Assembly (NCBI GenBank): GCA_000247545.1
Contig: CP003316.1
Coordinates: 467,233 to 531,232 of the forward strand
Source of the DNA: Pyrobaculum oguniense TE7
GTDB taxonomy: Archaea; Thermoproteota; Thermoprotei; Thermoproteales; Thermoproteaceae
Reading direction: 5' to 3'
Length of the DNA: 64,000 bases
Under the pieces are notes generated by a model. The model had not been told where the DNA came from. It searched no databases and saw only the letters and a list, made by a program, of their open reading frames with translations. How positions within the stretch are numbered: the first letter of the stretch is position 1; each line of letters starts with the position of its first letter. Position numbers and translations under genes: made by a program. Shown here piece after piece: positions 1-64,000 of this stretch.

Positions 1-494
1 ACACCGCCGCCGTGACTTATGGCGGTGTGCTTAAAATTTTGACCAACCCATTCCGCGTCGAGCCGCTGAAGATTCAACTACCGCCTTTCTACATAGTTCT
101 GCTACCGCGGCTTGGGACAACCGGGGAGATCGTGAAAGACGTCAGGGCGCTACTTGGGAAGAGAAAATCGGCTACGTGGGTCATAGAAGCAATCGGCAAA
201 GTGGTTGAGGAGGCGGAGGGTTGTCTCAGAGCAGGCGACTTGGAGTGCTTAGGCGAACTTATGGATATTAACAACTGGCTCCTCGGCGCCTTGGGAGTTG
301 TGGATGGCAGAGTCGTGGATCTACTGGGCATGTTAAAGCCGTTTATATATGGGGGGAAGATAAGCGGAGCGGGCAGAGGAGGCGTTGTCATATTAATACC
401 AAAAGAGGGGGATGTGGTGTCAAGAATCCTCAAGGGTCTTGGATACCCCTACTACAAAGTCTCTGTTTATCCCAAAGGCGCAGGAGAGGTATGA
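1..494 (+). CDS. mvk: Mevalonate kinase-like GHMP kinase, C-terminal part (5' end outside window)
   Basis: The frame is open from the first bases of the window, so the gene begins upstream; the GTG at 12 is not a convincing start. The visible part has the GHMP-kinase C-terminal glycine motif KISGAGRGGVV (about residues 116-126 counted from 12) and a preceding helix with LMDINNWLLGALGVV, as in mevalonate kinases. The segment VTYGGVLK near the beginning matches the region just after the ATP-binding half of these enzymes. The expected role is ATP-dependent phosphorylation of mevalonate for isoprenoid lipids. Another GHMP kinase cannot be excluded without the N-terminus. The stop overlaps the next start (ATGA). 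Confidence 0.68.
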   Translation, partial: TAAVTYGGVLKILTNPFRVEPLKIQLPPFYIVLLPRLGTTGEIVKDVRALLGKRKSATWVIEAIGKVVEEAEGCLRAGDLECLGELMDINNWLLGALGVVDGRVVDLLGMLKPFIYGGKISGAGRGGVVILIPKEGDVVSRILKGLGYPYYKVSVYPKGAGEV

Positions 495-727
495 TACAGG
501 TCTTCGGCCTACTCGGGCTAGCACTCATAATAGCTGCGTGGGCTGTGAATATTGCAAGAAACAGCCCGCCGCCGCCTTTAGACTTGACACTGCTCTACTT
601 CATTGGAAGTGTGTTTCTCACACTATACGCCGTCTTGCTAGGCGACGTGGTTTTCACAGTGCTTAACGCCCTCTCTGGTATCCTCTCGTTTATAAACTTG
701 GTCAGGGCCTTACGTATTAAAACTTGA
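491..727 (+). CDS. Small three-helix membrane protein
   Basis: This 78-residue protein is mostly hydrophobic, with about three membrane segments (residues 2-22, 31-50, 53-72). It starts at the ATGA overlap with the kinase-like gene, so the two are translationally coupled. The layout recalls small PQ-loop/SemiSWEET-sized proteins, but no diagnostic motif is visible. Function unknown. Confidence 0.65.
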   Translation: MIQVFGLLGLALIIAAWAVNIARNSPPPPLDLTLLYFIGSVFLTLYAVLLGDVVFTVLNALSGILSFINLVRALRIKT

Positions 728-741
728 GAGTGTCCTAGCAC

Positions 742-1527
742 ATGGCTCGTAGGCCGAAAGTGGGCGAAAAGGCGTACCACCTACTCTTGGCGCCTGGGGA
801 AGTGCCTAGGTATGTTCTACTGCCAGGAGACCCCGGGAGAGTGCCGCTAATAGCAGAGATGTGGGACGAGAAGCGAGAGATAGCTAAAAATAGAGAGTTC
901 GTGACGTGGGTTGGCAGGTACAAGGGCGTGCCTATTGCTGCTACCTCTACTGGCATCGGCTCAGGTTCCACCGCCATTGCAGTAGAGGAGCTTCTCTATG
1001 TCGGCGCAGACACTTTCATAAGGGTTGGAACCACGGGCGCCCTCAGAAGAGAAATTAAACTTGGCGATTTAATAATTGGGACAGCAGCTGTGAGATGGGA
1101 CGGCGCGTCCCGTTGGTATGCACCTCTTGAGTATCCCGCAGTAGCTCACTGGGTTGTGGTATTGGCTTTAGTAAAGGCCGCGGAGTCTCTAGGCGTGAGG
1201 TTCCATGTAGGTATTGTGGCATCTACAGACTCTTTCTACGTGGGCCAAGAGAGGCCGGGCCATGGGGGGTATATGCCTCCTTGGGCAAGGGGGCTGATTG
1301 AGACGCTTAGGAATTTGAGAGTGTTATCATTCGAAATGGAGTCCGCCACAATCTATACCCTAGCCTCGATATACGGGGCAAGGGCAGGCGGCGTCTACGC
1401 GGCAATCGCTAATCGCGAGACTGACGAGTTTGAGCCTGAGGTAGGAGTAAGCGACGCCGTAAGAGTGGCCAACGAGGCTGTGAGGATACTCGCCGAGTAT
1501 GATAATCAAGGCAGTTTACGTCCGTGA
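742..1527 (+). CDS. udp: Uridine phosphorylase (nucleoside phosphorylase family NP-I)
   Basis: The product probably splits uridine or related nucleosides with phosphate, giving base plus ribose-1-phosphate in the cytoplasm. Seen in the 261-residue protein: the phosphate-binding LLPGDPGRVP (about 26-35), the glycine-rich TGIGSGSTAIAVEEL (about 71-85), RVGTTGAL, and the substrate-binding FEMESATIYTLAS near residue 195. Length fits the family. It lies 15 bases after the small membrane gene. The BMP-type nucleoside importer at 6-10.6 kb would supply its substrate, though it is not in the same operon. Purine versus pyrimidine specificity cannot be fixed from sequence alone. Confidence 0.88.
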   Translation: MARRPKVGEKAYHLLLAPGEVPRYVLLPGDPGRVPLIAEMWDEKREIAKNREFVTWVGRYKGVPIAATSTGIGSGSTAIAVEELLYVGADTFIRVGTTGALRREIKLGDLIIGTAAVRWDGASRWYAPLEYPAVAHWVVVLALVKAAESLGVRFHVGIVASTDSFYVGQERPGHGGYMPPWARGLIETLRNLRVLSFEMESATIYTLASIYGARAGGVYAAIANRETDEFEPEVGVSDAVRVANEAVRILAEYDNQGSLRP

Positions 1528-1735
1528 CGTGGCTATCCTAGAGATAGACCTAGAGCCATGCGCAGACGTCTTCATCTTCAAAGTTAAAAACAACGAGATA
1601 GAATTATGCGGTAAGTCTCTTGTCCTATCAGAGACATTGGCGAATTTTAGAAAGGGACTACTGGTCATGAATAAGCAACCTTTCTTCGTCGAGTGCGAAG
1701 ATGGGGAGTGCGTGGCCGCGAGGGCACAGATATAA
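1499..1735 (+). CDS. Hypothetical protein, 78 aa
   Basis: This small predicted beta-rich protein has five cysteines or so and an acidic C-terminal ECEDGECV stretch. Its ATG at 1499 overlaps the end of the uridine phosphorylase gene by 29 bases. No domain is recognised; it may be an artefact of the overlap, but the frame stays open and ends just before the next gene. Confidence 0.5.
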   Translation: MIIKAVYVRDVAILEIDLEPCADVFIFKVKNNEIELCGKSLVLSETLANFRKGLLVMNKQPFFVECEDGECVAARAQI

Positions 1736-1758
1736 AAACTGCCCCTAGCGACGTCATC

Positions 1759-2178
1759 ATGGACATAGTGGTGGCGGCGTACAACGTCAGTTCAGTCCCC
1801 AAAATGCTTGAGTTAGCCAAGATCACCTACGGGTTTGGGCTGAGGCGTTTTGTGTTAATTAAAGTCTTCGGCGCAGCGGCGCAACAGATAGGAGACCTCT
1901 TTAAACTGGCATTTAAATTAGGGGGCGAGGTTCTTGTATTCAATGATATCAACGACGCATTGGATGTGCTTAAGCCCGATGTGGTATATGCCCTAGGTGG
2001 CAAAGGGGTTAAGCCTGTGGAGCGGGCCGAGGGGAGGATCTTCTTGCTGGTGCACGGAGCTGACTTGCCCTTCTCTCCGAGAGAGCTCCCCCCAAACGCC
2101 GTTGCTGTATATGCCGTGGAGAGGGATATAGGCTCTGCTGGCCAGCTGGCTATCGCGCTTTACAAGCTTCTAGGATAG
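1759..2178 (+). CDS. Conserved hypothetical protein, alpha/beta fold
   Basis: The start is set at ATG 1759 (MDIVVAAYNVSS); an upstream in-frame start at 1693 would add an unlikely basic leader inside the previous gene. At 139 residues it shows alternating strands and helices and the segments VVYALGGKGVKP and LLVHGADLPFSPRELPPNA. These look like an archaeal SPOUT/Rossmann-like small protein, but I cannot name it. It converges on nadC-nadX with a 9-base overlap. Confidence 0.6.
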   Translation: MDIVVAAYNVSSVPKMLELAKITYGFGLRRFVLIKVFGAAAQQIGDLFKLAFKLGGEVLVFNDINDALDVLKPDVVYALGGKGVKPVERAEGRIFLLVHGADLPFSPRELPPNAVAVYAVERDIGSAGQLAIALYKLLG

Positions 2179-3720
2179 CACGGCGAAGGTGCCCACGAAT
2201 ATGCGCCCGCCTTTTAGAAACCTCGCGGCGTTCTTTAAGGTGTTATACAGCGACAGCGCCGCGGTAAAGCTGGTGGCGCCCTCGGCCTCGTTCTCTACCC
2301 GGAGATAGGCGTGGCCCCAGTTGTGGACAATCTCCACTTCGTGTATAATGCGGCCGGGCGGCGCATCGCCTCTGATCTCCACTTCAACACTCCGTGCGCC
2401 AGCCAGTTTGTAAGTCATGGACATGTTGAGGCTCTGTGGGTGCTTCCAATACAGCTCCGTTACGTCTCCCCCCTCCACCTCTTTAAACACTGCCTTGTGC
2501 ACTACGTGCCTCACCTTGCCACCGGTGGATGCCACTATGTCCACCCCTCCGGCGGCTCCCGAAATCATGAAGACGTAGCCCCCGCCACAGCGGGGTAGTT
2601 TTGAGATGGCGCCTGTAGAGGCCACAACCAAGTGCCTCCCGGCTTCGAGAACTTTGCACCCGTATTCAAGCACTGCAGAGGCGCCGGCGGCTTCGACCAC
2701 GATTTCAGAAACTTTGATCAACTCGTCAATAGAGCCGACGCACTTAACGCCATGCGTTCTCTCCGCCTCGGCGCACTTCTCCCTGTCAATGTCGTATACA
2801 GCAACGAATTTAACTTCGCCGTCTTCCTTGGCGAGCTCCAGCAAGGCCCTCCCCAGCCTCCCGTAGCCTATTAACCCCACCCTGATCCTAGAATCGACGA
2901 TTTCAAGGGACATATCCAGCGCGGGCGCGCTGTGGGTCAGTCTGCCGATAGATATCACGTCTACGTAAGGCGCGTATAAGTGGACGTTGTCCTCAGTAAC
3001 GCCGCCGGAGGCCTCTAGAACTACCCTCTGCCTCAAGCCTCTGGATTCTAATATTTCGCTTACCTTCCTCACGTCATCTGGCGTCATGTTGTCGAGCATT
3101 ACGACGTCGAATCCTAGCTCCGCTGCCTTTACAGCTTCGTCGACGCTACTTACTTCGATCTCCCTCTTCTGGATAAAGGACGTCTGCGCCTTTGCTAGCT
3201 CTTCTAGTGTTGTAAAGGCTTTGTGATTGTCCTTGAATATTGCGGCATCGCTAAGAGAAAAGCGGTGGGGATCGCCACCGCCTATCATAACGGCCTTTTT
3301 CTCAATATATCTGAGGAACGGCAAGGTTTTCCTCGTGGCGGCCACCACCACCTTCGGATTCGCCGACCTAGCCTTTAGTACAAGCTTTCTAGTAAAGGTA
3401 GCTATTCCGGACGCGTGCATGAGCAGATTGAGGAGGACGCGCTCCACTTTTAACACGTCAGGTGCGCCTCCCCTAAAGCATAAAACCACGGAGCCCTGCC
3501 CCACTGGGGATCCGTCGGGAAGACGACGGGTTATTTCAAATCTGAGCAGTTCTAGAAACTCAACAGCCTCTTCTACACCAGCTACCACCCCCTCCTCCTT
3601 TGCTACTACGCAAGCCTCCACCGGCTTATCCGGCACGGCGAGGGATGCCCAGTCCACAAACGGGATATCACGACGTAGTTCCTCCAGAAGCTCGTAGGCG
3701 AAGAGCCTAGCCTCTATCAT
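2170..3720 (-). CDS. nadC-nadX: NadC-NadX fusion: quinolinate phosphoribosyltransferase plus L-aspartate dehydrogenase
   Basis: Residues 1-278 are a nicotinate-nucleotide pyrophosphorylase (NadC): KDNHKAFTTLEEL, VVMLDNMTPDDV, LEASGGVTEDNV and the ISIGRLTHSAPALDMS end motif. Residues 281-516 start with a Rossmann fingerprint (VGLIGYGRLGRAL) and continue as a NadX-type L-aspartate dehydrogenase, ending in the small-domain VHNWGHAYLRVEN. The chain therefore carries the first step (aspartate to iminoaspartate) and the third step (quinolinate to NaMN) of de novo NAD synthesis, while the adjacent NadA supplies the middle step. The ATG overlaps the nadA stop (ATGA). No frameshift or linker stop is seen, so the fusion is genuine. 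Confidence 0.93.
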   Translation of the reverse strand: MIEARLFAYELLEELRRDIPFVDWASLAVPDKPVEACVVAKEEGVVAGVEEAVEFLELLRFEITRRLPDGSPVGQGSVVLCFRGGAPDVLKVERVLLNLLMHASGIATFTRKLVLKARSANPKVVVAATRKTLPFLRYIEKKAVMIGGGDPHRFSLSDAAIFKDNHKAFTTLEELAKAQTSFIQKREIEVSSVDEAVKAAELGFDVVMLDNMTPDDVRKVSEILESRGLRQRVVLEASGGVTEDNVHLYAPYVDVISIGRLTHSAPALDMSLEIVDSRIRVGLIGYGRLGRALLELAKEDGEVKFVAVYDIDREKCAEAERTHGVKCVGSIDELIKVSEIVVEAAGASAVLEYGCKVLEAGRHLVVASTGAISKLPRCGGGYVFMISGAAGGVDIVASTGGKVRHVVHKAVFKEVEGGDVTELYWKHPQSLNMSMTYKLAGARSVEVEIRGDAPPGRIIHEVEIVHNWGHAYLRVENEAEGATSFTAALSLYNTLKNAARFLKGGRIFVGTFAVLS

Positions 3721-4697
3721 GTAAACTCAAGCATTCGCCTTATAGCCGCCCTGGCGCGGCGGGCTACCTCCTCGGGGACAACCACTCTGTACACCTCATC
3801 TCTCAACGAGCGGTATACTTTCTCCAAGGTTATCAACTTCATGTACTCGCAGACGGCGTCCTCGGCGGCTGGGATGTACTCCTTGCCCGGTGCCTCTTTC
3901 TCAAGCCTATCGATAATCCCCACCTCCGTAGCTACGATAAACTTCCTCGCGGGGGACTGCCTCACATACTTCACCATACCCTCAGTGGAGAGGAACTTAG
4001 GCTCCACTCCCATTTTGGGCAAGGCTAAGAGACATGCCGTGCCGCATCCGCACTCTGGGTGTACTAAAACTTCGGCATCTCTATGTAACTTAATCTTAGT
4101 CAATATCTTTTCAGATGTTATTCTTGCATGTACGTGGCACTCCCCCTCCCAAATCTCTATATCCCTTCCTGTTTTTGCTTTTATGTAAAGCCCAAGGTAT
4201 TTGTCCGGGAGAAATAATACCGGCTTATCTCTAGGCAACGCCTCGATAATCTTTAAACAGTTGGCAGAAGTACATACGTAGTCGGCCAGAGCCTTAACGT
4301 CGGCATAGGTATTAATATATGCCACCACCACGCCGTTTGGATTCCTCTCCTTCCACCTCCTAACCGCCTCCACGTCAACAGAAGAAGCCAGGCTACAACC
4401 AGCGTTTAAATCGGGTATCAACACCTTCTTATCGGGGTTGAGTATCGCCGCCGTCTCTGCCATGAAATAAACCCCGGCGAATACTATTATGCTTGCCTTT
4501 GTCCTCGTGGCCTCCATAGATAAGTTTAGCGAATCGCCTATGAAGTCGGCTACCTCCTTGACCTCGGGCAACTGGTAATTGTGGGCAAGGACAACAGCGT
4601 TTTTATCCTTTTTCAGCTTAATTATTTCATCCCTCACAGCCCTCCGTCTGTCGTCTTGGTTAAATCGTTTACCTAAATCAAAAATTTCAGATGTCAA
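3717..4697 (-). CDS. nadA: Quinolinate synthase NadA
   Basis: This 326-residue [4Fe-4S] enzyme condenses iminoaspartate with dihydroxyacetone phosphate to quinolinate. The family signature LAHNYQLPEVKEVADFIGDSLNLS is near the N-terminus. The three cluster cysteines lie in NAGCSLASS, HPECGCGTAC and DAVCEYMK. The reading frame appears to start with TTG at 4697; an AT-rich stretch resembling a TATA box (AAATATATG) lies about 30 bases upstream in the gap to the NAD-kinase-like gene. It is co-oriented and overlapping with nadC-nadX. Confidence 0.95.
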   Translation of the reverse strand: MTSEIFDLGKRFNQDDRRRAVRDEIIKLKKDKNAVVLAHNYQLPEVKEVADFIGDSLNLSMEATRTKASIIVFAGVYFMAETAAILNPDKKVLIPDLNAGCSLASSVDVEAVRRWKERNPNGVVVAYINTYADVKALADYVCTSANCLKIIEALPRDKPVLFLPDKYLGLYIKAKTGRDIEIWEGECHVHARITSEKILTKIKLHRDAEVLVHPECGCGTACLLALPKMGVEPKFLSTEGMVKYVRQSPARKFIVATEVGIIDRLEKEAPGKEYIPAAEDAVCEYMKLITLEKVYRSLRDEVYRVVVPEEVARRARAAIRRMLEFT

Positions 4698-4748
4698 CGC
4701 CTTTGTAGACTAGGTTGTGTGAATTATTTTCATATATTTTTGTAAAGG

Positions 4749-5633
4749 CTATTGAACGCTGTAGATCTTCTGACGGGGATTGGTGGGATCCAGCATCGCC
4801 TTCACCAAGCCCAGTTGCCGCAGTTGCTTTAAGATGCTTCTCACCGCTCTGGGAGAAAGCGAGGTGATGGCCGATATCTCAGACACTGTCAGGGGCCCCC
4901 TCTCGGCGAGTAGCTTCTTGATGAGCTGGGCACTTGGCGGCAACTTGGCCTCGGCTACATGTACCCTTTCTCTAACCATTAGGCGCGCCACACCGGCGGT
5001 TTTAACAACGACGTGGGGACCTGCCGGAATTTCAGAAGCCCCGTCTGCTATGACTATAGGTCTCACTCTACCTTTTATATCTCTAATCTCCACGACAGCT
5101 TCTTGGGGGACTATGTATGCCCGCCTCCCCATGGCAGAGTTCACGGGCACAATCTCCACTGCCCTCACGCCGAGGTCAATTATTGGGCCGCCAGCCGAGA
5201 GGGCGTATGCTGTGGAGCCCAGCGGCGACGCTACCAACACGCCGTCGCCTAAGTCGTTGAAAATAAAGACACCGTTTATGTACAGCGAATATCGCAGAAA
5301 GGTGGCCGACTTCTCGGGGAACACCGCCACCTCATTTACGGCCACTACTTGGCCATGTGCTGACTCGGCCATAAGCCTTGGGATTTCTGCCACCTTGCAC
5401 TTGGCATTTTCCAAATCAGGGAGCTCCCGCACGTCGAAAGCTGCGAGCTTAACATCTACGCCCGGCGGCGCAATGCCGACAACAACCCTATCTGTCTCCC
5501 TTAGGGTTTTAAGTATGTCCTTATCCCTTCCATAAACTGCCACTATCCCCGCCTCTGGGCTTACCCTGACGCCGTATTTCTCAAAAAGCTCTTTTAAAAT
5601 AGGGCTCTCAGTATAGGCCTCGTTAAAACACAT
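4749..5633 (-). CDS. NAD kinase-like protein fused to a winged helix-turn-helix
   Basis: Residues about 95-225 match the ATP-NAD kinase C-terminal domain: VNEVAVF, GDGVLVASPLGSTAYALSAGGPI and IADGASEI. The N-terminal glycine motif (GGDG in active enzymes) appears only as VYGRDKDILK, so the usual substrate/metal loop is altered. Residues about 232-294 form a MarR-type winged helix (LTVSEISAITSLSPRAVRSILKQL). The layout suggests an NAD(P)-sensing regulator rather than, or in addition to, a kinase. It lies 51 bases upstream of nadA and 6 bases after hsp20. Regulation of the nad genes is my inference. Confidence 0.85.
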   Translation of the reverse strand: MCFNEAYTESPILKELFEKYGVRVSPEAGIVAVYGRDKDILKTLRETDRVVVGIAPPGVDVKLAAFDVRELPDLENAKCKVAEIPRLMAESAHGQVVAVNEVAVFPEKSATFLRYSLYINGVFIFNDLGDGVLVASPLGSTAYALSAGGPIIDLGVRAVEIVPVNSAMGRRAYIVPQEAVVEIRDIKGRVRPIVIADGASEIPAGPHVVVKTAGVARLMVRERVHVAEAKLPPSAQLIKKLLAERGPLTVSEISAITSLSPRAVRSILKQLRQLGLVKAMLDPTNPRQKIYSVQ

Positions 5634-5639
5634 CCAGTG

Positions 5640-5981
5640 TTACCCGCGCACGGGTATCCTAATTTCTTCTTCCTTTACCTTCTTCGCGGTTATTATCAAC
5701 ACGCCGTTTCTGTACAGCGCAGAGACGGTGGAGGGGTCTATCTTCACGGGTAGGCGAATGAACTTTGAGTATCTTCTATCACCCCTGGAGCCCTCGGCGC
5801 GTATCCCGGTGCCGTCCTTCGTCACTGAGAGGGCTATGTCACTTGGCTCAAGCCCGGGCATGTCGATCTCCACTTTTACCTCCTCGCCCTCTTCAGAAAG
5901 CCTATACTCCTTCTTTAAGTCCTCTACCATTTTCTGAAAAGACCTAGAAAATTCTTCTATCATTTTCTTGATCTCCTCCAT
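5640..5981 (-). CDS. hsp20: Small heat shock protein (Hsp20/alpha-crystallin)
   Basis: The 113-residue protein has a short helical N-terminal arm, an alpha-crystallin beta-sandwich (EVKVEIDMPGLEPSDI ... YRNGVLIITAKK) and the C-terminal IxI/V motif (IRIPV) used in oligomer assembly. It acts as an ATP-independent holdase in the cytoplasm. The upstream gap holds an AT-rich TATA-like stretch about 30 bases before the start, so it probably heads its own transcript, with the NAD-kinase-like gene only 6 bases downstream. Confidence 0.93.
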   Translation of the reverse strand: MEEIKKMIEEFSRSFQKMVEDLKKEYRLSEEGEEVKVEIDMPGLEPSDIALSVTKDGTGIRAEGSRGDRRYSKFIRLPVKIDPSTVSALYRNGVLIITAKKVKEEEIRIPVRG

Positions 5982-6009
5982 GTATCTATGAGAGGGGGGT
6001 GATTTTTAT

Positions 6010-6900
6010 TTATTCTCTCTTAAACGGCTTGCCCAAGGCTCTTGGCGGCTTCGCGCGCCCCATGACCCCCGCTACTATTAGCAAAGTGGCAACGTACGGC
6101 ACCATTCTAGTAATCTCGTATCTCCCCACGCCCATGGTCTGCAACCAGTAAGACAACGCGTCGAAGAAGCCGAATATATAAGCCCCGGCGATGGCGAGGA
6201 GCGGGTTCCAATTGGCAAAAACCACATTGGCCAAGGCTATAAAGCCTCTGCCGGCGGAAATTTCCTTTGTGACAACTGAGAGATACGCTATGCTGAGATA
6301 CGCCCCTGCTACTGCGGCTAAGGCGGACCCGGCGACGGTGGCCAGAAGCCTCACCTTATTTACGTCAACCCCCATGTTAAACGCGGATTCGGGGTCCTCG
6401 CCGCATGCCCGTATAACTATGCCCAGTCTTGTTTTAAAAAGCAGGAACCACGTAAAGACAGCCAGCGCCAGCGCAAAGGTCGCCACGACGTAGGGATCCG
6501 CCTTAGCCCAGTCGGGCACTTGTTTATAGCCGGCTACGCCCCAGTACGCTTGTATGCCGTACGCCACGGCGCCCGCCGCGAAGAGGTTTATCGCGACGCC
6601 GCTGATGATTTGATCCCCGGCTAGGTATGTGGATATATAGCCGTGGACAAGGCCTACTACTATCCCCACGAAAGCTGAGGCCAAGATAGCCAGAAGCGGC
6701 CACAGCGGATCCGGCACTTGGGCCCCCACCTTATACTTCAGGTAGTCGACGAAGAGAGGCCCAGCCAGGGCTCCCAGTAGCATCAGCCCCTCGAGGCCTA
6801 TATTCACCACGCCGCTTCTCTCCGTCAAGATCTCGCCGACGGCGGCTAATAATATCGGCGTAGCGGCGAGCAGGGCTTGTAGAAGAAGCAGGTCTATCAT
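6010..6900 (-). CDS. ABC nucleoside importer, inner-membrane permease (BPD_transp_2 type)
   Basis: This 296-residue protein has about 8 membrane segments. The typical NupQ/BmpC-like start is LLLLQALLAATPILLAAVGEILTERSGV followed by VNIGLEGLM. It pairs with the second permease (4-base overlap) and the double ATPase to move nucleosides or related ligands. It is the last gene of the importer operon. Confidence 0.88.
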   Translation of the reverse strand: MIDLLLLQALLAATPILLAAVGEILTERSGVVNIGLEGLMLLGALAGPLFVDYLKYKVGAQVPDPLWPLLAILASAFVGIVVGLVHGYISTYLAGDQIISGVAINLFAAGAVAYGIQAYWGVAGYKQVPDWAKADPYVVATFALALAVFTWFLLFKTRLGIVIRACGEDPESAFNMGVDVNKVRLLATVAGSALAAVAGAYLSIAYLSVVTKEISAGRGFIALANVVFANWNPLLAIAGAYIFGFFDALSYWLQTMGVGRYEITRMVPYVATLLIVAGVMGRAKPPRALGKPFKRE

Positions 6901-7901
6901 TTTCTCAACAACTGCAACGCGAGGAACAGTATTATTAGGCCTTGGATCACCTTGACGAATTCGTACGGGGTTCCTGCCTCGATCTGCATGTGTCTAGCCC
7001 CCTCTTGCATAATTCCTAGAAATATCGAGGCAAGCACCACTCCCACTGGGTGCCCCCTTCCCAACATCGCCGCGGTGATCCCGTCGAACCCCAATCCGTA
7101 GACATTTGCTAAATTCCTAGCCAAGCTGTAGGAGGGCGGCCTTGCGACTACTTGCAACACGCCGGCGAGACCCGCCGTCACGGAGCCTAGGGCAAATGCT
7201 ACCAAGACGGCCCGCTCAGGTTTTATGCCGTAGGACTTCGCCGCAATTGGGTTGTACCCGCTTACGGAGATTCGGTAGCCCCAAACGCTGTATTTGAGAA
7301 AAATAAGCACTAAAAACGCCGCCGCGTAGGCGATGGGCACCGCGGCTGTGAAATCCGTACCGGGAACCAAGGGCGTGAGCCTCGCGGGCTCCGGCACTTT
7401 TACAGACTCTTCTGGCTGAAGCGGGTTTGCAAACGCCGTGGAGACTGCCATAATAGTTACCCAGTAGGCGACCCAGTTCATCATTATTGTGCTAATAACC
7501 TCGTTTACGCCGCGCCATATCTTCAACACGGCGGGGACGCTAGACCACAGAACTGCCAAGATAAGGCCCATGGCGAAGGCAAGCGGCAAGACGGCCGGCC
7601 CGCCTAACAAATATGCCGCCGCCACCGCCCCCAGGGCGCCCATGTATACTTGCCCCTCTGCCCCTATGTTGAATAGACCAGCCCTTAGCCCAAGCGAAAA
7701 GGTAAGCCCCGTAAGGGCCATCGGAGCGGAGAAGGCAAGGGCGGAGAGGAAGTAGACCCAGTCAGACAGAGGCGTGATCAACATCGCCGAGTAGGACGAC
7801 AGCGGGTCGTATCCAGATATCCACATCAGCGCGGTTCCAACGGCGAAGGCCATAACCAGCGCTGCGGCGATGTTTACAGCAGAGGCGGTCTGAAACCTCA
7901 T
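6897..7901 (-). CDS. ABC nucleoside importer, second permease (BPD_transp_2 type)
   Basis: This 334-residue, roughly 9-helix protein has the family motif LRAGLFNIGAEGQVYMGALGA and the cytoplasmic coupling segment around YNPIAAKSYGIKPERA. Gene order ligand-binding protein, ATPase, permease, permease with 4-base overlaps is the standard BMP/Nup layout. Confidence 0.9.
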   Translation of the reverse strand: MRFQTASAVNIAAALVMAFAVGTALMWISGYDPLSSYSAMLITPLSDWVYFLSALAFSAPMALTGLTFSLGLRAGLFNIGAEGQVYMGALGAVAAAYLLGGPAVLPLAFAMGLILAVLWSSVPAVLKIWRGVNEVISTIMMNWVAYWVTIMAVSTAFANPLQPEESVKVPEPARLTPLVPGTDFTAAVPIAYAAAFLVLIFLKYSVWGYRISVSGYNPIAAKSYGIKPERAVLVAFALGSVTAGLAGVLQVVARPPSYSLARNLANVYGLGFDGITAAMLGRGHPVGVVLASIFLGIMQEGARHMQIEAGTPYEFVKVIQGLIILFLALQLLRK

Positions 7902-9334
7902 AGCCCTGCCATCTTCTTCCCTACTACGTCAAGAGTCATCTCTCCCACAGACCCTATGGCGACTATCCTACCGCGATACATCACGGCGATTGTGTCGGCC
8001 AGCTTATATGCCTCGTCTAGGTCACTTGTGACGAGCAACACCCCCGCGCCGTTGTTCCTCGCCTTTAACAACAGATGTTGTACATACTCCGTTGTCGCCA
8101 CATCGAGCCCCCTCGTGGGCTGATGTGCCACTATAAGCTTGGCGTTTCTGCTCAGCTCCCTGCCCACTACAAGCTTCTGCTGGTTGCCGCCTGAAAGTTG
8201 CTTCACGAAAGCCCACGGCCCAGGAGTCACGATTCCGAACTCCTCCACTAGTTTTGCCGTAAATCTCTCTGCGTCTTTCCAAGAGATGAGGCCGCGTCTA
8301 GAGAACTCAGCCTCCTTCCCCAAAATCGCGTTTTCCACAAGCGTCTTTTCCAAGACTAGGGCCTTTCCGTGTCTGTCGTCAGGTATATATGCGTATCCCC
8401 CATGGATTTTCACAACACCCTTGTACTTCCTCAGCCCTACCACGGCCTCCACCAAGTGCTCCTGTCCGTTGCCCTCAACCCCCACTACGGCTAAAATTTC
8501 TCTCTCCCTCACGACCAGGTTAACGCCCTGGACTACGGCTCTCCCCCCTTCGTAGACCCAGAGATCCACCACCTCCAGCACCGGCCTCTCGCCGGTCTCT
8601 CCCGACCTCTCTACGCTCTCGGTTTTAAGCTCGCCAACCATAGCCTCCACCAGCTTCTTGGCATCGTACGGCGGCTTGAACTCGGCGACTTTTAACCCAC
8701 GCCTCAGCACGGCGATCCTATCTGCCACCTCGAGTACTTCTGGTATTTTGTGTGTGATATATACAATGGATTTCCCCTTTTGTTTGAGGTTCTTAACTAC
8801 TTGGAATAGGGACTTCACCTCGGGAGGGGACAGGACTGTGGTGGGCTCGTCGAGGATTAGCAAGTCGGCGCCCCAATAGAGCGCCTTCACGATTTCCACT
8901 CTCTGCCTCACGCCTAGGGGGAGCTCCTCCACGTCTCTATCCCAGTCAATTTCAAAACCCAGCTCCGCCGCGATGGCCTCTGCCCTCTTCCTCACCTCTC
9001 CTGATATAGGCCCTAGGCCCGCCCCCTCCAGCACGGCGATATTCTCAAGTGCGGTAAGCCCGGGTATGAGGGAAAGGTGTTGGTGCACCATGGCTATGCC
9101 GAGGCGCAAAGCCTCCCGGGCGTTTTTGAACTTAGTCTTTTTCCCGTCGATGTATATCTCACCAGATGTGGGCTTGTAGATGCCCGCCAGGATCTTCATC
9201 AACGTGGTCTTTCCTGCGCCGTTCTCGCCTAGCAAGGCTAAAACCTCCCCTGGATAGATATCAAGAGAAACCCCACGCAAGGCGTGGGTTCCGTCTGAAA
9301 AAACTTTGTGAATTTCCTTGAGAGAAACTTGCAT
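7898..9334 (-). CDS. ABC nucleoside importer, duplicated ATPase subunit
   Basis: Two ABC domains lie in one 478-residue chain. The first has Walker A GENGAGKTTLMKIL (about 35-48) and Walker B LLILDEPTTVLSP. The second has the degenerate nucleotide loop GVEGNGQEHL, a full signature LSGGNQQKLVV and AHQPTRGLD in place of a catalytic glutamate. This asymmetry is normal for the sugar/nucleoside (RbsA/YufO) branch, so one composite site is probably active. Confidence 0.92.
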   Translation of the reverse strand: MQVSLKEIHKVFSDGTHALRGVSLDIYPGEVLALLGENGAGKTTLMKILAGIYKPTSGEIYIDGKKTKFKNAREALRLGIAMVHQHLSLIPGLTALENIAVLEGAGLGPISGEVRKRAEAIAAELGFEIDWDRDVEELPLGVRQRVEIVKALYWGADLLILDEPTTVLSPPEVKSLFQVVKNLKQKGKSIVYITHKIPEVLEVADRIAVLRRGLKVAEFKPPYDAKKLVEAMVGELKTESVERSGETGERPVLEVVDLWVYEGGRAVVQGVNLVVREREILAVVGVEGNGQEHLVEAVVGLRKYKGVVKIHGGYAYIPDDRHGKALVLEKTLVENAILGKEAEFSRRGLISWKDAERFTAKLVEEFGIVTPGPWAFVKQLSGGNQQKLVVGRELSRNAKLIVAHQPTRGLDVATTEYVQHLLLKARNNGAGVLLVTSDLDEAYKLADTIAVMYRGRIVAIGSVGEMTLDVVGKKMAGL

Positions 9335-10557
9335 TACCCGGCGACGCCGAGGCCCAACTCTTTCCTAAGTTGCACCACCTGGTCCTGGGCGGTGGGCAGA
9401 GGCACCTTCTCCCTGCCGGCTATGATGTCTTGTTTAAGCTGATCAACCGCCTCCCATATCCACGACGGTATCTTAGACCTCATATCGCTTACAGTTGCCA
9501 CGATCTTATCGGCGTCTTCCCTCCTCACGGCCCCGGCGCTTACGCCTATTTCTATAAACTGTTGCAAGTCGTTCAGCGTGCTTACCGACACCCCGCCCTC
9601 CTTTAAGCCAAGCTCAAGCACGCCGCCCTTGAAATTGCCCTCTACGGCCATCTTCGCGGCTGTGTAGACGCCCACGTCGACCCTCTTCATCATAGAGGCA
9701 AGGATGAAGCCTGGCTTTAGGTAGTCCTGGTTGGCGTCTACGCCGATGGCAAACGGCGGGCCCATATTCCTCCCAGCCTTCTTTCCTGCCTCGGCCACGG
9801 CTTCAAACACTCCCAGTCCAGTGGCGCCTGCGGCTTGGTAGATTACACATACGCCTTGTGCAAGCATTACCTCAGCTGCCTGCTTGCCCTTGGCCGGGTC
9901 GTTGAAAGAGCCTGTGTAGATGTAGAGCACGTCGAACTTGACGTTCTTCCCAAACTTCTGGCTTAGGTAGCGCTCGGCCCACCTCACCCCGTAGGCGTAA
10001 CCAATTTCGAATTTCCACAAGACGGGTATTTCCATGCCTAGGACTATGCCGACCTTGGTGCAGTTGAAGTGGTAGGCTGTCAACGCGGCCAGTGCGCCGA
10101 CTAGGGCGGAACCCTCGTTCTCTCTGTAGAGGACGGAGAGCACGTTCGGCCGGTCGGGAATGTAGCCGTCAATTATGGCGAACTTGGCGTTGGGGTACTC
10201 TTGGGAGACTTGCTTCACGGCATCGGTCATGAGGAACCCCACTGCGACGACTAACGCCGCATCGCCGGATCTGGCGGTTGCGCGCAGGTTAGGCACGTAG
10301 TCGTCCTGCGTTTTGCTCTGTACCTCCTTTAGCCCCAGGCCGAAATCCTTGGCGGCTTTGGAGGCGCCTAGGTAAGCCATGTCGTTAAAAGAGAGGTCGC
10401 CTCTGCCTCCGATATCGTATATTACATATATATTGCCCTTGCTTGGAGTTTGGGTAGTCTGGGTGGACGCCTGCTGGGGTTGCTGGAGTAGTAGAAGCGC
10501 CGCGGCGGCCACTGCGATTATTACAATGACTAGAGCTACCAAAAGTTTTGTATTCAT
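9334..10557 (-). CDS. BMP-family substrate-binding protein (nucleoside ABC importer)
   Basis: The start is set at ATG 10557 (MNTKLLVALVIVI); the frame is open further upstream, but a TATA-like GTTAAAAAAC lies about 27 bases before this ATG. An N-terminal hydrophobic anchor (residues 2-24) is followed by a Gln/Thr-rich linker and the BMP domain beginning YDIGGRGDLSFNDMAYLGA. IGVDANQDYLKPGFILASMMKRVDVGVY is the ligand-site end motif. There is no lipobox cysteine, so it is probably held by an uncleaved anchor at the outer face of the membrane. Confidence 0.9.
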   Translation of the reverse strand: MNTKLLVALVIVIIAVAAAALLLLQQPQQASTQTTQTPSKGNIYVIYDIGGRGDLSFNDMAYLGASKAAKDFGLGLKEVQSKTQDDYVPNLRATARSGDAALVVAVGFLMTDAVKQVSQEYPNAKFAIIDGYIPDRPNVLSVLYRENEGSALVGALAALTAYHFNCTKVGIVLGMEIPVLWKFEIGYAYGVRWAERYLSQKFGKNVKFDVLYIYTGSFNDPAKGKQAAEVMLAQGVCVIYQAAGATGLGVFEAVAEAGKKAGRNMGPPFAIGVDANQDYLKPGFILASMMKRVDVGVYTAAKMAVEGNFKGGVLELGLKEGGVSVSTLNDLQQFIEIGVSAGAVRREDADKIVATVSDMRSKIPSWIWEAVDQLKQDIIAGREKVPLPTAQDQVVQLRKELGLGVAG

Positions 10558-10579
10558 GGGATACGCATTTTGCAGTTTT

Positions 10580-10918
10580 TTAACTCTTAACAGGCCGATG
10601 CCGTAATATGTACCCAGCTGTAGCCCCCATTGTGAAAAATACAACCCAAAACAAAACCCAGAGCAAGGCGAAGATTGGGAATATTTCCAAAAACCTAGCA
10701 AGCCTCGCCGCGTTTGTTAACGCGTAGTACAACAATACTAGCGCAACAGGTACCAGCGCCGCTGCTGGAGAGAGCGCCACGTGGCGGCGTTTTTCGGCCA
10801 AATATCCGTATATCAGCCCGCCGACTAAGGGCAACGCCGCCGCGTTTACGATGTGCCAAGGCGACATAATGCCAAGGAGCGGTATAGCTAGGCCTAGGTA
10901 TTTAGCCCACCTTGACAT
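10580..10918 (-). CDS. Four-helix membrane protein, unknown function
   Basis: The 112-residue protein has about four hydrophobic segments and short basic loops. It overlaps the end of the acylase gene by 17 bases, so the two are probably co-translated. No recognised family. Confidence 0.6.
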   Translation of the reverse strand: MSRWAKYLGLAIPLLGIMSPWHIVNAAALPLVGGLIYGYLAEKRRHVALSPAAALVPVALVLLYYALTNAARLARFLEIFPIFALLWVLFWVVFFTMGATAGYILRHRPVKS

Positions 10919-12983
10919 ACTCCCCCCTCACCCAAGGAATGTACATGGCGTCGTATAGTGGGCTTAGGGGATCGCCGTCGGGCCCCCCGGGGAGCATCAT
11001 GTAGATGCCATCGCCGAAAGCCACTATAAACCTCACGCTCGGTCCATGAGAGACGGCGAATCCCGGCGCCACGTTTACTGTGAACCAATCGCCTGGAGCC
11101 TCGACGCTCCTATAACTAAGCGACGGAAAGACGGAGCTGAGCACGTGCTGGATGTTGTACTTGTGTATAGAGCCCCACGGCGAGTTAATTTTCAAAGCCT
11201 CCTCAGCCGCCTTTTCCACAATAGCCCTATCTATAAGGCCGCGTCCAATCGAGGCAAGCGTCACCTCAAATGGGACAAAGGTAATGGAGACATTGAACCT
11301 CTCCCATGACAATTTTTGCAGGGTGTACACAAACATGGCGTACCTAGCCGCGGTTAAAGAGCTTGGTGCCATGGCGCAGTCCCAACCATCCAGCTCCTCG
11401 AGGAGCTTTTTCCCCGCTACTCCTCCGTAGAGTCTAAGCAAAGCCTTTGCGTCTCTGCACGAGATATCCACAACGTCGCGCTGGATGTCCATGACATCGC
11501 TAGCGGAGATCTTCCCCCCGGCTATTTTCTGCGCTATTAGCTCTGTGATCCTGTCGTGGCGGTACCTGTCAGCCCACCTCCACTGTAGGTAAATATTGGC
11601 GTCGGCCACCTTGTTGTTCGCAGTGGCTAAATACGGCGGGTTTATGTACCTAAGCACATCAGGTAGCCACACAAGCCTTCTCCACTCCCCCTCGCCTCTC
11701 GAGCCGTTGAAGGGGAGGTAGCCCCCATCTCTAATCGGGTAGTAGCCGCTGGCAAAGTAGGCGACAACGCCGTATCTATCTGCGTAGACGGTGTTTTGGC
11801 TCGGCGTTGCGAAATACCTAAGCCCGTTTAGGAACTCTGTGAGGTTCCTAGCCCGGTTCATCATGTACAGCGCTATGGCCTCCAAAGTCACGTTGTTCCC
11901 CAGCCACCTCATAGCGTATCTCTGCCCTCTGAAATCCACCACAGGCCCGTGCATTGTTTCTAAGACGTCGATAGATCGAACTGCGCAGTTGTTGTTTAGG
12001 TCGCAGACTCGGAACTTCTCAACCCGCCGCTGTGCTTCTAGCCACGTGCCGTTGTAGTAGTACCTGTCCCCGCTCCATACATAATAATAGTAGTCAATGA
12101 CGTCTACCCCAGTGTTTGTAAAACCCCAAGCAACGTAGCCGTTTGTCCCAATAACGACAACAGGAACGCCCGGGAAGGCAACTCCCATAACTGTGTAGCC
12201 GGGAGTTTCCACCTTCTGGAATATCCAAATTGGGGGAGCCGATAGGGAGAGGTGGGGATCGTTTGCCAATATCGGTTTTCCAGTGGCTGTGAGGCCAGGC
12301 GATATTACCCAGTTGTTGCTACCCAGAGGCGAGAAAGACGCCTTTTGAGGAAGTATGGGGGTGTTATCCGCCCTGACAAGCGCTATTTTGAGGAACTCAG
12401 GTCCCAGAGCGTCAACCAGTTCTTTTAGGTAAAGATCGTCTTCTCCGCCGCTTAGGGACCATGCGATGAGTTTCCCGATGGCAATGCTATCCACGGGCGA
12501 CCAAGGCTCAGGTCTTTTTCCAAGTATGAGATATTCCACGATGGGCGGGTTGCTTGCTAAGAAGTCGTTGACGCCCCTCGTGTATTCCTCAAGTAGATCA
12601 GCGAATTGGGGATACCTCTCCTTGATGTATGCCCACGTCTTCTCCGCCGCTATGTACAAGCCCCTCGTTCTGAAGTAGATGTCCGTGTCAAGAGCCGCCT
12701 CGCCTAATAGTTCAGAAAGCCGACCCTGGACAACTCTCCTCATAACGTCCATTTGAAAGAAGCGGTAGTACGCATGGGCATACCCCAACTTATACATCGC
12801 CTCCTTTTCGCTATCTGCCTTGATAACAAGTACATAGTTCTCAAGCGGCGCTGGAGGCGGAGGCCGCGAAACTGCCTTCATAGGGCCTTGAAACGGGTCG
12901 GCAAGTCTGAAAAAATAGGGAGGAATTAGGGACATGGCAAAAACAGCTACTAGAACTATAACTAGACTAATCCACCTAATCAT
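10902..12983 (-). CDS. Penicillin acylase-family Ntn hydrolase, exported
   Basis: This 693-residue enzyme has an N-terminal signal or anchor (residues 4-24), an alpha-chain region (YAHAYYRFFQMDVMRR), a spacer, and then the beta-chain start GSNNWVISPG. In this family, self-cleavage before that serine exposes the catalytic N-terminal nucleophile. ILANDPHLSL, VAFPGVPVVVIGTNGYVAWGFTNT and the late TANNKVADANIYLQWRWADRYR are all family hallmarks. Likely substrates are amides or N-acyl lactones outside the cell; the true substrate is unknown. The promoter CTTTAAAACTTTTAAG lies about 30 bases upstream. Confidence 0.92.
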   Translation of the reverse strand: MIRWISLVIVLVAVFAMSLIPPYFFRLADPFQGPMKAVSRPPPPAPLENYVLVIKADSEKEAMYKLGYAHAYYRFFQMDVMRRVVQGRLSELLGEAALDTDIYFRTRGLYIAAEKTWAYIKERYPQFADLLEEYTRGVNDFLASNPPIVEYLILGKRPEPWSPVDSIAIGKLIAWSLSGGEDDLYLKELVDALGPEFLKIALVRADNTPILPQKASFSPLGSNNWVISPGLTATGKPILANDPHLSLSAPPIWIFQKVETPGYTVMGVAFPGVPVVVIGTNGYVAWGFTNTGVDVIDYYYYVWSGDRYYYNGTWLEAQRRVEKFRVCDLNNNCAVRSIDVLETMHGPVVDFRGQRYAMRWLGNNVTLEAIALYMMNRARNLTEFLNGLRYFATPSQNTVYADRYGVVAYFASGYYPIRDGGYLPFNGSRGEGEWRRLVWLPDVLRYINPPYLATANNKVADANIYLQWRWADRYRHDRITELIAQKIAGGKISASDVMDIQRDVVDISCRDAKALLRLYGGVAGKKLLEELDGWDCAMAPSSLTAARYAMFVYTLQKLSWERFNVSITFVPFEVTLASIGRGLIDRAIVEKAAEEALKINSPWGSIHKYNIQHVLSSVFPSLSYRSVEAPGDWFTVNVAPGFAVSHGPSVRFIVAFGDGIYMMLPGGPDGDPLSPLYDAMYIPWVRGEYVKVG

Positions 12984-13102
12984 TATTTTTTAATTCTTAA
13001 AAGTTTTAAAGTTTTGGTGACGAGGCTTACAAGGTCTGACGCGTGAAGACGGCTGAGCAACTGACCTTAAATGTTATTAAAGTACGAATCTGCGCGATTA
13101 CT

Positions 13103-13411
13103 ATGAGTTACAGTATTGAACACGCGCGGGTTAAGGAGGCAATAGAAAAATCGCAATGCACGGGGCCCACGCCCCTTGAGCTGTTGCATTGTCTCGAAAA
13201 CGTGCTTAGAAACGTAGGCTACACGCCCACCACATCTCATCTCCTAGACGCCAACGTAGATCCTGCAGAACAGCCAGAGAGGGCGAGGTTTATTAGAATT
13301 GAGACCCAGAAAGCCGGCGAGAAGAATACACACATCTTTACCTTCGCTATACTAAAAAGCGGCGGGATCTTTAAGGCGCTGTGGCTACAGTCTGCGGTTG
13401 TTGAAAGGTAA
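13103..13411 (+). CDS. Hypothetical protein, 102 aa
   Basis: The start is chosen at ATG 13103 (MSYSIEHARVKEAIEKSQC) because the frame before it lies in the intergenic promoter region. It is an alpha/beta protein with the segment FTFAILKSGGIFKALWLQS. Its stop overlaps the next ATG (TAATG). Unrecognised; coupling to the HTH/Zn-ribbon gene suggests a joint role. Confidence 0.6.
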   Translation: MSYSIEHARVKEAIEKSQCTGPTPLELLHCLENVLRNVGYTPTTSHLLDANVDPAEQPERARFIRIETQKAGEKNTHIFTFAILKSGGIFKALWLQSAVVER

Positions 13412-13710
13412 TGGAAACAGTAAGAGAGAGGCTTGCCAAAGTCCTTCTCGAGAGCAGAGAGCCGTTGACTATATCCCAGCTACAAGCCCTTGTAAACACC
13501 GAGCTCAAACCCAGTGAGCTGTACGACGAGCTTGAGCACGTAAGGAAGACGCTGAAGAGGATGGGGTATAGGCTGGAGATTGTGCCAGCGACCTGCAAGA
13601 AATGCGGCTACGTCTTTTCTGACCGCGAGAAGCTGAAAAAGCCTAGCAAGTGTCCCCGTTGTAAGAGTGAGAGGATAGAGCCGCCGAAATTTTTTGTTAC
13701 TTCTTCTTAA
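13411..13710 (+). CDS. HTH / zinc-ribbon transcriptional regulator (COG3357-like)
   Basis: Residues 1-58 look like a winged helix ([35 protein letters not shown]). Residues 61-90 form a rubredoxin-like zinc ribbon, CKKCGY ... [12 protein letters not shown]. This is a well-known compact archaeal regulator architecture of unknown targets. Its 3' end overlaps the convergent L40e gene by 14 bases. Confidence 0.85.
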
Positions 13711-13858
13711 ACTTCTTAGGCCGCAGATTCTTCGAGCGGCAACGTCTGCACTTCTCGGCATTGGGCGGGTTGCGGGCTCCGCACTCCCTGCAGATCTTGT
13801 ACTGGAAGCGGTGTTTCATTACAATTGCCAGCTTTTCAGGGTCTAGAGTTATCGGCAT
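13697..13858 (-). CDS. rpl40e: Large-subunit ribosomal protein eL40 (L40e)
   Basis: This 53-residue basic zinc protein has [22 protein letters not shown] followed by a Lys-rich tail, and is a component of the 50S subunit. The frame is open further upstream, but that extension would run through the divergent ATPase gene; ATG 13858 gives the normal L40e length. The promoter lies in the shared gap. Confidence 0.95.
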
Positions 13859-13906
13859 AGGTGCTGTGGGATAATCAGATATATAAATTTTTGCGGAGAG
13901 CGCCAT
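13859..13906. promoter_or_regulatory. Divergent promoter between L40e and the STAND-like ATPase gene
   Basis: The 48-base gap contains GATATATAAATTTTTG. Read leftward it gives a TATA box (TTTATATAT) about 26 bases before the L40e ATG. Read rightward, TATATAAAT lies about 22-28 bases before GTG 13907. Both transcripts are probably leaderless. Confidence 0.65.
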
Positions 13907-15820
13907 GTGTCGTCTTTGTTGGGTATTACGAGAGAGGGCGACGAACACTATATCTTGAACCTTACAGAGAACTTCAAGGCGAGGATGGTGAACTGGTTTG
14001 GTAGCTTGGAGGAGCGTATTGTGTCTATGATTAAGACGGGGACATCTGTGGCGTTGATAGGGCCTCACGGCTCGGGGAAGTCTGTAGTTGCGAGATATAT
14101 CGCGGCGCGCCTAGTCGGCGAGTATTATGCAGTGATAGATCTCGGCGTAGATGTGGCCACTTTTGATAGTATGTTGGAGATACTTCACGAGGTGTCCAAC
14201 GCCCTCGGTTTCTACGATCCCCTAGGCATTACGTTCTACGACAGCCCCCTCCTCCCAAGGTCTGAACCAGCTATGCAGTGGATGACAAAGTGCCGCTACG
14301 TAATAGATCGCGCCATGTACCTCGCCACTAGGGACATACCAACCCTGTTGGTATTACCGTACGACTTATTGCGCTATTCTCGATGCCGCGAAGCCGTGGA
14401 GCGGAGCATGAGAATAGTCGATATTTCGGAGTATCTGAGATACGTAGATTTGAGACGCGTCTTAGAAGAGGTGTTTCTGTCGCATTCAGCTGCGCTGGGC
14501 TGTCGAAAGACGCTGGGCCAATTTGTTGAATACGTCATGGAGAAGCACAGCGACTTAAGCGGAGTAGTGGCGCTAGCTGCCTACGGAGGGCGACACTATG
14601 CGCGCCGAGGATGTGCGCAGTCTAAACCTGAGGATCTATACGAAGAGGCATTGAGATCTCTGGCTAAGCTATATTACGATCTTTACAGCGAGGTTTTCTT
14701 CCCAACATGCCAAGCGGCGAGGGCGTTGGCAACTCCGTTGTGGCTCAGCCTTGAGGGGCAGCAACTACCCACAGATTTGGCTTATCCGTTGGCTAACGTG
14801 GACTCAATTGCGAGGAGAATTGCGCTGTTAAGCAAGCTGGGGCCCCAGGACGCTGGCGTAAAAGAAGAGGTGCTTGAGGAGCTCAAGGAGCTCTACACGC
14901 CGCGCGAGGAGCTGGCGCCAGCCGTTAAGTGGGCGGTTGCGCCTAAGGAGAGTATTATCAAAGAATCGCTGAGACTCACAGCGAGGGAAAACCCGTGTCT
15001 ACTCTCGCCTGACAACCCCGCAAGGCTGATAAGAACCGTGTATAAAGGGCTTCTTGTTATAGATTCGCAGACGATTTTCGAATTTGCGAAAGTAATTGCA
15101 TCACTTTCCCTGGGCCGAAGCGAATTTTGCACGAATAAAATAGGAAAGTATGTGTGCAAAGACGGCCAAGTGCCACCGGTGGTTGTTGATGCTTTGGGGA
15201 TGGCACAAGGCAAGAGGATCACACAGGAAGTGTCAATTCCGTCTATTACTCGCTGTGATGAAGAAGGTGTAGAGCTTCTAGCCGGACTAGCGCTGTTGGA
15301 TGCCCGTAGAGCCCCAGCGAAGTGCGTTGAGAAGTTTGTCCAGCTTTTCTACTCAGCATCGCGAAGCGACATAGAACTTTTCTACAAATTTTATCAAGAC
15401 TACCTTGAAATAGCCGCTGAGAGAGGTACATTGCCTGTTTTGAGAAAGCTAGCGGTGGCTCACCTATCCCGTACCCCGCCTAGAGAGGCGGTTACAGTCC
15501 TTGAAAAGGTCTTCCACGCAGCGCTGGGCGCTGAGGACTACAAAACTGCCGAAATTGCATCAGTTGCGCTTGTGGCGGCCGATCTCACCTCTGCAAAAAG
15601 GATTTTACCAAATTGTGACTGCCCAATTCTCAAGGTCTCTGTTGCTTACCATATAGCCCGGAGCGCCTATGAAAGTGGTGACTACCAGGAGGCTATTCGT
15701 TATCTAGAACTCGCCTTGGCTGAGCTGAAGGCGCAGGACCCAAGATACGAGTACACTCCGCAGTTCGTTAAACAGATTGAGGAGCTCTATAGAGATCTAG
15801 CTCTCCTAACCGTACTCTAG
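13907..15820 (+). CDS. P-loop ATPase with TPR-like C-terminus (STAND-like)
   Basis: This 637-residue protein has Walker [16 protein letters not shown] near residue 52 and a Walker B-like [10 protein letters not shown] near residue 145. A helical middle part follows, and the C-terminal [26 protein letters not shown] resembles a TPR unit. This order (P-loop, helical region, TPR) suggests a STAND or AAA-type signalling ATPase; no effector domain is seen. The start is GTG at 13907, as an ATG at 13905 is out of frame. Confidence 0.7.
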
Positions 15821-15855
15821 TCCGCCGGTATGGCTGGCAGGACAGCGCCTCTCCT

Positions 15856-17703
15856 TCAGCTAGCCCTTCTTCTGGTTGCTCTGGAAAGGAAGAGGACGGC
15901 CGCTACAACGCCCACAGCTAGCGATAATAGTGGGACGGTGGGCATGCTGAGAGAGTTGCCGCTCGCCTTTTCTAACGTCACAAGTCTAGGCGGCGGTATA
16001 GTTATATTTTCCACCGCCACGGGCAACTCGACGACGTACTGCGCCTCTAGTCTTGAGACATTGACAAGTCCGTAGTAGCGCCTCAGCGTCTCTTGCTGTA
16101 GCTCCAGCTCTCTTATCTGCCTTTGGACAAGTTGTGTGTAGTTATCGATTAATGAGCGGACGGCCCCTAGTCTGGGCAACGCCTTTAGTTGTTCCAATCT
16201 GTACTCCTCCAACGACTTTGCAGACTCCTCCAGCCTTACCCCCATCTCGTGGAGAATTCTCGATGCGTTATGCACTGGTGACAGCAGTTTTGCCACCTCG
16301 TCTCCAGTTTGGTAAAGACTCTGCGAGACCTCAACGAGGTTTCGCGACGCGTTGAGCAGAATTTTGGGCGTATCCTCTCTTAGCCTTGTGGCGTTCCCCC
16401 TCGTCGATACGGCGGTCTGATTTAGCAACGGGGCAAGCTCGTCAAGACTCCTCTTTGCGGAGTTGATGGTCTTGATAGTGGAGTCCGTTATGGAGATGAG
16501 GGAGTCCACGGTGGATATTAGTGCATCAACCGAGGCGCGTAGAGAGCGGAGTTGCGCCTCGGCGGTGTCTAGCACCGCTAAGGCAGATTTCAAGGCATCT
16601 TGTGCCGCTGATATATTAATGCTTATTCCGGAAAGCCTCTTCTTGGCTTCTTCTATGTCTTCAATTGAGCTGTCAAGAGCTCTGCGAAGCTCCACTAAGT
16701 TCCCCCTCGTGTTGTAGAGCTGGTTTCTGATATCTCCAAGCCCCTTAGCGGCGTCGCTTGCGGCGCGGCTGTATGAAGACAGGGCAGACGATTGTACTTC
16801 CAGCAAGTTAGCCGCGGTAATTAGGGCAGTGTACTGGTAGTCCACTAAGAGGAGGCTTTGGTTAAGCGTTGTCGCCACTCCACTAGCCGCATCGCCTAGG
16901 GCCAGAAGCTGTCTTCTAAGCGCCTCTAGGGCATAGGTCGAGGCATTGAGCGCAACGGCGCCCTGGCGCAGGGCTATTCCCGAAACGTTAAGTATCAGTA
17001 CAAGTTGCGTCAAGTTCTGTGCCTGTCCGTAGACTAAATCGGTAAAGAGAGTAGCGGCTTTAGAAAAGTTGGACAGCTGGGCCTCCGCCGCTCTTAGGCT
17101 CTCTATCTGTCTCCCTATGGTGTTTATGGCATTGTCTAAGTCCAGGGCGGAGGTTACTGTTATCGCCGGCATCTTCACAGCGCCGAAGCTTCCGAACTGC
17201 CTCACGCGCAGCGCTAGTTTAAACACTGTTGCGTTTCTCACTAAGACGCTCCAGTAGTAGACCGTGGTTCCCGACACCTGGGACACAGAAGTTGGGGGGT
17301 CGTCGTAAAGCAACGCCACCTTGTCGTCAACAGCTACCGACACAATCGCGGGTATTTCAATGGGAAGGAGAGGCTCCATCTTAAGCCAAATCACTACCAC
17401 TGTACGGTTGCTCGCCTGTAGTACGCCCTCGGAATAGGTCCCATCTACGTACTCTATGTTTACATCTAGCTTCAGGAATGGCGGATACACATCTTTAACG
17501 TCTTTTTCCACTATCATGGCAGAGTACGGAGGCAGGACAGCCCCGGACATATTTACTTCGTACGGCGAGTTGTTAACCAACAAGGCTCTCATCTTTGCAG
17601 AGAACTCCACGGCGCCGTCCGCTGTAATTGTGTATTTCAGCACCAAGGTGGAGATCGCGAAGACTTGCACGAGCAATAGTAGTGCTAGCAGTAAAACCCT
17701 CAT
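15856..17703 (-). CDS. Secreted membrane-anchored coiled-coil protein linked to MacB-like exporter
   Basis: The 615-residue protein has a signal peptide (residues 1-17), a beta-rich N-terminal part with N-glycosylation sequons, a very long predicted coiled coil (about 190-560) and a C-terminal membrane helix (about 588-606) with a basic tail. It overlaps the ABC ATPase gene by 4 bases. By analogy with MacA or other adaptor proteins it may act outside the membrane with the FtsX-type permease. It has no recognisable MacA hairpin or lipoyl domain, so the comparison is only architectural. Confidence 0.72.
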   Translation of the reverse strand: MRVLLLALLLLVQVFAISTLVLKYTITADGAVEFSAKMRALLVNNSPYEVNMSGAVLPPYSAMIVEKDVKDVYPPFLKLDVNIEYVDGTYSEGVLQASNRTVVVIWLKMEPLLPIEIPAIVSVAVDDKVALLYDDPPTSVSQVSGTTVYYWSVLVRNATVFKLALRVRQFGSFGAVKMPAITVTSALDLDNAINTIGRQIESLRAAEAQLSNFSKAATLFTDLVYGQAQNLTQLVLILNVSGIALRQGAVALNASTYALEALRRQLLALGDAASGVATTLNQSLLLVDYQYTALITAANLLEVQSSALSSYSRAASDAAKGLGDIRNQLYNTRGNLVELRRALDSSIEDIEEAKKRLSGISINISAAQDALKSALAVLDTAEAQLRSLRASVDALISTVDSLISITDSTIKTINSAKRSLDELAPLLNQTAVSTRGNATRLREDTPKILLNASRNLVEVSQSLYQTGDEVAKLLSPVHNASRILHEMGVRLEESAKSLEEYRLEQLKALPRLGAVRSLIDNYTQLVQRQIRELELQQETLRRYYGLVNVSRLEAQYVVELPVAVENITIPPPRLVTLEKASGNSLSMPTVPLLSLAVGVVAAVLFLSRATRRRAS

Positions 17704-18464
17704 AGCCCAATCAACTCGTCAATATGCCTTATTTTTTCAAATGCAGATGCGGCGTGCTCTAAGTTTATCTTCAGCTCGCGCCTCGGCGGCTCCGGCGACT
17801 CGTAGGCACGGCCACCGCGCATATACACAATACGCGTAGCGATGCGGGCCACCTCCGGGTCGTGGGTAGCGACGAATACCGTCGTTTTCATCAAGCGGTT
17901 GGCAAGCGTGATGAGGCCGAGGACAACTGCGGCATTGTCCAAGTCGATGTTGGAGGTGGGCTCATCCAGTATCAGGATAGGCGGTTTTGTCGCCAGCGAT
18001 CTAGCTATGGCCACTCTCTGTTGCATACCCCCCGACATCTGGTGTGGGTACAACCTGGCGGCGTTTCCCAGGCCCACGAATTCCAAAAGGGCCCTCGCCC
18101 TTAGGAGGGCAAGTTCTTTCTTTACGCCGAGGGCGATGAGCGGCAACGCCACGTTCTGCTCCGCGGTTAGGTAGGGCACTAGGTTGAAGCTCTGGAAGAG
18201 GTATCCGATGTTCTTTAGCCTAAACCTCTCCAGCTCCCTCTCGGGGAGCTTGGCCACATCGACGCCCATTATCAAGACATGGCCGGAGGTGGGCCGATCC
18301 AGCGTGGCGATGATGTTTAGTAGCGTGGTCTTTCCTGAGCCAGAGGGGCCCATAAGAACAACGGCCTCTCCTGGAGCCGTTGATAGGTTCACCCCGTCCA
18401 GCGCTACGGTCTTCGCTACGCCGCTGTTGTAAATTTTAGACACGTTTATCAATTCTACTGCCAT
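17700..18464 (-). CDS. ABC transporter ATPase, LolD/MacB type
   Basis: This 254-residue subunit shows Walker A GPSGSGKTTLLNII, the Q-loop in LFQSFNLVPYLTAEQNV, signature MSGGMQQRVAIARSL, Walker B ILILDEPTSNID and the H-loop VATHDPEVA. It powers the adjacent FtsX-like permease. The last 40 residues form a family-atypical tail. Confidence 0.93.
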   Translation of the reverse strand: MAVELINVSKIYNSGVAKTVALDGVNLSTAPGEAVVLMGPSGSGKTTLLNIIATLDRPTSGHVLIMGVDVAKLPERELERFRLKNIGYLFQSFNLVPYLTAEQNVALPLIALGVKKELALLRARALLEFVGLGNAARLYPHQMSGGMQQRVAIARSLATKPPILILDEPTSNIDLDNAAVVLGLITLANRLMKTTVFVATHDPEVARIATRIVYMRGGRAYESPEPPRRELKINLEHAASAFEKIRHIDELIGL

Positions 18465-19609
18465 AGCCGTAGAATTTCCAGCGGTCTTAACTTGGCTACT
18501 CTGTACATCGGAACAAGGGCGCCTACGGCGGCTACTACGATGGCTGTGGCCAGCCCAATGGCAGCATAGATAGGCCTAAACGTAATCGGCACATCGAAGT
18601 TTATCCCCATACCCACAAGAATCTGTTTCACAAAACTTGCGCCGTAGAAGCCCGCCACCACGCCGACGGCCCCAGCCGCCAGAGCTATTGCCATAACCTC
18701 GGCGGCAACCGAAAGCGTGATGTCGCGAGACGATATGCCAATTGCTTTAAGAAGGCCAAATTCCCTAAGTCTCTCTCTGGTCGTAATCGACATAACTGCA
18801 AAGGTTGTAATTGCCGCCGTGGCCAAGGCCGCGCCGCTAATTACAGAGAACACGGCGTTGAGGGCGTTGAAGACTTGGTTAACTGTCTCTAGCAGGTTTT
18901 CTTGTGAAAAGACCTGGGCGTCTTTAAAAGTCTCTTTAAGCGTGGCGTAAAGTGCCTTCACCTCGGCCTTGTTTCTGGCGGTGATCAACACTGTGTTTAC
19001 AAAAGGCCCTGTGTCTAGGTTTTGTTGCAACCAGTCCAGCGGAACCACCACTAGGTTTAGCCGAAAGGCGCCTATGAACCCTTTTAAGAAGCTCCTCATC
19101 ACGCCCACCACCTTAACTCTTAAAGTCCTCTCGCCCCCAAGAGCGCCCGAGTAGACCTTGATGGTGATCTCGTCGCCCGGCCTCGCCTCCACGGACTCCT
19201 CCACAACGGCCTCGCCGCCGGAGACCGGCAAGCGTCCCGAGATGAGATCTATGGCAAAGTAATCTACGTCCTTGAGGGGGATTCCCACTATTGACACAAC
19301 CTTCCCGTTGTACAGACCCGTCGTTATTATGATCCCCTCGGCGGACTCGATTGATGGAGATTTTCTCAAAACGTCGAGTAGTCGCTGGGGGATGTTTATA
19401 GTATCGGAGTACAACATTACGTCGGCGGGGTATACCTTGTACAGGGTCTGCTCCACATAGCTCCTTGCGGCGTCGCTCACAGTCGCCAACGCCACCACTA
19501 GGGCGACACCGACGCTTATAGCCAGGGCTGTCAAGAAGTACCTGGCAATTCTCATCCTGAAGTCGCCGGCGGCGAGCATGACGATGTGATCCACGCATAA
19601 GCGTTGCAT
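18455..19609 (-). CDS. FtsX/MacB-type ABC permease
   Basis: The chain has the four-helix FtsX plan: one N-terminal helix (RYFLTALAISVGVALVVALATV), a large external MacB_PCD-like domain (about 45-245), then three C-terminal helices. The FtsX motif MSITTRERLREFGLLKAIGISSRDI is clear. ATG 19609 or 19579 are the likely starts. A TATA-like GTATAAAAAC lies about 45 bases upstream of the first. A 40-base copy of part of this gene lies in its own upstream region. Confidence 0.9.
   Translation of the reverse strand: MQRLCVDHIVMLAAGDFRMRIARYFLTALAISVGVALVVALATVSDAARSYVEQTLYKVYPADVMLYSDTINIPQRLLDVLRKSPSIESAEGIIITTGLYNGKVVSIVGIPLKDVDYFAIDLISGRLPVSGGEAVVEESVEARPGDEITIKVYSGALGGERTLRVKVVGVMRSFLKGFIGAFRLNLVVVPLDWLQQNLDTGPFVNTVLITARNKAEVKALYATLKETFKDAQVFSQENLLETVNQVFNALNAVFSVISGAALATAAITTFAVMSITTRERLREFGLLKAIGISSRDITLSVAAEVMAIALAAGAVGVVAGFYGASFVKQILVGMGINFDVPITFRPIYAAIGLATAIVVAAVGALVPMYRVAKLRPLEILRLWQ
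19265..19304 (+). repeat. 40-bp direct repeat, copy inside the permease gene
   Basis: Bases 19265-19304 and 19655-19694 agree at 39 of 40 positions (one C/T difference at 19286/19676). The spacing is exactly 390 bases. This copy encodes part of the external domain of the FtsX-type permease. Confidence 0.9.
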
Positions 19610-19654
19610 GAACACTAATAAGCTTTTGCCACTCTTAGAGAATTCAAGTTTTTA

Positions 19655-19694
19655 TACGTCCTTGAGGGGGATTCCTACTATTGACACAACCTTC
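19655..19694 (+). repeat. 40-bp direct repeat, copy in the intergenic region
   Basis: This is the second copy of the 40-base segment found at 19265-19304. It lies between the permease start and the TFB-like gene and begins at the TATA-like sequence of the permease promoter. The rest of 19610-19730 holds no gene. Confidence 0.9.
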
Positions 19695-19730
19695 TCCTGG
19701 AAAAATCTTTCGTGGTGTTGTGTCGCTCCT

Positions 19731-20231
19731 TTAAGCCTCTTGCAGATGCCGCCTGAGGCGCCACGCCGTGTCTTTTATCGTGAATTTAGACACTTTTAGG
19801 ATTTCGGCGATTGTCTGTTTGTGCACGTATATGCCCAGCCGCTCCGCCGCGAGGTATGTTAATGTGGCCGCCACCACCCTCGGCGACCTACTCTGGTAAA
19901 CCCTCTTGTCTAGGCGCCTAAACATCTCCAAGGCTGTTACCGCCACCTCGGCGCCCAGGGCCTTAGATACCTTATTAAGATACATCTCCACAATTTCGGA
20001 ATACCTCCTCCTAACGCTTCTCCTGCCCTCCCTTTCAAGAGCCGCCATTATTAATCTGTATCTCGGGGTCGGCCGAGGCGCTTCTTTCAGCACAGGTGGC
20101 ATAAACACCGGGCCTATCACAGTCCCGCAGTCTCTACACACATACTCGCCGTCAGCCGCCACATTCGCCGAGTGGCAGTAGGGACATCTAAGCGATGGAA
20201 ACGCCGCCCTTGCCACGCCGCGGCGGGTCAT
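19731..20231 (-). CDS. Truncated TFB-like transcription factor: zinc ribbon plus one cyclin repeat
   Basis: The 166-residue protein has an N-terminal zinc ribbon (CPYCHSANVAADGEYVCRDCG, residues 15-35) and one cyclin-like fold ending in an HTH (IAEILKVSKFTIKDTAWRLRRHL). Normal archaeal TFB is about 300 residues with two cyclin repeats, so half the core is missing. It could bind RNA polymerase through the ribbon and DNA or a partner through the single repeat. It is the last gene of the leftward clamp operon (ATGA overlap) and marks the start of the accessory region. Confidence 0.85.
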   Translation of the reverse strand: MTRRGVARAAFPSLRCPYCHSANVAADGEYVCRDCGTVIGPVFMPPVLKEAPRPTPRYRLIMAALEREGRRSVRRRYSEIVEMYLNKVSKALGAEVAVTALEMFRRLDKRVYQSRSPRVVAATLTYLAAERLGIYVHKQTIAEILKVSKFTIKDTAWRLRRHLQEA

Positions 20232-20524
20232 AGCCCACCGCTCCTTAACACCTTCTCCGCCTCCTCCAAGGCCTTGGCGGGGTCTCCGTTGGTGAAAATC
20301 ACGCGCGGCCTAATGGCGGCGAATTTAGTCCTCGCCTCGTATTCCAATATCACCCACTCCTTCGCCATCACCGACCGCACCAGCTCCACCTCCTCCGCCT
20401 CTACGCCTAGGCACTCCCTAACGGCGCCTTTAACGGCCTCAATTATCAGCTCCCGCCTCCTCAAGTCCTCAAAAGTCAGCTTGGTCTCCACGAATTCGTC
20501 ACAGACGTACACGTAGCCCTTCAT
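20228..20524 (-). CDS. Hypothetical protein in clamp operon, 98 aa
   Basis: The start is set at ATG 20524, which overlaps the preceding stop (ATGA). It is an alpha/beta protein with an N-terminal strand pair (KGYVYVCDEFVETKLTF) and a C-terminal helix. No family is recognised. Tight overlaps on both sides suggest it works with the PCNA-like and TFB-like proteins. Confidence 0.65.
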   Translation of the reverse strand: MKGYVYVCDEFVETKLTFEDLRRRELIIEAVKGAVRECLGVEAEEVELVRSVMAKEWVILEYEARTKFAAIRPRVIFTNGDPAKALEEAEKVLRSGGL

Positions 20525-21198
20525 GCCCACCACACCGTGTACTCTACCTCCCCCACAGCCCTTATCATAATCACTGACACCTTGTAGCGCACGCGGCCGG
20601 CGGCCTCAGCCTTTACGGGCTCTCCTCCCAGCCTTATCTCCACTCTGCCCACCAGCGGCGCGTCCCTCACCGCCTTGAAGATATCCGCGTCCACGTAGGC
20701 CGGCTCCAGCGGCTGTCTCACAGCGGCCGCAAAAGCCGCCTCGGCCTCGTCGCGCCCAGACGCCCTCAGCACAATCCCCCTCTCCCCTGCGGAGACCTCC
20801 ACGCCAAAGGGCCTCGCCCTCAGAAGCCTCTCCACCGCGGCGTCAAACTGCGCCTTGGGCAATGTTGAGACAGCCAGCGGCTCAAACTGGGGCACCTCAA
20901 CCGGCTTACACGCGTCTTCCACCAGCCTTATCCTCGTAATCCCGTTAACCACCAAGTGGTAGTCCTCGGTAATCTCCACCACGTCAGACGCTTTAATATA
21001 CCGCGCCGCGTTGCTTGAGAAGCAGAGCTCCCGCCCTAGCTTTCCGCTTACTGCCCTCTGCGACATCTTGACCAGAGTTGGGGACACGTGGGACTCGAAA
21101 AAAGTCCACTCCCCCGTTTGGTAGACCCTCACCGGCGGGCCCATCCACTTCAGGATGGGCCCAATAATTTTACCTATTGTTTTTATTTTTCCGACCAT
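20521..21198 (-). CDS. Divergent PCNA-like sliding clamp protein (second copy)
   Basis: In this 225-residue protein the middle matches the linker and second domain of PCNA: VEVPQFEPLAVSTLPKAQF, then DAAVERLL, a strand-rich VEVSAGERGIVLRASG and DEAEAAF. The last part (VDADIFKAVRDAPLVGRVEIRLGGEPVKAEA) aligns with the final PCNA helix and sheet. The N-terminal third is unusual and there is no standard C-terminal PIP-binding tail. It has its own promoter (AAAAGTTTAAAAATCC) in the 66-base AT-rich gap upstream. The similarity is judged by eye and needs a profile search. Confidence 0.6.
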   Translation of the reverse strand: MVGKIKTIGKIIGPILKWMGPPVRVYQTGEWTFFESHVSPTLVKMSQRAVSGKLGRELCFSSNAARYIKASDVVEITEDYHLVVNGITRIRLVEDACKPVEVPQFEPLAVSTLPKAQFDAAVERLLRARPFGVEVSAGERGIVLRASGRDEAEAAFAAAVRQPLEPAYVDADIFKAVRDAPLVGRVEIRLGGEPVKAEAAGRVRYKVSVIMIRAVGEVEYTVWWA

Positions 21199-21264
21199 GA
21201 GTAAGAAAAAAATTTGGATTTTTAAACTTTTCTACGCCGAAAAAAAAAGCGGAAAAAAGGGGGG

Positions 21265-21891
21265 CTAGTCTACTGTGGGCGCCACGTATAGGTGGAATAC
21301 TGTGCGCGGCGCCTCCCACCATATGTGAATAGGCTTCTGTGTGGCCCACTCTAACATCGCCACGGGTCTCCGCGCCTTCCTCGCCGCCTTTAGGTACTCT
21401 ACGGGGTATTTTGCATTTGCCTCACCCTCAGCTGTGTATACATCTTCAACCCAGCATTCTGCTTCACAATCTCCTAAGGCATAAAACCTCAGCCTCCCCT
21501 CCCGCGCCTCAAAGACGGCGTGACTTGCTTGTACGCGCTCCGCCTCTGTTATCCAGAAACTCAGCCTCTCGCCAAGCCTAGCCCTCGCCGTCGGGGTAAA
21601 GCGGGGTATAATGTTCTCAAATTCGCACAGCTCCCCCTCCACGGCGCCCCTCATCAAGCTCCTTAGGTCTAGGCACACGGCGGTCTTCGGCGGCAGGCCC
21701 TCCATAAGCGGCGTCGGTCTGCGGTGCTCAATCCTAACAAGGGCCACCCTATCCACCGACAGGTTGTTAGCCGTGACGGTTTGCCCGTCCGCCCACACCG
21801 CCATGTACCGCGACACCACCGCGTACGCCTCTAGAAACTCCCGCCACTCCGTCAAGACAAACTTCGCCACCTTCTTAACCACCTCACTCAT
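21265..21891 (-). CDS. Divergent PCNA-like sliding clamp protein
   Basis: This 208-residue protein follows PCNA from end to end. The N-terminal helix EWREFLEAYAVVS is followed by LSVDRVALVRIEHR (PCNA: DPSRVALIDLEL) and AVCLDLRSLMRGAV. The end is KYPVEYLKAARKA, LEWATQKPIHIWWE and the terminal FHLYVAPTVD (PCNA: FYLAPRVE). It is shorter than the usual 245-250 residues, mostly in the middle. It probably forms a ring, alone, with the second copy, or with host PCNAs, to tether element polymerases, recombinase or transcription factors. Confidence 0.75.
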   Translation of the reverse strand: MSEVVKKVAKFVLTEWREFLEAYAVVSRYMAVWADGQTVTANNLSVDRVALVRIEHRRPTPLMEGLPPKTAVCLDLRSLMRGAVEGELCEFENIIPRFTPTARARLGERLSFWITEAERVQASHAVFEAREGRLRFYALGDCEAECWVEDVYTAEGEANAKYPVEYLKAARKARRPVAMLEWATQKPIHIWWEAPRTVFHLYVAPTVD

Positions 21892-22207
21892 GGCACCCCT
21901 CGCACCTCAATTTTAGCCTCGTCGGCGGCTTCACTAGGGAGTCCTCCGCGTAAACCCTCACCTCGCTCCTCAGCGTCTCCAGGTAAGACCGCGCCATGTC
22001 CAGCACAATCTCGCACGGCAGGCCGTAGACGCCAAACACCGCCCCCTCCTCGTCCCTGTATAAGAGCTCCACGGCGCCACCTAGTCCGCCCACGAGGTGC
22101 CCTACTAAGGCGTCCAGCACCAGCCACTCGCCAAAGCCGTCCACCACCTCGTAGTAAGCCCTGAGCTTGGCACAATTTTCCTTATTTATTTGAATTTGTT
22201 TTTCCAT
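21884..22207 (-). CDS. Hypothetical protein, first gene of clamp operon, 107 aa
   Basis: ATG 22207 (MEKQIQINKENCAKLRAYYE) is preferred over an upstream start that lies in the repeat region. The protein is alpha/beta with a C-terminal CEGC pair. It overlaps the PCNA-like gene by 8 bases. A clamp-related fold is conceivable but not demonstrable by eye. Confidence 0.6.
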   Translation of the reverse strand: MEKQIQINKENCAKLRAYYEVVDGFGEWLVLDALVGHLVGGLGGAVELLYRDEEGAVFGVYGLPCEIVLDMARSYLETLRSEVRVYAEDSLVKPPTRLKLRCEGCHE

Positions 22208-22324
22208 ATGGTAGAGAAATTGCTGATATTTAAGCTTTTTGCCCCCCGACAGACTCCGGCGGCTCTGCCACTCGCCACAGGCATGCCTCACCGGGGGAAA
22301 TCCTCGCTAGCCCCGGGGGGCGGC

Positions 22325-22835
22325 GTTTACATCCGCCTCTTACGCGCCTTTATTCACACCGCGTGTAGGTCGTGCGGCGCGGCGTTTACACGTGTCAAAA
22401 CATCAGCCAAAGCCTCGGTAAGTGTAAACGGCGTTGGGTGTGAAGACGCGGCGTTCTCATACGCCGCGGTTGCGGCGGGCTCTCCGCTTTTTGAGAACGG
22501 TGCTGGGCCGTGCGGCGCGGTGTTTGCTGTCATATTCCGCGTCTTTGCGATTAGTGTAAGCGGCATTGGGTGTGAAAGCGCTCTGTTTACATTCGCTAGC
22601 CTCGCGTCTCTTCACACGTAGTGTGTAAACGGCGCTGGGCGCGGCGCCACAGCCCCTCCGCCTCGCCCCGCTCGCGGCACGCCGTATTGCTTCTATGTCT
22701 TCCCTTTACGCTTCCGTTCTCACACGGCGGAAATACGCCGGCTTCTGTGCAAATTGAGAACGGCGTGTTTAACAGACACGGCCCAAAAACGCGTCGTTCT
22801 CACACGGTTCGCCTACGGCACGTCGTGATATATGA
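22325..22835 (+). repeat. Inverted-repeat array A (about seven degenerate units)
   Basis: Units consist of a 7-base arm, 32 bases and the complementary arm, 39 bases from arm start to arm start. They are joined by 23-base linkers resembling GGCGCTGGGTGTGAAG then GCGCGGC. Arm pairs are GTTTACA/TGTAAAC at 22384/22423 and 22585/22624, and GTTCTCA/TGAGAAC at 22453/22492 and 22716/22755. A weaker unit starts at 22325, and ones at 22522 and 22796 are partly decayed. The arms differ between units but remain complementary inside each unit. The unit at 22453 is nearly the same as one in array B. No gene is credible here; the short open frame is a by-product of the 69-base (23-codon) period. Confidence 0.85.
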
Positions 22836-22891
22836 CTAGATTAGAAATGAGAATAATCGGAAAAAAAGGCGGTGTGTATCTTGTGATTAGG

Positions 22892-22979
22892 CCCCCCGGG
22901 CCACATCAAGATCCCATTCCCCGTCATTTTGTGGGTACGTCTGTTTCAACTATCTTTTGATTAGATTCAGCCCGGGGGG
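22892..22979. other. Stem-loop with 10-bp GC stem; possible small RNA or terminator
   Basis: CCCCCCGGGC at 22892-22901 is the exact reverse complement of GCCCGGGGGG at 22970-22979, enclosing 68 bases. Both arms are preceded by a similar TGATTAG. A third copy of the G-run (CCCCGGGGGG) is at 22311-22320. The remaining bases 22836-23098 show no gene. Confidence 0.5.
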
Positions 22980-23098
22980 TGGGGGCCCCTATGGGTATAT
23001 AGCACATGTATTTAAGCTTTTCGCCCATTTGCACGTGGGGTTCCTGTGACATATGCGGTACGGCCCGGCGCGCCCCGCGGCGCCGGCTTGCTGAAAAG

Positions 23099-24133
23099 CT
23101 ACAGCTCCTCCAGGACTCTCCTGAGTGCCTCCACGTCGCAGTCTATCCTCACGCCCTTCGGCCTCTTGATTCTCCGACACCTGTCAAGCGCCTTCTTCAG
23201 CCTTCTCAATAGCCTAGCCGGGTCGGCGACTAGCCCTGCCTCGGCCATGGCCTTTGCGGCCTCTTTGAGATCCATCAGGTACACGGAGCACATGTTCCCC
23301 ACGCATCTGCCCAGAAGCGCCTCTATAATGGCCCTCTCAGGCGCCTTGCCGCGGGCCGCCTCCTCCACGGCCACGTTGATCCACGGCCTCTTAGACACTT
23401 GCGTTATCCCGAAGACCCGCTCGAAAGAGCCCCTAAGGTCCTTTATGTCGATTTGGTGGATTCTGGCCAACGCCTCCTCCACCGCCTTCCTCAGCCGCTC
23501 CATGTCTAGCCGGTCGGCCTCTTTCACGAAGTTCTCCATGGCTCTATACTCCTTAACAAAATTCCTAGTCACGTACCAGTACAACAACGCGGTGGCCACT
23601 AGGAAGGGGTGCGGCCTGCACTTAGGCCGACAGCGCTGGGCTATGGCCTCCGCGAGGCGCCGGGCCAGCTGTACTGCCGGCTTGTCGTAGTGCTGCGCGT
23701 AGAGCCAGTCGGCGTAGGTTAGCTGACGCGGCCGCTTGTTCACGATGGTGAAGATCTTCCGCAAATCCTCCTCCTTGTCAGCCTCGACGAAGGTTACAAG
23801 AAGTTGCGCGGAGAGGAACCTCTGCCTGAGGTCGGGCGGTAGCTCGCCGAATTTCATCCTCCTCCCCTCCACGGATATGGTCAGCTCTCCGCGGTAGAAC
23901 TTGCTCAACGCCGTGGTGCGGTTAAGGCCGTCCACTATGTAGCTCCTCCCGCCGACCCTCCCCACGATAATTGTGGAAAGCGGCGCGAGGCCCTCCAGGA
24001 CTCCCTTGACGTACTCCGCCATTTCTTTGTCAGACCAGGTCAACAGGCGCTGAAACGGCGCTACTTCCACCTCCCCCCTCTCCACCATCCTTATGAAGTT
24101 CTCTACCGTGATTAAGGGCGTATATACCAGCAT
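23099..24133 (-). CDS. DUF262/ParB-like nuclease-fold protein
   Basis: The DUF262 signature is clear: VAPFQRLLTWSDKEMAEYVKGVLEG, IIVGRV and the catalytic-type YIVDGLNRTTALSKFY, followed by a helical region with four conserved-looking cysteines late in the chain. The same domain forms the GmrS-type half of GmrSD modification-dependent restriction enzymes and other NTP-cleaving ParB-like enzymes; the GmrD half is absent. ATG 24133 gives a leaderless message with TATA-like AGTATAAATAC about 25 bases upstream; ATG 24169 is an alternative. Role in this element: defence or NTP-dependent DNA transaction. Confidence 0.82.
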   Translation of the reverse strand: MLVYTPLITVENFIRMVERGEVEVAPFQRLLTWSDKEMAEYVKGVLEGLAPLSTIIVGRVGGRSYIVDGLNRTTALSKFYRGELTISVEGRRMKFGELPPDLRQRFLSAQLLVTFVEADKEEDLRKIFTIVNKRPRQLTYADWLYAQHYDKPAVQLARRLAEAIAQRCRPKCRPHPFLVATALLYWYVTRNFVKEYRAMENFVKEADRLDMERLRKAVEEALARIHQIDIKDLRGSFERVFGITQVSKRPWINVAVEEAARGKAPERAIIEALLGRCVGNMCSVYLMDLKEAAKAMAEAGLVADPARLLRRLKKALDRCRRIKRPKGVRIDCDVEALRRVLEEL

Positions 24134-24388
24134 AGGGCAAAAAAAATTGTGAGTATTTATACTATTCATGTTCTTTGTTTTTATAGGGGGCGTAGTTGGA
24201 GGTGGCTTGGCTTAGGGTGCGGCTTTAATATATATAGCAATATATAGAGAGTATATATTTTACATAACTATAGATCTATAGCGGTGCGGCGGGTGCGGTA
24301 AATAGCTGTGGCTGGTGCTAAATAACGCGCTGCCTGTCTATAGAGTAGGGGTTCAAAGGTTTTTAAGCTCTTTTTGAAGGTGTTGTTG
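24134..24388. promoter_or_regulatory. Divergent AT-rich intergenic region
   Basis: This gene-free 255-base stretch contains clustered TATA-like steps (TTAATATATATAG, GAGTATATATTTTAC, CTATAGATCTATAG) in a GC-rich background. The last is an exact palindrome. It supplies the DUF262 promoter leftward and the first promoter of the long rightward gene series. The palindrome could be an operator. Confidence 0.55.
24356..24369 (+). promoter_or_regulatory. Element promoter box before 24389 gene
   Basis: AAGGTTTTTAAGCT lies 33 bases before ATG 24389. It decides that start against GTG 24374. Confidence 0.65.
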
Positions 24389-25258
24389 ATGGAATTGCAA
24401 TATATGCGTATTATGTCTCCCAGGGAGTGGGTGCCTAGGGGTAGGCTTTACCTTGTCCAAGCCCCTCCCGTCGTCTTGCTTGACGACAGGGTGGAGTTGT
24501 TCTGCCCCTACTTGGGGGGCCTCTGTGAGGATTTAGTGAGGGCCGCTGTGGCTTACAACGCCCACCTCTACGTGTGGGAGTTTTCCAGGAGGCTGGGCGT
24601 CGACATGGGGGAGTTCAACATTAGGGTCTTGGCCAAGGCCTTCCCCCAGCTCATCCCCGCCCTTTTGCGGAGGCTAGATGCGAGATTTACCGGCGACAAC
24701 GCCGAGGAGTGGCAAGCCGTCAAGGACGGCCGCTACCCAGCCGTGGTGGAGAAGTGGGACGTCCCTGCTGACCCCAACTGCCAGCTGGAAATCGCCTGCG
24801 CCGTGTCCCACGCCTTCCTCCTCTCGGACCCGGAGAGGGGGGTTAAGCTGTTGACTAAATGCCCCGTCCTCGCCAAGCTCTACCAAGGGAACCTATACGG
24901 AGAGCTGGCCGATCCGAAATACGGCTACGGCGTAATCTTCTACCCAGCCGCCTATTTCAGACAAGTGGCGAAGGCGCTTCCCCACCCCCCGGAGAAGTTA
25001 GCCGCATGCACCTCGTCTGCGGGGCTTACCAGAGGGAGGAGACTGTACCCCCTCGCCCTCTTCCAGTACTGGGCCTTGACGGAGAGGGAGCCCCTCGTCG
25101 ACTACTTGCTGAGGGGCTACCCGCCCGTTCGCCTATCGTGTAGGAACATAAGATGTGGAAAAAGATTCCTGTACATTATTAAAGGAGACCGCCGTTTTGA
25201 GAAGGTGGGACCCCCCCACCCTCTCAAGACGCCGGGCTTCTTTACATATGAATTGTAA
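24389..25258 (+). CDS. Hypothetical protein, 289 aa
   Basis: This is the first gene of the long rightward series. It is a mixed alpha/beta protein with scattered cysteines (LFCPYLGGLCEDLV, CQLEIACAV, CRNIRCGKRF) that could bind metal or form disulfides. There is no signal peptide and no recognised domain. The start is supported by the promoter box 33 bases upstream. It overlaps the next gene by 11 bases. Confidence 0.7.
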   Translation: MELQYMRIMSPREWVPRGRLYLVQAPPVVLLDDRVELFCPYLGGLCEDLVRAAVAYNAHLYVWEFSRRLGVDMGEFNIRVLAKAFPQLIPALLRRLDARFTGDNAEEWQAVKDGRYPAVVEKWDVPADPNCQLEIACAVSHAFLLSDPERGVKLLTKCPVLAKLYQGNLYGELADPKYGYGVIFYPAAYFRQVAKALPHPPEKLAACTSSAGLTRGRRLYPLALFQYWALTEREPLVDYLLRGYPPVRLSCRNIRCGKRFLYIIKGDRRFEKVGPPHPLKTPGFFTYEL

Positions 25259-26003
25259 AAAAGAAATACAATTAAAACGCGGCTGGGCCTGCGTCGTTGA
25301 GGGGGTCTACGTGCCGGAGGGGGCCCTCGTGTTGACCAGGCCTCCTCACGAAATCGCGGCGTATAGGGAGGAGATGGGCAAGGCCTTCTCCCACTTCTTA
25401 GAGGAGGAGAACTTAGCCGAGAACACCTTGGTGATCACTGACGGGAAGGGGGAGACCTACGCCTTCGTCATGCCTGGCGCCAAGCTCACCGTGGTGCTCT
25501 ACGTGGAAAAGCCGTGGGCCGAGGCGGATTTGCTTATTAGGTACCTAGACGGCACCCTGCGGGGATACTTCATAGACAGGTCGGCCAGGAGACGGTTCTA
25601 CGAAAGGGGCGGCCTACTGCTAAGCGGCATACACGTCGCGGCGCCGAAACACGTCGCCCTGTCAGTAGAGCCCTCCGCGTTGGCCCAGCCGGCGGCCGCC
25701 GAGGCGCCGGCGGAGGGGACGTCTGTAGAGGCCCGGCCCGCCGCGGCGCCGCTTCCCGCCCCCGCGTCTAGCTCCGCCGTTGTGGCCGCATTGTCTACAT
25801 TACGTGAAGAGGAGGATGCCGCATTGCCAGGAGCCTCTGGCCAAGACGCTGGGCCTCGGCGGCTTCCAGGCGTCGAGGAGCTATGCGAGAAGCTTAGGCG
25901 AGACCCGGTTTTTCTAGACCTCGTGGCGGCATATGCTGTTGTGTACGACAAACGCCCCGAAAAGGCCAAGGCGGTGGTGGAGGAGTTGAGGGCGTGGCTG
26001 TAG
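25248..26003 (+). CDS. Hypothetical protein with Ala/Pro-rich linker and helical C-terminus
   Basis: ATG 25248 (MNCKKEIQLKRGWACVVEG) is used; the frame is open further left but inside the previous gene. Residues 1-140 look like a compact alpha/beta domain, 141-200 are a low-complexity Ala/Pro/Glu linker, and 205-251 a helical tail (VEELCEKLRRDPVFLDLVAAYAVVY). The layout suggests an adaptor. Function unknown. Confidence 0.65.
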   Translation: MNCKKEIQLKRGWACVVEGVYVPEGALVLTRPPHEIAAYREEMGKAFSHFLEEENLAENTLVITDGKGETYAFVMPGAKLTVVLYVEKPWAEADLLIRYLDGTLRGYFIDRSARRRFYERGGLLLSGIHVAAPKHVALSVEPSALAQPAAAEAPAEGTSVEARPAAAPLPAPASSSAVVAALSTLREEEDAALPGASGQDAGPRRLPGVEELCEKLRRDPVFLDLVAAYAVVYDKRPEKAKAVVEELRAWL

Positions 26004-26347
26004 TCTGCCCGCCCGTCTCGGAGGAGGCCTTGTCCACAATGCCGTACATCAGCGAAGACCTCCAAGACATGGCTAGGTACTTCTGCCTCTGCTTGAAGTA
26101 CGCAGATCGTTGCGGCCGGGGGGACTGCCCCGTCAACCCGGCAAAATGCGCCGCGGCTTATGTGGCAGTTCTAAATGTTAAGGGATCGGTGGTCCGCGGC
26201 AAGTACTACGTCTACGCCAAGAGGCACTTCCCCGAGAAGTTCTTCGAGCAGATGGCGAGGGCGGCGTCGCACATGGTGGGAGGCGCCAGTTACCTCCCAT
26301 ACGAGGTACTCTTAGCCTTGGCGGTCTACTACTACAATATTATTTAA
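25994..26347 (+). CDS. Small Cys-containing helical protein, tandem family member 1
   Basis: This 117-residue helical protein starts at GTG 25994, overlapping the previous stop. Cysteines lie in YFCLCLKYADRCGRGDC and PAKCAAAYVAV. The order helix, cysteine pair, then C-A-x-x-Y helix is shared with the next three genes, suggesting an old tandem duplication. Function unknown. Confidence 0.62.
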   Translation: MAVVCPPVSEEALSTMPYISEDLQDMARYFCLCLKYADRCGRGDCPVNPAKCAAAYVAVLNVKGSVVRGKYYVYAKRHFPEKFFEQMARAASHMVGGASYLPYEVLLALAVYYYNII

Positions 26348-26368
26348 CCTGACATTTTTTCTCTAGGA

Positions 26369-26722
26369 GTGTACGAGGCGGCGTTGGCTTGTAGGGATCT
26401 CGCCACCGACTACTGCCAGTTCTGCAAAAAGGAGCGCTCCCGGTCTCCGCTGTGCGCCGCGGCGTGTTTATACGCCGTGTTGCTAGAGGAGGGGGAGAGG
26501 GCCTCAGATCTTGAGGAGAGGGTCTGGGCGGATCTCGACGTCAAGAGGCTGTCGGCGTTGGCGGGATACGGCGAAGAGGATGTGAGGGCCGCCCTCAGGT
26601 GGCTCGCCGGCTGTAGGCGGGAGCTTCGGGAGGTGGCTCTAGAGGTGATATGCGCCGGCCTCATCGACATGTTCGCCCGCATCTCTGCCCGCTGTCATGG
26701 TTTATCCGCCTTCCCGTCTTAG
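26369..26722 (+). CDS. Small Cys-containing helical protein, tandem family member 2
   Basis: The 117-residue protein starts with GTG 26369. Motif: ACRDLATDYCQFCKKE, then PLCAAACLYAVLLEEGE and a helical tail with further cysteines. It resembles its neighbours at the C-A-x-x-Y helix and the following short helix pair. Function unknown; metal binding is possible. Confidence 0.6.
   Translation: MYEAALACRDLATDYCQFCKKERSRSPLCAAACLYAVLLEEGERASDLEERVWADLDVKRLSALAGYGEEDVRAALRWLAGCRRELREVALEVICAGLIDMFARISARCHGLSAFPS
26697..26710 (+). promoter_or_regulatory. Element promoter box before 26728 gene
   Basis: ATGGTTTATCCGCC lies 31 bases before ATG 26728, inside the end of the preceding gene. It supports the 26728 start over the longer frame. 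Confidence 0.7.
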
Positions 26723-26727
26723 AGGCC

Positions 26728-27087
26728 ATGGGTCCGGAATACGTCGTCGAAGTAGAGTGTAGCGATGTGTACAAAACAATAAGCGCCATTGCGGAATACG
26801 GCGAGAAGTGCCCGAGGCGGAGGTGGAGGGGGCCGCTGTGCCGGGCGTTGCAGGTATACGCCGCCTTCTGGCGTTTTAGGGACAGGGGGGAGGTCCCGCT
26901 CTCGGCCGAGGCTCTCGGCCTTTCCGAGAGGCACGTGAAGTACCTCATACCCGCCCAGCGGCAGTTCGGCAAATCTGCTCCGTTCGACGCCTTAGTGGGG
27001 TACTACATCTGGGTTTTAGACGAGGCCTACAGACGCCAGCTCTTCATAGACATAGCGAAGGTGTTGGGGGCGCCATGGCGGACGTAA
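26728..27087 (+). CDS. Small Cys-containing helical protein, tandem family member 3
   Basis: The 119-residue protein has EYGEKCPRRRWRGPLCRALQVYAAFWRFRDRGE followed by LSAEALGLSERHVKYL. This last part looks like the second half of a TFB cyclin repeat (Ala/Tyr helix, then an HTH-like pair), though by eye only. The start is fixed by the promoter box. Overlaps the next gene by 13 bases. Confidence 0.65.
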   Translation: MGPEYVVEVECSDVYKTISAIAEYGEKCPRRRWRGPLCRALQVYAAFWRFRDRGEVPLSAEALGLSERHVKYLIPAQRQFGKSAPFDALVGYYIWVLDEAYRRQLFIDIAKVLGAPWRT

Positions 27088-27437
27088 TCGACTGGGAATA
27101 CGTAAAACAGCTGATTTGCCAGCGGATTAGAGAGCGCTATCTGCCAAAACTCCGCCAGCTACACGACGCTTGCTTCGAGGGCAACGCCTTGAAGTCCCTA
27201 GCCGAGAGGTGCGTCGCGCTGTACGTGCTGTACTACCTAGACCGGAGGAGGTACTTTGCGACCTTCGAGGAGTTCGCCGCCTACCTCCACTTGCCTCCCG
27301 AAGCGGAGCCGGCCCTCAGAAAGATATGGGAAGGGGGCGTCAAGGTGGCCAGGCAGAAGGGCGCCTCCAAAGTGCTGGGCAACTGGCTGTGGGGAGTGGC
27401 CGAGGACATAGCGCTGTCGGAGCCCACGCGGGGGTAG
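27075..27437 (+). CDS. Small Cys-containing helical protein, tandem family member 4
   Basis: The 120-residue protein repeats the pattern: LRQLHDACFEGNALKSLAERCVALYVLYYLDRR then FATFEEFAAYLHLPPEAEPAL. Together with members 1-3 it forms a four-gene tandem family. Function unknown. Confidence 0.62.
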   Translation: MADVIDWEYVKQLICQRIRERYLPKLRQLHDACFEGNALKSLAERCVALYVLYYLDRRRYFATFEEFAAYLHLPPEAEPALRKIWEGGVKVARQKGASKVLGNWLWGVAEDIALSEPTRG

Positions 27438-27448
27438 GTTTTTCCGCC
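27435..27448 (+). promoter_or_regulatory. Element promoter box before ParA-like gene
   Basis: TAGGTTTTTCCGCC lies 32 bases before ATG 27467 and would give a leaderless transcript. Confidence 0.75.
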
Positions 27449-27466
27449 CCGCCCATGCGTTAGGCC

Positions 27467-28180
27467 ATGGCCATGAGACCCGTGAAGGTGGTCGTAATCA
27501 TGTCGCTTGACGGCGGCGTTGGGAAAACGACGTTGAGTGCCGTCTTAAGCGTTGCGAAAGGATACACGTTAATTGTCGACATGGACTGGGAGAAGGCCGA
27601 CCTCTCCCAGCTGTTTAGGGCTCCGAAAAAGCCCGGCTGGCTGGCTCCGTTTATCAACGGCGATAAGCCCTACGTCCACCGGGTGAGCCCCTGGCTCTAT
27701 GTGATCCCAGGATACGAGGCGTATGAGATATACCAGCGGGAGGGGGAGGACGTGGTGAAGGACTTCGCCGAGGTTATGCTGGAGTGGGCAGAGGAGGGGC
27801 CTAAGTTCGTGTCTAAGCTCCGCATCCCGGTAGACACTGTGATTATTGACAGTACGGCGGCTTTACCGCTACAGACCCTGGCCAAGCTACAGAAGATGGG
27901 AGCCTACAACATCTTCGTGGCGGATAGGAGGCTGATATCCCGCATCTCAGACGTCAAGTCTGAGCAGTACCGCCAATACATGACCTACTCCGCAATGGCT
28001 GTGGTGAACATGGTGGAGAAAAACGAGGTCAAGATCGCGAAGAAGGTTGTCCCAGTGGCAATAAAGAGGGTGAAGATGTCTAGCGAATACTACGGAGAGG
28101 TGGTGGCCAGAGACGTCCTCAGAGACCCGGAGAACAGGAAAAGCGTTGAGGGCATAGTAATGAGACTGAAGACGTCATGA
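27467..28180 (+). CDS. ParA/MinD-like ATPase of the pilus operon
   Basis: The 237-residue protein has a deviant Walker A (LDGGVGKTTLSAVLS, residues 17-24 core), the strand YTLIVDMDWEKADLSQLF and the Walker B-like VDTVIIDSTAALPL. Such ATPases (CpaE-like) position Tad/type IV pili or partition DNA. The stop overlaps the secretion ATPase start by 4 bases, which favours a pilus role. Confidence 0.85.
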   Translation: MAMRPVKVVVIMSLDGGVGKTTLSAVLSVAKGYTLIVDMDWEKADLSQLFRAPKKPGWLAPFINGDKPYVHRVSPWLYVIPGYEAYEIYQREGEDVVKDFAEVMLEWAEEGPKFVSKLRIPVDTVIIDSTAALPLQTLAKLQKMGAYNIFVADRRLISRISDVKSEQYRQYMTYSAMAVVNMVEKNEVKIAKKVVPVAIKRVKMSSEYYGEVVARDVLRDPENRKSVEGIVMRLKTS

Positions 28181-29709
28181 TCTACGCCCATGCCGACAAC
28201 GCCCTAAAGGCTAGGTGCTGGCTTAGGAAAGAGGGCGTAATTGTGGACAAGGGCGTTAGGACAGACGTCTGCATTACCGAAGACCTCATGTACGTGGTGA
28301 TAGACCCGGAGCTCCCAGACGACCTCCAGACAGCGCTTTTACTCGTCATGTACAGAGGCGGGATACCCCCCGACGAGAGGGAGTACCCCAAAGTCATAAA
28401 GTCCGTCGCCGAGGGGCTTAGAGATAGGACCATCTGGCGCCTCTACAAGGACTACCGCGACGCGGTGCACTACCTCCTCGACCGGTGGTCAGGGGCGAGG
28501 GAGTACTCAGGCTACGGGGCGCTGGAGGCGCTTATGCGGGACCCCCTCCTCACAGAAATAGTAATACCCCAGTCCACAGCCCCCGCCGCCAAGTACACCT
28601 ACGTCCCCAAGTCGCTGAAAGAGCAGCTGGAGTACATCCGGTTCCAGACCGTGGAGCTGGGCCGCTACAGGCGCGTTGTTGCGGTTAGAAATGAGCTACG
28701 GTTCCCCACAAACATCGTCATACCGGAGCCCCTCATGTATATCGTCGTCAAGCAACTACTGCCGTCTCTGACCATGGACCGCCCCATGCTCACCCGGGAG
28801 GACCCTGTGTACAAGGCGAGGATAGCCGCCGACTTGCTGGAGTACAACGTCAACATTAGAAAGGTTTCCGCATACCCCAAGCCCTCTAAGTCGTTGTTAA
28901 AGCCATACGTAACCAAAGCTACGGTGGAGCCTTTTTCTGCCGCCGGCATTAGGCACGTGCCTGAAGGCCTAGAGGTGCTGGCATTAGCGTCTCTGGTGCT
29001 GGAGACTAGGGGCAGTGTGGTGTTCTCCGGCGCCATGGGCACCGGCAAGACCACCCAGCTTAACCAGCTGTTATACATGGTTCCGCCGTGGTTCCAAGTG
29101 GTGATAATCGAGAGGGGGGCTAGAGAGATATGGGCGCCTCTAGAGGGCCAGCTGTTGCACCTCTCTGTCCCGTCGGAGGAGAAGCTCTGGTCGGCGTTAG
29201 ACCAAGCATTGCGCTACGGCACTATGCACACTGTTGTTGCCCTCGCCGAGGCCAGGACTCCGCAAGAGCTGAAGACGCTCGTGAATTACAAGCTCACCGG
29301 CCACGGCGCGCTTACCACCATGCACGCCGACACCGTCAAAGACGCCTTGCTCCGCATAACAGAAGCAGAGGCCCCGCCCGAGGGGCTTGACGGCACCCTT
29401 GTTATTCAGCTGTCGGCTCTTGGGTCGACGCGCTACGTCAAGGAGGTAAAGGCGATTGTTACAGAAGGTCGCGAAGTGAGAATTACAGAGCCGGCTGACC
29501 TCACCCCCAAGCTGGATGCATACACGAGGGAGATGTACGGCGTAGACTTGAAGAAGGAATTGACCCTCAGAATTGAGGCCTTGGCCAAAGCCGCCGAGGC
29601 TGAGGACCCCATATCGGCTAGACGCGTTATTTTAGAGACGCTCTGGCTGGAGAGGCTTGACTTCAAGACGGCTGTCGAGGAGGAGGCTAGGCAGTTCCAA
29701 TACCAGTAA
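28177..29709 (+). CDS. tadA: Type II/IV secretion ATPase, TadA/VirB11/GspE family
   Basis: The 510-residue protein has a helical/beta N-terminal domain and a RecA-like domain: Walker A FSGAMGTGKTTQLNQLL near residue 285, an Asp/Glu box around VVIIERGAREIW, a Walker B-like VVALAEARTPQEL, and the His box LTGHGALTTMHADTVKDAL. It drives assembly of pili from the cytoplasmic face with the TadC-like protein at 30380. It is distinct from the VirB4/HerA ATPases further right. Confidence 0.93.
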   Translation: MIYAHADNALKARCWLRKEGVIVDKGVRTDVCITEDLMYVVIDPELPDDLQTALLLVMYRGGIPPDEREYPKVIKSVAEGLRDRTIWRLYKDYRDAVHYLLDRWSGAREYSGYGALEALMRDPLLTEIVIPQSTAPAAKYTYVPKSLKEQLEYIRFQTVELGRYRRVVAVRNELRFPTNIVIPEPLMYIVVKQLLPSLTMDRPMLTREDPVYKARIAADLLEYNVNIRKVSAYPKPSKSLLKPYVTKATVEPFSAAGIRHVPEGLEVLALASLVLETRGSVVFSGAMGTGKTTQLNQLLYMVPPWFQVVIIERGAREIWAPLEGQLLHLSVPSEEKLWSALDQALRYGTMHTVVALAEARTPQELKTLVNYKLTGHGALTTMHADTVKDALLRITEAEAPPEGLDGTLVIQLSALGSTRYVKEVKAIVTEGREVRITEPADLTPKLDAYTREMYGVDLKKELTLRIEALAKAAEAEDPISARRVILETLWLERLDFKTAVEEEARQFQYQ

Positions 29710-29721
29710 GGTTTTTCCCAC
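29708..29721 (+). promoter_or_regulatory. Element promoter box before 29739 gene
   Basis: AAGGTTTTTCCCAC lies 31 bases before ATG 29739. Confidence 0.72.
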
Positions 29722-29738
29722 CCCCTACCTCCTTTGCC

Positions 29739-30041
29739 ATGCAGAGGTTTAGGAAAGGCGGTCTGAAGTCTGTGGCTGAGGAGCCTGAGCCTATTCTGCC
29801 GACCCCAGCCTCCATGCCTCCCGCCCCCGCCGTGAAAGCCGAGGAGGCCGTGGTGCATGGGCAGACTGAGAGCTGGCAGATGCTCTTGGCTAAGGCGCTT
29901 GTGTCGATGCCGCCGGAGACGTTGTCTAAGGTGGTGGGCTGTATCCCCCGCGACGTGTTGATAGAGGTGATAAGGGCAAGGGAGGACGACCCAGTGGTGA
30001 AGCTGGCCTTGGTGCTTCTCAATGCTCAGCGCCAAGCCTAA
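29739..30041 (+). CDS. Hypothetical pilus-operon protein with Pro-rich N-terminus
   Basis: The 100-residue protein has a Pro/Glu/Ala-rich disordered N-terminal third and a helical rest (LSKVVGCIPRDVLIEVIRAREDDPVVKLALVLL). It overlaps the next gene by 20 bases. It sits between the secretion ATPase and the TadC-like gene, so an accessory pilus role is plausible but unproven. Confidence 0.6.
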   Translation: MQRFRKGGLKSVAEEPEPILPTPASMPPAPAVKAEEAVVHGQTESWQMLLAKALVSMPPETLSKVVGCIPRDVLIEVIRAREDDPVVKLALVLLNAQRQA

Positions 30042-30351
30042 GCCCACGCTTACAGAAGCCACCGAGAGGTGGATAGCCGAGATGGCCAAGGAGCTCGGCG
30101 TAAAGCCCAAGGCCTTTCGAAAGGCCGTGTTGAAGCTGGCCAGACACGGCGTGTGGCTTGAGGCCGAGGACTGGCGCCATGTCGCTAGGGCGCTCGACCT
30201 CTCCAAGTACCTCAACATGGCCGTGGACTACGTCATCCGGCGCGTCGCCTCCGGCGCCTCCGTCCAGCAGGCGGTGGGGGAGTTGCCAGCGGCGGTGGAG
30301 AAGGCCGGCAAGCTGGAGCACATCCGCGAAGTGCTCAGAAACCTATTCTAG
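30022..30351 (+). CDS. Hypothetical helical pilus-operon protein
   Basis: The 109-residue protein is basic and all-helical (ATERWIAEMAKELGVKPKAFRKAVLKLARHG, then LDLSKYLNMAVDYVIRRV). It may bind nucleic acid or a partner. No family is recognised. Confidence 0.62.
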   Translation: MLSAKPKPTLTEATERWIAEMAKELGVKPKAFRKAVLKLARHGVWLEAEDWRHVARALDLSKYLNMAVDYVIRRVASGASVQQAVGELPAAVEKAGKLEHIREVLRNLF

Positions 30352-30362
30352 CTTTTTCCACC
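30349..30362 (+). promoter_or_regulatory. Element promoter box before TadC-like gene
   Basis: TAGCTTTTTCCACC lies 31 bases before ATG 30380 and decides that start against a longer frame reaching back to 30158. Confidence 0.7.
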
Positions 30363-30379
30363 CGCCCCTTCTCTTGGCC

Positions 30380-31576
30380 ATGCGTAGGGAGGAGTACTAC
30401 TTGGCGGCGGCCCCCGTCTTCGCCACGTATCTGGGAGTTGCCTCCGGCAACGAGGCGCTTAAGTTCGCCTCGGTAAACACGGCTGAACTCAATGAGGCGG
30501 AGTCGCGCCGGCTCTTCGTCGCCTCTCTTATGCCGGCCCCGTCAGCATACTTTTTGGAAGACAAGGAAGAGACGGCGAGGCTATTCGGCTTCGCCCTAGC
30601 CCAGGAGGAGGCGGGCGTGGACAGAAACGTGTTAGTGCATTCATTCCTCGAATCAATGAAGGCCGTGGCCACGGCTAGGGCCGAGGCTAGGGCTAAGACC
30701 TATGAGTCCATAACGTCGGCGCTGGGGGCGCTTTTCTTGACTCCCCTATTCCTCTTGTTCATATGGGCCATCGGGGTCATGAGCATCGACCCGGCGTTGT
30801 TATACGCCATCCTGCTGGGCACCGTAGCTGGCATCGGCGCGGTGGCCTACGTCAACATGCCGAGGGATCTCAACTTGTGGAGGACGTACGAGTGGTCTCT
30901 CCCCATCGGCTTGCTGGGGGGAGTGGCCGTGGCCTTGCTGGGCCGCCCCTTGGAGGCCTTCGCCGTGTTTGGCCTTACCGCCTGGGCTTGGCTCTACGCC
31001 AAGGATAGGCTGTGGTGGTTCTCCATTGCCAGGGAGGTTCCGCCGATGCTTAGGTCTGCGGCGGCCATGTTGAAGGAAGGCGCTCCGCCAGACGTAATCC
31101 TAGGCCGCCTCGTGGGGAAGTACAAGACGGCCACGAAGGCGGCGTACGGCTACTTCATACCGTCGAAGTACTTCGTATTGGCGAAAAGCATGTTTAGGGC
31201 AGTCACAGAGGCCGGCGGGGCGACGGCAGTCAAGGCCGTGGAGTACATACAGTCCCTTGTGGATATCGAGGCCCACGCGGTGAGGAAGATGGTGAAGATG
31301 TCCGTGGCCGTGTTCGCCCTGTTCATCGCCGCCGTGTTTGTCTTGGCCTACTCCGTATCGACGGCGGTGAAGGCGCTTGAGAATACCCAGGCGGTGAACC
31401 CCTTCTTCTCCCCGCCGCCCTACGAGGAGGTTAGGTCGGTGGTCTCGACCATGCTTGCGTTAGTCACCGCCAGCTTCATAACCGTCTTCCTCATGCCCTT
31501 AGGAATCCACAAATCCGCCTCTCTCGGAGGCGCGGCCGGCGCCTCTTTGCAATACGCGTTGCTGGCGTTTCTGTAA
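30380..31576 (+). CDS. tadC: TadC/GspF-like pilus assembly membrane protein
   Basis: The 398-residue protein carries two soluble helical bundles and membrane helices at about 117-160, 176-215, 312-340 and 355-398, the two-fold T2SSF plan. The loop REVPPMLRSAAAMLKEGAPPDVIL is typical of TadC. It forms the membrane platform for the pilin at 31653 and is driven by the TadA-like ATPase. Confidence 0.85.
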   Translation: MRREEYYLAAAPVFATYLGVASGNEALKFASVNTAELNEAESRRLFVASLMPAPSAYFLEDKEETARLFGFALAQEEAGVDRNVLVHSFLESMKAVATARAEARAKTYESITSALGALFLTPLFLLFIWAIGVMSIDPALLYAILLGTVAGIGAVAYVNMPRDLNLWRTYEWSLPIGLLGGVAVALLGRPLEAFAVFGLTAWAWLYAKDRLWWFSIAREVPPMLRSAAAMLKEGAPPDVILGRLVGKYKTATKAAYGYFIPSKYFVLAKSMFRAVTEAGGATAVKAVEYIQSLVDIEAHAVRKMVKMSVAVFALFIAAVFVLAYSVSTAVKALENTQAVNPFFSPPPYEEVRSVVSTMLALVTASFITVFLMPLGIHKSASLGGAAGASLQYALLAFL

Positions 31577-31620
31577 GGCTTCACACAGCCAGCTTTTGAA
31601 ACCCCCGCAACGGCTTCTTC

Positions 31621-31634
31621 AAGGTTTTTCCGCC
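31621..31634 (+). promoter_or_regulatory. Element promoter box before prepilin gene
   Basis: AAGGTTTTTCCGCC lies 32 bases before ATG 31653. Confidence 0.78.
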
Positions 31635-31652
31635 CTTCCAAACACCGCATTC

Positions 31653-32090
31653 ATGCCCAAACCCAAAAGCCTAAGGCCTAGGGGAATGACCACGATTGAG
31701 GCACTGCTGGTGGCGGCGGCGTTTATAATAGTGGGGGTGATAGGGGTGATGGTGTTCCAGGGGATGGGCAAGTCCATGTCTGAAGCCCTTAGGGCCAACG
31801 CCATTGTGACGGCGGATAGGGGAGGGTTCGACGTCACTCTTGAGGTGCTTAACGGGAGGGCAAGCGCCCTACAACTGTACTTCTCCGAGGCGGGCGGCCA
31901 GCCGAATGAAGCACAACAGGCTTACTGCATAGGCAGCTTCCCAGTCATCGCCGGCCAGTCCATCACCTGTAGATTCACTGCCCAGCTCAGCCCCGGCACC
32001 CAGTACACCTACATAATCTACGTCACAGACGCCGACACGAGGAAAAACGTCCAGATAGCCAAGGGCGTAGTCACGGTGGGCATCTCGTAA
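31653..32090 (+). CDS. Type IV prepilin with class III signal peptide
   Basis: The 145-residue protein starts MPKPKSLRPRG, then a hydrophobic helix MTTIEALLVAAAFIIVGVIG. The basic leader ending RG is a good PibD prepilin peptidase site before the helix that forms the filament core. The rest is a beta-rich head with two cysteines (YCIGSF, ITCRFT) that could form a disulfide. It lies immediately after the TadC-like gene and is its likely substrate. No prepilin peptidase gene is seen in the window. Confidence 0.85.
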   Translation: MPKPKSLRPRGMTTIEALLVAAAFIIVGVIGVMVFQGMGKSMSEALRANAIVTADRGGFDVTLEVLNGRASALQLYFSEAGGQPNEAQQAYCIGSFPVIAGQSITCRFTAQLSPGTQYTYIIYVTDADTRKNVQIAKGVVTVGIS

Positions 32091-32109
32091 GCCGTTTTCC
32101 AAAACCCCC

Positions 32110-32123
32110 AAGGTTTTTCCGCC
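32110..32123 (+). promoter_or_regulatory. Element promoter box before 32143 gene
   Basis: AAGGTTTTTCCGCC lies 33 bases before ATG 32143. Confidence 0.78.
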
Positions 32124-32142
32124 TCTCCCTCCTCCCGTTTTC

Positions 32143-33120
32143 ATGTACAAGCTTACAGCACTGGCGCTAGCGGTGTTGGTTGCCGCGGCGGCTGGGCAGT
32201 GGGTCTCGTGGCATCCCCCTGGCGCGCTTATAATTCCGGCCAGCCCGGTCAACGCCACCCACTTCTCCGCGTATCTAGGCGGCGAGACTGTGTACGTCAA
32301 ACAAGACGGTCTCTTCTTCCTCGGCACAAAGGCGGATAGAGACGCCGCCCTCCAGTACCTCTACTCTGCGTGTAGGTTTGTAGCTGTGGACGTGAAAGAC
32401 GTGGCGCAAATTAACCAATACGCCGAGTTGTGGACTGCCGACGTCTACTGCGGAAACGGCACCGTGTGGATGCCGCTGAGGTGGTTGCCCCTCAGGTTTT
32501 CGGCGTATGTAGGGGCGGTGGAGTTCGCCAACGCCACAAACGCCACCGCCGTCACGCCTGTCGGGGTCTTCCACGGCGTATTGCCAGCCGGCTGGTACTA
32601 CGACCCCGCCACAAAATCGGTGTTCCAAATCCCCCAGCACAACACCACGCTGATTCAACAACTAGGCAGGCTCTACGCCCAGCTCTCCGACTTAAAGAAA
32701 CAGCTGGAGGCGGCGGCTCAGAACAAGACGGCGCTTGAATCAGCCGTTTCGCAACTCTCCGCCAGAATTGCGGAGCTGGAGAGGCAACGCAAGGCGCTGG
32801 AAGACGCGTTGCGCGCTAAGGACGCCCAGATCCAGTCGCTAAACGCCGCGTTGCAGGCCGCCAAGAACGAAGCCGATGCGTTGAGGAGACAGCTGGAGGC
32901 GGCTATGGCTGAAAACGCCGCGTTGAAAGACAAGTTGCAGGCGCTGAACAAGACCTGGGCCTCCAAGGTGGAGCAGTTGCAAGTGCAGCTCTCCCAGCTC
33001 CAGCTACAAGCAACTGAAGAGGAAGGCGGCGGCTTTGACTTGTTGCCAGTGCTGGCTCTGGCGCTAGCAGGGGTCTTGTTCGCCTTATTCATCTACCGGA
33101 GGAAGAGGGCTGAGGAGTAG
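32143..33120 (+). CDS. Exported coiled-coil protein with C-terminal membrane anchor
   Basis: The 325-residue protein has a signal peptide (1-18), a beta-rich external domain with N-glycosylation sequons (about 20-165), a heptad coiled coil (about 175-290), then a membrane helix (about 300-318) and RRKRAEE tail. Probably a surface stalk of the pilus module. Confidence 0.72.
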   Translation: MYKLTALALAVLVAAAAGQWVSWHPPGALIIPASPVNATHFSAYLGGETVYVKQDGLFFLGTKADRDAALQYLYSACRFVAVDVKDVAQINQYAELWTADVYCGNGTVWMPLRWLPLRFSAYVGAVEFANATNATAVTPVGVFHGVLPAGWYYDPATKSVFQIPQHNTTLIQQLGRLYAQLSDLKKQLEAAAQNKTALESAVSQLSARIAELERQRKALEDALRAKDAQIQSLNAALQAAKNEADALRRQLEAAMAENAALKDKLQALNKTWASKVEQLQVQLSQLQLQATEEEGGGFDLLPVLALALAGVLFALFIYRRKRAEE

Positions 33121-33153
33121 GGAGGGAAATAGAAAGGGAAAAACCCCGTTTTT

Positions 33154-33459
33154 TCACCTCCCCCTCAGGAGGGGGAGGTCCTCCTCTTTGGCCTCCGCTT
33201 CGGCCCGTTCTTTCGGCTTTTCTTTCTGTGTTTTGTCGGCGCTGTGTTTTAGTATTAGTTCGCGTATCGCGGCGCGGATTAGCTCGCTTCTGTTGGGGAA
33301 GAGGCCGCTTCTCACAAGCTCCTCTATCTGCTGTAGCATTTTCTGCGGCAGATGCACCGAGATCAGCACCATCTTCTCGCCGCCTCTCCTGGGCATGGGG
33401 GAGTCGTGTTGCCAGCGAATAAACCTGCCTCGGCATAGCCGGGCGCCGTCTTCCGCCAT
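33154..33459 (-). CDS. Ribbon-helix-helix (CopG/NikR-type) regulator
   Basis: Residues about 30-70 form the RHH fold: a strand (KMVLISVHLP) then two helices (QKMLQQIEELV, NRSELIRAAIRELI). A charged Lys/Glu tail follows. The first 20 residues may be untranslated; MPRRGG at residue 22 is another start. It is the only leftward gene in this stretch and faces the 33554 gene across a pair of repeats that may be its operator. Confidence 0.85.
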   Translation of the reverse strand: MAEDGARLCRGRFIRWQHDSPMPRRGGEKMVLISVHLPQKMLQQIEELVRSGLFPNRSELIRAAIRELILKHSADKTQKEKPKERAEAEAKEEDLPLLRGR

Positions 33460-33463
33460 TAAC

Positions 33464-33526
33464 TATATCAGTATGCTCAACCGCTTTTGTCCAACACACT
33501 TTCAATTATCTCAGTATACTCAAACG
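33464..33526. promoter_or_regulatory. Paired 20-bp direct repeats, candidate RHH operator
   Basis: TATATCAGTATGCTCAACCG (33464-33483) and TATCTCAGTATACTCAAACG (33507-33526) agree at 17 of 20 bases and are 43 bases apart, about four helical turns. The core AGTATACT in the second copy is a perfect palindrome. They lie between the RHH gene and the divergent gene. Confidence 0.65.
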
Positions 33527-33553
33527 ATTAAGGTTATAAACCCGGCTGTTTTG

Positions 33554-34033
33554 ATGGCCGTGGAGAGGCTTGTATACGTGGGGAGAGAGCCGGCCCTTGG
33601 CTACGTATACGTCAAGTTGTACCAAGGGCTTATCAAATCAGCGTATATCTACTTGAAGAGGGGGAGGAGGATGGAGTACTTCGCCGTGTTGACCGCGCGG
33701 GTGGCTAAGACGTTCTCGGGGGAGGTGAGGCGTAGGCTTATGCAGTTTGCGGCAGACCGGGTGGAGAGGGCCGTCAAGGCGTTTTTAAAAGAGGTTGAGA
33801 TGGAGGCTTCTTCGCTGGCGGTTAGGCTTGACCGCCTCTTCTACTCGCTGAGGCGCCTCTACCAGAAGACAGAGCGTTTTGTCTGGGAGGTGGAAGACGG
33901 CAAAGTTGTGAGAGATTTCCTCGAAAAAGTCAAGCCCTACATAGACGTAGACGCCATGTGGCGCGAGGCGGCGCTTAGACACGGCCTTGGGCTGAGCTTG
34001 GACAAGGCCTTGAGATACGCCTACTGGAGCTAG
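33554..34033 (+). CDS. Hypothetical helical protein divergent from RHH regulator, 159 aa
   Basis: The start at ATG 33554 follows AAGGTTATAAAC by about 24 bases; the longer frame would run through the operator. The protein is helical, with LVYVGREPALGYVYVKLYQGLIKSAYIYLKRG then heptad-like basic helices. No family recognised. Probably controlled by the RHH protein. Confidence 0.65.
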   Translation: MAVERLVYVGREPALGYVYVKLYQGLIKSAYIYLKRGRRMEYFAVLTARVAKTFSGEVRRRLMQFAADRVERAVKAFLKEVEMEASSLAVRLDRLFYSLRRLYQKTERFVWEVEDGKVVRDFLEKVKPYIDVDAMWREAALRHGLGLSLDKALRYAYWS

Positions 34034-34059
34034 GCGCGCCGACTGCAAAGCCCAGTGTT

Positions 34060-34073
34060 AAGGTTTATCCGCC
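34060..34073 (+). promoter_or_regulatory. Element promoter box before surface-protein cluster
   Basis: AAGGTTTATCCGCC lies 33 bases before ATG 34093. Confidence 0.78.
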
Positions 34074-34092
34074 TAGGGGGGAGAAACAGCTC

Positions 34093-34596
34093 ATGGCGAG
34101 TTCCCCGCAAGGCGGGGCCAGGGCGTCTTGGAAATTGAGGGGCGTGGAAGACGTGGCGGCGGCGGCCGTATTCGCCCTTGCAACGGCCGCCCTCATTACG
34201 TTCGCAATTGCGGTCATGGCGCCTTTCCCCCAGTCCAAGATTGTAGAAGTGCCCGCCGCTCCTTCTAAAGACGCGCCTGTTAGGCGCGTGTACGTCTACA
34301 ACTACACAGACGCCTACGGCTACGTCCACATCTACGCCGTGGAGTACGAAGGGCAAAACGTAGAGGCGTTTAGGCAGGCAATCGGCGTCCCCGGCCGCCT
34401 CGTCGCGGTGTTTGAGGTGTATCCAGGAGGCTACCGTTGCCAGAAGTACGTCCCGTATCCCGTCCGCATCGGCCCAGACCCCTACAACGGCTTGTGGTGT
34501 CCGCCGCCGTTTGAGAACAAGACGGTGGCCGGCTGTACCCCCATCGGCGTTACGTCTAGGGGCCGCTGGTTGCTTGTGCAGTACAAGTGTCCATGA
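34093..34596 (+). CDS. Membrane-anchored exported protein, 167 aa
   Basis: There is a cytoplasmic N-terminus of about 20 residues, one membrane helix (about 23-45) and an external domain with sequons (YNYTDAYGY, FENKTVAGC) and four cysteines. This single-anchor plan recurs in the following five genes. Function unknown; first gene of the surface cluster. Confidence 0.68.
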   Translation: MASSPQGGARASWKLRGVEDVAAAAVFALATAALITFAIAVMAPFPQSKIVEVPAAPSKDAPVRRVYVYNYTDAYGYVHIYAVEYEGQNVEAFRQAIGVPGRLVAVFEVYPGGYRCQKYVPYPVRIGPDPYNGLWCPPPFENKTVAGCTPIGVTSRGRWLLVQYKCP

Positions 34597-35591
34597 TCGC
34601 CCTACGCGATATCTTGATATTCGCCGGCCTGGCGATGGTCGCCGTTGCGTTTATAGCATCGTTGTTCCCCGTGAGGGAGGGAGTCTCGCCTGTGCCGGCG
34701 TGTTCCGACTGCGCCTTTAAGCTGACTGGGCCGTACTCAATTGTCCAATACGGCAACTACGCCGCGGTTCAGCTGGGGGAGAGGCAATTGGCGAGGTACG
34801 GCTGGGCGTATGTAGACGGACAGCCGCTTAGGCCAGGCGACGCCGCTTCTTGTTACCCACAGCCGATGTATGTGTGGGCGGTGGGGGGCGTTGCCTACGT
34901 CTCGTGTAGCGGCGCTGAGCCGAAGCTCGGCAATAAAATCACGGCGACGTACAACCCGTCTAAGGTCACCGTAGTTGTGAGAGACCCGGCGAGAGGCGGC
35001 TGGTCTGTGGCGTGGGGCGGCTCCGCGTCCGGGAGCAGAAGCGGCGCCGGCGACGCCTCCTGGGAGATAACAACGGCGGGGCCAATCACCCTCACCGCGG
35101 CGGCTAATAGCAAATGCCGCATTTCTCCGCAGTATGCCGCGGCTAGGCCGGGCGATAGGGTGGAGTTCGTGGTGGAGTGCTCTAGGTATCTAAAACTCGA
35201 CATCACCTTCTACCACGGCGCTCCATATGATTATTGCCGCAATAATGCGCATGTTGCGTGGGGCTCCGCAAGCGCCAGCTTCTGCAGTAGATCAAACCTC
35301 GGATACGCCGAGCTTTGGATCGACCTAGCCACGGGGCAACGGGCACAGCCCGCCGGCGCCGCGTGCAGCCCAGCCGCGCCTACAAGCGTGGAGAAGTACT
35401 CCTGGGGATACGTGTACTACCTTAACGTAGAGCAGGCCGGGAACAGGGTATCCTTCCGCGGAGACGGCTTTGCTGCACAATACGGCTTCTCGGCCACTGT
35501 AGAGGGGATGCGGATAACAGTGTACGTAGTCGATGTGTTGAGAGCTGACCGGCGCCAAGGCGCCGACGTCTACTTCTACTCGTGTAGTTGA
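34593..35591 (+). CDS. Membrane-anchored exported protein, 332 aa
   Basis: The ATG at 34593 overlaps the previous stop (ATGA) and is preferred to GTG 34587. One N-terminal helix (residues about 7-27) is followed by a beta-rich, Cys- and Tyr-rich external domain with a Gly/Ser loop (GGSASGSRSGAG). No recognised family. Confidence 0.68.
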   Translation: MIALRDILIFAGLAMVAVAFIASLFPVREGVSPVPACSDCAFKLTGPYSIVQYGNYAAVQLGERQLARYGWAYVDGQPLRPGDAASCYPQPMYVWAVGGVAYVSCSGAEPKLGNKITATYNPSKVTVVVRDPARGGWSVAWGGSASGSRSGAGDASWEITTAGPITLTAAANSKCRISPQYAAARPGDRVEFVVECSRYLKLDITFYHGAPYDYCRNNAHVAWGSASASFCSRSNLGYAELWIDLATGQRAQPAGAACSPAAPTSVEKYSWGYVYYLNVEQAGNRVSFRGDGFAAQYGFSATVEGMRITVYVVDVLRADRRQGADVYFYSCS

Positions 35592-35592
35592 T

Positions 35593-36369
35593 ATGTGGTC
35601 AGTCGCATACGGCCTAATAGCCCTGGCCCTGGCCTCGTTTGTGGTGATGTACGCCGCTCTGCATACGCCGTCTTTCGCCTCAGTCAACATCGCCGACCAG
35701 CTCTACGGCGCAAAGAGGGCCTTGTACGCGGGCAAGCCGTGGCTCGTCACCGACAACCTCACCGCCTTCAACGAGGGGGTGAACGCGGCGTATGTGGTGA
35801 AGACCTACAAGCCGGCTGTCGACAGCCAGCTGGGGGTGGTCTACTTCCCCCTCTACCTCCCCTACGCCTACAAGGGCGAAAAGGCCGAGCGCAACCTCAA
35901 ATACGCCGTATACCTGGGGCTTAGGGAGTGTAGGCCAGCGGCGTCTAGTTCCGGAGAACCCCGCGTGCTGTACGTGGTGGATGTGGCTCTCCCACAGCTG
36001 ATGCCTTGGCTAGAGGTCTACGCTCTGGTTCCGCGCAACTTGACGGAGATGCTCCAGTACTACTACGGCTTGTACAAGGCGTTGGGAAAGCCGCCTGTAA
36101 TCCTCCTGGACGACCCCTACTACGGGAGGAGGTACGAGGGGCTTCCCGAGTTCTACTACGTTGAGCTGGCCAAGGCGGAGTGGGCGCTTGTTAGGAGGCC
36201 AGACGGCGCCTATACGCTGTACGTCTCGGCGCCTGTAGAGGCGGTGGGGATATACGTGGTGGACTACCCCCTGGCTCTGCCCCTTAGTTGCTGGGATGAA
36301 GAGCGTGCGCGCAGCGAGCCGGCCCCTAACGAGGCGCCCAGTCCTCCACAGCCGCCTCCGCCGGGGTGA
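35593..36369 (+). CDS. Membrane-anchored exported protein, 258 aa
   Basis: An N-terminal anchor (about 4-24) precedes an external alpha/beta domain and a Pro-rich C-terminus (APSPPQPPPPG). It starts two bases after the previous stop. Unknown function. Confidence 0.68.
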   Translation: MWSVAYGLIALALASFVVMYAALHTPSFASVNIADQLYGAKRALYAGKPWLVTDNLTAFNEGVNAAYVVKTYKPAVDSQLGVVYFPLYLPYAYKGEKAERNLKYAVYLGLRECRPAASSSGEPRVLYVVDVALPQLMPWLEVYALVPRNLTEMLQYYYGLYKALGKPPVILLDDPYYGRRYEGLPEFYYVELAKAEWALVRRPDGAYTLYVSAPVEAVGIYVVDYPLALPLSCWDEERARSEPAPNEAPSPPQPPPPG

Positions 36370-36382
36370 AGGTTTATCCCTC
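36369..36382 (+). promoter_or_regulatory. Element promoter box before 36401 gene
   Basis: AAGGTTTATCCCTC lies 32 bases before ATG 36401 and fixes that start. Confidence 0.75.
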
Positions 36383-36400
36383 TTAAACCTCCCGGCGTTC

Positions 36401-39307
36401 ATGAGACCTATCCCGCTCCTGCTCCTAACTGCCGCCTTAGCGCTGGCTGGGGTTGGGTGTGAGAAGATAGGCGATTTCGAATACGCTAATTTCGTAGACG
36501 CCGTCTTTTCCTTCAGCTTCGGCGCCTCGGCGCCTTACTGGGGCGAGGTCTCTCAACTCGGCTTCAACGACCCCGGAGTCTACGTCTGGGGCCGCGCCTT
36601 TGCCAACCGCTCAGAGGTGAGGCTCGCGTCGGGCGCCCAGAGCGCTCTTTGGGATAGAGACCTCGTGTATACAGTGAGGGTGCGATACTTCGACGGCTCT
36701 TGGGTGCTCGGCCGCTACAAGTGCAACGACACGAATGGCTACATCTACTTCTTTTACAAGGTAGAGCAGGAGCCGCCTGTTAAGACCGCCACCTTTACCT
36801 TCACCGTGCCGAGGGACAAGGCGTCTCACAGAGACAGCCGCACGGTGAGGGCGGCGGTGCCTCCGCAGTACGTGTACAGCCCTGTGTGTAGAGATATTGT
36901 ATACCACACCAGCGGCAGCGGCCAATACCCCTCTTGTGTTCTCTACGACAGAGACAACTACGCCGCAGCCTCTGGGCCCCACTGGTGGAATGCCAAGATG
37001 GTCAACGGCGTGCCGGCCGGAGGGGAGTACTCCGCATATGGCGTAACCGTCAAGATGCCGAATCCTTGGGCGTACGCCGGCCACTTGACGCTAACTACTG
37101 ACCTAGGCGGGGGTCGCTTCTTGAGCTCTGTGCGTATAGATGCCTTCGGCGAGCCGGCGGAGTGGGGGGAGATAGTGTTCAAGCCCCCCAGGCCCGTCCC
37201 GCTGTACTTCTCCCGCGTCGTCAAGCTACCGGCCCAGAGCTGGTGGTCTCTGGCAGACCCGCCGGAGGTTTTCCTCGTCGATGTTGAGGGAAACGCCACT
37301 TGGGTAGGCGATAGGTGGGTTTGGAACTTCACCCTCGCCTCTGTGGCGCTTAAGACGCCGTTTTGGCTAAGGCCCTACGTGGCTGTGGGAGACCTAGTTA
37401 ACAAGGAGATCCGCATAAAGGCCCCCCTCGGGTCGGTAATCCGGGCAGAGGTGTCCCTCCTCTGGATGTTAGACATGGGAGAAAGGCGGGCGTGGATAGC
37501 GTCGTACCCAACATCGCTGAGAATCGCGGACTCAGACAGCAACTTTCTAGACTACGAGGAGCTAGGGAGAAGAAAGAAGCTCGTCTTCTCCATAGACTCG
37601 GCGTATGGCTCTCCCAAGGGCATAAACCCGGCCTCTGTCGCCATGGGCATAGACGAGTCTACGCCGGTTGTCGAGACGGCTTGGTACTCCCACCCCTATC
37701 CCTGTAGCCAGTGGCCCAGCCCCGTATACCGCTGCGTATACGCCCAGCACGTGTACACCAAGGTAAACGGCACGTGGGTGGGGTATTCGAGGGTCGGCCC
37801 GCGGGGGGCTGGGTGGCCTCTGAACAAAATCGTGTTGGTGGACTTCCTAGGCCTTAACAACTGGTTTTCTGGCGGCGGCGACGGCGACGTGATGAAGTTG
37901 CTGTGGGGAGACCCCGTCCTGTACTTCTGGCATGTGTATAGAACCAGGTGCTGGCTCTTTAATCCCCAAACTGGCGACTGGGATATCCCCTACGTGTGTG
38001 TCCATTGGCCGCCTCACCCAGCCTCTTTGGCATACGAGGTGTACGGGCACGAGCAATACAAGAATACAACCCGGAGTCCTAGCCCGGCGGATAAGCTCTA
38101 CCACGTGAAGGCTGGTCCCTTTGAAAAAGCCCACACCGGCGTGGCAGATAGCTTTTTCGTCAACACCGCCCCCGGCTTCGCCGACGCCACGCCGCTGGGG
38201 GGCGCCACAATAGTCACAGACCCAGGGCTGTTTCTCCTCTCCCTCATCCCCACCACCGCGTGCAGAGAGCCGATCTGCCTCCGCGTGAATGCGGAGCTGT
38301 GGGGCCCCGCCCCGCCGCCCACTCCCGACTTGGCGCTTCCCGGCGCCGGCTACTCCTTCATGTTCACGTGGCTAAACAAATCGGCCTACGCCGACGTGAA
38401 GATATACGTGGAGATGGGCCACGTGGTGTATCCAGACGGCTTGCATAAGGAGGTAGATAGAAACGCGCCGGTTGTTCAAATATCCAAGAGGTGGTCTCCC
38501 CTAGAGACTATATTCGCCGGGCCGGGGTGGTGGATAAGCTACCGCCCCCTAGGCCCGTGCGAAGCGCTGGGTCTGGGAAGCAAGGCAGTATACGTGACGC
38601 CGCTTGGCTGGGCTGGGCCCATTAAGATTGTGGTGGAAATTAACAACACGCGATACGAGGGGGCCTTTGTGGTATCCGACGACGTATCGCTGGCGGTGGA
38701 CACCGCGACGCCGGCGCCTGAGACGATATCCACACTTGGATTAATCCAAAACGTCTCCTTCTTCCTAGCCGGCGCGCCGTACTTCCACGGGCTTTACGGC
38801 CTTGGGGAGGGCGGGAGGCAGTACCCATTTACCTGCACGCCTGCGCGTACAGCCGCCAAGACGCAGTACGGCGGAGATGTCTGGACAGACGCCTCACAGC
38901 TGACGGTTTCGGGGGACTTCTGGGGCTTCATCCAGCTTTGGGGCGTCGTGAAGGTTGAAGACGCATACTCCCGCCCCAAGTTTGAGATAGCGGACTGGAG
39001 CCGCGGCCTGGTGAAGATAACGGCGGACGGGCCGGTGTACGGCTTCGCGTTTTATCTACAACGGGATGGGAAGTGGGTTAAAATCGGCGAGGTTTCTGGC
39101 CGTTGCGTCTTGGTGAACGCCTCTAGGATATTCCCCTGGGACCCGGTCCGCGTCTTGCCGCTTGTCTCGCAGAGCGTAAGGGCGAGGATAGGCGACACCA
39201 TCACCCTCTGGAGGCCTGTGGATAGGCTACTCTTCAAGACGTGGGCCGACGGCGTGGGCTACCCCAAAGGCGCTAGAAGCGAGTTGCAAATTGTGGGGAC
39301 ATGCTGA
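36401..39307 (+). CDS. Large secreted surface protein, 968 aa
   Basis: ATG 36401 gives a clear signal peptide (MRPIPLLLLTAALALAGVG). The longer frame from 36296 would bury it. The rest is beta-rich, Trp/Tyr/Pro-rich and carries several N-glycosylation sequons and cysteines. No C-terminal membrane helix is seen, so it is either released or held by neighbouring anchored proteins. It could be an adhesin or fibre subunit of the pilus or secretion machine. Family not recognised. Confidence 0.75.
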   Translation: MRPIPLLLLTAALALAGVGCEKIGDFEYANFVDAVFSFSFGASAPYWGEVSQLGFNDPGVYVWGRAFANRSEVRLASGAQSALWDRDLVYTVRVRYFDGSWVLGRYKCNDTNGYIYFFYKVEQEPPVKTATFTFTVPRDKASHRDSRTVRAAVPPQYVYSPVCRDIVYHTSGSGQYPSCVLYDRDNYAAASGPHWWNAKMVNGVPAGGEYSAYGVTVKMPNPWAYAGHLTLTTDLGGGRFLSSVRIDAFGEPAEWGEIVFKPPRPVPLYFSRVVKLPAQSWWSLADPPEVFLVDVEGNATWVGDRWVWNFTLASVALKTPFWLRPYVAVGDLVNKEIRIKAPLGSVIRAEVSLLWMLDMGERRAWIASYPTSLRIADSDSNFLDYEELGRRKKLVFSIDSAYGSPKGINPASVAMGIDESTPVVETAWYSHPYPCSQWPSPVYRCVYAQHVYTKVNGTWVGYSRVGPRGAGWPLNKIVLVDFLGLNNWFSGGGDGDVMKLLWGDPVLYFWHVYRTRCWLFNPQTGDWDIPYVCVHWPPHPASLAYEVYGHEQYKNTTRSPSPADKLYHVKAGPFEKAHTGVADSFFVNTAPGFADATPLGGATIVTDPGLFLLSLIPTTACREPICLRVNAELWGPAPPPTPDLALPGAGYSFMFTWLNKSAYADVKIYVEMGHVVYPDGLHKEVDRNAPVVQISKRWSPLETIFAGPGWWISYRPLGPCEALGLGSKAVYVTPLGWAGPIKIVVEINNTRYEGAFVVSDDVSLAVDTATPAPETISTLGLIQNVSFFLAGAPYFHGLYGLGEGGRQYPFTCTPARTAAKTQYGGDVWTDASQLTVSGDFWGFIQLWGVVKVEDAYSRPKFEIADWSRGLVKITADGPVYGFAFYLQRDGKWVKIGEVSGRCVLVNASRIFPWDPVRVLPLVSQSVRARIGDTITLWRPVDRLLFKTWADGVGYPKGARSELQIVGTC

Positions 39308-39792
39308 CGTTGAGGGCGCTTCTGGCGCTGGTAGGAGCCGTCTTGGCCACGGCGGCCGTGGCCTTAGCCGTCTTCGGCTCAATACAACACGCCGACCCCT
39401 ACACGAAAAACGTAGCTGAGGCAATAGCCGCCGGTAAGCCGGCTAAGGCGCCTAATCCGGTTTTGATTATTGCGTATAGGGTCTACTACGCCAGAGGCGA
39501 TGCGGCGCATCCCTACGTCCTCACCGACAAACCCGACGTCTTCCCGCCCCTATACGCCTTGGGAGTGGGCAACAACTGCCCGCCACAGATACCGCAAGCG
39601 CTCCTAAACAAGACGTACACGGCGGCTAACAACACCGTCCACGCCACCGGTTGCTCCTACGTGCTTCCGTATGTGGAGGGGTCTAAGATCACTCACTACG
39701 TGGCGCTGTGCAGAGGCGGCACTGACCTCCGCGCCGAGGTGGTGGAGGGGGACTACGGCTTTGTAATTAGGGCGGTGCTTGTGGATTGTTGA
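39301..39792 (+). CDS. Membrane-anchored exported protein, 163 aa
   Basis: The ATG overlaps the end of the large surface protein gene. One N-terminal helix (about 5-27) precedes an external domain with sequons (LLNKTYTAANNTV) and cysteines. Unknown function. Confidence 0.66.
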   Translation: MLTLRALLALVGAVLATAAVALAVFGSIQHADPYTKNVAEAIAAGKPAKAPNPVLIIAYRVYYARGDAAHPYVLTDKPDVFPPLYALGVGNNCPPQIPQALLNKTYTAANNTVHATGCSYVLPYVEGSKITHYVALCRGGTDLRAEVVEGDYGFVIRAVLVDC

Positions 39793-39807
39793 AACCCCTC
39801 TCTTTTC

Positions 39808-39821
39808 AAGGTTTTTCCTCC
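39808..39821 (+). promoter_or_regulatory. Element promoter box before 39842 gene
   Basis: AAGGTTTTTCCTCC lies 34 bases before ATG 39842. Confidence 0.7.
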
Positions 39822-39841
39822 CCTTCCCCTCTTTAATTTCC

Positions 39842-40108
39842 ATGAGGCTGGAGCTGGCGTTAATCCCCGTCCTCTTCGGCTTCGCGGTGGCTGTCATGTT
39901 GTTCGCCAAGCCGGTGGAGGCGCACAAGCCAGACCTGTCCGCGGTGTTCGTCTACTGGCCGGAGGCGTTTAGATACGCCGAGAGGGGCGACGCAACTGCA
40001 ATACAGCGCGTCGCCGGCCTAGTCGTGTGTGCCACCAGCGGCGTCATAGACGCGCCTCCCGGCGTGGCCTACAGAGTTCTCTCCCTCAGCTGCAGGTTTA
40101 GGCCATGA
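39842..40108 (+). CDS. Small membrane-anchored exported protein, 88 aa
   Basis: ATG 39842 is set by the promoter box. Signal anchor (2-22), then a short external domain with two cysteines (VVCATSG, LSCRF). Overlaps the next gene by 4 bases. Confidence 0.65.
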   Translation: MRLELALIPVLFGFAVAVMLFAKPVEAHKPDLSAVFVYWPEAFRYAERGDATAIQRVAGLVVCATSGVIDAPPGVAYRVLSLSCRFRP

Positions 40109-40407
40109 CAGACGACCTACTGCAATTGATCGCAACGACAGGGCTGGCCGTATTGGCCTTTGTCCTTTTCGCCACGGCCTTTCAACACACCTCTACACCC
40201 TCTGTTTGTCAGGCCGCCAAGACGGCGCTGGAAAACCCCGGGACGGAGCTTTTGGTATACGGCAAAATCCGCGTCTGGAACGACACGCAATACGTCTACT
40301 TGTCTTGCGGGCTGAGGGTGGAGAGGGGCCGGGTGCTTGTAATAGAGCGGACGGAGGGCGCGTTGCGCGTCGGCTCTACGGCGGACGGCCGCCTCTACAT
40401 CAAGTGA
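40105..40407 (+). CDS. Small membrane-anchored exported protein, 100 aa
   Basis: A helix at about 8-26 precedes an external domain with two cysteines (SVCQAAK, LSCGLRV) and a sequon (WNDTQ). It resembles the previous gene in size and plan; possibly distant paralogues. TGATG overlap with the next gene. Confidence 0.65.
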   Translation: MTDDLLQLIATTGLAVLAFVLFATAFQHTSTPSVCQAAKTALENPGTELLVYGKIRVWNDTQYVYLSCGLRVERGRVLVIERTEGALRVGSTADGRLYIK

Positions 40408-40712
40408 TGTTCGAGGTATCGCCCGCGAGGCGGTATACGCCGGTGGGGGAGCTGATACGCTATCTCATCATGAAGAGGCTGTGCCAAGGCCCGGCCCCGG
40501 TGGAGGAGCTCGACAAGATAGCCGAGGAGGCGGTGAGGAAGGCCGGCGTGAAGTACGACTGGAGGGTCTGGCCGGAGTTGCTGAGGAAAGAGGTGGTGGT
40601 GGAGGGCGGCCTTGCCCGGCTGACGCCGTACGGCCGCTGGTTGTTTGAAAATACTAGAGATATAGTTGTGGAGTATTTAAGGCGAGTTTTTGGACAGGTC
40701 GTCTCTAATTAG
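40407..40712 (+). CDS. Winged-helix protein, 101 aa
   Basis: ATG 40407 overlaps the previous stop; the longer frame lies in the preceding gene. The fold looks like a winged helix (VGELIRYLIMKRLCQG, VEELDKIAEEAVRKAG, wing around VVVEGGLARLTPYGRWLFE). Probably a DNA-binding regulator of the element. Its end overlaps the convergent gene by 36 bases. Confidence 0.68.
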   Translation: MFEVSPARRYTPVGELIRYLIMKRLCQGPAPVEELDKIAEEAVRKAGVKYDWRVWPELLRKEVVVEGGLARLTPYGRWLFENTRDIVVEYLRRVFGQVVSN

Positions 40713-41450
40713 GAGGTCTGCTATAGCTTTGTTGAAGTTGGGTATCCACATCTTCTCCATCCACATGTCATACCTGTCTACTTCTTTCCTGCCGTAGGTG
40801 ATCTTCCCCCGCAAGATCTTGATGGCATATCCGCGGAAGTTGAGGTAGACGTAGAAATTAAGGATTTTTTGATCCTCTCCAATAAGCCAGCACGTCGTCC
40901 AGCCAACTCCCGGCATCTCTCCCTCCAGCATGGCGAATTCAGGATCCATATCTGGAAGTTTGGCAAGACACGTCCTCTTAAGCTCCGGCCGCCTACCCCA
41001 AGCGTCGAATACTAGACAGCCGTACTCCTCGCCGTATGGCAACACTCCGTATAGGGGAGTTAAGTCGTCTATGCTGAGAGTTCTGGGCGTCCACTTTCCG
41101 CCTTGTGCCACGTTGATATCTACCACTAGTTCTTCAGGCTTGCCGTATAGAGACATGGGCTTAAAGGGCCTCCCCTCTAAAAACTTCCTAAAGGACAGTT
41201 CCTCCCGGGCGAGGAGCATCTCTACGATGGTATTTACGTCCAGCACTGCGGGCCACCCCCTAATAGTCTTGATATGCCACCAGGTATAGCTTTCCCTAAA
41301 GCCGTCTATGTACACAGACACGCTTTTACGCCAGTTAGTCCACGCCATCATCAACGGAATACGGTAGTCGTGGTTATAGTAGACAAGCCAGTCAGCCTCC
41401 TCTTTACTACGCGCCGGCTGGCCATCCCAAGTATAGTACAGAGTAACCAC
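40677..41450 (-). CDS. Hypothetical protein on the opposite strand, 257 aa
   Basis: This protein has many aromatic residues (YYTWDGQPARSKEEADWLVYY) and no recognised domain. It starts with GTG 41450 and has its own promoter (AACTTTAAGTA) in the gap shared with the 41505 gene. It is the only leftward gene between 34 and 64 kb and is visibly lower in GC than its neighbours, which suggests an inserted cargo gene. Confidence 0.68.
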   Translation of the reverse strand: MVTLYYTWDGQPARSKEEADWLVYYNHDYRIPLMMAWTNWRKSVSVYIDGFRESYTWWHIKTIRGWPAVLDVNTIVEMLLAREELSFRKFLEGRPFKPMSLYGKPEELVVDINVAQGGKWTPRTLSIDDLTPLYGVLPYGEEYGCLVFDAWGRRPELKRTCLAKLPDMDPEFAMLEGEMPGVGWTTCWLIGEDQKILNFYVYLNFRGYAIKILRGKITYGRKEVDRYDMWMEKMWIPNFNKAIADLLIRDDLSKNSP

Positions 41451-41473
41451 GGGTAGAGAGACGCACCTTACTT

Positions 41474-41487
41474 AAAGTTTTTCCGCA
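41474..41487 (+). promoter_or_regulatory. Element promoter box before 41505 gene, divergent
   Basis: AAAGTTTTTCCGCA lies 31 bases before ATG 41505. The overlapping TTAAAGT read leftward serves the 40677-41450 gene. Confidence 0.7.
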
Positions 41488-41504
41488 GTTTTACAAGCCC
41501 TGAC

Positions 41505-41993
41505 ATGAAGATCATAACCGTTGTCGGCCCCCCGGGCTCGGGGAAAACCCTCGTTGCCACCTCCGTTGCCATATACCTATATCTCGCATCAGCCTCCACC
41601 GTGTATATCGACGCCACGCCTGACAAAACCGGCGCAAAGCTGGTCAAGAACTACGTCCCCCTAGCCGCCGACATACACGAGGCCCGGGACATGGACGCGG
41701 ACTACGCCGTTATCGACGCCCCACCCTACGAGGTCCCCCGCGCCAACTACTACGTTGTAGTCTTGGAACAGCCGGATCTCAAAGTAGTGAGAATTCCAAA
41801 GGAGCCAAACGTGAAGGTGGTAGCCAACAAGCTGACTAGCAAGTGGATGCTGTGGCGGGAGAGGCTGGCAATCCCCTACGACCCCACCATCGCTTGGTCT
41901 ATGCAAGAGGGCTACCCGCCGTTGGCAGTGGCCAATGTCAAGAGTTGGAGAAGAATCCGCAACATAGCCAAGGAGATTGGGGACGCGGTATGA
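41505..41993 (+). CDS. Small P-loop ATPase of the secretion operon (ParA/MinD-like)
   Basis: The 162-residue protein has Walker A VGPPGSGKTLVATSV (8-15), a strand VYIDATPDKTGAKL and the Walker B-like DYAVIDAPPYEV. It is much shorter than normal ParA. It leads the operon containing the VirB4/HerA ATPase (4-base overlaps), so a role in DNA positioning or transfer is likely. Confidence 0.78.
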   Translation: MKIITVVGPPGSGKTLVATSVAIYLYLASASTVYIDATPDKTGAKLVKNYVPLAADIHEARDMDADYAVIDAPPYEVPRANYYVVVLEQPDLKVVRIPKEPNVKVVANKLTSKWMLWRERLAIPYDPTIAWSMQEGYPPLAVANVKSWRRIRNIAKEIGDAV

Positions 41994-42364
41994 ACGAGGT
42001 GTTGAAAGAAATATTGCTAAAACAGAAGCGCGAATTGGAGAGGCTTAAGAAAGAGGGCTGGCGCTTCCACATCCCGCCGCCTAAGCCGGCCAAGTGGAGG
42101 CCTGTGGAGATACCGTTGGTGAAGCTGGCCAAGGCGCTTGACATAACGTACAAGCGGCCGGAGTACTGGGATTTGTGTAGGGATCTAGAGAATCCTCTGA
42201 AGTGTTACCGCCTCTTGGTAAAGAGGCTTAGGGACAAAGAGCTGTTCAGCGCCTTTCTGCAAGCCCTCATGTCCGGCGGCGACGTGAAGACGGTGGTGGA
42301 GCTGGTGGAGAAGGGGGATAAGAAAGGGCTGGAGGAGTATACCTACTCCCGGTTTATGAAATGA
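41990..42364 (+). CDS. Hypothetical helical protein, 124 aa
   Basis: ATG 41990 overlaps the previous stop. It is basic and helical (LKEILLKQKRELERLKKEGWRF) with two cysteines (YWDLCRDLENPLKCY). It is translationally coupled on both sides to the ATPase genes, suggesting an adaptor of the transfer machine. Confidence 0.65.
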   Translation: MNEVLKEILLKQKRELERLKKEGWRFHIPPPKPAKWRPVEIPLVKLAKALDITYKRPEYWDLCRDLENPLKCYRLLVKRLRDKELFSAFLQALMSGGDVKTVVELVEKGDKKGLEEYTYSRFMK

Positions 42365-44313
42365 TAAGGCGGGATCTAATATTCCTGGGGCTGGCCCTGT
42401 TGCTGGCCGGGTTGCTAATGCCGGTGACGCCCGCGGCGGTGCTCCTCGCCGCGGCGGCTCTCTGGCTGTGGGGGGAGCTCGCGGTGGTGTGGATATATGC
42501 CCGCTGGAAACCGGTAGAGCCGGTGAGAGTGCCGGTGGGCGAGCTCCCCGCCCACGTGGCCGCCTACAACCCGAGAAACAAGATGTATTTCTGGATGTGG
42601 AGAGTGGAGCCGAACCGCTCAGTCCTCGGCTTCTCCTCTCTGGAGGTGGTGCACGAGTTTTACAACAAGTTGGCTCTGAGGAGGGATGAGCAGCTGGCCT
42701 ATGTCTACCTCTACGGGGAGAAGTTCATCATATTCTCCTCCCGGCGCTACGACACCGGCCGCGTGAGGGATGTGGAGGAGATACTCAGAGAGTTCTTCGT
42801 CCCGCAGCGCGTGACCCCGTGGATAGGCATAGGGAGGCCAGTGGATAGGAGGATTTGGCTCTCAACGCTTTGGGTTCTGCTATACGCCGCCTTCGCCGGG
42901 GCGGCGGCGCTTCTGCTGTTGCCTATTTGGGCTTGGATTGTCCACAACTTCGTGAAGTACTACCGCGAGTCCTACATGATGTTCACCCTCACGCATATGC
43001 CCCACACAGACACCTTCTCGCTGTCGCGGGAGATGCTTGAGCTGGCCGCCGCCACCGACGCCAAGACAATCGCCAGGATGGAGAAGTGGGCTGTCGCCTT
43101 CGCCGACAGGCCCTCTGTGGAAATTAAGAAGAAGTTTGCCAAGATTTACGAGGGGAGGGATACCGGTAAGCGTTTGGTGAGGTTGGCGGAGTACAAGGAG
43201 CTGTTGGAGAGGGTCGCGGCGTTTAACGAGCGTCCCATATTCCTATTCGTCTACGCCGAGGACGACATCCCCTCCATGGACGTGGCGCGCGACTACTTCG
43301 CCACGGCGGACTTTTGGCTCCGGCGGAGCTACGTGCGGGCTCTCACCGGTGACCTCACCAGGTTCCCAATATTCTACGGCGGGACTCTGCTGGGGGCCCA
43401 GCGGCTTGTGGAACTCGCCAAGGACATCTTCGGCAAGCCCGTCACAGTCCCCCTTGACTCGTTGCCGACGGTACACGGGGTCATAATCGGTCCTTCTGGT
43501 ATGGGGAAGAGCTGGACTGTTGCCAGCTGGTTGTACCAGCTGTCTAAGTACGTCGACGTCGTCGTTATAGATCCGCATGGGGACTACTACAAGTGGGCGG
43601 AGAAGGTGGGAGCGGAGGTGGTGCCGATACCCCACGTACTGCCCCGCGACTTGCCTGAGGTCTTGCGGCGCTCCATGTGGTTCCGTAGGCTTATCGAGGG
43701 CAAGTACGGCCGCCTGGACGGGGCCTCGCCGGAAGCGGTGTTAACAGAGGAGGCGGCGGCGCTCGGGATTAGGCCGGAGTATCAAGACTTCCGGCTGGGC
43801 AACATCGTCCTCGACCTCACGCCTCTCAAAAAGGACACAGAGGCCCAAGCATTCTGGGCCGTGGTTATGATGATATACCTTATCAACAAGCTGTTGGAAG
43901 AGAAGGTAGAGCAGCTGAAGACCATAATCGTCTTCGACGAGGCTCGCCTCCTCTCGCAACACGGCACAGCGAGGTACAGCGAGGTGTTGCTGGACATGCT
44001 CCGCGACCTCGTGTTCGGAGGGAGGAAGTACGGCTTCGCCGTGTGGTTCATAGTACAGCTGGAGACCCAACTGCCGTGGGACATCATACGATCGGCTTCT
44101 GTCCAGCTCTTCCTCGGCGGCGCCAGGGACTACGTCCTCCCGCTGGCCCGCACGGTCGAGCTGGACAACGATGACGTGGCATACTTGCTCAGCGCCATAA
44201 CGCCGAGAGAGGCGGCCTTAAGCGGGAGGCCCTACGCCATGGGGATCCTGCGCGTTAAGCCCAGAGACCACAAATACCACGTCAAGATATACCTAGACCC
44301 CGAGCTGAAATGA
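42361..44313 (+). CDS. VirB4/HerA-family ATPase with membrane helices (CedB/TedB-like)
   Basis: The 650-residue protein has an N-terminal helix pair (about 5-45), a second pair (about 165-200), then a HerA/VirB4 motor: Walker A IGPSGMGKSWTVASW near residue 377, VVVIDPHGDYYKW, Walker B TIIVFDEARLL near residue 522 and the arginine/sensor region FGGRKYGFAVWFIVQ. Membrane-tethered HerA-like ATPases of this type power DNA import in the Ced (Sulfolobales) and Ted (Thermoproteales) systems. Together with the VirB2-like and VirB6-like genes at 50.6-52 kb it makes a minimal type IV transfer machine. Confidence 0.88.
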   Translation: MIRRDLIFLGLALLLAGLLMPVTPAAVLLAAAALWLWGELAVVWIYARWKPVEPVRVPVGELPAHVAAYNPRNKMYFWMWRVEPNRSVLGFSSLEVVHEFYNKLALRRDEQLAYVYLYGEKFIIFSSRRYDTGRVRDVEEILREFFVPQRVTPWIGIGRPVDRRIWLSTLWVLLYAAFAGAAALLLLPIWAWIVHNFVKYYRESYMMFTLTHMPHTDTFSLSREMLELAAATDAKTIARMEKWAVAFADRPSVEIKKKFAKIYEGRDTGKRLVRLAEYKELLERVAAFNERPIFLFVYAEDDIPSMDVARDYFATADFWLRRSYVRALTGDLTRFPIFYGGTLLGAQRLVELAKDIFGKPVTVPLDSLPTVHGVIIGPSGMGKSWTVASWLYQLSKYVDVVVIDPHGDYYKWAEKVGAEVVPIPHVLPRDLPEVLRRSMWFRRLIEGKYGRLDGASPEAVLTEEAAALGIRPEYQDFRLGNIVLDLTPLKKDTEAQAFWAVVMMIYLINKLLEEKVEQLKTIIVFDEARLLSQHGTARYSEVLLDMLRDLVFGGRKYGFAVWFIVQLETQLPWDIIRSASVQLFLGGARDYVLPLARTVELDNDDVAYLLSAITPREAALSGRPYAMGILRVKPRDHKYHVKIYLDPELK

Positions 44314-44999
44314 GCGACGGAAGCGACATCTGTCTAAGGAGGCCTGACATGTGCGGCGAGCTTTGGCGCGAGGAGGAGAAGGCCGCCGCGCTGAGAGAGC
44401 CCGACTCGGTCGACTTCCCAGACGCCGAGGTTCCTGAGGCTCTGGCCCCAAGCCCGGCCGCGGAGATCAAGCCGACGCTGGAGGCCGGGGTCGTGGTCAG
44501 GCACCGCGGTGTCTTATTCAGCACGTATTGGGAGCTACGCAACGACGCCGCGGCCCAGCCGGGCGATGTGGTGGTTGTCTTACCGGACAGATGGCTTCTG
44601 ATGAGGCGCGTAAAGAAGCCGGCTCTCTGGCTGGAGGCCGACGAGAGGCTATTCATCCCGGGCCGCTTCAACCGCGGCGTCTGTACATACGGCTACGTGC
44701 CGAGGGGGGCTCTTGAACATGTGGTACAGCTGGCTAGGTCCGGCGCTATAATAGCGGCGATGTGCGACCCCCGCGCCCGCGTCAAGACGCCGAAGCGCGT
44801 TGAGCTACAGTGGATTTGGAGATCGGAGGGGTACCTCGTAAACCTATCGCCGGCGCGTATTGCGGTATACCACTTCGATCCCTATCGCGGTAGGCGGAGG
44901 TTTCTCGCCGACATCGCGAAGGGCGGCTGTCCGATTTACAGCCACTGGGCCAACCAAGTGCTACAGGCGCTGGGGGTGTTGGCTAGGCTGATATGTTAG
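44310..44999 (+). CDS. Hypothetical protein of the transfer operon, 229 aa
   Basis: The first 65 residues are acidic/Ala/Pro-rich and probably disordered. The rest is a beta-rich domain (GVVVRHRGVLFSTYWELRND, GDVVVVLPDRWLLMRRV) with cysteines. It overlaps both neighbours by a few bases. Unknown function. Confidence 0.65.
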   Translation: MSDGSDICLRRPDMCGELWREEEKAAALREPDSVDFPDAEVPEALAPSPAAEIKPTLEAGVVVRHRGVLFSTYWELRNDAAAQPGDVVVVLPDRWLLMRRVKKPALWLEADERLFIPGRFNRGVCTYGYVPRGALEHVVQLARSGAIIAAMCDPRARVKTPKRVELQWIWRSEGYLVNLSPARIAVYHFDPYRGRRRFLADIAKGGCPIYSHWANQVLQALGVLARLIC

Positions 45000-45763
45000 A
45001 GATAGTAATCGGCTCTGTTCTAGACAGCACGGCGGAGAGGTACTACACTGTCTGCCAGGCGGAGAGGCAGACGGGGGTGGGCTTTGAGCTGACGCCGGAG
45101 GGGCAGTTGGCTATCTCGGTAATCTTCTTTAGATACAACTACCCGATTACTCCCATACGCCATACTGCCGACCTACTCCAGTGCTCCAACCCGCTGTGCC
45201 TCTTGTTTAGATTCGCCGACTTCGATAACCTGCAGGAGGAGCCGGGGAAGTACCAGTTGCGAATCGCCGTAGCGGACCCAGTGGCCTTGGCCTTCGGCCT
45301 AGCCCTGGCCCACTACCTCGATTCAAAACACGGCGGGGGGTGGCTGGTGGAGGTGTACTCCGACGTCTGGCCCCAGTTCACCGACCTGCTTGCAATGGCC
45401 AAGCCGCTGGAGGGCACCCTCCGCGTATACACATCGGTGTATGACTCCCGCGTGGTCGTTGCTGACCGGGTTGTCTACACGCTTCAGTCAATTTCAGTGG
45501 AGGCCCTAGCCGCTAAGAAGGAGTGGAGAGGGGGCAAGATGTGCCGCGCGGCGACGCCGGAGTTCGCCGCCGTAGTCGACGAGGATTTGAGAGAGGTGGT
45601 GGAGGCGGTGTGGGAGGCCGGGGGCTACCTATCGCTTAAGTTCGCCCAAGAGAAGTTCGGCGAGAAGTTGCTGAGGGCAATCAACGCCGGCCTCCTCCGC
45701 CTGGATGCATTGACGCTTACTGTTAGGATAACAGAACTAGGGGCAAAGGCGCTTGGGATATGA
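44993..45763 (+). CDS. Hypothetical protein with C-terminal winged helix, 256 aa
   Basis: An alpha/beta N-terminal part carries cysteines (YYTVCQAERQ, LLQCSNPLCLLFRF). The C-terminal 60 residues look like a winged helix (REVVEAVWEAGGYLSLKFAQEKFGEKLLRA). Coupled by 4-base overlap to the second HerA-like ATPase. Confidence 0.62.
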   Translation: MLEIVIGSVLDSTAERYYTVCQAERQTGVGFELTPEGQLAISVIFFRYNYPITPIRHTADLLQCSNPLCLLFRFADFDNLQEEPGKYQLRIAVADPVALAFGLALAHYLDSKHGGGWLVEVYSDVWPQFTDLLAMAKPLEGTLRVYTSVYDSRVVVADRVVYTLQSISVEALAAKKEWRGGKMCRAATPEFAAVVDEDLREVVEAVWEAGGYLSLKFAQEKFGEKLLRAINAGLLRLDALTLTVRITELGAKALGI

Positions 45764-46686
45764 TGTACCAGAAGCTCTTCCACTTAGTAACGGTCGTTGA
45801 GGGAAATGCGTTGGTAACTGGCCTCCCCGGCACGGGGAAGACTTCCTTCATCAAGTGGTCGTTACGGGACATCCCGCCGGATTTCGCGGTGGTGGTCTAC
45901 GACACCGTCGGCGACTTCAAGGAGTGCGACTTTACCGGGAGGTTCTCCGTAAACCCCGTTGATCTACAGCCATCCCGCTTCCTCGAAATACTGGAGGAGG
46001 CCTTGTCGGCCACCTACGGCGAATACGCCTACCTGCTAACCCCAGCCATGGCCGAGCTGATCGTGAGGGCCATCGAGGCGGGGGCCTCCACCCCCTCCGC
46101 CGTGAGGTCTATGGTGTACAAAATCGCTGAGGCCCACGAGGTGGACACGGCGCACGCGGTTAGGCGCAGGTTGGCCCACCTAGACGGGCCTCAGTTTCTC
46201 AAGTCGGACGTCCCCGCCAAGCCGGGGAGGTCGACGTGCGTCGACATCTCGGCGTTGGACCGCGTCGGGAGGGTAGCCTTTGTCCTGACACACCTAGAGC
46301 TGACCCGCAGGAGCAGAAACGTCATATATGTCATAGACGAGGCGCACAGATTCCTCTCTTTTGCCAATAGGTATTCGCTCTTGGTAGACCACCTACGCAC
46401 CGGCAGGGCGGCTGGTAGGTTCTTCGTGCTGGTCTCGCACAGCTACCGCGAATTCGCGCGGCACCTAGGCTACGTCAAGATGTCCATCCGCTTCCTCGAC
46501 TGGGATTGGGAAAACGAGAGAAATCCACTACCCCCACTAGGCCCTTCGGAAGCGGTCGTTACGCTGTGGGCCGCCTCCACGAGGTCGGCCGCCATGCTGT
46601 CGAAGATGGGCATACCCCTAGCCGGCGTAGTTTCGAGGTTCAAATTGCAAGTCCCGCCCTATGCGGCGGCGGGACCCACTCAGTGA
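45760..46686 (+). CDS. Second HerA/VirD4-like P-loop ATPase
   Basis: The 308-residue protein has Walker A VTGLPGTGKTSFIKW near residue 24, a HerA-like strand VVVYDTVGDF, and Walker B VIYVIDEAHRFL near residue 190 followed by LRTGRAAGRFFVLVSHSY (sensor region). There are no membrane helices. It could act as a coupling or loading ATPase that brings DNA to the membrane motor. The VirD4 comparison is functional inference; the HerA/FtsK superfamily placement is well supported. Confidence 0.82.
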   Translation: MMYQKLFHLVTVVEGNALVTGLPGTGKTSFIKWSLRDIPPDFAVVVYDTVGDFKECDFTGRFSVNPVDLQPSRFLEILEEALSATYGEYAYLLTPAMAELIVRAIEAGASTPSAVRSMVYKIAEAHEVDTAHAVRRRLAHLDGPQFLKSDVPAKPGRSTCVDISALDRVGRVAFVLTHLELTRRSRNVIYVIDEAHRFLSFANRYSLLVDHLRTGRAAGRFFVLVSHSYREFARHLGYVKMSIRFLDWDWENERNPLPPLGPSEAVVTLWAASTRSAAMLSKMGIPLAGVVSRFKLQVPPYAAAGPTQ

Positions 46687-47242
46687 GGCTATCAACATGC
46701 TGAGGCAGGACTTCCCCGGCAAGTCCCGCTCGTGGATACGGAGGGCTATTCTAAGGCTTGGAGACGTCAGGGAGCTGAAGAGCGGCCTCTACCTGGTGGA
46801 GGGCAGGAGGGAGCTGGGGGACTGGAAGCCGCTTTACCAAGTGTGGTTTTCTGAGAGGGAGGGGAAGTGGTACTGCACCTGCTACTTCTCCCACTTCGGC
46901 TTCGCCAGGCAACGCGACATATGCACCCACGTCGCCGCAGTCATGCTCTACCGCCGGTACAAGAAGGCGCTGGAGAAGGCGGAGCGCAGGCGCGTATACG
47001 TCGCCGAGGGGGAGGTGGAGTGTAGAGGGCGGCTATCGGCAAACGGAGAGCTCTACGCGAAGCCCGCTGTGGAGAGGCTAGACCTCACCTTCTACGCCTC
47101 GCCCAAGTACAAAATCCTCGTGGTCTCAGACGTGAAGAGGATAGTGGTGAAGTGCAACGGCCTTGAGGTGCTGGAGCTGGAGGGAGAGGAGGTGCCCCTC
47201 GCCACAGCCAAGTTCTTGGTGGAGAGGTGGCATGGCCGTTAG
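46661..47242 (+). CDS. SWIM zinc-finger protein
   Basis: The 193-residue protein carries the SWIM pattern CxC-(x)n-CxH in WYCTCYFSHFGFARQRDICTHVAAVM (about residues 66-90). The N-terminal MLRQDFPGKSRSWIRRAI is basic. SWIM proteins often accompany recombinases or helicases and bind DNA or protein. The gene overlaps the end of the ATPase gene by 26 bases. Confidence 0.83.
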   Translation: MRRRDPLSEAINMLRQDFPGKSRSWIRRAILRLGDVRELKSGLYLVEGRRELGDWKPLYQVWFSEREGKWYCTCYFSHFGFARQRDICTHVAAVMLYRRYKKALEKAERRRVYVAEGEVECRGRLSANGELYAKPAVERLDLTFYASPKYKILVVSDVKRIVVKCNGLEVLELEGEEVPLATAKFLVERWHGR

Positions 47243-47648
47243 GAAGACCAAGAAGGGACGGTTTGTCCTGAGGCCGGCCTCCCTGGCCGATTTTCAACGC
47301 CTCTACGTAGACGTTTTCTCCATTGCCGCCTCCCTCGCGTACCCGGAGGAGTTGTTTAAATCGGCCGCCGAGGCGGGGGTAGACGCGGTGTTTGTCATAG
47401 ACGCCTGGCACGAATCGCATATGCCCTTAGCTAGGCGCTACCTAGAGCACTGCCGGAGGTATGGGCTGGACTGCCGCCTCTCCGAGCAGAAGCCCGCCGA
47501 GATATACGCCGTGGAGCTGTGCGAGGCGGAATGCGGCTCCGGCTGTGCCGTCGTCACCAGGGACTACGACGCCGCTCTGAAGGCGAGGAGGTGCGCCGTT
47601 TTGCTGTTTCAGGGAGGTAAGTTCTGGCTTGTGTCAAGTACAGAATAA
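47232..47648 (+). CDS. PIN-like domain protein, 138 aa
   Basis: ATG 47232 is used; it overlaps the SWIM gene by 11 bases. Acidic residues occur at PIN-like positions: YVDVFSIAA, FVIDAWHES and VVTRDYDAALKARR near the C-terminus, with repeated cysteines between. A PIN or NYN nuclease fold is possible but not proven. Confidence 0.6.
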   Translation: MAVRKTKKGRFVLRPASLADFQRLYVDVFSIAASLAYPEELFKSAAEAGVDAVFVIDAWHESHMPLARRYLEHCRRYGLDCRLSEQKPAEIYAVELCEAECGSGCAVVTRDYDAALKARRCAVLLFQGGKFWLVSSTE

Positions 47649-47715
47649 CTTTTAATGAACTCCCCTCTGCTCTCCTTATCGATTTCTTTTTAAACCTAGA
47701 CACAGGGAAAAATCG

Positions 47716-48135
47716 ATGGGAAGTGATAACCAACAAAACGAAAAGGAAGAAATAAAGAAGTGTGAAGTGAAGTTAACTCTGTACGATCGGATAAGACGTG
47801 AGATACTTAAGTGGCCAGTAAAGGAAATTGTCAGTTACGCGCTAAGATTGCTCGATAAATTGTACTTCAGAAAAGACACAAGGAAAATAATACAGAGCTG
47901 GTACAAGCCTAGTGTAGACGCCGCAGTGATAATCGCAATGAGCTACTTGGTAAATGCATCCAACTGTAAACCTGTACAAATAGATTACGGAAACAGCAAA
48001 ATAACGCTAAATAAGTGCAAATATAAACGTAAAGTAATCGAACATGTAGCTAACAGATACGGCGTCTCTCCAAAAACCGTGTCGCATCACATAAAATACC
48101 TATCGAGATTTCTAGGCCTCATGTGGGAATTATAA
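47716..48135 (+). CDS. AT-rich cyclin/HTH-like protein, 139 aa
   Basis: After a charged N-terminus, VDAAVIIAMSYLV and KRKVIEHVANRYGVSPKTVSHHIKYLSRFLG resemble the last cyclin repeat and HTH of TFB. The gene is clearly more AT-rich than its neighbours and uses AAA, ATA and AAT freely, a sign of recent acquisition. A normal TATA (CTTTTTAAACC) lies about 28 bases upstream instead of the element box. Confidence 0.6.
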   Translation: MGSDNQQNEKEEIKKCEVKLTLYDRIRREILKWPVKEIVSYALRLLDKLYFRKDTRKIIQSWYKPSVDAAVIIAMSYLVNASNCKPVQIDYGNSKITLNKCKYKRKVIEHVANRYGVSPKTVSHHIKYLSRFLGLMWEL

Positions 48136-48160
48136 GCCCTCCCTAAACCCCCCTTTTTTC

Positions 48161-48174
48161 TAAATTTTTCTCCT
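48161..48174 (+). promoter_or_regulatory. Variant element promoter box before 48193 gene
   Basis: TAAATTTTTCTCCT lies 32 bases before ATG 48193; a weaker match to the common box. Confidence 0.5.
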
Positions 48175-48192
48175 CCTCCTACTCACATTATC

Positions 48193-48417
48193 ATGGAGCT
48201 CTACGTTGTCTTCCCCAATGACCCTCCCGAGGAGTGGCTTAGCTTGCAAGGCGTCAAGGTGGTGAGCGCTAAAGAGCTCGGCTCGATAGAGGGCAAGTTC
48301 GTGGTAGTGGTGGGGGACTGCCAGCTGGCGGAGAGGCTAAAGGTGGCGTGCCTTACAGAAGAGGAGGCGGAGGAGCTTCTTAAAGAGCTCAAGGTTTATC
48401 CGCCCACCGCCCAGTAG
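48193..48417 (+). CDS. Small hypothetical protein upstream of RadA-like gene, 74 aa
   Basis: An alpha/beta miniprotein (MELYVVFPNDPPEEW, GKFVVVVGDCQLAERL, EEEAEELLKEL). Its last codons overlap the promoter box of the RadA-like gene. Unrecognised. Confidence 0.6.
   Translation: MELYVVFPNDPPEEWLSLQGVKVVSAKELGSIEGKFVVVVGDCQLAERLKVACLTEEEAEELLKELKVYPPTAQ
48391..48404 (+). promoter_or_regulatory. Element promoter box before RadA-like gene
   Basis: AAGGTTTATCCGCC lies 31 bases before ATG 48422. Confidence 0.78.
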
Positions 48418-48421
48418 CCGC

Positions 48422-49363
48422 ATGCCCAAGCGCCCTCCTTCCGACGTGCCTGAGGAGTGCCGCTGGGCCTTTGACATATTCTCGGGGGAGAAGGCAGAGA
48501 GAGCTCTCCAGCTGTGCATGAGGGGCTACACGCTTAGGAAGATGGCTCTCATGACGCCGATGGAGATAGCCGACTTGCTCGGCTATGAAGACGTCACCGA
48601 CGCCGAGAAGGCGGCTAGGCGGCTGAGAGAAGCCGTCGGGATAAACGGTAAGCCCATGACAATCGCCGACCTCAAGAAGAGGCAGGACAGAGTGCTTAAA
48701 ACCGGCGTTGAGGAGTTCGACGAGAAGACCCCGTGGAAGGGCGTAAGGTTCGGCCTGGTATACGGGTTCGCGGGGGAATATGGGACTGGCAAGTCGTTGT
48801 TCGCCAAGCAGGTATCGGCGGTAGCTTTGTCGCAAGGCCTCAAGGTGGCCTACTTCGACACGGAGGGGACGTTCGACACGGACAATTCGACCATAGACGC
48901 CTTGTTCAAGAGATTCAACGTGTCGGAAGACGCCTACACCCGGCTTTTGATATACCGCCCCGTCGACTCCTTCCAGCTGATAGAGCAACTTAAGGAGCTC
49001 CCAGAGGACGTGGACGTGGTTATCGTCGATTCCCTAGTGGCGCCTTTCCGCGCCGAATACAGGGGGAGGCAGTTGCTGGCGCCGAGGCAACAGGCAATGC
49101 TCTACACCCTCAACATACTGCTAAGGCTGGCTAGGCTGGGGAAGCTTGCCATCGTGACTGACCAGGTAATGGACGTCCCCGCCTTCTTCGCCGTCAAGAG
49201 GCCGGCTGGGGGAAACGTCCTGCTCCACACTGTCCAAGCGCTTTTCATGATGGAGCGGCCGTCTAAGCAGAAGCTAGAGGGCGTCATGTGGCCTCTGGAC
49301 GTCCCCGGCATGGCTCCCTCTACAGAAATTCGATACAAGATAAGGGAGGATGGCCTCTACTAA
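48422..49363 (+). CDS. RadA/RecA-family recombinase
   Basis: The 313-residue protein has a small N-terminal helical domain (about 1-85), then a RecA core: the substrate-like FDEKTPWKG, Walker A FAGEYGTGKSLFAKQV near 118, VAYFDTEGTF, Walker B VDVVIVDSLVAPFRAEYRGRQLLAPRQQ (RadA-like signature), and the L2-type VPAFFAVKRPAGGNVL. It probably promotes strand exchange of transferred or replicating element DNA. The stop is 6 bases before the first arm of repeat array B. Confidence 0.9.
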   Translation: MPKRPPSDVPEECRWAFDIFSGEKAERALQLCMRGYTLRKMALMTPMEIADLLGYEDVTDAEKAARRLREAVGINGKPMTIADLKKRQDRVLKTGVEEFDEKTPWKGVRFGLVYGFAGEYGTGKSLFAKQVSAVALSQGLKVAYFDTEGTFDTDNSTIDALFKRFNVSEDAYTRLLIYRPVDSFQLIEQLKELPEDVDVVIVDSLVAPFRAEYRGRQLLAPRQQAMLYTLNILLRLARLGKLAIVTDQVMDVPAFFAVKRPAGGNVLLHTVQALFMMERPSKQKLEGVMWPLDVPGMAPSTEIRYKIREDGLY

Positions 49364-49369
49364 CACGCC

Positions 49370-49622
49370 GTTCTCAATCGGCATTTTTACCGCTTTTGAG
49401 GCGGTTTTTGAGAACAGCGCTGGGTATGAAGGCGCTCCGTTCTCACACGCCGCGGTTGCGGCGCGTCTTCCGCTTTATGAGAACAGCGGTGGGTGTTTAA
49501 GCACGCCGTTCTCATCCGGCGTGAAGTCCGCCGTATTTTCGGCGTTTGAGAACGGGGCTGGGTCTTTAGGCGCGGCGTTCTCAATCCCCGACGGCCTCGG
49601 TGTGTTTGCGCCTTTTGAGAAC
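49370..49622 (+). repeat. Inverted-repeat array B (four units, exact 69-bp period)
   Basis: GTTCTCA begins at 49370, 49439, 49508 and 49577; TGAGAAC begins at 49409, 49478, 49547 and 49616. Both series have an exact 69-base period, giving units of 7-base arm, 32 bases and complementary arm, joined by 23-base linkers of the type RGCGCTGGGTNT then GAAGGCGCGGC. Several 32-base interiors contain an inner hairpin (CCGC...GCGG, GCCGC...GCGGC, GCCG...CGGC). The second unit closely matches the unit at 22453 in array A. A 94-codon frame across it reflects the 23-codon period. Confidence 0.92.
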
Positions 49623-49626
49623 GGTT

Positions 49627-49971
49627 ATGCCTAGCTACAAGCTGTTAGAGGCTGGGGATCTGCCTGGCGGCATATCCTACTACCTCTGGGAGAGGGACGG
49701 CTGGCTGTACGTGACTCTCAGGCGGGGCCCCATTCGGAGAACTGTGTACATGGGCCGCCTTGAAGAGGCCGCGGAGACGCCGGCCGAGCCACAAGACGAC
49801 TGCATGCGATTGCTCAAGGAGCTGGCGGAGGCCTTCGAGGAGGCGGTGGAGCTGGCGCGAAGGGCGGCAAGGGAGGCGCAGACAAGGGAGGAGATGAGGG
49901 AGGCGCTGAAGGAGCTGTCGTATAGGCCGCGGGCGCTGGAGGAGGCCCTGGAGCTCTTGGGCCGTGAGTAG
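49627..49971 (+). CDS. Hypothetical protein with long C-terminal helix, 114 aa
   Basis: ATG 49627 lies just after the last arm of array B. A short beta domain (SYYLWERDGWLYVTLRRGPIRRTVYMGRL) is followed by an Ala/Glu/Arg coiled-coil helix. It is followed at once by the HTH gene. Unknown function. Confidence 0.65.
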   Translation: MPSYKLLEAGDLPGGISYYLWERDGWLYVTLRRGPIRRTVYMGRLEEAAETPAEPQDDCMRLLKELAEAFEEAVELARRAAREAQTREEMREALKELSYRPRALEEALELLGRE

Positions 49972-49973
49972 AC

Positions 49974-50288
49974 ATGCCTAGGCGTTGCAACTGCCGGGAG
50001 GCGGCTAGGGCGCTGGTGGCGGCCGGCTACTCCTATTCCCAAGTGGCGAAGATGCTGGGCGTCTCTGTAAAGGCGGTGAAGAAGTGGGCCGGGGAGCCTC
50101 CCGAGGGGGGCGCCAAGGCGAGGCGGGGAGTGGCGGCTCGGGGAGCGCAACTCCCGGCCGGGCCGAGCGCTATGGCTGAGAGGTCAACCGAGGCGGCTCA
50201 AGAGGCGAGGGAGGCGGCGCCTCTAAGCGTCGCCGAGAACCAGTGGGTGAGGCTGTTAAGACAACTAAAAGAACAAAAACAGCGCTAA
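49974..50288 (+). CDS. Helix-turn-helix protein, 104 aa
   Basis: An N-terminal HTH (EAARALVAAGYSYSQVAKMLGVSVKAVKKWAG) precedes a low-complexity Ala/Gly middle and a short C-terminal helix. It lies between repeat array B and the 78-bp tandem repeat, so either repeat could be its binding site. Confidence 0.75.
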   Translation: MPRRCNCREAARALVAAGYSYSQVAKMLGVSVKAVKKWAGEPPEGGAKARRGVAARGAQLPAGPSAMAERSTEAAQEAREAAPLSVAENQWVRLLRQLKEQKQR

Positions 50289-50530
50289 GTTCTTGGGTTG
50301 TAAAGAGGAACTTGGTCAGCGTATTTTTCCTCTAATTTTTGCAAAGAGGAACAAATTCGTCGTTAAGTTCTTGGAATATAAAAGGTAACAAAACCGGCGT
50401 ATTTTTCCTCTAATTTTTGTAAAGAGGAATAAAACCGGCGGGAAGTTCTTGGGATATTTGTCAAGAGGAGTAAACACGCCGCCTTGTATCTGGAATTTTT
50501 GTAAAGAGGAAAAAAGCTGGCGGGAAGTTC
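50286..50530 (+). repeat. 78-bp AT-rich tandem repeat with internal palindromes
   Basis: AAGTTCTTGG starts at 50286, 50364 and 50442 (exactly 78 bases apart), and AAGTTCT again at 50524. Inside, TTCCTCT and AGAGGAA form perfect inverted pairs with an 11-base loop at 50326-50350 and 50404-50428; AGAGGAA recurs at 50303 and 50504. The stretch 50289-50587 has no gene and is strikingly AT-rich. It could be an origin, a transfer origin or a multi-operator promoter for the transfer genes. Confidence 0.88.
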
Positions 50531-50554
50531 TAGCGGAGGTTAGAAGGCCTTAAT

Positions 50555-50568
50555 TAAGGTTTATCCAC
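50555..50568 (+). promoter_or_regulatory. Element promoter box before VirB2-like gene
   Basis: AAGGTTTATCCACC lies 33 bases before ATG 50588 and heads the transcript that includes the giant gene. Confidence 0.75.
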
Positions 50569-50587
50569 CCTCCAGAATTGACGTGGC

Positions 50588-51058
50588 ATGCCCAACAAAC
50601 CCACAAACCAAAAGAAGAAGGCGTTGGCGGTGGCGGCGCTGGTGTTGCTGGTGCTGGCCGTGGAGGTGTACGCCCAGCAACAAGACGTCTATGAGAGAGT
50701 GAGAGAGGCGGTGGACGAAAACATCGTGAGTCCAGTAGTGAGTGGTGTAAGGGCTCTGGCGTATATCTGGGCCGTGGCCTTCTGGGTCGCCGTCATTCTC
50801 TTGGCACTCTACGCCTTCATCATGTTAAAGGCGGGGCCAACGACGTTTAGCCGCTGGTCTGGCTTTGTTGAGATGATAGACAGATACAAGCTGTTCCTGA
50901 TCGGCATCATAGCGGTGCCGCTGGCCATCGCGGCTCTGTTGACAGGAGTAGCCGCTGTCAGCAACCAAGAGGTGGATGCTTGGGGGATTGCAAATCAATT
51001 CGTGTCCTTTCTGTTCCAGCCCTTCAACGACGTGGCGAGGGCGCTTCTAGGGCAGTAA
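50588..51058 (+). CDS. VirB2/CedA1/TedC-like transfer pilin
   Basis: The 156-residue protein has a basic N-terminus and signal-like helix ending VYAQQQ (about 12-33), a short amphipathic helix, then two membrane helices (about 57-80 and 101-123) joined by a positively charged loop (KAGPTTFSRWSGFVEMIDRYK). A signal plus two helices is the VirB2/TrbC plan, and crenarchaeal Ced/Ted pilins have the same layout. Its TAA stop overlaps the next ATG. Assignment rests on plan and neighbours, not on a sequence signature. Confidence 0.72.
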   Translation: MPNKPTNQKKKALAVAALVLLVLAVEVYAQQQDVYERVREAVDENIVSPVVSGVRALAYIWAVAFWVAVILLALYAFIMLKAGPTTFSRWSGFVEMIDRYKLFLIGIIAVPLAIAALLTGVAAVSNQEVDAWGIANQFVSFLFQPFNDVARALLGQ

Positions 51059-51969
51059 TGACGGCGGTAACAACACCCTTTTTTTCCATACTCGCCTCTT
51101 CCTCCTCGGACTTCTGGCCCACCAGCCCCCTCCTCCTCGCCGTTTTGTCCCCAGTCCTCGCGATTTTCCTCTACGGCCTATACCTGTGGACCATCGGCAC
51201 TCCCCAACAGAGGGAGCACGCAGTGGACGTGTGGATTAGAGGCGTAGTCGCCGGCGCGCTGGCCGCGTCGGTGTTCTTCATTCCGCCGCTGATCGGCACG
51301 GCGATAATAGACATCTACACAGCCGCTGGCGGAGAGGCCGGCAACTGCCTGGCCCCGCTGAGAGTGGACTTCGACCCCAACTTGGCTAGATATGTCCACG
51401 GAGTCGAAAACGCAATGAAGTGCGCCATCGAAGTGTATGAGCAAACATACCGCCGCATCGCCGACACCTACACCAACCTCTTCCAGACGTCGACAGTGAG
51501 CGGAATATTCGCGGTCACCTCCTCGTTGTCCATGGGCATCTTCCAAATTGCCCTGCCCTTCTCGGGCGCCGCCTCCGGCGCCCTCATCGCCTTGACGGCG
51601 GCTAAAGTGGCGGCATACGTCGCAATCGCCTTCGCCGCCTTAGCGGGGTTGGGGGCCGTTTTAATCGCCACGGAGAGGATGCAGACGTTGGGTGCCGTGA
51701 TAGTGGCCGGGGCCATGGCCATGCCGCCTGTGCTGGCAGGTCTGGCAGACGCCATAGAGCCGCTGGCAGAGAAGATACCCCACGCCCAGGGCGTGTTGGG
51801 GGCGATTTCGAACTTGAACTTCTTCGACTGGGGCAAGTACGTATACGGCACCGGCGCAGTGGCGGAGATATCGGCGTACACAGCGCTAGCGCTGTCGGTG
51901 ATGGCCGCCGCAGTTGCGGCCATTAGCTATGCATTAAGCAGAGTGCCTCAGCACCTATCCGTAGAGTAA
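51058..51969 (+). CDS. VirB6/CedA-like polytopic membrane protein
   Basis: ATG 51058 overlaps the pilin stop; the longer frame lies inside the pilin gene. The 303-residue protein has membrane segments near 25-45, 60-90, 145-215 and 270-295, including an Ala-rich cluster (VAAYVAIAFAALAGLGAVLI). One external loop carries cysteines (GNCLAPL, MKCAIEV). This fits the channel subunit of Ced/Ted or conjugation systems. The TAATG stop/start overlap couples it to the giant gene. Confidence 0.75.
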   Translation: MTAVTTPFFSILASSSSDFWPTSPLLLAVLSPVLAIFLYGLYLWTIGTPQQREHAVDVWIRGVVAGALAASVFFIPPLIGTAIIDIYTAAGGEAGNCLAPLRVDFDPNLARYVHGVENAMKCAIEVYEQTYRRIADTYTNLFQTSTVSGIFAVTSSLSMGIFQIALPFSGAASGALIALTAAKVAAYVAIAFAALAGLGAVLIATERMQTLGAVIVAGAMAMPPVLAGLADAIEPLAEKIPHAQGVLGAISNLNFFDWGKYVYGTGAVAEISAYTALALSVMAAAVAAISYALSRVPQHLSVE

Positions 51970-54900
51970 TGGACATAGACATAACAATCTTCATTTTTTT
52001 CACCGGCGTCCTCTCCTCTCTCTACCTCCTATTTTTCCGGGGTCGTGAGGACTGGTACATCCCCCTCGCCGGCTCCATTTTAGTACTGCTTGTGCCCCAC
52101 GTGACCTGCCTAGTCTTCAGCTGGCATATCCCCTTTGCGGCCTGCCCCGTCTACACCTACGGCGTATACGACCTCGAGGAACAATTACGGAAGGCGGCTG
52201 AGGCCACTGAGGCCGTTGCCAACACAGCGCTGAGCCTAGCCGCGGAGTTCGCCAAGGCCATTGGCGCTTTATCGGCCGCCATGACTGCGGCGATGACAAT
52301 TTTGGCCATTGCAAGCGGCGGCCTTACGGCGCTTCTGGGCGGGGCGTTGGACTTGCTACGCATTATGAACTACGCAAACCCCGCGTGGCAGATCGCGGTG
52401 TCTGCCTACAACGTGGCCATGGGGATAGGGATGTCCTACCACGTGCTGGCCGTGTTGGCCAAGGCGGCTGAGCACTTCGTGCCTTTGTTGCTGGCGGCGG
52501 GGATGGCGTTGATGCCGCTTCCAAGAGTGAGGGGCTTCGGCGCAATGATATTCGCCTTGGGGCTGTTGCTGTACGTAGCCGCCATGGCTGGGCTACACTT
52601 CTCTGGGCCTACTATGGAAATTCTCAAGTGGCTGAACTCCACGAACAAGTGGATAGGCGATATGCCCAAGCCCTCCTTCAACTTCTCAGGCTACGGCTTC
52701 TTGGCAGTCCAAGGCGGAGGCATGTTCTTCGCCAGCTACGAGACACATGTAGACAACGCCACCGTGCAGAGGGCCTTGGAAGAATTAAGAAAATTAGGAA
52801 TTAACTACACCGGCTTGGCCATTACGCCGGGGAGGGACTACATCGCCGGCGCCGTGTTGACACCCATCTACGGCGGCTCTAACATAACGTGGCGTGGGCT
52901 GAACTCCTCTAGCCCGTACATCGTCTTCGCGTGGCTAGACGTGCCGATCAACGGCACAGACAGGATTCAGAGGAGACCGTGGGGCTTTGACTACTCCCTC
53001 ATCCAGTTGCCGGACAACGTCACAGTGAGTACTCCAAGCGGCAACATATCGCTAAGGGAATGGGGGCTTAGGGTGGCTGAGGCTGAGAGGGCGCTTATCG
53101 GCAACTTCACTCCCCTGTGGATAATAGATGCCGGTCCTCAGCAGTTTTGGCGCCTGCTTTTTGTAGAAGTGAACGCGACTATCTCCCTACGCAACCAGAC
53201 GCTGTACAACGGCACAGAGAGGGGCGTTGTGGGGGTGTGGGGCTGGATTGTGCCGCCGGATGAGGAGAGGTGCGAGGCGGCCGGCGCCGCGGTGGAGTGC
53301 GGCGCGGCCGACGTCACTGTTAAGCCCGGCTTATTGAAGTATGAAATTGAGGCCAACGCGACTACGTGGGTTAGGCCTATCGCCGAGCGGCTGACGTCGA
53401 GGTTCAACATGACGCTGGCCGAGGCGCCTAGACCTGTCAGAGACGGCGAGGAAAGGTTCTACACGTGGCAGGAGGTGTGCTACTACACGTGTTGTTCGAC
53501 ATGCTGTGACCAGAGCGGTTGCCGCACTTGCTGTAGCACCTGCTCCTACTACCGCACGGTGTGGGAGGAGCCCGTAATTTTCAAAATCCTCAGAGACGGG
53601 GAGTATGAAAGACAAGGCATCTTGTACGACCGGCCGTGGGTGCCGGAGGCGCCGTTCAACTTCACATTCCGCGTCGGGTACGTACACCGCGATTGGGAAG
53701 TGCGGAAGGAGCTTAGGGCGTCGGCGCCCGACACCGGCAGATGTCGCGAAATCCCCGGCACCCGCCGCCTTTACAAAAAGGTGGTCTTCTGGGATGTCCA
53801 GCCGTCCTTCTTCATGATATACGGCTTTGTTTGGGCCTCCTCAGTCGAGGCGGCGGTAGACGACATGCGCCGCCCACTGCCGGACTATTACGACGGCGGG
53901 CCTGCTGAGGAGGACGGCGCCGAGGTGATAAATCTGCTGAGAGGCGCGGAGCACGACCAGTATTGTAAAGTGGCTTACTACGGCGCCGCGCAGCCCAACT
54001 GGCAGTTGGTGCCTCTCGCCGTTAGGAACATGACGTCCATAAACAGGATGTACGACGCCTACCTCTTGACGCAAGGCAACTACACCGAGGTGTGGGGGAG
54101 GGGGGCCGTTGCGATTTCAAACGGCTCCCAGTTTGTCATTGAAGGGGTCAACAGATTGATTGAAGCCTATAAGCCGAAGCCGTTTATCCCAATGCCGGAG
54201 GCCGCGCCGACAAACTACACAATGACGCAGGTCACGGTGGAGTGTGTAAAATATGAGTGGCGTGGTAAGTCGTTGGCGACTGGCTCTCTAACCATTACTC
54301 CCGGCGCCCAGGTCTGGCTACACAACTACACATGGCTCGCTTCGCGTCTCTCGCTGGAATTCGTGAACAAGTCGGCGGAGATGTGGCTGTGGATTCTTCA
54401 AAACCCGCCTCCCAAGCCGCCTGAGAACTTAACGCGCTGGGGGATCGTGCCGGGCTGGCTCAACTCCACGTGGCTGTCGACGCCGCATGCGTTTTTCGGC
54501 GTCACCGCCACGGCGGCGGCTGGCATGTTGTTGTGGTACGCCGCGTCGCTACTGGCGGCGTGGATGTCCATATACCCCCAGATCCTCCTGGCATTCCTCT
54601 CGGTGTTCGCAATCTTTGAGGCCCTCAGCTGGCTGTTGGGCTTCCCGTCGCCCGGCATCCACTTGATGAGATTTGTCATGAATACGTTAGAGGATTTGGC
54701 ATTCTGGTACCAAGTCCGCCTACTTATCCGGGGCCGGGTATTCGCCAGGGCTCTACGCTTTTTGAAATCGCCTATGAGGGCCTTCGCTATACTGGCTGTT
54801 AGGAAGCTGTACTACAAGGGCTACCTCCGGCTTAGGGCTAAGGAGCGCTGGAAGATAGAGTCTATGCTGGGCCTCCGCTACGACGAGAGGGTGAGGGAGC

Positions 54901-57900
54901 AGATAGAGAAGAGGGTGGAGGAGAAGCTCACCGGCAAAAGGAGGCTGGAGAGGCTGGCTGAAAAGGCTAAGGAATACGCCGAGAGAGCCGCCGCGGCCGC
55001 CGCCACTGCGGCCGTAAAGACGGGCATGGCGACGTACGAGGCGGCTAAGGCCGCGTACAAGGCGGCTAAGACTGTCCACGAATACACGGAGGGCGACATT
55101 GTCCACTTGCTGAGGCGTCTGTCCCCCGCTGTCGACCACAAGCTGGAGGCCTTTCTGGAGTACATGGCTAAGCGCTACCCCGCCGTCTACCACCTATTCC
55201 TTGCACATCTAGACGAGAAGCCTAGGTGGATCTCAGCGCTGGATTTGCCGCGGCTTAGGATGCTGGCGGAGGCCGGGAAGATCAAGTGGGAGGTGTATCA
55301 GAAGGCCCGCAACCTAGTGGAGTACTACTACGCGCTTAGGGCGTACGAGAAGTTCAAGGCAATTACCGAAAAGCTGTCGGAGGAGAAGGTGTACGAGATG
55401 GCGATTAAGACGGCGCAAGAGGCCGCGGAGAGGTCGGAAAAGGCCCTACGCGCTTTGATGTACGACCTCGCGAGGGGCGTCGCGGAGGAGGAGATCCTTA
55501 GGCGCATAAAGGCGGTGGTCCAGCCGATAGAGGAGGTGTACCACCGCGGCGTATTTGCCAAGCTGACACAGATAGTGGGGATGGCGCTTCAAGAGAGGCC
55601 GCCTGAAACGCCTCAAGAGCTGGCCAAGTTGCTCATAGAAAGGCGCGACGAGGTGTTGCAGAGGGCGCCCATAATTGCCGAGGAGTGGAGGCAGTATTGG
55701 TCCGCGAGGGAAGTGCCGTATCCGGCGAGAGAGAGGATGGAGGCAATATTAGCGGAGTTCGCCCGCGTGGAAATAGCGAGTGAGCTGGCCGAGCTTAGGA
55801 CAGCGGCGCTGGCGAGGAGGGCGGCGTACCTGGCGCTGGAGTATGAACAGTTGAGAAAGGCGCTTGAGGCCAAGCTGGGGACGCCGGAGGAGCAGGCGCT
55901 TAGGGGAAGGATGCAGGAGCTTGAGAGACAGATGAGGGGCGTCGTGGAGGAGGCGAGGAGGATGATGGCCGATAGGCGGGTTTCGCTACAGGCGTGGGAG
56001 GCCGTGGAGAGGGGCGGGCAGTACGCCGTGGAGGTTAGAAATCTAGAATTTAGAATTAAAGATGTTAGGTGGCTGGAGAGGGTCTTCGACGTCGTTAAGA
56101 TTGAGAGGATAGAGCGCGGAGGCGCCGTCGAGGAGGCACTGTCAATAAACGAGAAGGCGGCGAGGAAGGTGCTGGAGGAGACGTGGCGCCTCTACCACGA
56201 CTTCGGCGAGAAGTACGTCTGGCTACGCCACGGCCCCGAGGAGCGCATCTACGCCGTGCCCAAGGCTGGAGTACAAGAAGTAGAACAAGCACTTGACAAG
56301 GCATTGCGCGTATACGGCCAGCACGGGAGGGAGGCGGCGGTTGCCGAATTCCGCCGCGCCGTTGAGGAGGCCAAGCAGTTCTACGCCTCGCGTGGCGGGG
56401 TAAGCGCTGTGGAGAACATAGAGGCGCTGGAGAGGAGGCTGGTTAAGCTTCTGGAGGAGCTCCCGGCTAAGCCCTCCGACGTCTTTGCCGCCTATGCGGA
56501 GGCGGCCCGGGAGGAGGTGGCGGGGGCGCTGCCGGGCCTGAGGGAGGCGGCGCTGGCTAGGCGGATAGCCCTCTTGGCTTTGGAGCACGGCGCTTTGCAG
56601 AGGGCGGTGGAGGAGAAGCTGGGCACTCCCGAGGAGCAGGCGCTGAGGGCTAGGCTGGAGGAGGTGGGGCGCCGGCTGAGGGGCGCGGTGGAGGAGGCCA
56701 AGGCGTACGGCCGAGGCGGCCTCTTGGAAAAGGCGCTTAGGGCGGCGGAGCCCGGCGTCGACGCGGAGAGGGCGAGGGAGGCGCTGGAGGCGGCTGAGGC
56801 GGCGTTGAGGGAGGCCGCGTCTAGGTACGGGTGGCTTCTGGAAGTGAGGGAGGCCGTGGAGCGCGCGCTTAGGGCGTATTCAGAGGGCGGGAGGGAGGCG
56901 GCTGTGGAGGAATTCCGCAGAGCCGTCGAGGAGGTTAAACAACGCCGCCCCGCCGACGCGGAGAGGATAGAGGCTGTGGAGAGGAGAATTGTCGAGGTAC
57001 TGCAAGATCTACCAGAGAGGCCTCTCTCCGCGGCGCCGAGGGAGGAGGTGGCGGAGAGGCTGGCGTTGGTGGAGAGGACACGCCAAGCGTTGTCCGACCC
57101 AGACGCCGCGTTTAGGGCCGTCCAGCTGGCTAGAGAGGCGGATGAAATCACTGTGATCAGCGCCCTGAGGCTAAGCGAGGAGGCGGAGGCGGTTAGGGCC
57201 TTCGTGCAGAGGGCCAAGTCCATTGACTACGCCGCGTTGGCGGGGGAGGCGAATAGGGCCGTAGACGACTTGTCTAGGCAGGTCTACGCGGCGTTGAAGG
57301 CAATTGACGACTACGACAAGTTCAAGGCCGAGGCGGCCCTCGCCCAAGACCGGTGGCTCAAGGCCCTCTACGAGGCGGATGCTGAAAGGGCGCTTCGCGC
57401 GGTAAAGGCAGAGCTTGAGCTGGCCAGACAACACCAGAAGCGGGCTGAGGAGGCCGTCTCCCGCGTGAAGGAGGTGGAGGAGGTCAAGCCGCCGTCTTTC
57501 GCCGGCTTGGACTTCTCGCAAGATGTCAAGATCACAAAAAGCGAGTACTTCCTACCCACAGACGCGGCGTTGTACGCCTTGGCGATTGCCTTTACAAGGC
57601 GGCTCGACGCGGTCAAGAGGGCAGCTACTCCCGAGGAGCGGCGCAAGGCAGTGGCCGAGTTAGCCGCTGTGACCGAGTTGCTGAGGGAATACCCGAGGGA
57701 GAGGGTGGCTATGGCGTTGAAGGAGGCGGAGAGGCCGATATTCTACAAGGCCGGCAAGGTCGAGGTCAACACGGAGAAGGCGGAGAAGTTGCTGGCGGCG
57801 CTGGGATACGCCGCAATTGCCGCCTTAGGCCGGCCTGAGTCCTACGCCGCCTCGGTGATGCTGGAGGAGCTGGCCAAGGAGCTGGGAGTGCCGAAAGACG

Positions 57901-60900
57901 CCTTGCTGAAGGCCGCCTCCATCAGCCCCGCGCTGGCAGAGGCGGTCAAGGCGGTTAGAGAACTGGCGTCTGTCGACAAGAAGTTCGCCAAGTTGGTGGA
58001 GGAGGCCAAGACGGAGAGGGATTTGGAGAAGATTAGGGCGTACCTCAGGGCGGAGGCCAAGGCCCTTAGGGCGGCCTCCGAGCTGGGCGAGTTTTTGAAA
58101 TCGCCTTCTGTAGAGGCCAACCTCGGTTATCTCATATTCGCCGCGGATAGGTTGCAGTTGAGGGATGTCAAGAGGGTGCTGGAGCTGATTGGGAGGGCCA
58201 AGGGCGAGTTGTCGTTTTTCGAAGAGCGCTACTTCAACGTAGTATACGAGCAACTATTGCCGTTGCTGGGCTGGCGTGCCGAGAGGATGCTCCTACGCGC
58301 TCCGCCGGCCGTGTACGTCCTCAACCGCATGGGCGCCGACCTGGCCAAGGATGTGTTCTCGCGGTACCGCGGCTTCGAGGCCTACGGCTCGGAGCTGAGG
58401 GACGTGGTGCCGCGTGTAGACCTGCCCTTGAGCGTCGGGATGCCGGTATCCCTCAAGCCCAAGTTCACGCAGTATCCGCAACGCGTCACGCGCTACGTGG
58501 CCGACTGGAGCGACTCCGCCCTCGCCTCGGGGATTAGGCGCTACTACCAGACTGAGGAGGGGAGGAGGCATAGGGCGTTGGCCGAGGGGCTGGCCGTGGC
58601 GGCCGGGGCGGCCGCGCTTAGGAAGGCGGCGGAGCGGCTTCTGGAAGAGGCGCAGAGGCGCGACAGCGACGCCCTCGCGCTTATCGCATACCTCACCGCG
58701 GCTAGGGCGGCGAGGGAGGAGCTGAGGCTGGCTGGTATCTTCATGAGGGCCGGCGCAAGGGTCCACGCCGACGCCGTGAGGAGGAGGGCTGGGGAGCTCT
58801 ACGCAACGGCGCTGGAGAAGGCGGTGGAGATCCTCCGCAGGCACTACGACGAGAAGAGTGGCATCAGCCAGCTCCTTGTAGACGGCTTAGGGCTCTATTT
58901 GGGCAGGCTGGCCAACGTGTTGAAGAGGGCCAAGACCGAGGAGGATATCAGAGAAGCCGCCGAAAAACTAGCGGGCCGCATGCACCTCATGCGCGTTGCG
59001 GCTGTGGCGGAGGCGGCTGGGCTGGAGGAGCTGAGGGCGCCGCTGGCCCACGCCATGGAGGCTGTTAGGACATATCTGAAGCTGGAGCACTGGCTGTCCA
59101 CAAAGAGGCCCGCGGCGGCGCCCGGAGAGCTTAGGGCCGAGGCAATTCAGGCTCTAGACGCCCCGCTCCCCAAGGTCGAGAGGAGAGTGATGGAGGAGGC
59201 AGTCGCTCGCTCCGTCCGCCTGTGGCTGGCGGAGGAGGCCGGACGGCTGGCGAGGCTGGCCCAGTGGCTGGAAGAGCCATATTTGCGCGCGAAGGACAAG
59301 AGGCATAGGGAGGACATAAGGCGCATCCGCGAAGTTGTCGAGGAGGCGTGGAAAAACGCCGTTAGGAAACTCGCAGAGGAGGCCAAGGCGGCGGCGGAGT
59401 TCTCGCCTTCGGCGCTTCAAGAGCTAAAGCTGGTGGCGGAGAGCTGGGCCGGCGCTGGGCACCACCGCTACCCCGCCCACAGGCTGGAGGAGGCGGCCCC
59501 GCCGGGGGAGGGGGCGGAGAGGCTGTACAAGTACATAGGGATGCGGATATTACAGGAGATTAGAGATGTACAACCCGCCTCAAGGCCCGAGGCTGAGCTC
59601 TACGAGAGGCTTCCGCAACGCCTTAGGGAGCTGGCGGAGGGCGAGGTGAAGAACGTGGAGATGGCGCTTATTAGGGAGGGCTACTACGACGAGTTGCTGA
59701 GGCCGGCGTATAAGTGGCTGTATTTACCGTTCGAGCGGGAGGACCCGAGGCCTCTCTTTGAGCGGGTTGCCGAGAGGGCGGCGGAGCTGGCCAAAAGACA
59801 CGGCGTAGACCCAACGCCTTTGGTGCAAGCCGCAGAGGAGCTGAAGAGGTCGACGATTAGGGAACTGCCCAAGGCCGCGGAGAGGGCCGGCGGCGCCTTG
59901 GCTGAGGTTGTCTCGAAAGTGGTGGAGGTTGTTGCTAGGAGGAGGGCGGAGGAGCTGAGGGAGAGGGGCGTGGACGTCTCTCACGACGCCGGCTTTCTGC
60001 TGTCGGTGGCTAAGAGGATAATAAGAAAGATTTCGCGCGGGCTGGACGAGGAGGCGCTGGCCGTGGACGCCGTCTACAAGTGGGTGTCGAGGACGGCGGA
60101 GGAGGTGAATAGGAACATGGACGTGTTGGAGAAGGCATATTTCGAATTCGCCGTGCTTAAGACTAAGAACAGAGAGGTGGCTGAGGCCTACGCGAGGCGG
60201 TTCAGCATACGCCCAGCCGCGGCGGATGAATACGACCCCGTCGAGGGGGTCTTCAAGCGCCGCGAGGTCTACTTGATTATACACCAAAGTCTGCAGGCCG
60301 CGGTGTCCAAGGCCCTGGACTGGCTGGCAGGGGAGCTGAGGGACAAAGAGGAGGTGCCTGTTTCGCACATGTTTGTGGGGCCGCCGGAGCTTGGCTTCAT
60401 CTTGGCGGAGAGGATGAGGCTGGCGTTTGCCAGGGAGGGCCGATACTACAAGTACTTCCAGTTCTACGACCTTGAGTCAGAGGTCAAGGCTATTGCGGAG
60501 CGTTTGGTGGAGATGGCGGCGGAGGAGGCGGCTGGGAGGCCGGTGTTTTGGGTGTTGCGCTACGAGCACCTACGCCGCTTTGCGCCTCTAATCGCCAAGA
60601 TATACGGCGCTGAGTACGACCCGTTGCGGGACGCCGGATACGTGCACAAGGCGGACTTCGCCATCGGCTACGCCGTCATGAAGGAGCTTCTGAAGTTGCT
60701 GAGGGAGAGGGTGAGGAGGGGCGAGGCTAAGCCGTGGGAGTGGTCTACTCACAAAGACTTGGCTGAGGGGATGGCCAAGGCGCTGGAGGAGGCGGTGGGG
60801 AGGGAGTTCGCCAAGCCCGGCGCCGCCCAGACTGCCCTAGAGGGGGTGAAGTACGCCATGAGGTACCTAGCCGGAGAGGCGCCGCACCCGTCGGGGGTGG

Positions 60901-63900
60901 CCAGAGAGGCGTACGACGCGGCCGTGAGGCTGTTCTCGCTGATAGCCGGAGTGAAGGAGGAGGAGCTTTGGCGCAAGACGCTGAAGCTCAAGGAGACCAA
61001 CCCAGGACAATTCGACAGCCTAGTAGAGCTGGCCGAGGAGAGGCTTGGGCTGAGGAGGAGAGAGGAGGAGAGGGAGAAGAGGCCCGAAAAGCCGGAGAGG
61101 AAGCCCGAGGAGGTAGTCAAGAAGCAAGAGGAGGAGAAGCCCGGAGAGAGGAGGCCGGAGGCCAAGAGGCCGCAAGAGGAGGAGAAGCCGGCGGCTGAGA
61201 AGGCTGGGGAGAAGCCGGCCGCCGCGCAGAGGCCGTCTGTTAAGCCCGCCAAGTCTGAGGAGAGGCTAGAGGCCGCCGGGCAGAGGGCGGCCGCGGAGGC
61301 GCCGCGCGGCTTGATCCCGGAGGGCCACGAAGGGGTTAAGGCCGTGCTGTGGCTTGTGAGGGCGAGCGGGGCGGAGCTGGAGGACGCGTCCCAGCTGGTG
61401 AGGGCCGCGGCCTCTAAGCTCAAGGAGAAGTACAAGGCCAAGGTGGGGAGGATGGAGCCCGCCCTGGCGGAGCTGGCGGAGAAGGCGCTGGAGGAGGCCT
61501 ACTACCTAGTGGAGGTCGCGGCCCGGTCAAGGTCGGCGCTGGAGAAGCTACGCGTAGCATTTGAGGTTGGCGAAAACGCCGTCTTCGGCCTAAGGCCGGA
61601 GACGCCGGAGGAGGCAGACGCGGCTAAGATACTGGCCGACTTGGCCAAGCTGGTGAGGCAGGCGGAGGAGGAGCTCGGCGCTGGGCTGAGGGTGTGGGGA
61701 TTGGCACAGCAGTTCGCCCTGGCGCTGATAGACCGGGTGGAGGCGGAGTACGACAGAGTGCTGAAGGCCGTAACGACGATTGAGAGGGCCCTTATCCCGG
61801 CGGCTGTGTCCGCAATGGGCGTCGTGGGGGCAATTGCGACACACGACGTTGTCCTCGGCGCCGCGGCCCCAATCGCCGCCGCCATCGCGCTGGCCAAGGC
61901 AGACCAGCTTAAAGAGGCCGCCAAGAAGGCTAAGGAGGCGGCGGAGAGGATATACGAGGCGGCGAGGGAGCTGTGGGAAGCCGCCAAGGTAACGCTACAG
62001 CGGATATACGAGGTCGTGGTCGAGGCAATCGCGAGGGCGCTGGACTACGTAAAGGCGCATTGGTTCATATTCGCGGCCGCGGCGGCCGGCCTCATTGCTT
62101 GGGCCACGGCGCAACAGCTGGACTTCCAGCTGTGGATGGAGCACGTTGCTAAACTCGCTCCCGTCATTGTCGGCGCGCCGAAGTTCAAGGAGTTTAAGCC
62201 GGCGCTGGAGGGGGAGGCGCCCGACTTGCTTAAGGCGGCGGAGAGGGCCCTGGCGTGGAGGGACTTCAAATCTATAAAGGCCTTCTTGGACGAGGGCATG
62301 AAGGCGGTCTTAAAGATGCAGGACTTGAAAAAGGTGGTGGAGAACGTGAACAAGTACGGCGCAGGGAAGGGGCTAAGGCCGGAGCACGCCGTCGATGTTT
62401 TGGCCTTGGTGGAGGCGGGCTTGAAGAGGCTGGGAAAGCCGCCGTCTCTCGCGGAGGCGGCTGAAAGGCTGGCTAAAGGCGAGAGGGTAGAGCTGGACGT
62501 CAACGAGGTCGTGGAGTACATAAAGAGGATCCGCGACGTGGCGTATCAGCTGAGGCTCTTGTTTAGGCACATAGCGGAGAACGCCGAGAGGTACGCGAGA
62601 AATAAGCGAGAGGCCGAGGCGATGAAAAGAGCGTTTACCGTGACCGAGGCGGCTGAGGAATTGGCCGAGGCGGCGAGCAAGGAGTTTCGCAAGCTCGGCG
62701 ATGCCACCCTCGCTGATAAGGCTGTGGCCTTTTTCGAGAGCTTGGCGCTCGGCACTGCTTGGAGCCGCGTAGTGCTAAACGCCATGGAGAAGGGGAAGGC
62801 GTACGAAGCCCTCGTGTGGGCGCCGACAACAGCGGCTGGTAAATACGGCGTGGGGAGGGAGGCGGTGGACATGTGGGAGGGCTTGCTGACGCGCGCCGCA
62901 GTGTGGCTCGCCGGGAGGGGAGTGGACAAGGCCGAGTTTAGGCGCAAGGGCAGCCAAGTGGAGATAATCGTCAACGGCGAAGCCGTCGCCGTCGTGGAGA
63001 TAGAGGAAAGCGAGGTTATGGGGATTGTCTACCGCGCCAAGGGGAAGTGGGTCAAGGAGGAGGCCATGCGGCAGTTGAAGCTCGCGAGGGAGCTGGCCGA
63101 GGCCATAAAGACAAAGCCGGAGGAGTACGCCCTCCTCGCCCTCCTGGCCACAGACGGGAGCTACGTAGCAGAAAATCATGTAGTCCTAGCCGGCACGACC
63201 TCTGTGGCCCAGGCGGCTTTGTACATAAAGCTCGGCTTTAAGGTCAAATACGCCGGCTACGGGAATTTGACCGAGGAGGGCTTAAAGCCAGTGTTCGAGG
63301 CATGGCGCATAGACGAGAAGATAGTGAAGAGAGTTAAGGAGCATCTGGCCGCGGCGGAAGCGCTGTTCAAGGACCCAGGAAGGGCCGAGTTGCTCTACAA
63401 GGCCCTAGACCTCCTCCAAGAGATTCGCTGGAACAGCGCCAAGGCGAAGAGGAAGGCGGCCGAGAGGATAACGACACTTCTCTTCCACCTGAGACTAGGC
63501 GGCGGGAAGGTCTGCTTGGCGAATTGCCAATTCGGCGAGCCAACGCTGACGGTTAAACGCGAGGCGTACGCCCGCGTCGTTGCGCCGCTCCTCTACTACA
63601 TAGCGAGGGAGGTGCCCGGGTGGGAGGGGGAGAAGGCGAGGGAGGAGGTCATGAAGTTCTTGGCCCACGCCGTCCTCTACGATGGGGGCGTGGAGCCGGA
63701 CCAAGTATACCTCACAGTGGGCAACTTCGGCGCGAAAAGCGAGGAGAAACAGCTCCCCATGGATATATACGACAAAATCGCTCTGTACGTAATCCTCGCC
63801 GCTAAATACGGCGTAGGGGTCAAAGGGATATCCGTAAGAGAAGGCAAGGCGCAGATACGCCTTAAGCCGGAATACGCCGCGTGGGTCTTCGCGGCTGAGT

Positions 63901-64000
63901 GGCCTTTCTTCTCACAACTGCTTGGAGTGTGCAAGGCGCTGGGCATCGGCGCCGACCACATCAATAAAAAACTTGAAAAGATGAAAAGGTTAGTGGAGGT
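51969..64000 (+). CDS. Giant membrane-anchored protein, at least 4,010 aa (3' end outside window)
   Basis: One frame stays open from ATG 51969 to the window edge; codon phase was checked at nine positions. Residues 1-205 hold membrane helices (about 5-22, 30-50, 88-125, 170-202). Residues 210-835 are external, with many sequons and a Cys knot of nine cysteines at 504-525. Membrane helices return at 840-897. Residues 900-3030 are charged, helical and probably cytoplasmic, with an internal duplication (EEKLGTPEEQALR, then GREAAVEEFRRAVEE). A Lys/Glu/Pro linker spans 3033-3098, hydrophobic segments lie near 3275-3310 and 3362-3384, and a folded domain (3660-4010) includes LLALLATDGSY (TDG at 3728-3730). 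That domain may be related to the Pyrobaculum PaREP2b family or a LAGLIDADG-like fold; this is uncertain. Likely part of the transfer machine. Confidence 0.93.
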   Translation, partial: MDIDITIFIFFTGVLSSLYLLFFRGREDWYIPLAGSILVLLVPHVTCLVFSWHIPFAACPVYTYGVYDLEEQLRKAAEATEAVANTALSLAAEFAKAIGALSAAMTAAMTILAIASGGLTALLGGALDLLRIMNYANPAWQIAVSAYNVAMGIGMSYHVLAVLAKAAEHFVPLLLAAGMALMPLPRVRGFGAMIFALGLLLYVAAMAGLHFSGPTMEILKWLNSTNKWIGDMPKPSFNFSGYGFLAVQGGGMFFASYETHVDNATVQRALEELRKLGINYTGLAITPGRDYIAGAVLTPIYGGSNITWRGLNSSSPYIVFAWLDVPINGTDRIQRRPWGFDYSLIQLPDNVTVSTPSGNISLREWGLRVAEAERALIGNFTPLWIIDAGPQQFWRLLFVEVNATISLRNQTLYNGTERGVVGVWGWIVPPDEERCEAAGAAVECGAADVTVKPGLLKYEIEANATTWVRPIAERLTSRFNMTLAEAPRPVRDGEERFYTWQEVCYYTCCSTCCDQSGCRTCCSTCSYYRTVWEEPVIFKILRDGEYERQGILYDRPWVPEAPFNFTFRVGYVHRDWEVRKELRASAPDTGRCREIPGTRRLYKKVVFWDVQPSFFMIYGFVWASSVEAAVDDMRRPLPDYYDGGPAEEDGAEVINLLRGAEHDQYCKVAYYGAAQPNWQLVPLAVRNMTSINRMYDAYLLTQGNYTEVWGRGAVAISNGSQFVIEGVNRLIEAYKPKPFIPMPEAAPTNYTMTQVTVECVKYEWRGKSLATGSLTITPGAQVWLHNYTWLASRLSLEFVNKSAEMWLWILQNPPPKPPENLTRWGIVPGWLNSTWLSTPHAFFGVTATAAAGMLLWYAASLLAAWMSIYPQILLAFLSVFAIFEALSWLLGFPSPGIHLMRFVMNTLEDLAFWYQVRLLIRGRVFARALRFLKSPMRAFAILAVRKLYYKGYLRLRAKERWKIESMLGLRYDERVREQIEKRVEEKLTGKRRLERLAEKAKEYAERAAAAAATAAVKTGMATYEAAKAAYKAAKTVHEYTEGDIVHLLRRLSPAVDHKLEAFLEYMAKRYPAVYHLFLAHLDEKPRWISALDLPRLRMLAEAGKIKWEVYQKARNLVEYYYALRAYEKFKAITEKLSEEKVYEMAIKTAQEAAERSEKALRALMYDLARGVAEEEILRRIKAVVQPIEEVYHRGVFAKLTQIVGMALQERPPETPQELAKLLIERRDEVLQRAPIIAEEWRQYWSAREVPYPARERMEAILAEFARVEIASELAELRTAALARRAAYLALEYEQLRKALEAKLGTPEEQALRGRMQELERQMRGVVEEARRMMADRRVSLQAWEAVERGGQYAVEVRNLEFRIKDVRWLERVFDVVKIERIERGGAVEEALSINEKAARKVLEETWRLYHDFGEKYVWLRHGPEERIYAVPKAGVQEVEQALDKALRVYGQHGREAAVAEFRRAVEEAKQFYASRGGVSAVENIEALERRLVKLLEELPAKPSDVFAAYAEAAREEVAGALPGLREAALARRIALLALEHGALQRAVEEKLGTPEEQALRARLEEVGRRLRGAVEEAKAYGRGGLLEKALRAAEPGVDAERAREALEAAEAALREAASRYGWLLEVREAVERALRAYSEGGREAAVEEFRRAVEEVKQRRPADAERIEAVERRIVEVLQDLPERPLSAAPREEVAERLALVERTRQALSDPDAAFRAVQLAREADEITVISALRLSEEAEAVRAFVQRAKSIDYAALAGEANRAVDDLSRQVYAALKAIDDYDKFKAEAALAQDRWLKALYEADAERALRAVKAELELARQHQKRAEEAVSRVKEVEEVKPPSFAGLDFSQDVKITKSEYFLPTDAALYALAIAFTRRLDAVKRAATPEERRKAVAELAAVTELLREYPRERVAMALKEAERPIFYKAGKVEVNTEKAEKLLAALGYAAIAALGRPESYAASVMLEELAKELGVPKDALLKAASISPALAEAVKAVRELASVDKKFAKLVEEAKTERDLEKIRAYLRAEAKALRAASELGEFLKSPSVEANLGYLIFAADRLQLRDVKRVLELIGRAKGELSFFEERYFNVVYEQLLPLLGWRAERMLLRAPPAVYVLNRMGADLAKDVFSRYRGFEAYGSELRDVVPRVDLPLSVGMPVSLKPKFTQYPQRVTRYVADWSDSALASGIRRYYQTEEGRRHRALAEGLAVAAGAAALRKAAERLLEEAQRRDSDALALIAYLTAARAAREELRLAGIFMRAGARVHADAVRRRAGELYATALEKAVEILRRHYDEKSGISQLLVDGLGLYLGRLANVLKRAKTEEDIREAAEKLAGRMHLMRVAAVAEAAGLEELRAPLAHAMEAVRTYLKLEHWLSTKRPAAAPGELRAEAIQALDAPLPKVERRVMEEAVARSVRLWLAEEAGRLARLAQWLEEPYLRAKDKRHREDIRRIREVVEEAWKNAVRKLAEEAKAAAEFSPSALQELKLVAESWAGAGHHRYPAHRLEEAAPPGEGAERLYKYIGMRILQEIRDVQPASRPEAELYERLPQRLRELAEGEVKNVEMALIREGYYDELLRPAYKWLYLPFEREDPRPLFERVAERAAELAKRHGVDPTPLVQAAEELKRSTIRELPKAAERAGGALAEVVSKVVEVVARRRAEELRERGVDVSHDAGFLLSVAKRIIRKISRGLDEEALAVDAVYKWVSRTAEEVNRNMDVLEKAYFEFAVLKTKNREVAEAYARRFSIRPAAADEYDPVEGVFKRREVYLIIHQSLQAAVSKALDWLAGELRDKEEVPVSHMFVGPPELGFILAERMRLAFAREGRYYKYFQFYDLESEVKAIAERLVEMAAEEAAGRPVFWVLRYEHLRRFAPLIAKIYGAEYDPLRDAGYVHKADFAIGYAVMKELLKLLRERVRRGEAKPWEWSTHKDLAEGMAKALEEAVGREFAKPGAAQTALEGVKYAMRYLAGEAPHPSGVAREAYDAAVRLFSLIAGVKEEELWRKTLKLKETNPGQFDSLVELAEERLGLRRREEEREKRPEKPERKPEEVVKKQEEEKPGERRPEAKRPQEEEKPAAEKAGEKPAAAQRPSVKPAKSEERLEAAGQRAAAEAPRGLIPEGHEGVKAVLWLVRASGAELEDASQLVRAAASKLKEKYKAKVGRMEPALAELAEKALEEAYYLVEVAARSRSALEKLRVAFEVGENAVFGLRPETPEEADAAKILADLAKLVRQAEEELGAGLRVWGLAQQFALALIDRVEAEYDRVLKAVTTIERALIPAAVSAMGVVGAIATHDVVLGAAAPIAAAIALAKADQLKEAAKKAKEAAERIYEAARELWEAAKVTLQRIYEVVVEAIARALDYVKAHWFIFAAAAAGLIAWATAQQLDFQLWMEHVAKLAPVIVGAPKFKEFKPALEGEAPDLLKAAERALAWRDFKSIKAFLDEGMKAVLKMQDLKKVVENVNKYGAGKGLRPEHAVDVLALVEAGLKRLGKPPSLAEAAERLAKGERVELDVNEVVEYIKRIRDVAYQLRLLFRHIAENAERYARNKREAEAMKRAFTVTEAAEELAEAASKEFRKLGDATLADKAVAFFESLALGTAWSRVVLNAMEKGKAYEALVWAPTTAAGKYGVGREAVDMWEGLLTRAAVWLAGRGVDKAEFRRKGSQVEIIVNGEAVAVVEIEESEVMGIVYRAKGKWVKEEAMRQLKLARELAEAIKTKPEEYALLALLATDGSYVAENHVVLAGTTSVAQAALYIKLGFKVKYAGYGNLTEEGLKPVFEAWRIDEKIVKRVKEHLAAAEALFKDPGRAELLYKALDLLQEIRWNSAKAKRKAAERITTLLFHLRLGGGKVCLANCQFGEPTLTVKREAYARVVAPLLYYIAREVPGWEGEKAREEVMKFLAHAVLYDGGVEPDQVYLTVGNFGAKSEEKQLPMDIYDKIALYVILAAKYGVGVKGISVREGKAQIRLKPEYAAWVFAAEWPFFSQLLGVCKALGIGADHINKKLEKMKRLVE

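Follow-up and report, generated by a model that had tools for sequence, protein, structure and literature searches.

Tandem arrays of operators placed beside the gene of their regulator are a known arrangement, and iterated dyads next to the gene of a small DNA-binding protein also resemble centromeres and relaxosome sites. The closest described loci are the Ted loci of the Thermoproteales, in which a tedC-like pilin gene is accompanied by TedA-like, VirB4-like and MinD/ParA-like genes (PMC9905601). The same work describes the tedC family, states that recognisable relaxases are absent from archaeal conjugative elements and presents Ted as a possible DNA importer. Nothing was found in print on the control of Ted loci, the passages of PMC9905601 on these loci included. 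Those passages mention neither arrays nor the two small, putatively DNA-binding genes reported below (the word 'repeat' occurs once, outside them), and no description of arrays in Ted loci was found in the open-access main texts searched.

We analysed a stretch of 64,000 nucleotides of Pyrobaculum oguniense TE7 (G000:C1:467233-531232; genome of 2,452,920 bases, chromosome of 2,436,033), hereafter the window, to which all coordinates refer. Two arrays of inverted half-sites, array 1 and array 2, flank a pair of small genes. As in tandem operator arrays, a putative regulator gene lies beside iterated inverted half-sites near a promoter-like element; unlike the usual ones, array 2 is long, with 13 half-sites over 250 bp, and the regulator-operator pair is a predicted one. 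Like the Cbp1/Cren7 coating of CRISPR arrays (PMC10883916), the locus combines a small HTH protein with regularly arrayed sites, but its units are dyads without spacers. The likeness to Pyrobaculum CRISPR leaders (PMC3396285) concerns array 1, as the protein encoded next to it has homologues there and its linker GAACRGCGCTGGGT resembles a doublet found in leaders. In contrast, the leader doublet is mostly 54–55 bp apart, neither array contains spacers, and array 2 has no similarity to leaders. Array 2 is best read as a tandem operator array forming a putative regulator-operator pair. If array 2 is such an operator array, private to this locus and paired with a regulator of its own, it would provide a concrete handle on when these archaea make the DNA-transfer pilus. 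The more unusual lead is array 1 with its CRISPR-associated protein family.

Anatomy of array 2

Array 2 (50286–50535, no strand assigned) is built of 13 alternating inverted half-sites, 7 leftward and 6 rightward according to patterns picked by eye. The leftward half-sites read AAGTTCTTGG or TTTTTCCTCT and the rightward ones are TGTAAAGAGGAA-like. The basic unit is a pair of half-sites with a period of ∼41 bp (once ∼37 bp), the steps measuring 14–18.5 bp inside a pair and 22.5–23.5 bp from pair to pair, and the spacers contain CGGCG. The half-sites are better conserved than the spacers and their alternation is regular. A first-pass annotation of the sequence had described a 78-bp tandem repeat with three starts exactly 78 bases apart. 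This spacing is real, as GTTCTTGG starts at 50289, 50367 and 50445 (offsets 18, 96 and 174 from 50271). The repeat unit has to be revised: only two full 78-bp copies are present (50271 and 50349, 77% alike), each unit corresponds to two of the ∼41-bp half-units, and an extra copy of the 60-nt core lies 82 bases further, not 78. Overall, the units are 63–78% alike. The perfect TTCCTCT/AGAGGAA pairs with 11-base loops were recovered at 50327–50351 and 50405–50429; as the mean number of TTCCTCT-N11-AGAGGAA in 100 dinucleotide shuffles of the window was 0.00, these two pairs are not expected by chance. The reported AT-richness was likewise borne out, with a G+C content of 38% in 50286–50530 versus 57% window-wide. 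Tandem Repeats Finder (TRF) gave this region the top score of the window (119, period 41). The exact core TTGTAAAGAGGAA occurs three times in the genome, each time in array 2; one mismatch adds one occurrence in array 2 and two elsewhere in the genome.

Two other identities were considered for array 2 and rejected. With copies only 60–78% alike and no spacers, it is not a CRISPR array. A relation to CRISPR leaders was rejected as well: TGTAAAGAGG can be found in certain leaders and a direct repeat contains AAAGAGGA, and the similarity scores of 7–10 were within the controls (9 leaders compared with 400 genomic control pieces, of which 54 scored as high in the best case).

Genes upstream and downstream of array 2

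As the first-pass annotation stated, an HTH gene lies immediately upstream. It encodes a 104-aa protein (49974–50288, plus strand; Pfam HTH_23, E 1.7e-5), and the first half-site of array 2 overlaps its stop codon TAA (50286–50288), so that a DNA-binding domain is encoded right beside the array. The structural model (pLDDT 64.6, which is low; four-row alignment) comprises a homeodomain-like HTH with helices within residues 6–38, a low-confidence linker and a C-terminal helix carrying a conserved N-x-W-V-x-x-L-R motif (alignment A3). Homologues in genomes G004 and G002 share 33–38% identity with the first row of the alignment. Among 81 genomes of the class, strong profile matches (E below 1e-19) were obtained only in G000, G002 and G004, weaker ones (E 2e-5 and above) mostly spanning the HTH alone, and no relative was found in the genome_contigs, viral_contigs or phages collections. 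Foldseek searches of the PDB with the models of the HTH protein and of the neighbouring 114-aa protein, both low-confidence, gave no match at E≤0.001 for either. For the HTH model, the solved CRISPR repeat-binding protein 2lvs ranked fifth among many HTH folds at a non-significant E of 0.41. Compared with solved structures, the HTH profile listed no Cbp1 chain up to E 1. It matched 8vd6 (E 7.8e-15), a 'CAP REPEAT' protein of repeated HTH-like units, which says only that the predicted domain is HTH-like. The HTH protein is a probable ligand of array 2.

A probable TATA element (AAGGTTTATCC, 50560–50566, plus strand, identified by eye) lies 24 bp past the end of array 2 and ∼21 bp before the ATG of a tedC-like pilin gene (50588–51058, plus strand), a distance suggesting a leaderless tedC transcript. 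AAGGTTTTTCC or a near variant of it is present upstream of tedC at two G004 loci, one G002 locus and a third G004 locus, and a looser form of this element was found in G010 and G018. The pilin gene has tedC-like homologues in other Pyrobaculum, and tedC matches at E≤1e-3 were obtained in 19 of 61 genomes, its own included. The gene had been called VirB2-like; it is a tedC homologue, and its product matches the Pfam TrbC/VirB2 family only weakly (E 0.0015, below the curated cut-off). A tedA-like membrane protein gene (51058–51969, plus strand) overlaps the tedC stop codon; it is so called on position, hydrophobicity and a gene order like that given in PMC9905601, with no profile behind the name. 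It is followed by a giant ORF of at least 4010 aa (51969–63998, plus strand), which is open at the window end, has no Pfam family above cut-off and is probably part of the tedC-tedA transcription unit. By eye, the final portion of this ORF is similar to the PaREP2b-like ORFs found near other dyad copies.

Further upstream, a TedB-like ATPase of the VirB4/HerA kind is encoded at 42361–44313 (plus strand; Pfam DUF87, E 3.7e-10), far below the cut-offs of the VirB4 and CedB models; it had no relatives among 72,556 plasmid records. MinD/ParA-like genes are found at 27467–28180 and, with a weak Pfam match, at 41505–41993. A RadA/Rad51-like ATPase gene (48422–49363, plus strand; Pfam Rad51, E 1.1e-18; NCBIfam RadA, E 2.8e-31, under its equivalog cut-off) sits directly before array 1. 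As a tedC homologue and predicted VirB4-like and MinD/ParA-like genes occur in one locus, the region is, judged from its predicted genes, a Ted locus in the sense given to the term in the Ted passages of PMC9905601. In the regions listed in PMC3558965, 485–530 kb (roughly 17.8–62.8 kb of the window) is a paREP2 region present in P. oguniense and absent from P. arsenaticum. The three inversions listed there for the strain have no end points at array 1 or 2, and invertible DNA was rejected as an identity for the arrays.

Array 2 in related genomes

By DNA similarity, array 2 was found at one place in its own genome and in 0 of 60 relatives; no copy was thus detected apart from transfer and HTH genes. 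As a DNA sequence, then, the repeat does not accompany other ted-like loci; as a layout with another half-site it does so in two genomes. An HTH homologue, alternating inverted sites and then tedC follow one another at the G004 contig junction and in G002 (contig C2), with TGTCCAC/GTGGACA replacing the TTCCTCT/AGAGGAA of G000 and a pair period of ∼31–33 bp. Between a rightward half-site and the leftward one after it, the step is 19.5–22.5 bp in G004 versus the 22.5–23.5 bp of G000. The G004 chromosome numbering begins inside the array between the HTH gene and tedC (L003 and L024 are the contig ends), which may reflect chance, an assembly effect or a guessed origin.

Another G004 locus (2335 kb) retains a shortened array but carries a deletion of the HTH core. 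The sister HTH gene of L026 (898–1131) has an internal deletion of the HTH core and keeps the C-terminal N-x-W motif, which is altered in the shortened sister HTH gene of L059 (about 5980–6200, minus strand). In the G002-C1 locus, tedC is preceded by a shortened HTH ORF and array 2 is missing, which breaks a strict pairing of HTH gene and array; as its HTH region is altered, this locus may be a decayed copy. Overall, an array of this type is present at 4 of the 5 loci with an HTH gene or remnant and at none of the 18 other tedC loci, a co-occurrence that amounts to few independent events with one exception, since only three genomes are informative and the loci are related.

Self-similarity of the 330 bp preceding tedC was scored at 23 loci. 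At most 3 of 200 shuffles scored as high in G000, L005, L006, L024 and L022, compared with 7/200 for L026 and 10/200 for L007; the signal before the L006 tedC is explained by an array 1 remnant. In L022 (G014), the repetitive stretch before the tedC-like match (1/200) may be coding. No array was detected by this test upstream of tedC at most of the other Ted loci, indicating that Ted does not need the array.

Array 1

Array 1 (49364–49634, no strand assigned) occupies the whole interval from the RadA-like gene to the 114-aa protein gene with four 69-bp units, each GTTCTCA-N32-TGAGAAC, and the self-similarity scan of the window ranked it first (49321–49636). Its half-site centres alternate by 39/30 bp in G000 and L056, and within 1 bp of these values in L052, L053, L054 and L055 (one site was missed in L055). 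The pattern GTTCTCA-N22..45-TGAGAAC was found at 8 places in G000, 4 in G002 and 3 in G004, with a gap of N32 at every place, and nowhere in the remaining 10 genomes of the search; the reversed control pattern gave 0 matches in the own genome and elsewhere matched only in G010, once per strand. Of 45 genomes from the order, 4 contained matches to a model of the unit, and the match in G011 was weak (E 0.004). The half-sites fall into discrete types (GTTCTCA, GTTCCTCA and GTTTACA), and both arms of a unit switch together: variable positions changed jointly in 6 cells on each side and never on one side only. In an alignment of 22 of the 27 units (five of 47–48 bp were left out), the outer arms are paired in 99.4% of cells and the supposed inner stem in 63.6%. 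The joint changes and the poor inner stem fit discrete dyads recognised by a protein. An ORF (49350–49634) crosses array 1, but half-site steps of 68–70 bp in sister loci shift its frame. As the conserved letters are those of the dyads, we rejected a coding role and read array 1 as non-coding. More dyads of this type, with GTTTACA/TGTAAAC and GTTCTCA/TGAGAAC mixed, lie in the same island at 22378–22767 (no strand assigned). Single 46-bp dyads are present in L051 at 4210–4267 and 11201–11258 (686 and 693 kb), within a different paREP2 region that P. arsenaticum also lacks.

Putative function of array 2

We hold it somewhat more probable than improbable that array 2 is a cooperative operator array through which the adjacent HTH protein controls tedC. 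The evidence consists of the HTH domain in the abutting gene, the TATA-like element shared with tedC genes of other Pyrobaculum, the recurrence of the layout, the exact core private to the locus, the arm changes of array 1 and the co-occurrence of HTH gene and array. The HTH protein would bind the alternating half-sites, probably as dimers meeting along the DNA, and the bound protein would set the activity of the promoter ∼24 bp past the array, which would drive the Ted island genes for the tedC pilin, TedA and the giant ORF. That the sites are many and regular suggests cooperative filling, and many weak sites could give a steep, switch-like response, though a centromere or a chromatin-like coat would be compatible with these features too. 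Array 1 may play the same role for the gene pair of the 114-aa and HTH proteins, which would link both arrays in a two-step circuit. Among the three candidates offered by the first-pass annotation (transfer origin, replication origin or multi-operator control region), the last is the best supported, as the HTH gene abuts the array, a promoter-like element is near and the layout recurs in two genomes; positive evidence emerged for neither origin.

The likeness of iterated dyads to centromeres and relaxosome sites, the MinD/ParA-like genes of the island and its location in the 485–530 kb region absent from P. arsenaticum (PMC3558965) would suit an oriT-like site, at which the transfer machine processes DNA in cis, or a partition centromere; the HTH protein would bind such a site and pass it to the ParA/MinD-like or VirB4-like ATPases. 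We regard this as unlikely: Pfam scans of the window ORFs revealed no relaxase or Rep family, PMC9905601 states that recognisable relaxases are absent from archaeal conjugative elements and describes Ted as a possible DNA importer, the TedB-like ATPase has no plasmid relatives in the records searched and most Ted loci have no array 2. A shade less likely is a chromatin-like coat of small proteins which, instead of switching a promoter, would insulate against read-through and cryptic transcription. Regular arrays do fill intergenic gaps, the 114-aa family is mostly found beside CRISPR arrays, Cbp1 with Cren7 coats the CRISPR arrays of Sulfolobales (PMC10883916), and 2lvs appears among the non-significant matches of the HTH model; yet both arrays are short and end near promoter-like elements or gene starts, and homeodomain-like HTH matches are unspecific. 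The AT-rich iterated sites, and the G004 numbering that starts within its array, could point to a replication origin, which is the least probable of the alternatives, as Pfam scans of the window ORFs gave no Orc1/Cdc6 family, the array exists at two loci of G004, and the skew shows no sharp switch at 50.3 kb in the window besides the strand bias of the giant gene.

Array 2 could also be transcribed into a structured RNA of tandem hairpins, since array 2 has a folding z-score of −3.3 and array 1 one of −8.7, with 0 shuffles as stable. Inverted repeats necessarily fold better than their shuffles, so this was not counted as evidence for RNA. Moreover, no Rfam match at gathering score was obtained across the window, the half-site pairs of array 1 change in discrete types without one-sided intermediates, the inner stem is not conserved, and the tedC transcript probably begins past array 2, all of which make such an RNA quite improbable. 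The same low probability is given to a decaying repeat without present function: the units are not very alike and the array has partly or wholly disappeared from sister loci, but the half-sites are kept over the spacers, the alternation is regular and the layout exists with different sequences in three genomes.

The 114-aa protein family and CRISPR leaders

The 114-aa protein gene (49627–49971, plus strand) has its ATG 4–5 bp past the last half-site of array 1 and ends 2 bp before the HTH gene. Its product is predicted to fold into four beta strands followed by helices (model pLDDT 67.5, which is low; four-row alignment). A four-row profile retrieved 6 strong copies in the order (one in G000, three in G002 and two in G004; E below 1e-48), all 6 with array 1 directly upstream. 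It also retrieved distant members in G004 (765 kb, E 2.4e-5; 2234 kb, 3.5e-5; 276 kb, 3.1e-4) and G008 (0.0038), all adjoining CRISPR arrays. The member at 765 kb overlaps a cas4-like gene that follows cas1- and cas2-like genes (named by eye on their translations). A nine-row profile including distant members gave 33 matches in 15 of 81 genomes, of which 26 had E below 1e-18: the 6 Ted-island copies and 20 others. A script detected a CRISPR array in the locus for 17 of these 20 (at L172 the script picked up a neighbouring array, and the leader belonging to the gene itself was identified separately) and at none of the 6 Ted-island copies. The three remaining members are in G010, where a leader, promoter and one repeat are present, and in G006 (42 kb) and G000 (941 kb), both inside cas regions according to a table in PMC3396285. 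Pfam and PADLOC scans of two members returned no match that would name the family, and none was found in viral_contigs.

Leaders beside the family often hold two GAAYGGCG sites, mostly 54–55 bp apart. CTGGGT comes after the first of them, and array 1 of G000 shows this too. Compared with the 9 leaders, array 1 scored 14 against that of G004 (0/400 control pieces as high), 12 against those of G003 and G009 (9/400) and 11 against G000b (32/400), and was not significant against the remaining 5 of the 9. The likeness is convincing for one of nine leaders and borderline for two to three more, so that the motif link alone is suggestive. The stronger link of array 1 to CRISPR is the predicted protein homology, and that of array 2 runs solely via neighbouring array 1 and the 114-aa protein.

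It is conceivable, if unlikely, that Ted islands and Pyrobaculum CRISPR leaders share a putative DNA-binding module made of the small beta-sheet protein and iterated sites (array 1 in the islands, the GAAYGGCG doublet in the leaders), which in the islands would form, with the HTH protein and array 2, a circuit coupling DNA uptake or exchange to CRISPR array expression or spacer acquisition, protecting the incoming DNA or immunising with it. Should members of the 114-aa family bind leaders, the family would become a candidate archaeal factor for adaptation or leader function, and its additional presence in Ted islands would connect immunity with the exchange of DNA.

Within the Thermoproteaceae, small proteins of this family are encoded beside CRISPR leaders and cas1-cas2-cas4-like genes at L103, L108, L109, L110, L142, L144-L150, L155-L158, L162-L164, L166 and L168-L177. 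L058 (G004:268000-282000) is a Ted locus with an array 1 remnant directly before tedC and no HTH gene, in which a CRISPR array and its small-protein gene start about 1 kb past the tedA-like gene.

Follow-up and report, generated by a model that had tools for sequence, protein, structure and literature searches.

Among bacterial type IV systems, the extended VirB6 proteins (RvhB6 of the Rickettsiales, TraG of the F plasmid) fuse a VirB6-like polytopic part to large soluble domains. DNA exchange in the Thermoproteales involves the type IV secretion-like Ted system, with its components TedA, TedB, and TedC (PMC9905601). In the Ced system of Saccharolobus, a second CedA/VirB6 paralogue, CedE, is needed for import and participates in export; the absence of a relaxase from DNA preparation in archaeal Ced/Ted systems has been noted (PMC11868833). 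We analyzed a 64,000-nucleotide window of the Pyrobaculum oguniense TE7 chromosome in which a Ted locus ends in a single giant gene. The predicted giant resembles RvhB6 and TraG in domain layout by description, but it is ∼3–5 times longer and has a nuclease-like C-terminus. It is like CedE in being a probable second VirB6 paralogue beside TedA. CedE has only five transmembrane (TM) helices, whereas the giant also has an outer domain, a helical stretch of ∼2,100 residues, and a PaRep2b module at its C-terminus.

The Ted locus and its giant gene

The genes of the locus are as follows.

42361..44313, + strand: TedB candidate, a VirB4/HerA-type ATPase whose N-terminus has hydrophobic segments (Pfam DUF87 3.7e-10; NCBIfam VirB4 4.5e-8 and CedB 2.6e-5, all under curated cut-offs)
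44310..47648, + strand: conserved Ted-locus gene block, in the same order and at 30–75% identity in the loci of genomes G004, G002, G012, and G010
44310–44999, + strand: unnamed conserved Ted-locus gene
44993–45763, + strand: unnamed conserved Ted-locus gene
45760–46686, + strand: AAA ATPase
46661–47242, + strand: SWIM zinc-finger protein
ending at 47648, + strand: small conserved Ted-locus gene
48422..49363, + strand: Rad51/RadA-like recombinase (Pfam Rad51 1.1e-18), kept in other Ted loci
50588..51058, + strand: TedC, VirB2-like pilin (TrbC/VirB2 match 0.0015, under cut-off)
51058..51969, + strand: TedA, VirB6/CedA-like membrane protein; its ATG at 51058 overlaps the TedC stop (TAATG), coupling the two genes
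51969..64000, + strand, going on past the window edge: giant Ted-associated gene

VirB2-like pilin, VirB6/CedA-like protein, and VirB4-like ATPase all lie in one locus, and the TedC–TedA order is that of published Ted loci (PMC9905601), which likewise place these genes after a VirB4-like ATPase, and which have ParA/MinD, HerA-type, and recombinase genes in their vicinity. The pilin of genome G010 has an AVA/QA cleavage site at residues 20–24, exactly the site of P. calidifontis TedC (PMC9905601), and one copy of the giant, of ∼5,058 aa, directly follows the P. calidifontis gene pair whose pilin was solved, behind Pcal_0766. The first-pass annotation, made from the window alone, knew of no such giant for Ced or Ted. 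This holds for the text of PMC9905601, where no giant appears, although the locus here ends in a gene for 4.2–5.1 kaa; but the gene comes right after the very P. calidifontis pair characterized there, and it may be among the unlabelled genes of Fig. 1g of that paper.

The open frame of at least 4,010 codons that was first reported proved continuous from the ATG at 51969 to the window edge. Followed along the chromosome, the same frame reaches its stop at 532,319 (which would be position 65,087 of the window, 1,087 bp beyond the edge), so that the complete gene spans chromosome positions 519,201–532,319 and encodes 4,372 aa in 4,372 codons. An equally long stop-free run would arise by chance at this base composition with a probability of ∼1e-67; the five other frames contain 81–243 stops each, with no run longer than 257 codons. 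GC content by codon position is consistent along the entire gene, in agreement with the in-phase coding noted earlier, and the TAATG overlap with the TedA gene is real. Values of dN/dS were 0.09–0.15 for residues 1–1500, 0.11–0.30 in the later helical part, and 0.2–0.44 in the C-terminal module, which indicates that purifying selection is acting on the giant over its full length. The genome was assembled from 454/SOLiD data, with paREP repeats described as hard to assemble (PMC3558965), and a frameshift or assembly error had been named as what would undo the frame. Nevertheless, the frame is almost certainly no product of faulty assembly or annotation, because homologues of 4,239–5,058 aa are equally unbroken in independent genomes (G004, G012, G018, and G010) and dN/dS is well below 1 throughout. 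Proteins of 4.2–5.1 kaa are very large for archaea.

The giant is conserved end to end in other Thermoproteaceae, usually directly behind tedC–tedA, and also lies at contig edges in G002. The TedC–TedA–giant order with stop/start overlaps is found in G000, G004, G002, G012, and G010; TedC orthologues adjoin TedA on its upstream side in G010, G012, and G004, and a VirB4/HerA-type ATPase gene is kept upstream of other giants. The full series of VirB4/HerA ATPase, conserved genes, TedC, TedA, and giant recurs in several species and two genera, bearing out the assignment of the giant to a DNA-transfer locus and disposing of the concern that relatives might lack it beside transfer genes. Across ten single-chromosome Thermoproteaceae, the giant and a Ted marker gene were both present in four and both absent in six (Fisher p 0.005). 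Two giants have no adjoining Ted genes: the G004 copy at 1.2 Mb and the second copy of G012. Comparing the ends of the solitary G004 giant with the empty P. oguniense site revealed no clear target-site duplication by eye. P. arsenaticum lacks the region in which the Ted locus of P. oguniense lies (PMC3558965, Table 5) and, unlike a fixed domesticated locus, the locus is repeated three to five times in some genomes, which points to a variable island, present in multiple copies, as the setting of Ted in Pyrobaculum.

Sister lineages encode the same protein in a 1.4–1.8 kaa form, and the giant's N-terminus matched this Vulcanisaeta-type Ted-locus protein at 91–96% in hhalign. Three small TedA-like proteins (of G019, G022, and G028) gave no convincing profile match. 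A profile scan of wider genome contigs matched only Thermoproteus sp. CP80, and scanning IMG/VR with the N-terminal profile returned nothing.

Membrane, outer, and helical parts of the giant

Ahead of its C-terminal module, the giant comprises five parts.

51969..52598, + strand: N-terminal VirB6/TedA-like polytopic domain, residues 1–210 (hydrophobic segments; hhalign to TedA)
52599..54548, + strand: ectodomain, residues 211–860, with 24 sequons, a Cys cluster, and long predicted beta strands
54549..54758, + strand: TM hairpin with a strongly basic stretch behind it, residues 861–930 and on
54759..61070, + strand: charged cytoplasmic helical region, residues 931–3034 (∼2,100 residues)
61071..61253, + strand: K/E/P/A-rich flexible linker, residues ∼3035–3095, placed by alignment and present in other giants

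The three-part architecture originally proposed is borne out by composition. Hydrophobicity supports a polytopic N-terminus with the five to seven TM segments typical of VirB6/CedA/TedA proteins, which AF2 (AlphaFold2) also places as helices at low confidence. The outer domain is rich in sequons, with 24 N-X-S/T sites in residues 211–860 where 3.5 would be expected, far more than chance allows, and the rest of the protein shows no such excess; the charged region of more than 2,000 residues contains 31–40% D/E/K/R per 250 residues. Aligned with TedA, the N-terminus scored 78% in hhalign (P 1.7e-5, 178 columns), whereas reversed and unrelated-permease controls stayed below 1%; it has no Pfam match. 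This moderate evidence suggests that the N-terminus is homologous to VirB6/TedA. The AF2 model of the N-terminus was weak (pLDDT 62.6), and its Foldseek matches to pore-forming toxins and trypanosome receptors (probability <0.6) were set aside as coincidences of long hairpins and helical bundles. Pfam and NCBIfam searches with the N-terminal, ectodomain, and helical parts found nothing significant, and PDB sequence profiles of both helical halves found no relative beyond a single weak hit, on a designed protein.

The first reading had been of a structural giant, either a cytoplasmic DNA-guiding tether or a channel-spanning ruler. The tether fits the topology and the C-terminal evidence; the ruler is not supported, because ∼3,400 of the 4,372 residues are predicted to be cytoplasmic. 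The giant probably also has more than a structural function: it ends in a PaRep2b/LAGLIDADG-like module whose exchange partners are dispersed. We regard as quite improbable that it is purely a scaffold or tether spacing the ATPases from the pore, its tail being a former nuclease fold turned into a protein–protein docking domain. The ∼2,100 charged helical residues and flexible linker, in which searches detected no sign of an enzyme, would suit such a scaffold, but the tail has an invariant LAGLIDADG-type Asp-Gly and is hypervariable in a segment where a docking surface should be conserved.

The C-terminal PaRep2b module and its dispersed copies

The following features lie in the module.

61254..64000, + strand, the last 362 residues lying past the window: PaRep2b module, residues ∼3096–4372 (∼1,280 residues)
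62826..63683, + strand: hypervariable segment, residues 3620–3905
63153, + strand: motif-1 Asp codon, D3729, distinct in two lineages alone, P. oguniense/aerophilum and G004/G002
63681, + strand: motif-2 invariant Asp codon, D3905

The C-terminal end, the most informative part of the giant, extends beyond what the window alone showed.

The module belongs to PaRep2b (PF07775; 360 bits against a curated cut-off of 20.4), a repeat family of Pyrobaculum that was described as a putative transposon in 2012 (PMC3558965). Standalone homologues exist, among them a paralogue of 1,346 aa; here the module forms the end of a protein encoded in a Ted locus. A literature search found the family linked neither to a transfer machine nor to LAGLIDADG. 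LAGLIDADG_3 is the only further family matched by many module members (9/40 and 10/28, best 1.3e-4): about 12 weak matches across genomes fall inside PaRep2b frames, and one standalone frame exceeds the curated cut-off (24.1 against 22.5 bits), while the match of the giant's own tail is under it. In the motif helix, the LAGLIDADG-type acidic residue and Gly (D3905-G) are invariant in 28/28 module sequences. The AF2 model (pLDDT 80.5) had LAGLIDADG meganucleases as its top Foldseek matches, albeit below significance (E 0.12, prob 0.6), and hhalign against true LAGLIDADG proteins of the same genomes gave 54% (P 1.3e-4; reversed <1%), with no signal for the P. oguniense subgroup alone. PDB profile searches with the whole module and with the cropped LAGLIDADG region found no nuclease. 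Taken together, the sub-threshold profile matches, invariant Asp-Gly, and best fold matches are moderate evidence for LAGLIDADG-nuclease ancestry or fold. The module shares with LAGLIDADG homing endonucleases the invariant (G)DG motif, the alpha-beta-beta-alpha-beta-beta-alpha order as predicted, and the LAGLIDADG_3 signal, and such enzymes are its best, though weak, fold matches; it differs in that the similarity is weak and that it lies outside introns and inteins, fused to a membrane giant or dispersed from it.

P. oguniense contains 28 PaRep2b-matched stretches, and copies are numerous in several genomes. The tails of giants cluster with standalone copies of their own lineage, and their silent sites are mosaic (identity 0.74–0.88 against 0.36–0.44, p 2e-5 to 3e-6), a pattern that marks recombination between dispersed copies and the tail by mosaic exchange. 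Exchangeable C-termini raise the question of a polymorphic toxin, with the tail an effector delivered to other cells and the dispersed copies its spare cassettes; a conserved body with a variable C-terminus, "orphan" tails, and recombination among them fit this pattern. We rejected this reading as very improbable: unrelated chromosomal genes or tRNAs, and no conserved immunity-type gene, follow the tails; within each lineage the tails make up a single family, not an assortment of unrelated toxin folds; and several TM segments precede them.

An unlikely but weightier alternative treats the module as a selfish passenger of LAGLIDADG descent, a mobile unit that colonized the 3′ end of a functional Ted membrane protein as well as many intergenic sites, some before tRNA genes, leaving any transfer role to the N-terminal and helical parts. 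The numerous copies have variable 5′ ends, and homology stops at the unit's 3′ end, beyond which flanking DNA is unrelated; 7/45 copies end 75 bp or less from a tRNA gene (p 1e-10), several of them 23–45 bp in front of one, and Rfam at gathering threshold found no additional tRNAs beside modules. Module-only copies occur in species that lack the Ted marker gene (P. aerophilum and G008), dN/dS is raised in the module, and the putative-transposon label (PMC3558965) points the same way. Yet every complete intact giant examined, in two genera, has the module in frame behind the conserved linker, and its dN/dS is still 0.2–0.44; standalone copies also keep long intact frames (dN/dS ∼0.25–0.5). Scanning phage records with the module returned nothing.

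Proposed role in DNA exchange

Over the passenger reading we prefer, at about even chances, that the giant is a second VirB6-like subunit of Ted, enormously lengthened, which keeps an exchangeable module for binding or cleaving DNA tethered under the channel. It would be a third membrane-linked subunit of the machine, whose large glycosylated outer domain would contact a partner or the pilus base, while the long helical arm and flexible linker would hold the PaRep2b module, of LAGLIDADG descent, where the pore opens into the cytoplasm. There, the module would most likely recognize, and possibly nick or cut, the DNA on which the VirB4/HerA ATPases and RadA-like protein of the same locus act, and gene conversion with dispersed copies would diversify its recognition part. 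Action on DNA, recognition, and cleavage are here predictions from sequence and model. A bolder version, which we consider doubtful, makes the giant the enzyme that Ted lacks for processing DNA: a nickase or endonuclease of LAGLIDADG type, anchored at the pore in place of a relaxase, whose tail sets the sites cut or gripped in chromosomal DNA, a choice altered by gene conversion with dispersed PaRep2b copies.

The PaRep2b repeat family gains a likely origin or partner in the Ted-locus giant, and the shorter sister-family forms let the giant's expansion be traced. For Ted, a conserved, co-encoded giant joining a VirB6-like channel to a nuclease-like module is a concrete, assayable candidate for DNA preparation, and its inner arm may hold the DNA-processing part that the machine was thought to lack.

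The giant reading frame in P. oguniense and its relatives

The window covers chromosome positions 467,233–531,232 of P. oguniense TE7. The frame opening at ATG 51969 had been described in the first-pass annotation as free of stops up to the window edge. It is indeed open throughout, and extension past the window places its true end at chromosome position 532,319, giving a very large membrane protein (the giant) of 4,372 aa. A literature search found no paper on this gene. The chance probability of such a stop-free run is ∼1e-67, and the five other frames contain 81–243 stops. Searching 61 relatives with residues 1–1,000 of the giant returned homologous uninterrupted frames in genomes G004 (three copies, 4,633–4,725 codons), G012 (4,508 and 4,890 codons), G010 (which we take to be P. 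calidifontis; 5,058 codons), and G018 (4,269 codons); in G002, contig ends interrupt the frames. A G004 copy, at 279 kb, is split. The homologs in G004, G002, G012, and G010 align over the whole length of the giant, and that of G018 has some of the helical region absent or unalignable. Between close copies, dN/dS (Nei–Gojobori) was 0.09–0.15 over residues 1–1500, 0.11–0.30 beyond residue 1500, and mostly 0.2–0.44 in the C-terminal 900 residues. The long uninterrupted homologs and low dN/dS therefore rule out an assembly or annotation artifact as the source of the frame.

Gene neighborhood in the Ted locus

The giant is the final gene of a row in the Ted locus (a DNA-exchange, type IV secretion-like locus of Thermoproteales), and TAATG overlaps couple the last three genes:

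Starts 42361: VirB4/HerA ATPase
Between VirB4/HerA ATPase and TedC, in order: two unnamed genes, AAA ATPase, SWIM protein, small gene, Rad51-like protein
Starts 50588: TedC (VirB2-like pilin), directly before TedA
Starts 51058: TedA (VirB6/CedA-like membrane protein), directly before the giant
Starts 51969: the giant

Gene order matches around the giants of G004, G002, G012, and G010 (identity 30–75%). The G010 pilin begins ...LAVA/QA at residues 20–24, the cleavage site published for TedC Pcal_0765 (PMC9905601); the giant, therefore, directly follows Pcal_0766 (TedA). Among 10 single-chromosome Thermoproteaceae, four (G000, G004, G010, and G012) carry the giant together with the Ted marker gene (window 44993–45763), and six lack the two genes altogether (p 0.005). 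Table 5 of PMC3558965 places the region at 485–530 kb among those that P. oguniense has and P. arsenaticum lacks. G002 has five Ted marker loci and G004 three. Two giants stand alone: one in G004 and the second copy of G012. The solo G004 giant (C1:1203000–1217236, L042/L043), without Ted genes, lies between orthologs of window genes 13411–13710 and 13907–15820, which are adjacent in P. oguniense with an empty intergenic site of ∼200 bp; the giant gene on its own may therefore be mobile or left behind.

Elsewhere in the window, 27467–29709 encodes a MinD/ParA-like ATPase, then a T2SSE (type II/IV secretion-type) ATPase, and then several genes without Pfam matches, probably more machinery of the same island. 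A 1,003-aa ORF without a Pfam match (36296–39307) lies upstream of the Ted genes, and a GmrSD-type restriction protein (DUF262; 23099–24169, minus strand) is close to the island edge.

Domain plan and shorter relatives

Residues 1–210 contain hydrophobic segments, and a profile comparison of this N terminus with TedA scores 78% (P 1.7e-5, 178 columns), with <1% for reversed alignments and for two ABC-permease families as controls. The ectodomain (residues 211–860) carries 24 N-X-S/T sequons vs. 3.5 expected from shuffling, an enrichment equally present in G004, G010, and G012; outside these residues, the giant has none beyond chance. The ectodomain also contains a Cys-rich cluster and invariant Trp, Tyr, Pro, and Gly positions, and the structure model predicts strands up to 35 residues long. 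Because a TM hairpin (residues 861–930) precedes a basic stretch, the remainder should be cytoplasmic. It comprises a charged helix (residues 931–3034) with no recognizable relative, a K/E/P linker, and the C-terminal module. Near residue 3363 lies a conserved hydrophobic helix, which may be buried or form one part of a second hairpin; the lack of sequon enrichment after it argues that the tail is cytoplasmic.

The Ted locus of a Vulcanisaeta-type family (so labeled from kinship and published Ted genera) encodes a 1,431–1,788 aa protein that shares the giant's plan (TM domain, ectodomain rich in sequons, TM, and basic helical tail) and matches the giant at 91–96% in profile comparison. In other families of the class, the VirB6-like stretch is matched weakly, in frames of ≤1,352 aa, and among the genomes searched, the 4–5 kaa form with a PaRep2b tail occurs in Thermoproteaceae only. 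In one related genus (G019, L107/L108; G022, L111:2877–3755; G028, L113/L114), a 292–296 aa membrane protein adjoins the Ted marker gene; its BLAST likeness is to giant residues 174–226 and not to TedA, and it is possibly a minimal form of the giant.

The PaRep2b module and a proposed role

Residues 3096–4372 match Pfam PaRep2b (360 bits vs. a cut-off of 20.4). At least 28 PaRep2b stretches occur in P. oguniense and at least 28 in P. aerophilum, many being standalone proteins (313–592 or 1,000–1,380 aa) that match the giant's tail only. When 40 modules were placed in a tree, the tails of giants clustered by lineage, alongside the standalone copies of the same lineage. Where giant and copy share an amino acid, their identity at four-fold sites jumps in patches from 0.36–0.44 to 0.74–0.88 (random 0.33; p 2e-5 to 3e-6), a pattern indicating that segments are swapped between them via gene conversion or recombination; residues 3620–3905 remain divergent. 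In a G004 Ted locus, a 414-aa PaRep2b tail gene (L087:13107–14351) sits after the RadA-like gene and before TedC. P. aerophilum, which has no Ted marker gene, encodes a 2,785-aa protein (L068:5324–13681, 483–499 kb) matching giant residues 2108–3001 and 3114–4311; its W/P/R-rich N terminus is unrelated, with no match to the membrane part, and by sequence it appears to be a soluble half-giant.

LAGLIDADG ancestry of the module is suggested by several converging lines of evidence, each weak. LAGLIDADG_3 matched 9 of 40 modules, as well as 10 in a cropped set of 28 (best 1.3e-4); across eight genomes scanned, about a dozen subthreshold LAGLIDADG_3 matches fell within PaRep2b frames, one of which scored above the cut-off. 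An Asp-Gly is invariant (28/28 modules). The module's structure model (pLDDT 80.5) has as top Foldseek matches mostly LAGLIDADG meganucleases (among them I-OnuI, I-PanMI, and I-GzeII; E 0.12–0.23), and hhalign against true LAGLIDADG proteins of the compared genomes gave 54% (P 1.3e-4; reversed, <1%). From sequence and model together, we consider a LAGLIDADG fold quite likely.

The main rival to a transfer role treats the tail as a selfish unit derived from LAGLIDADG. At least 7 of 45 modules end ≤75 bp from a tRNA gene (p ∼1e-10; ARAGORN, which may miss tRNAs), four of them 23–26 bp before a same-strand tRNA gene. Module 3′ ends at L062, L063, L066, and L089 (G004/G002) and L035 (P. oguniense) lie 23–45 bp upstream of same-strand tRNA genes, which suggests tRNA genes as sites of targeted module insertion or retention; the post-stop sequence TTAAAAACACA...TGTAAA at tRNA-adjacent modules could be the tRNA promoter.

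Under the transfer role that we propose, the giant would be a second VirB6-like subunit, a role likened to that of CedE in Ced (PMC11868833). Its outer domain would serve contact, and its inner arm would hold an exchangeable DNA-binding or DNA-cutting module at the pore. No relaxase is known in Ced/Ted (PMC11868833), and the giant's module could act as a relaxase substitute.
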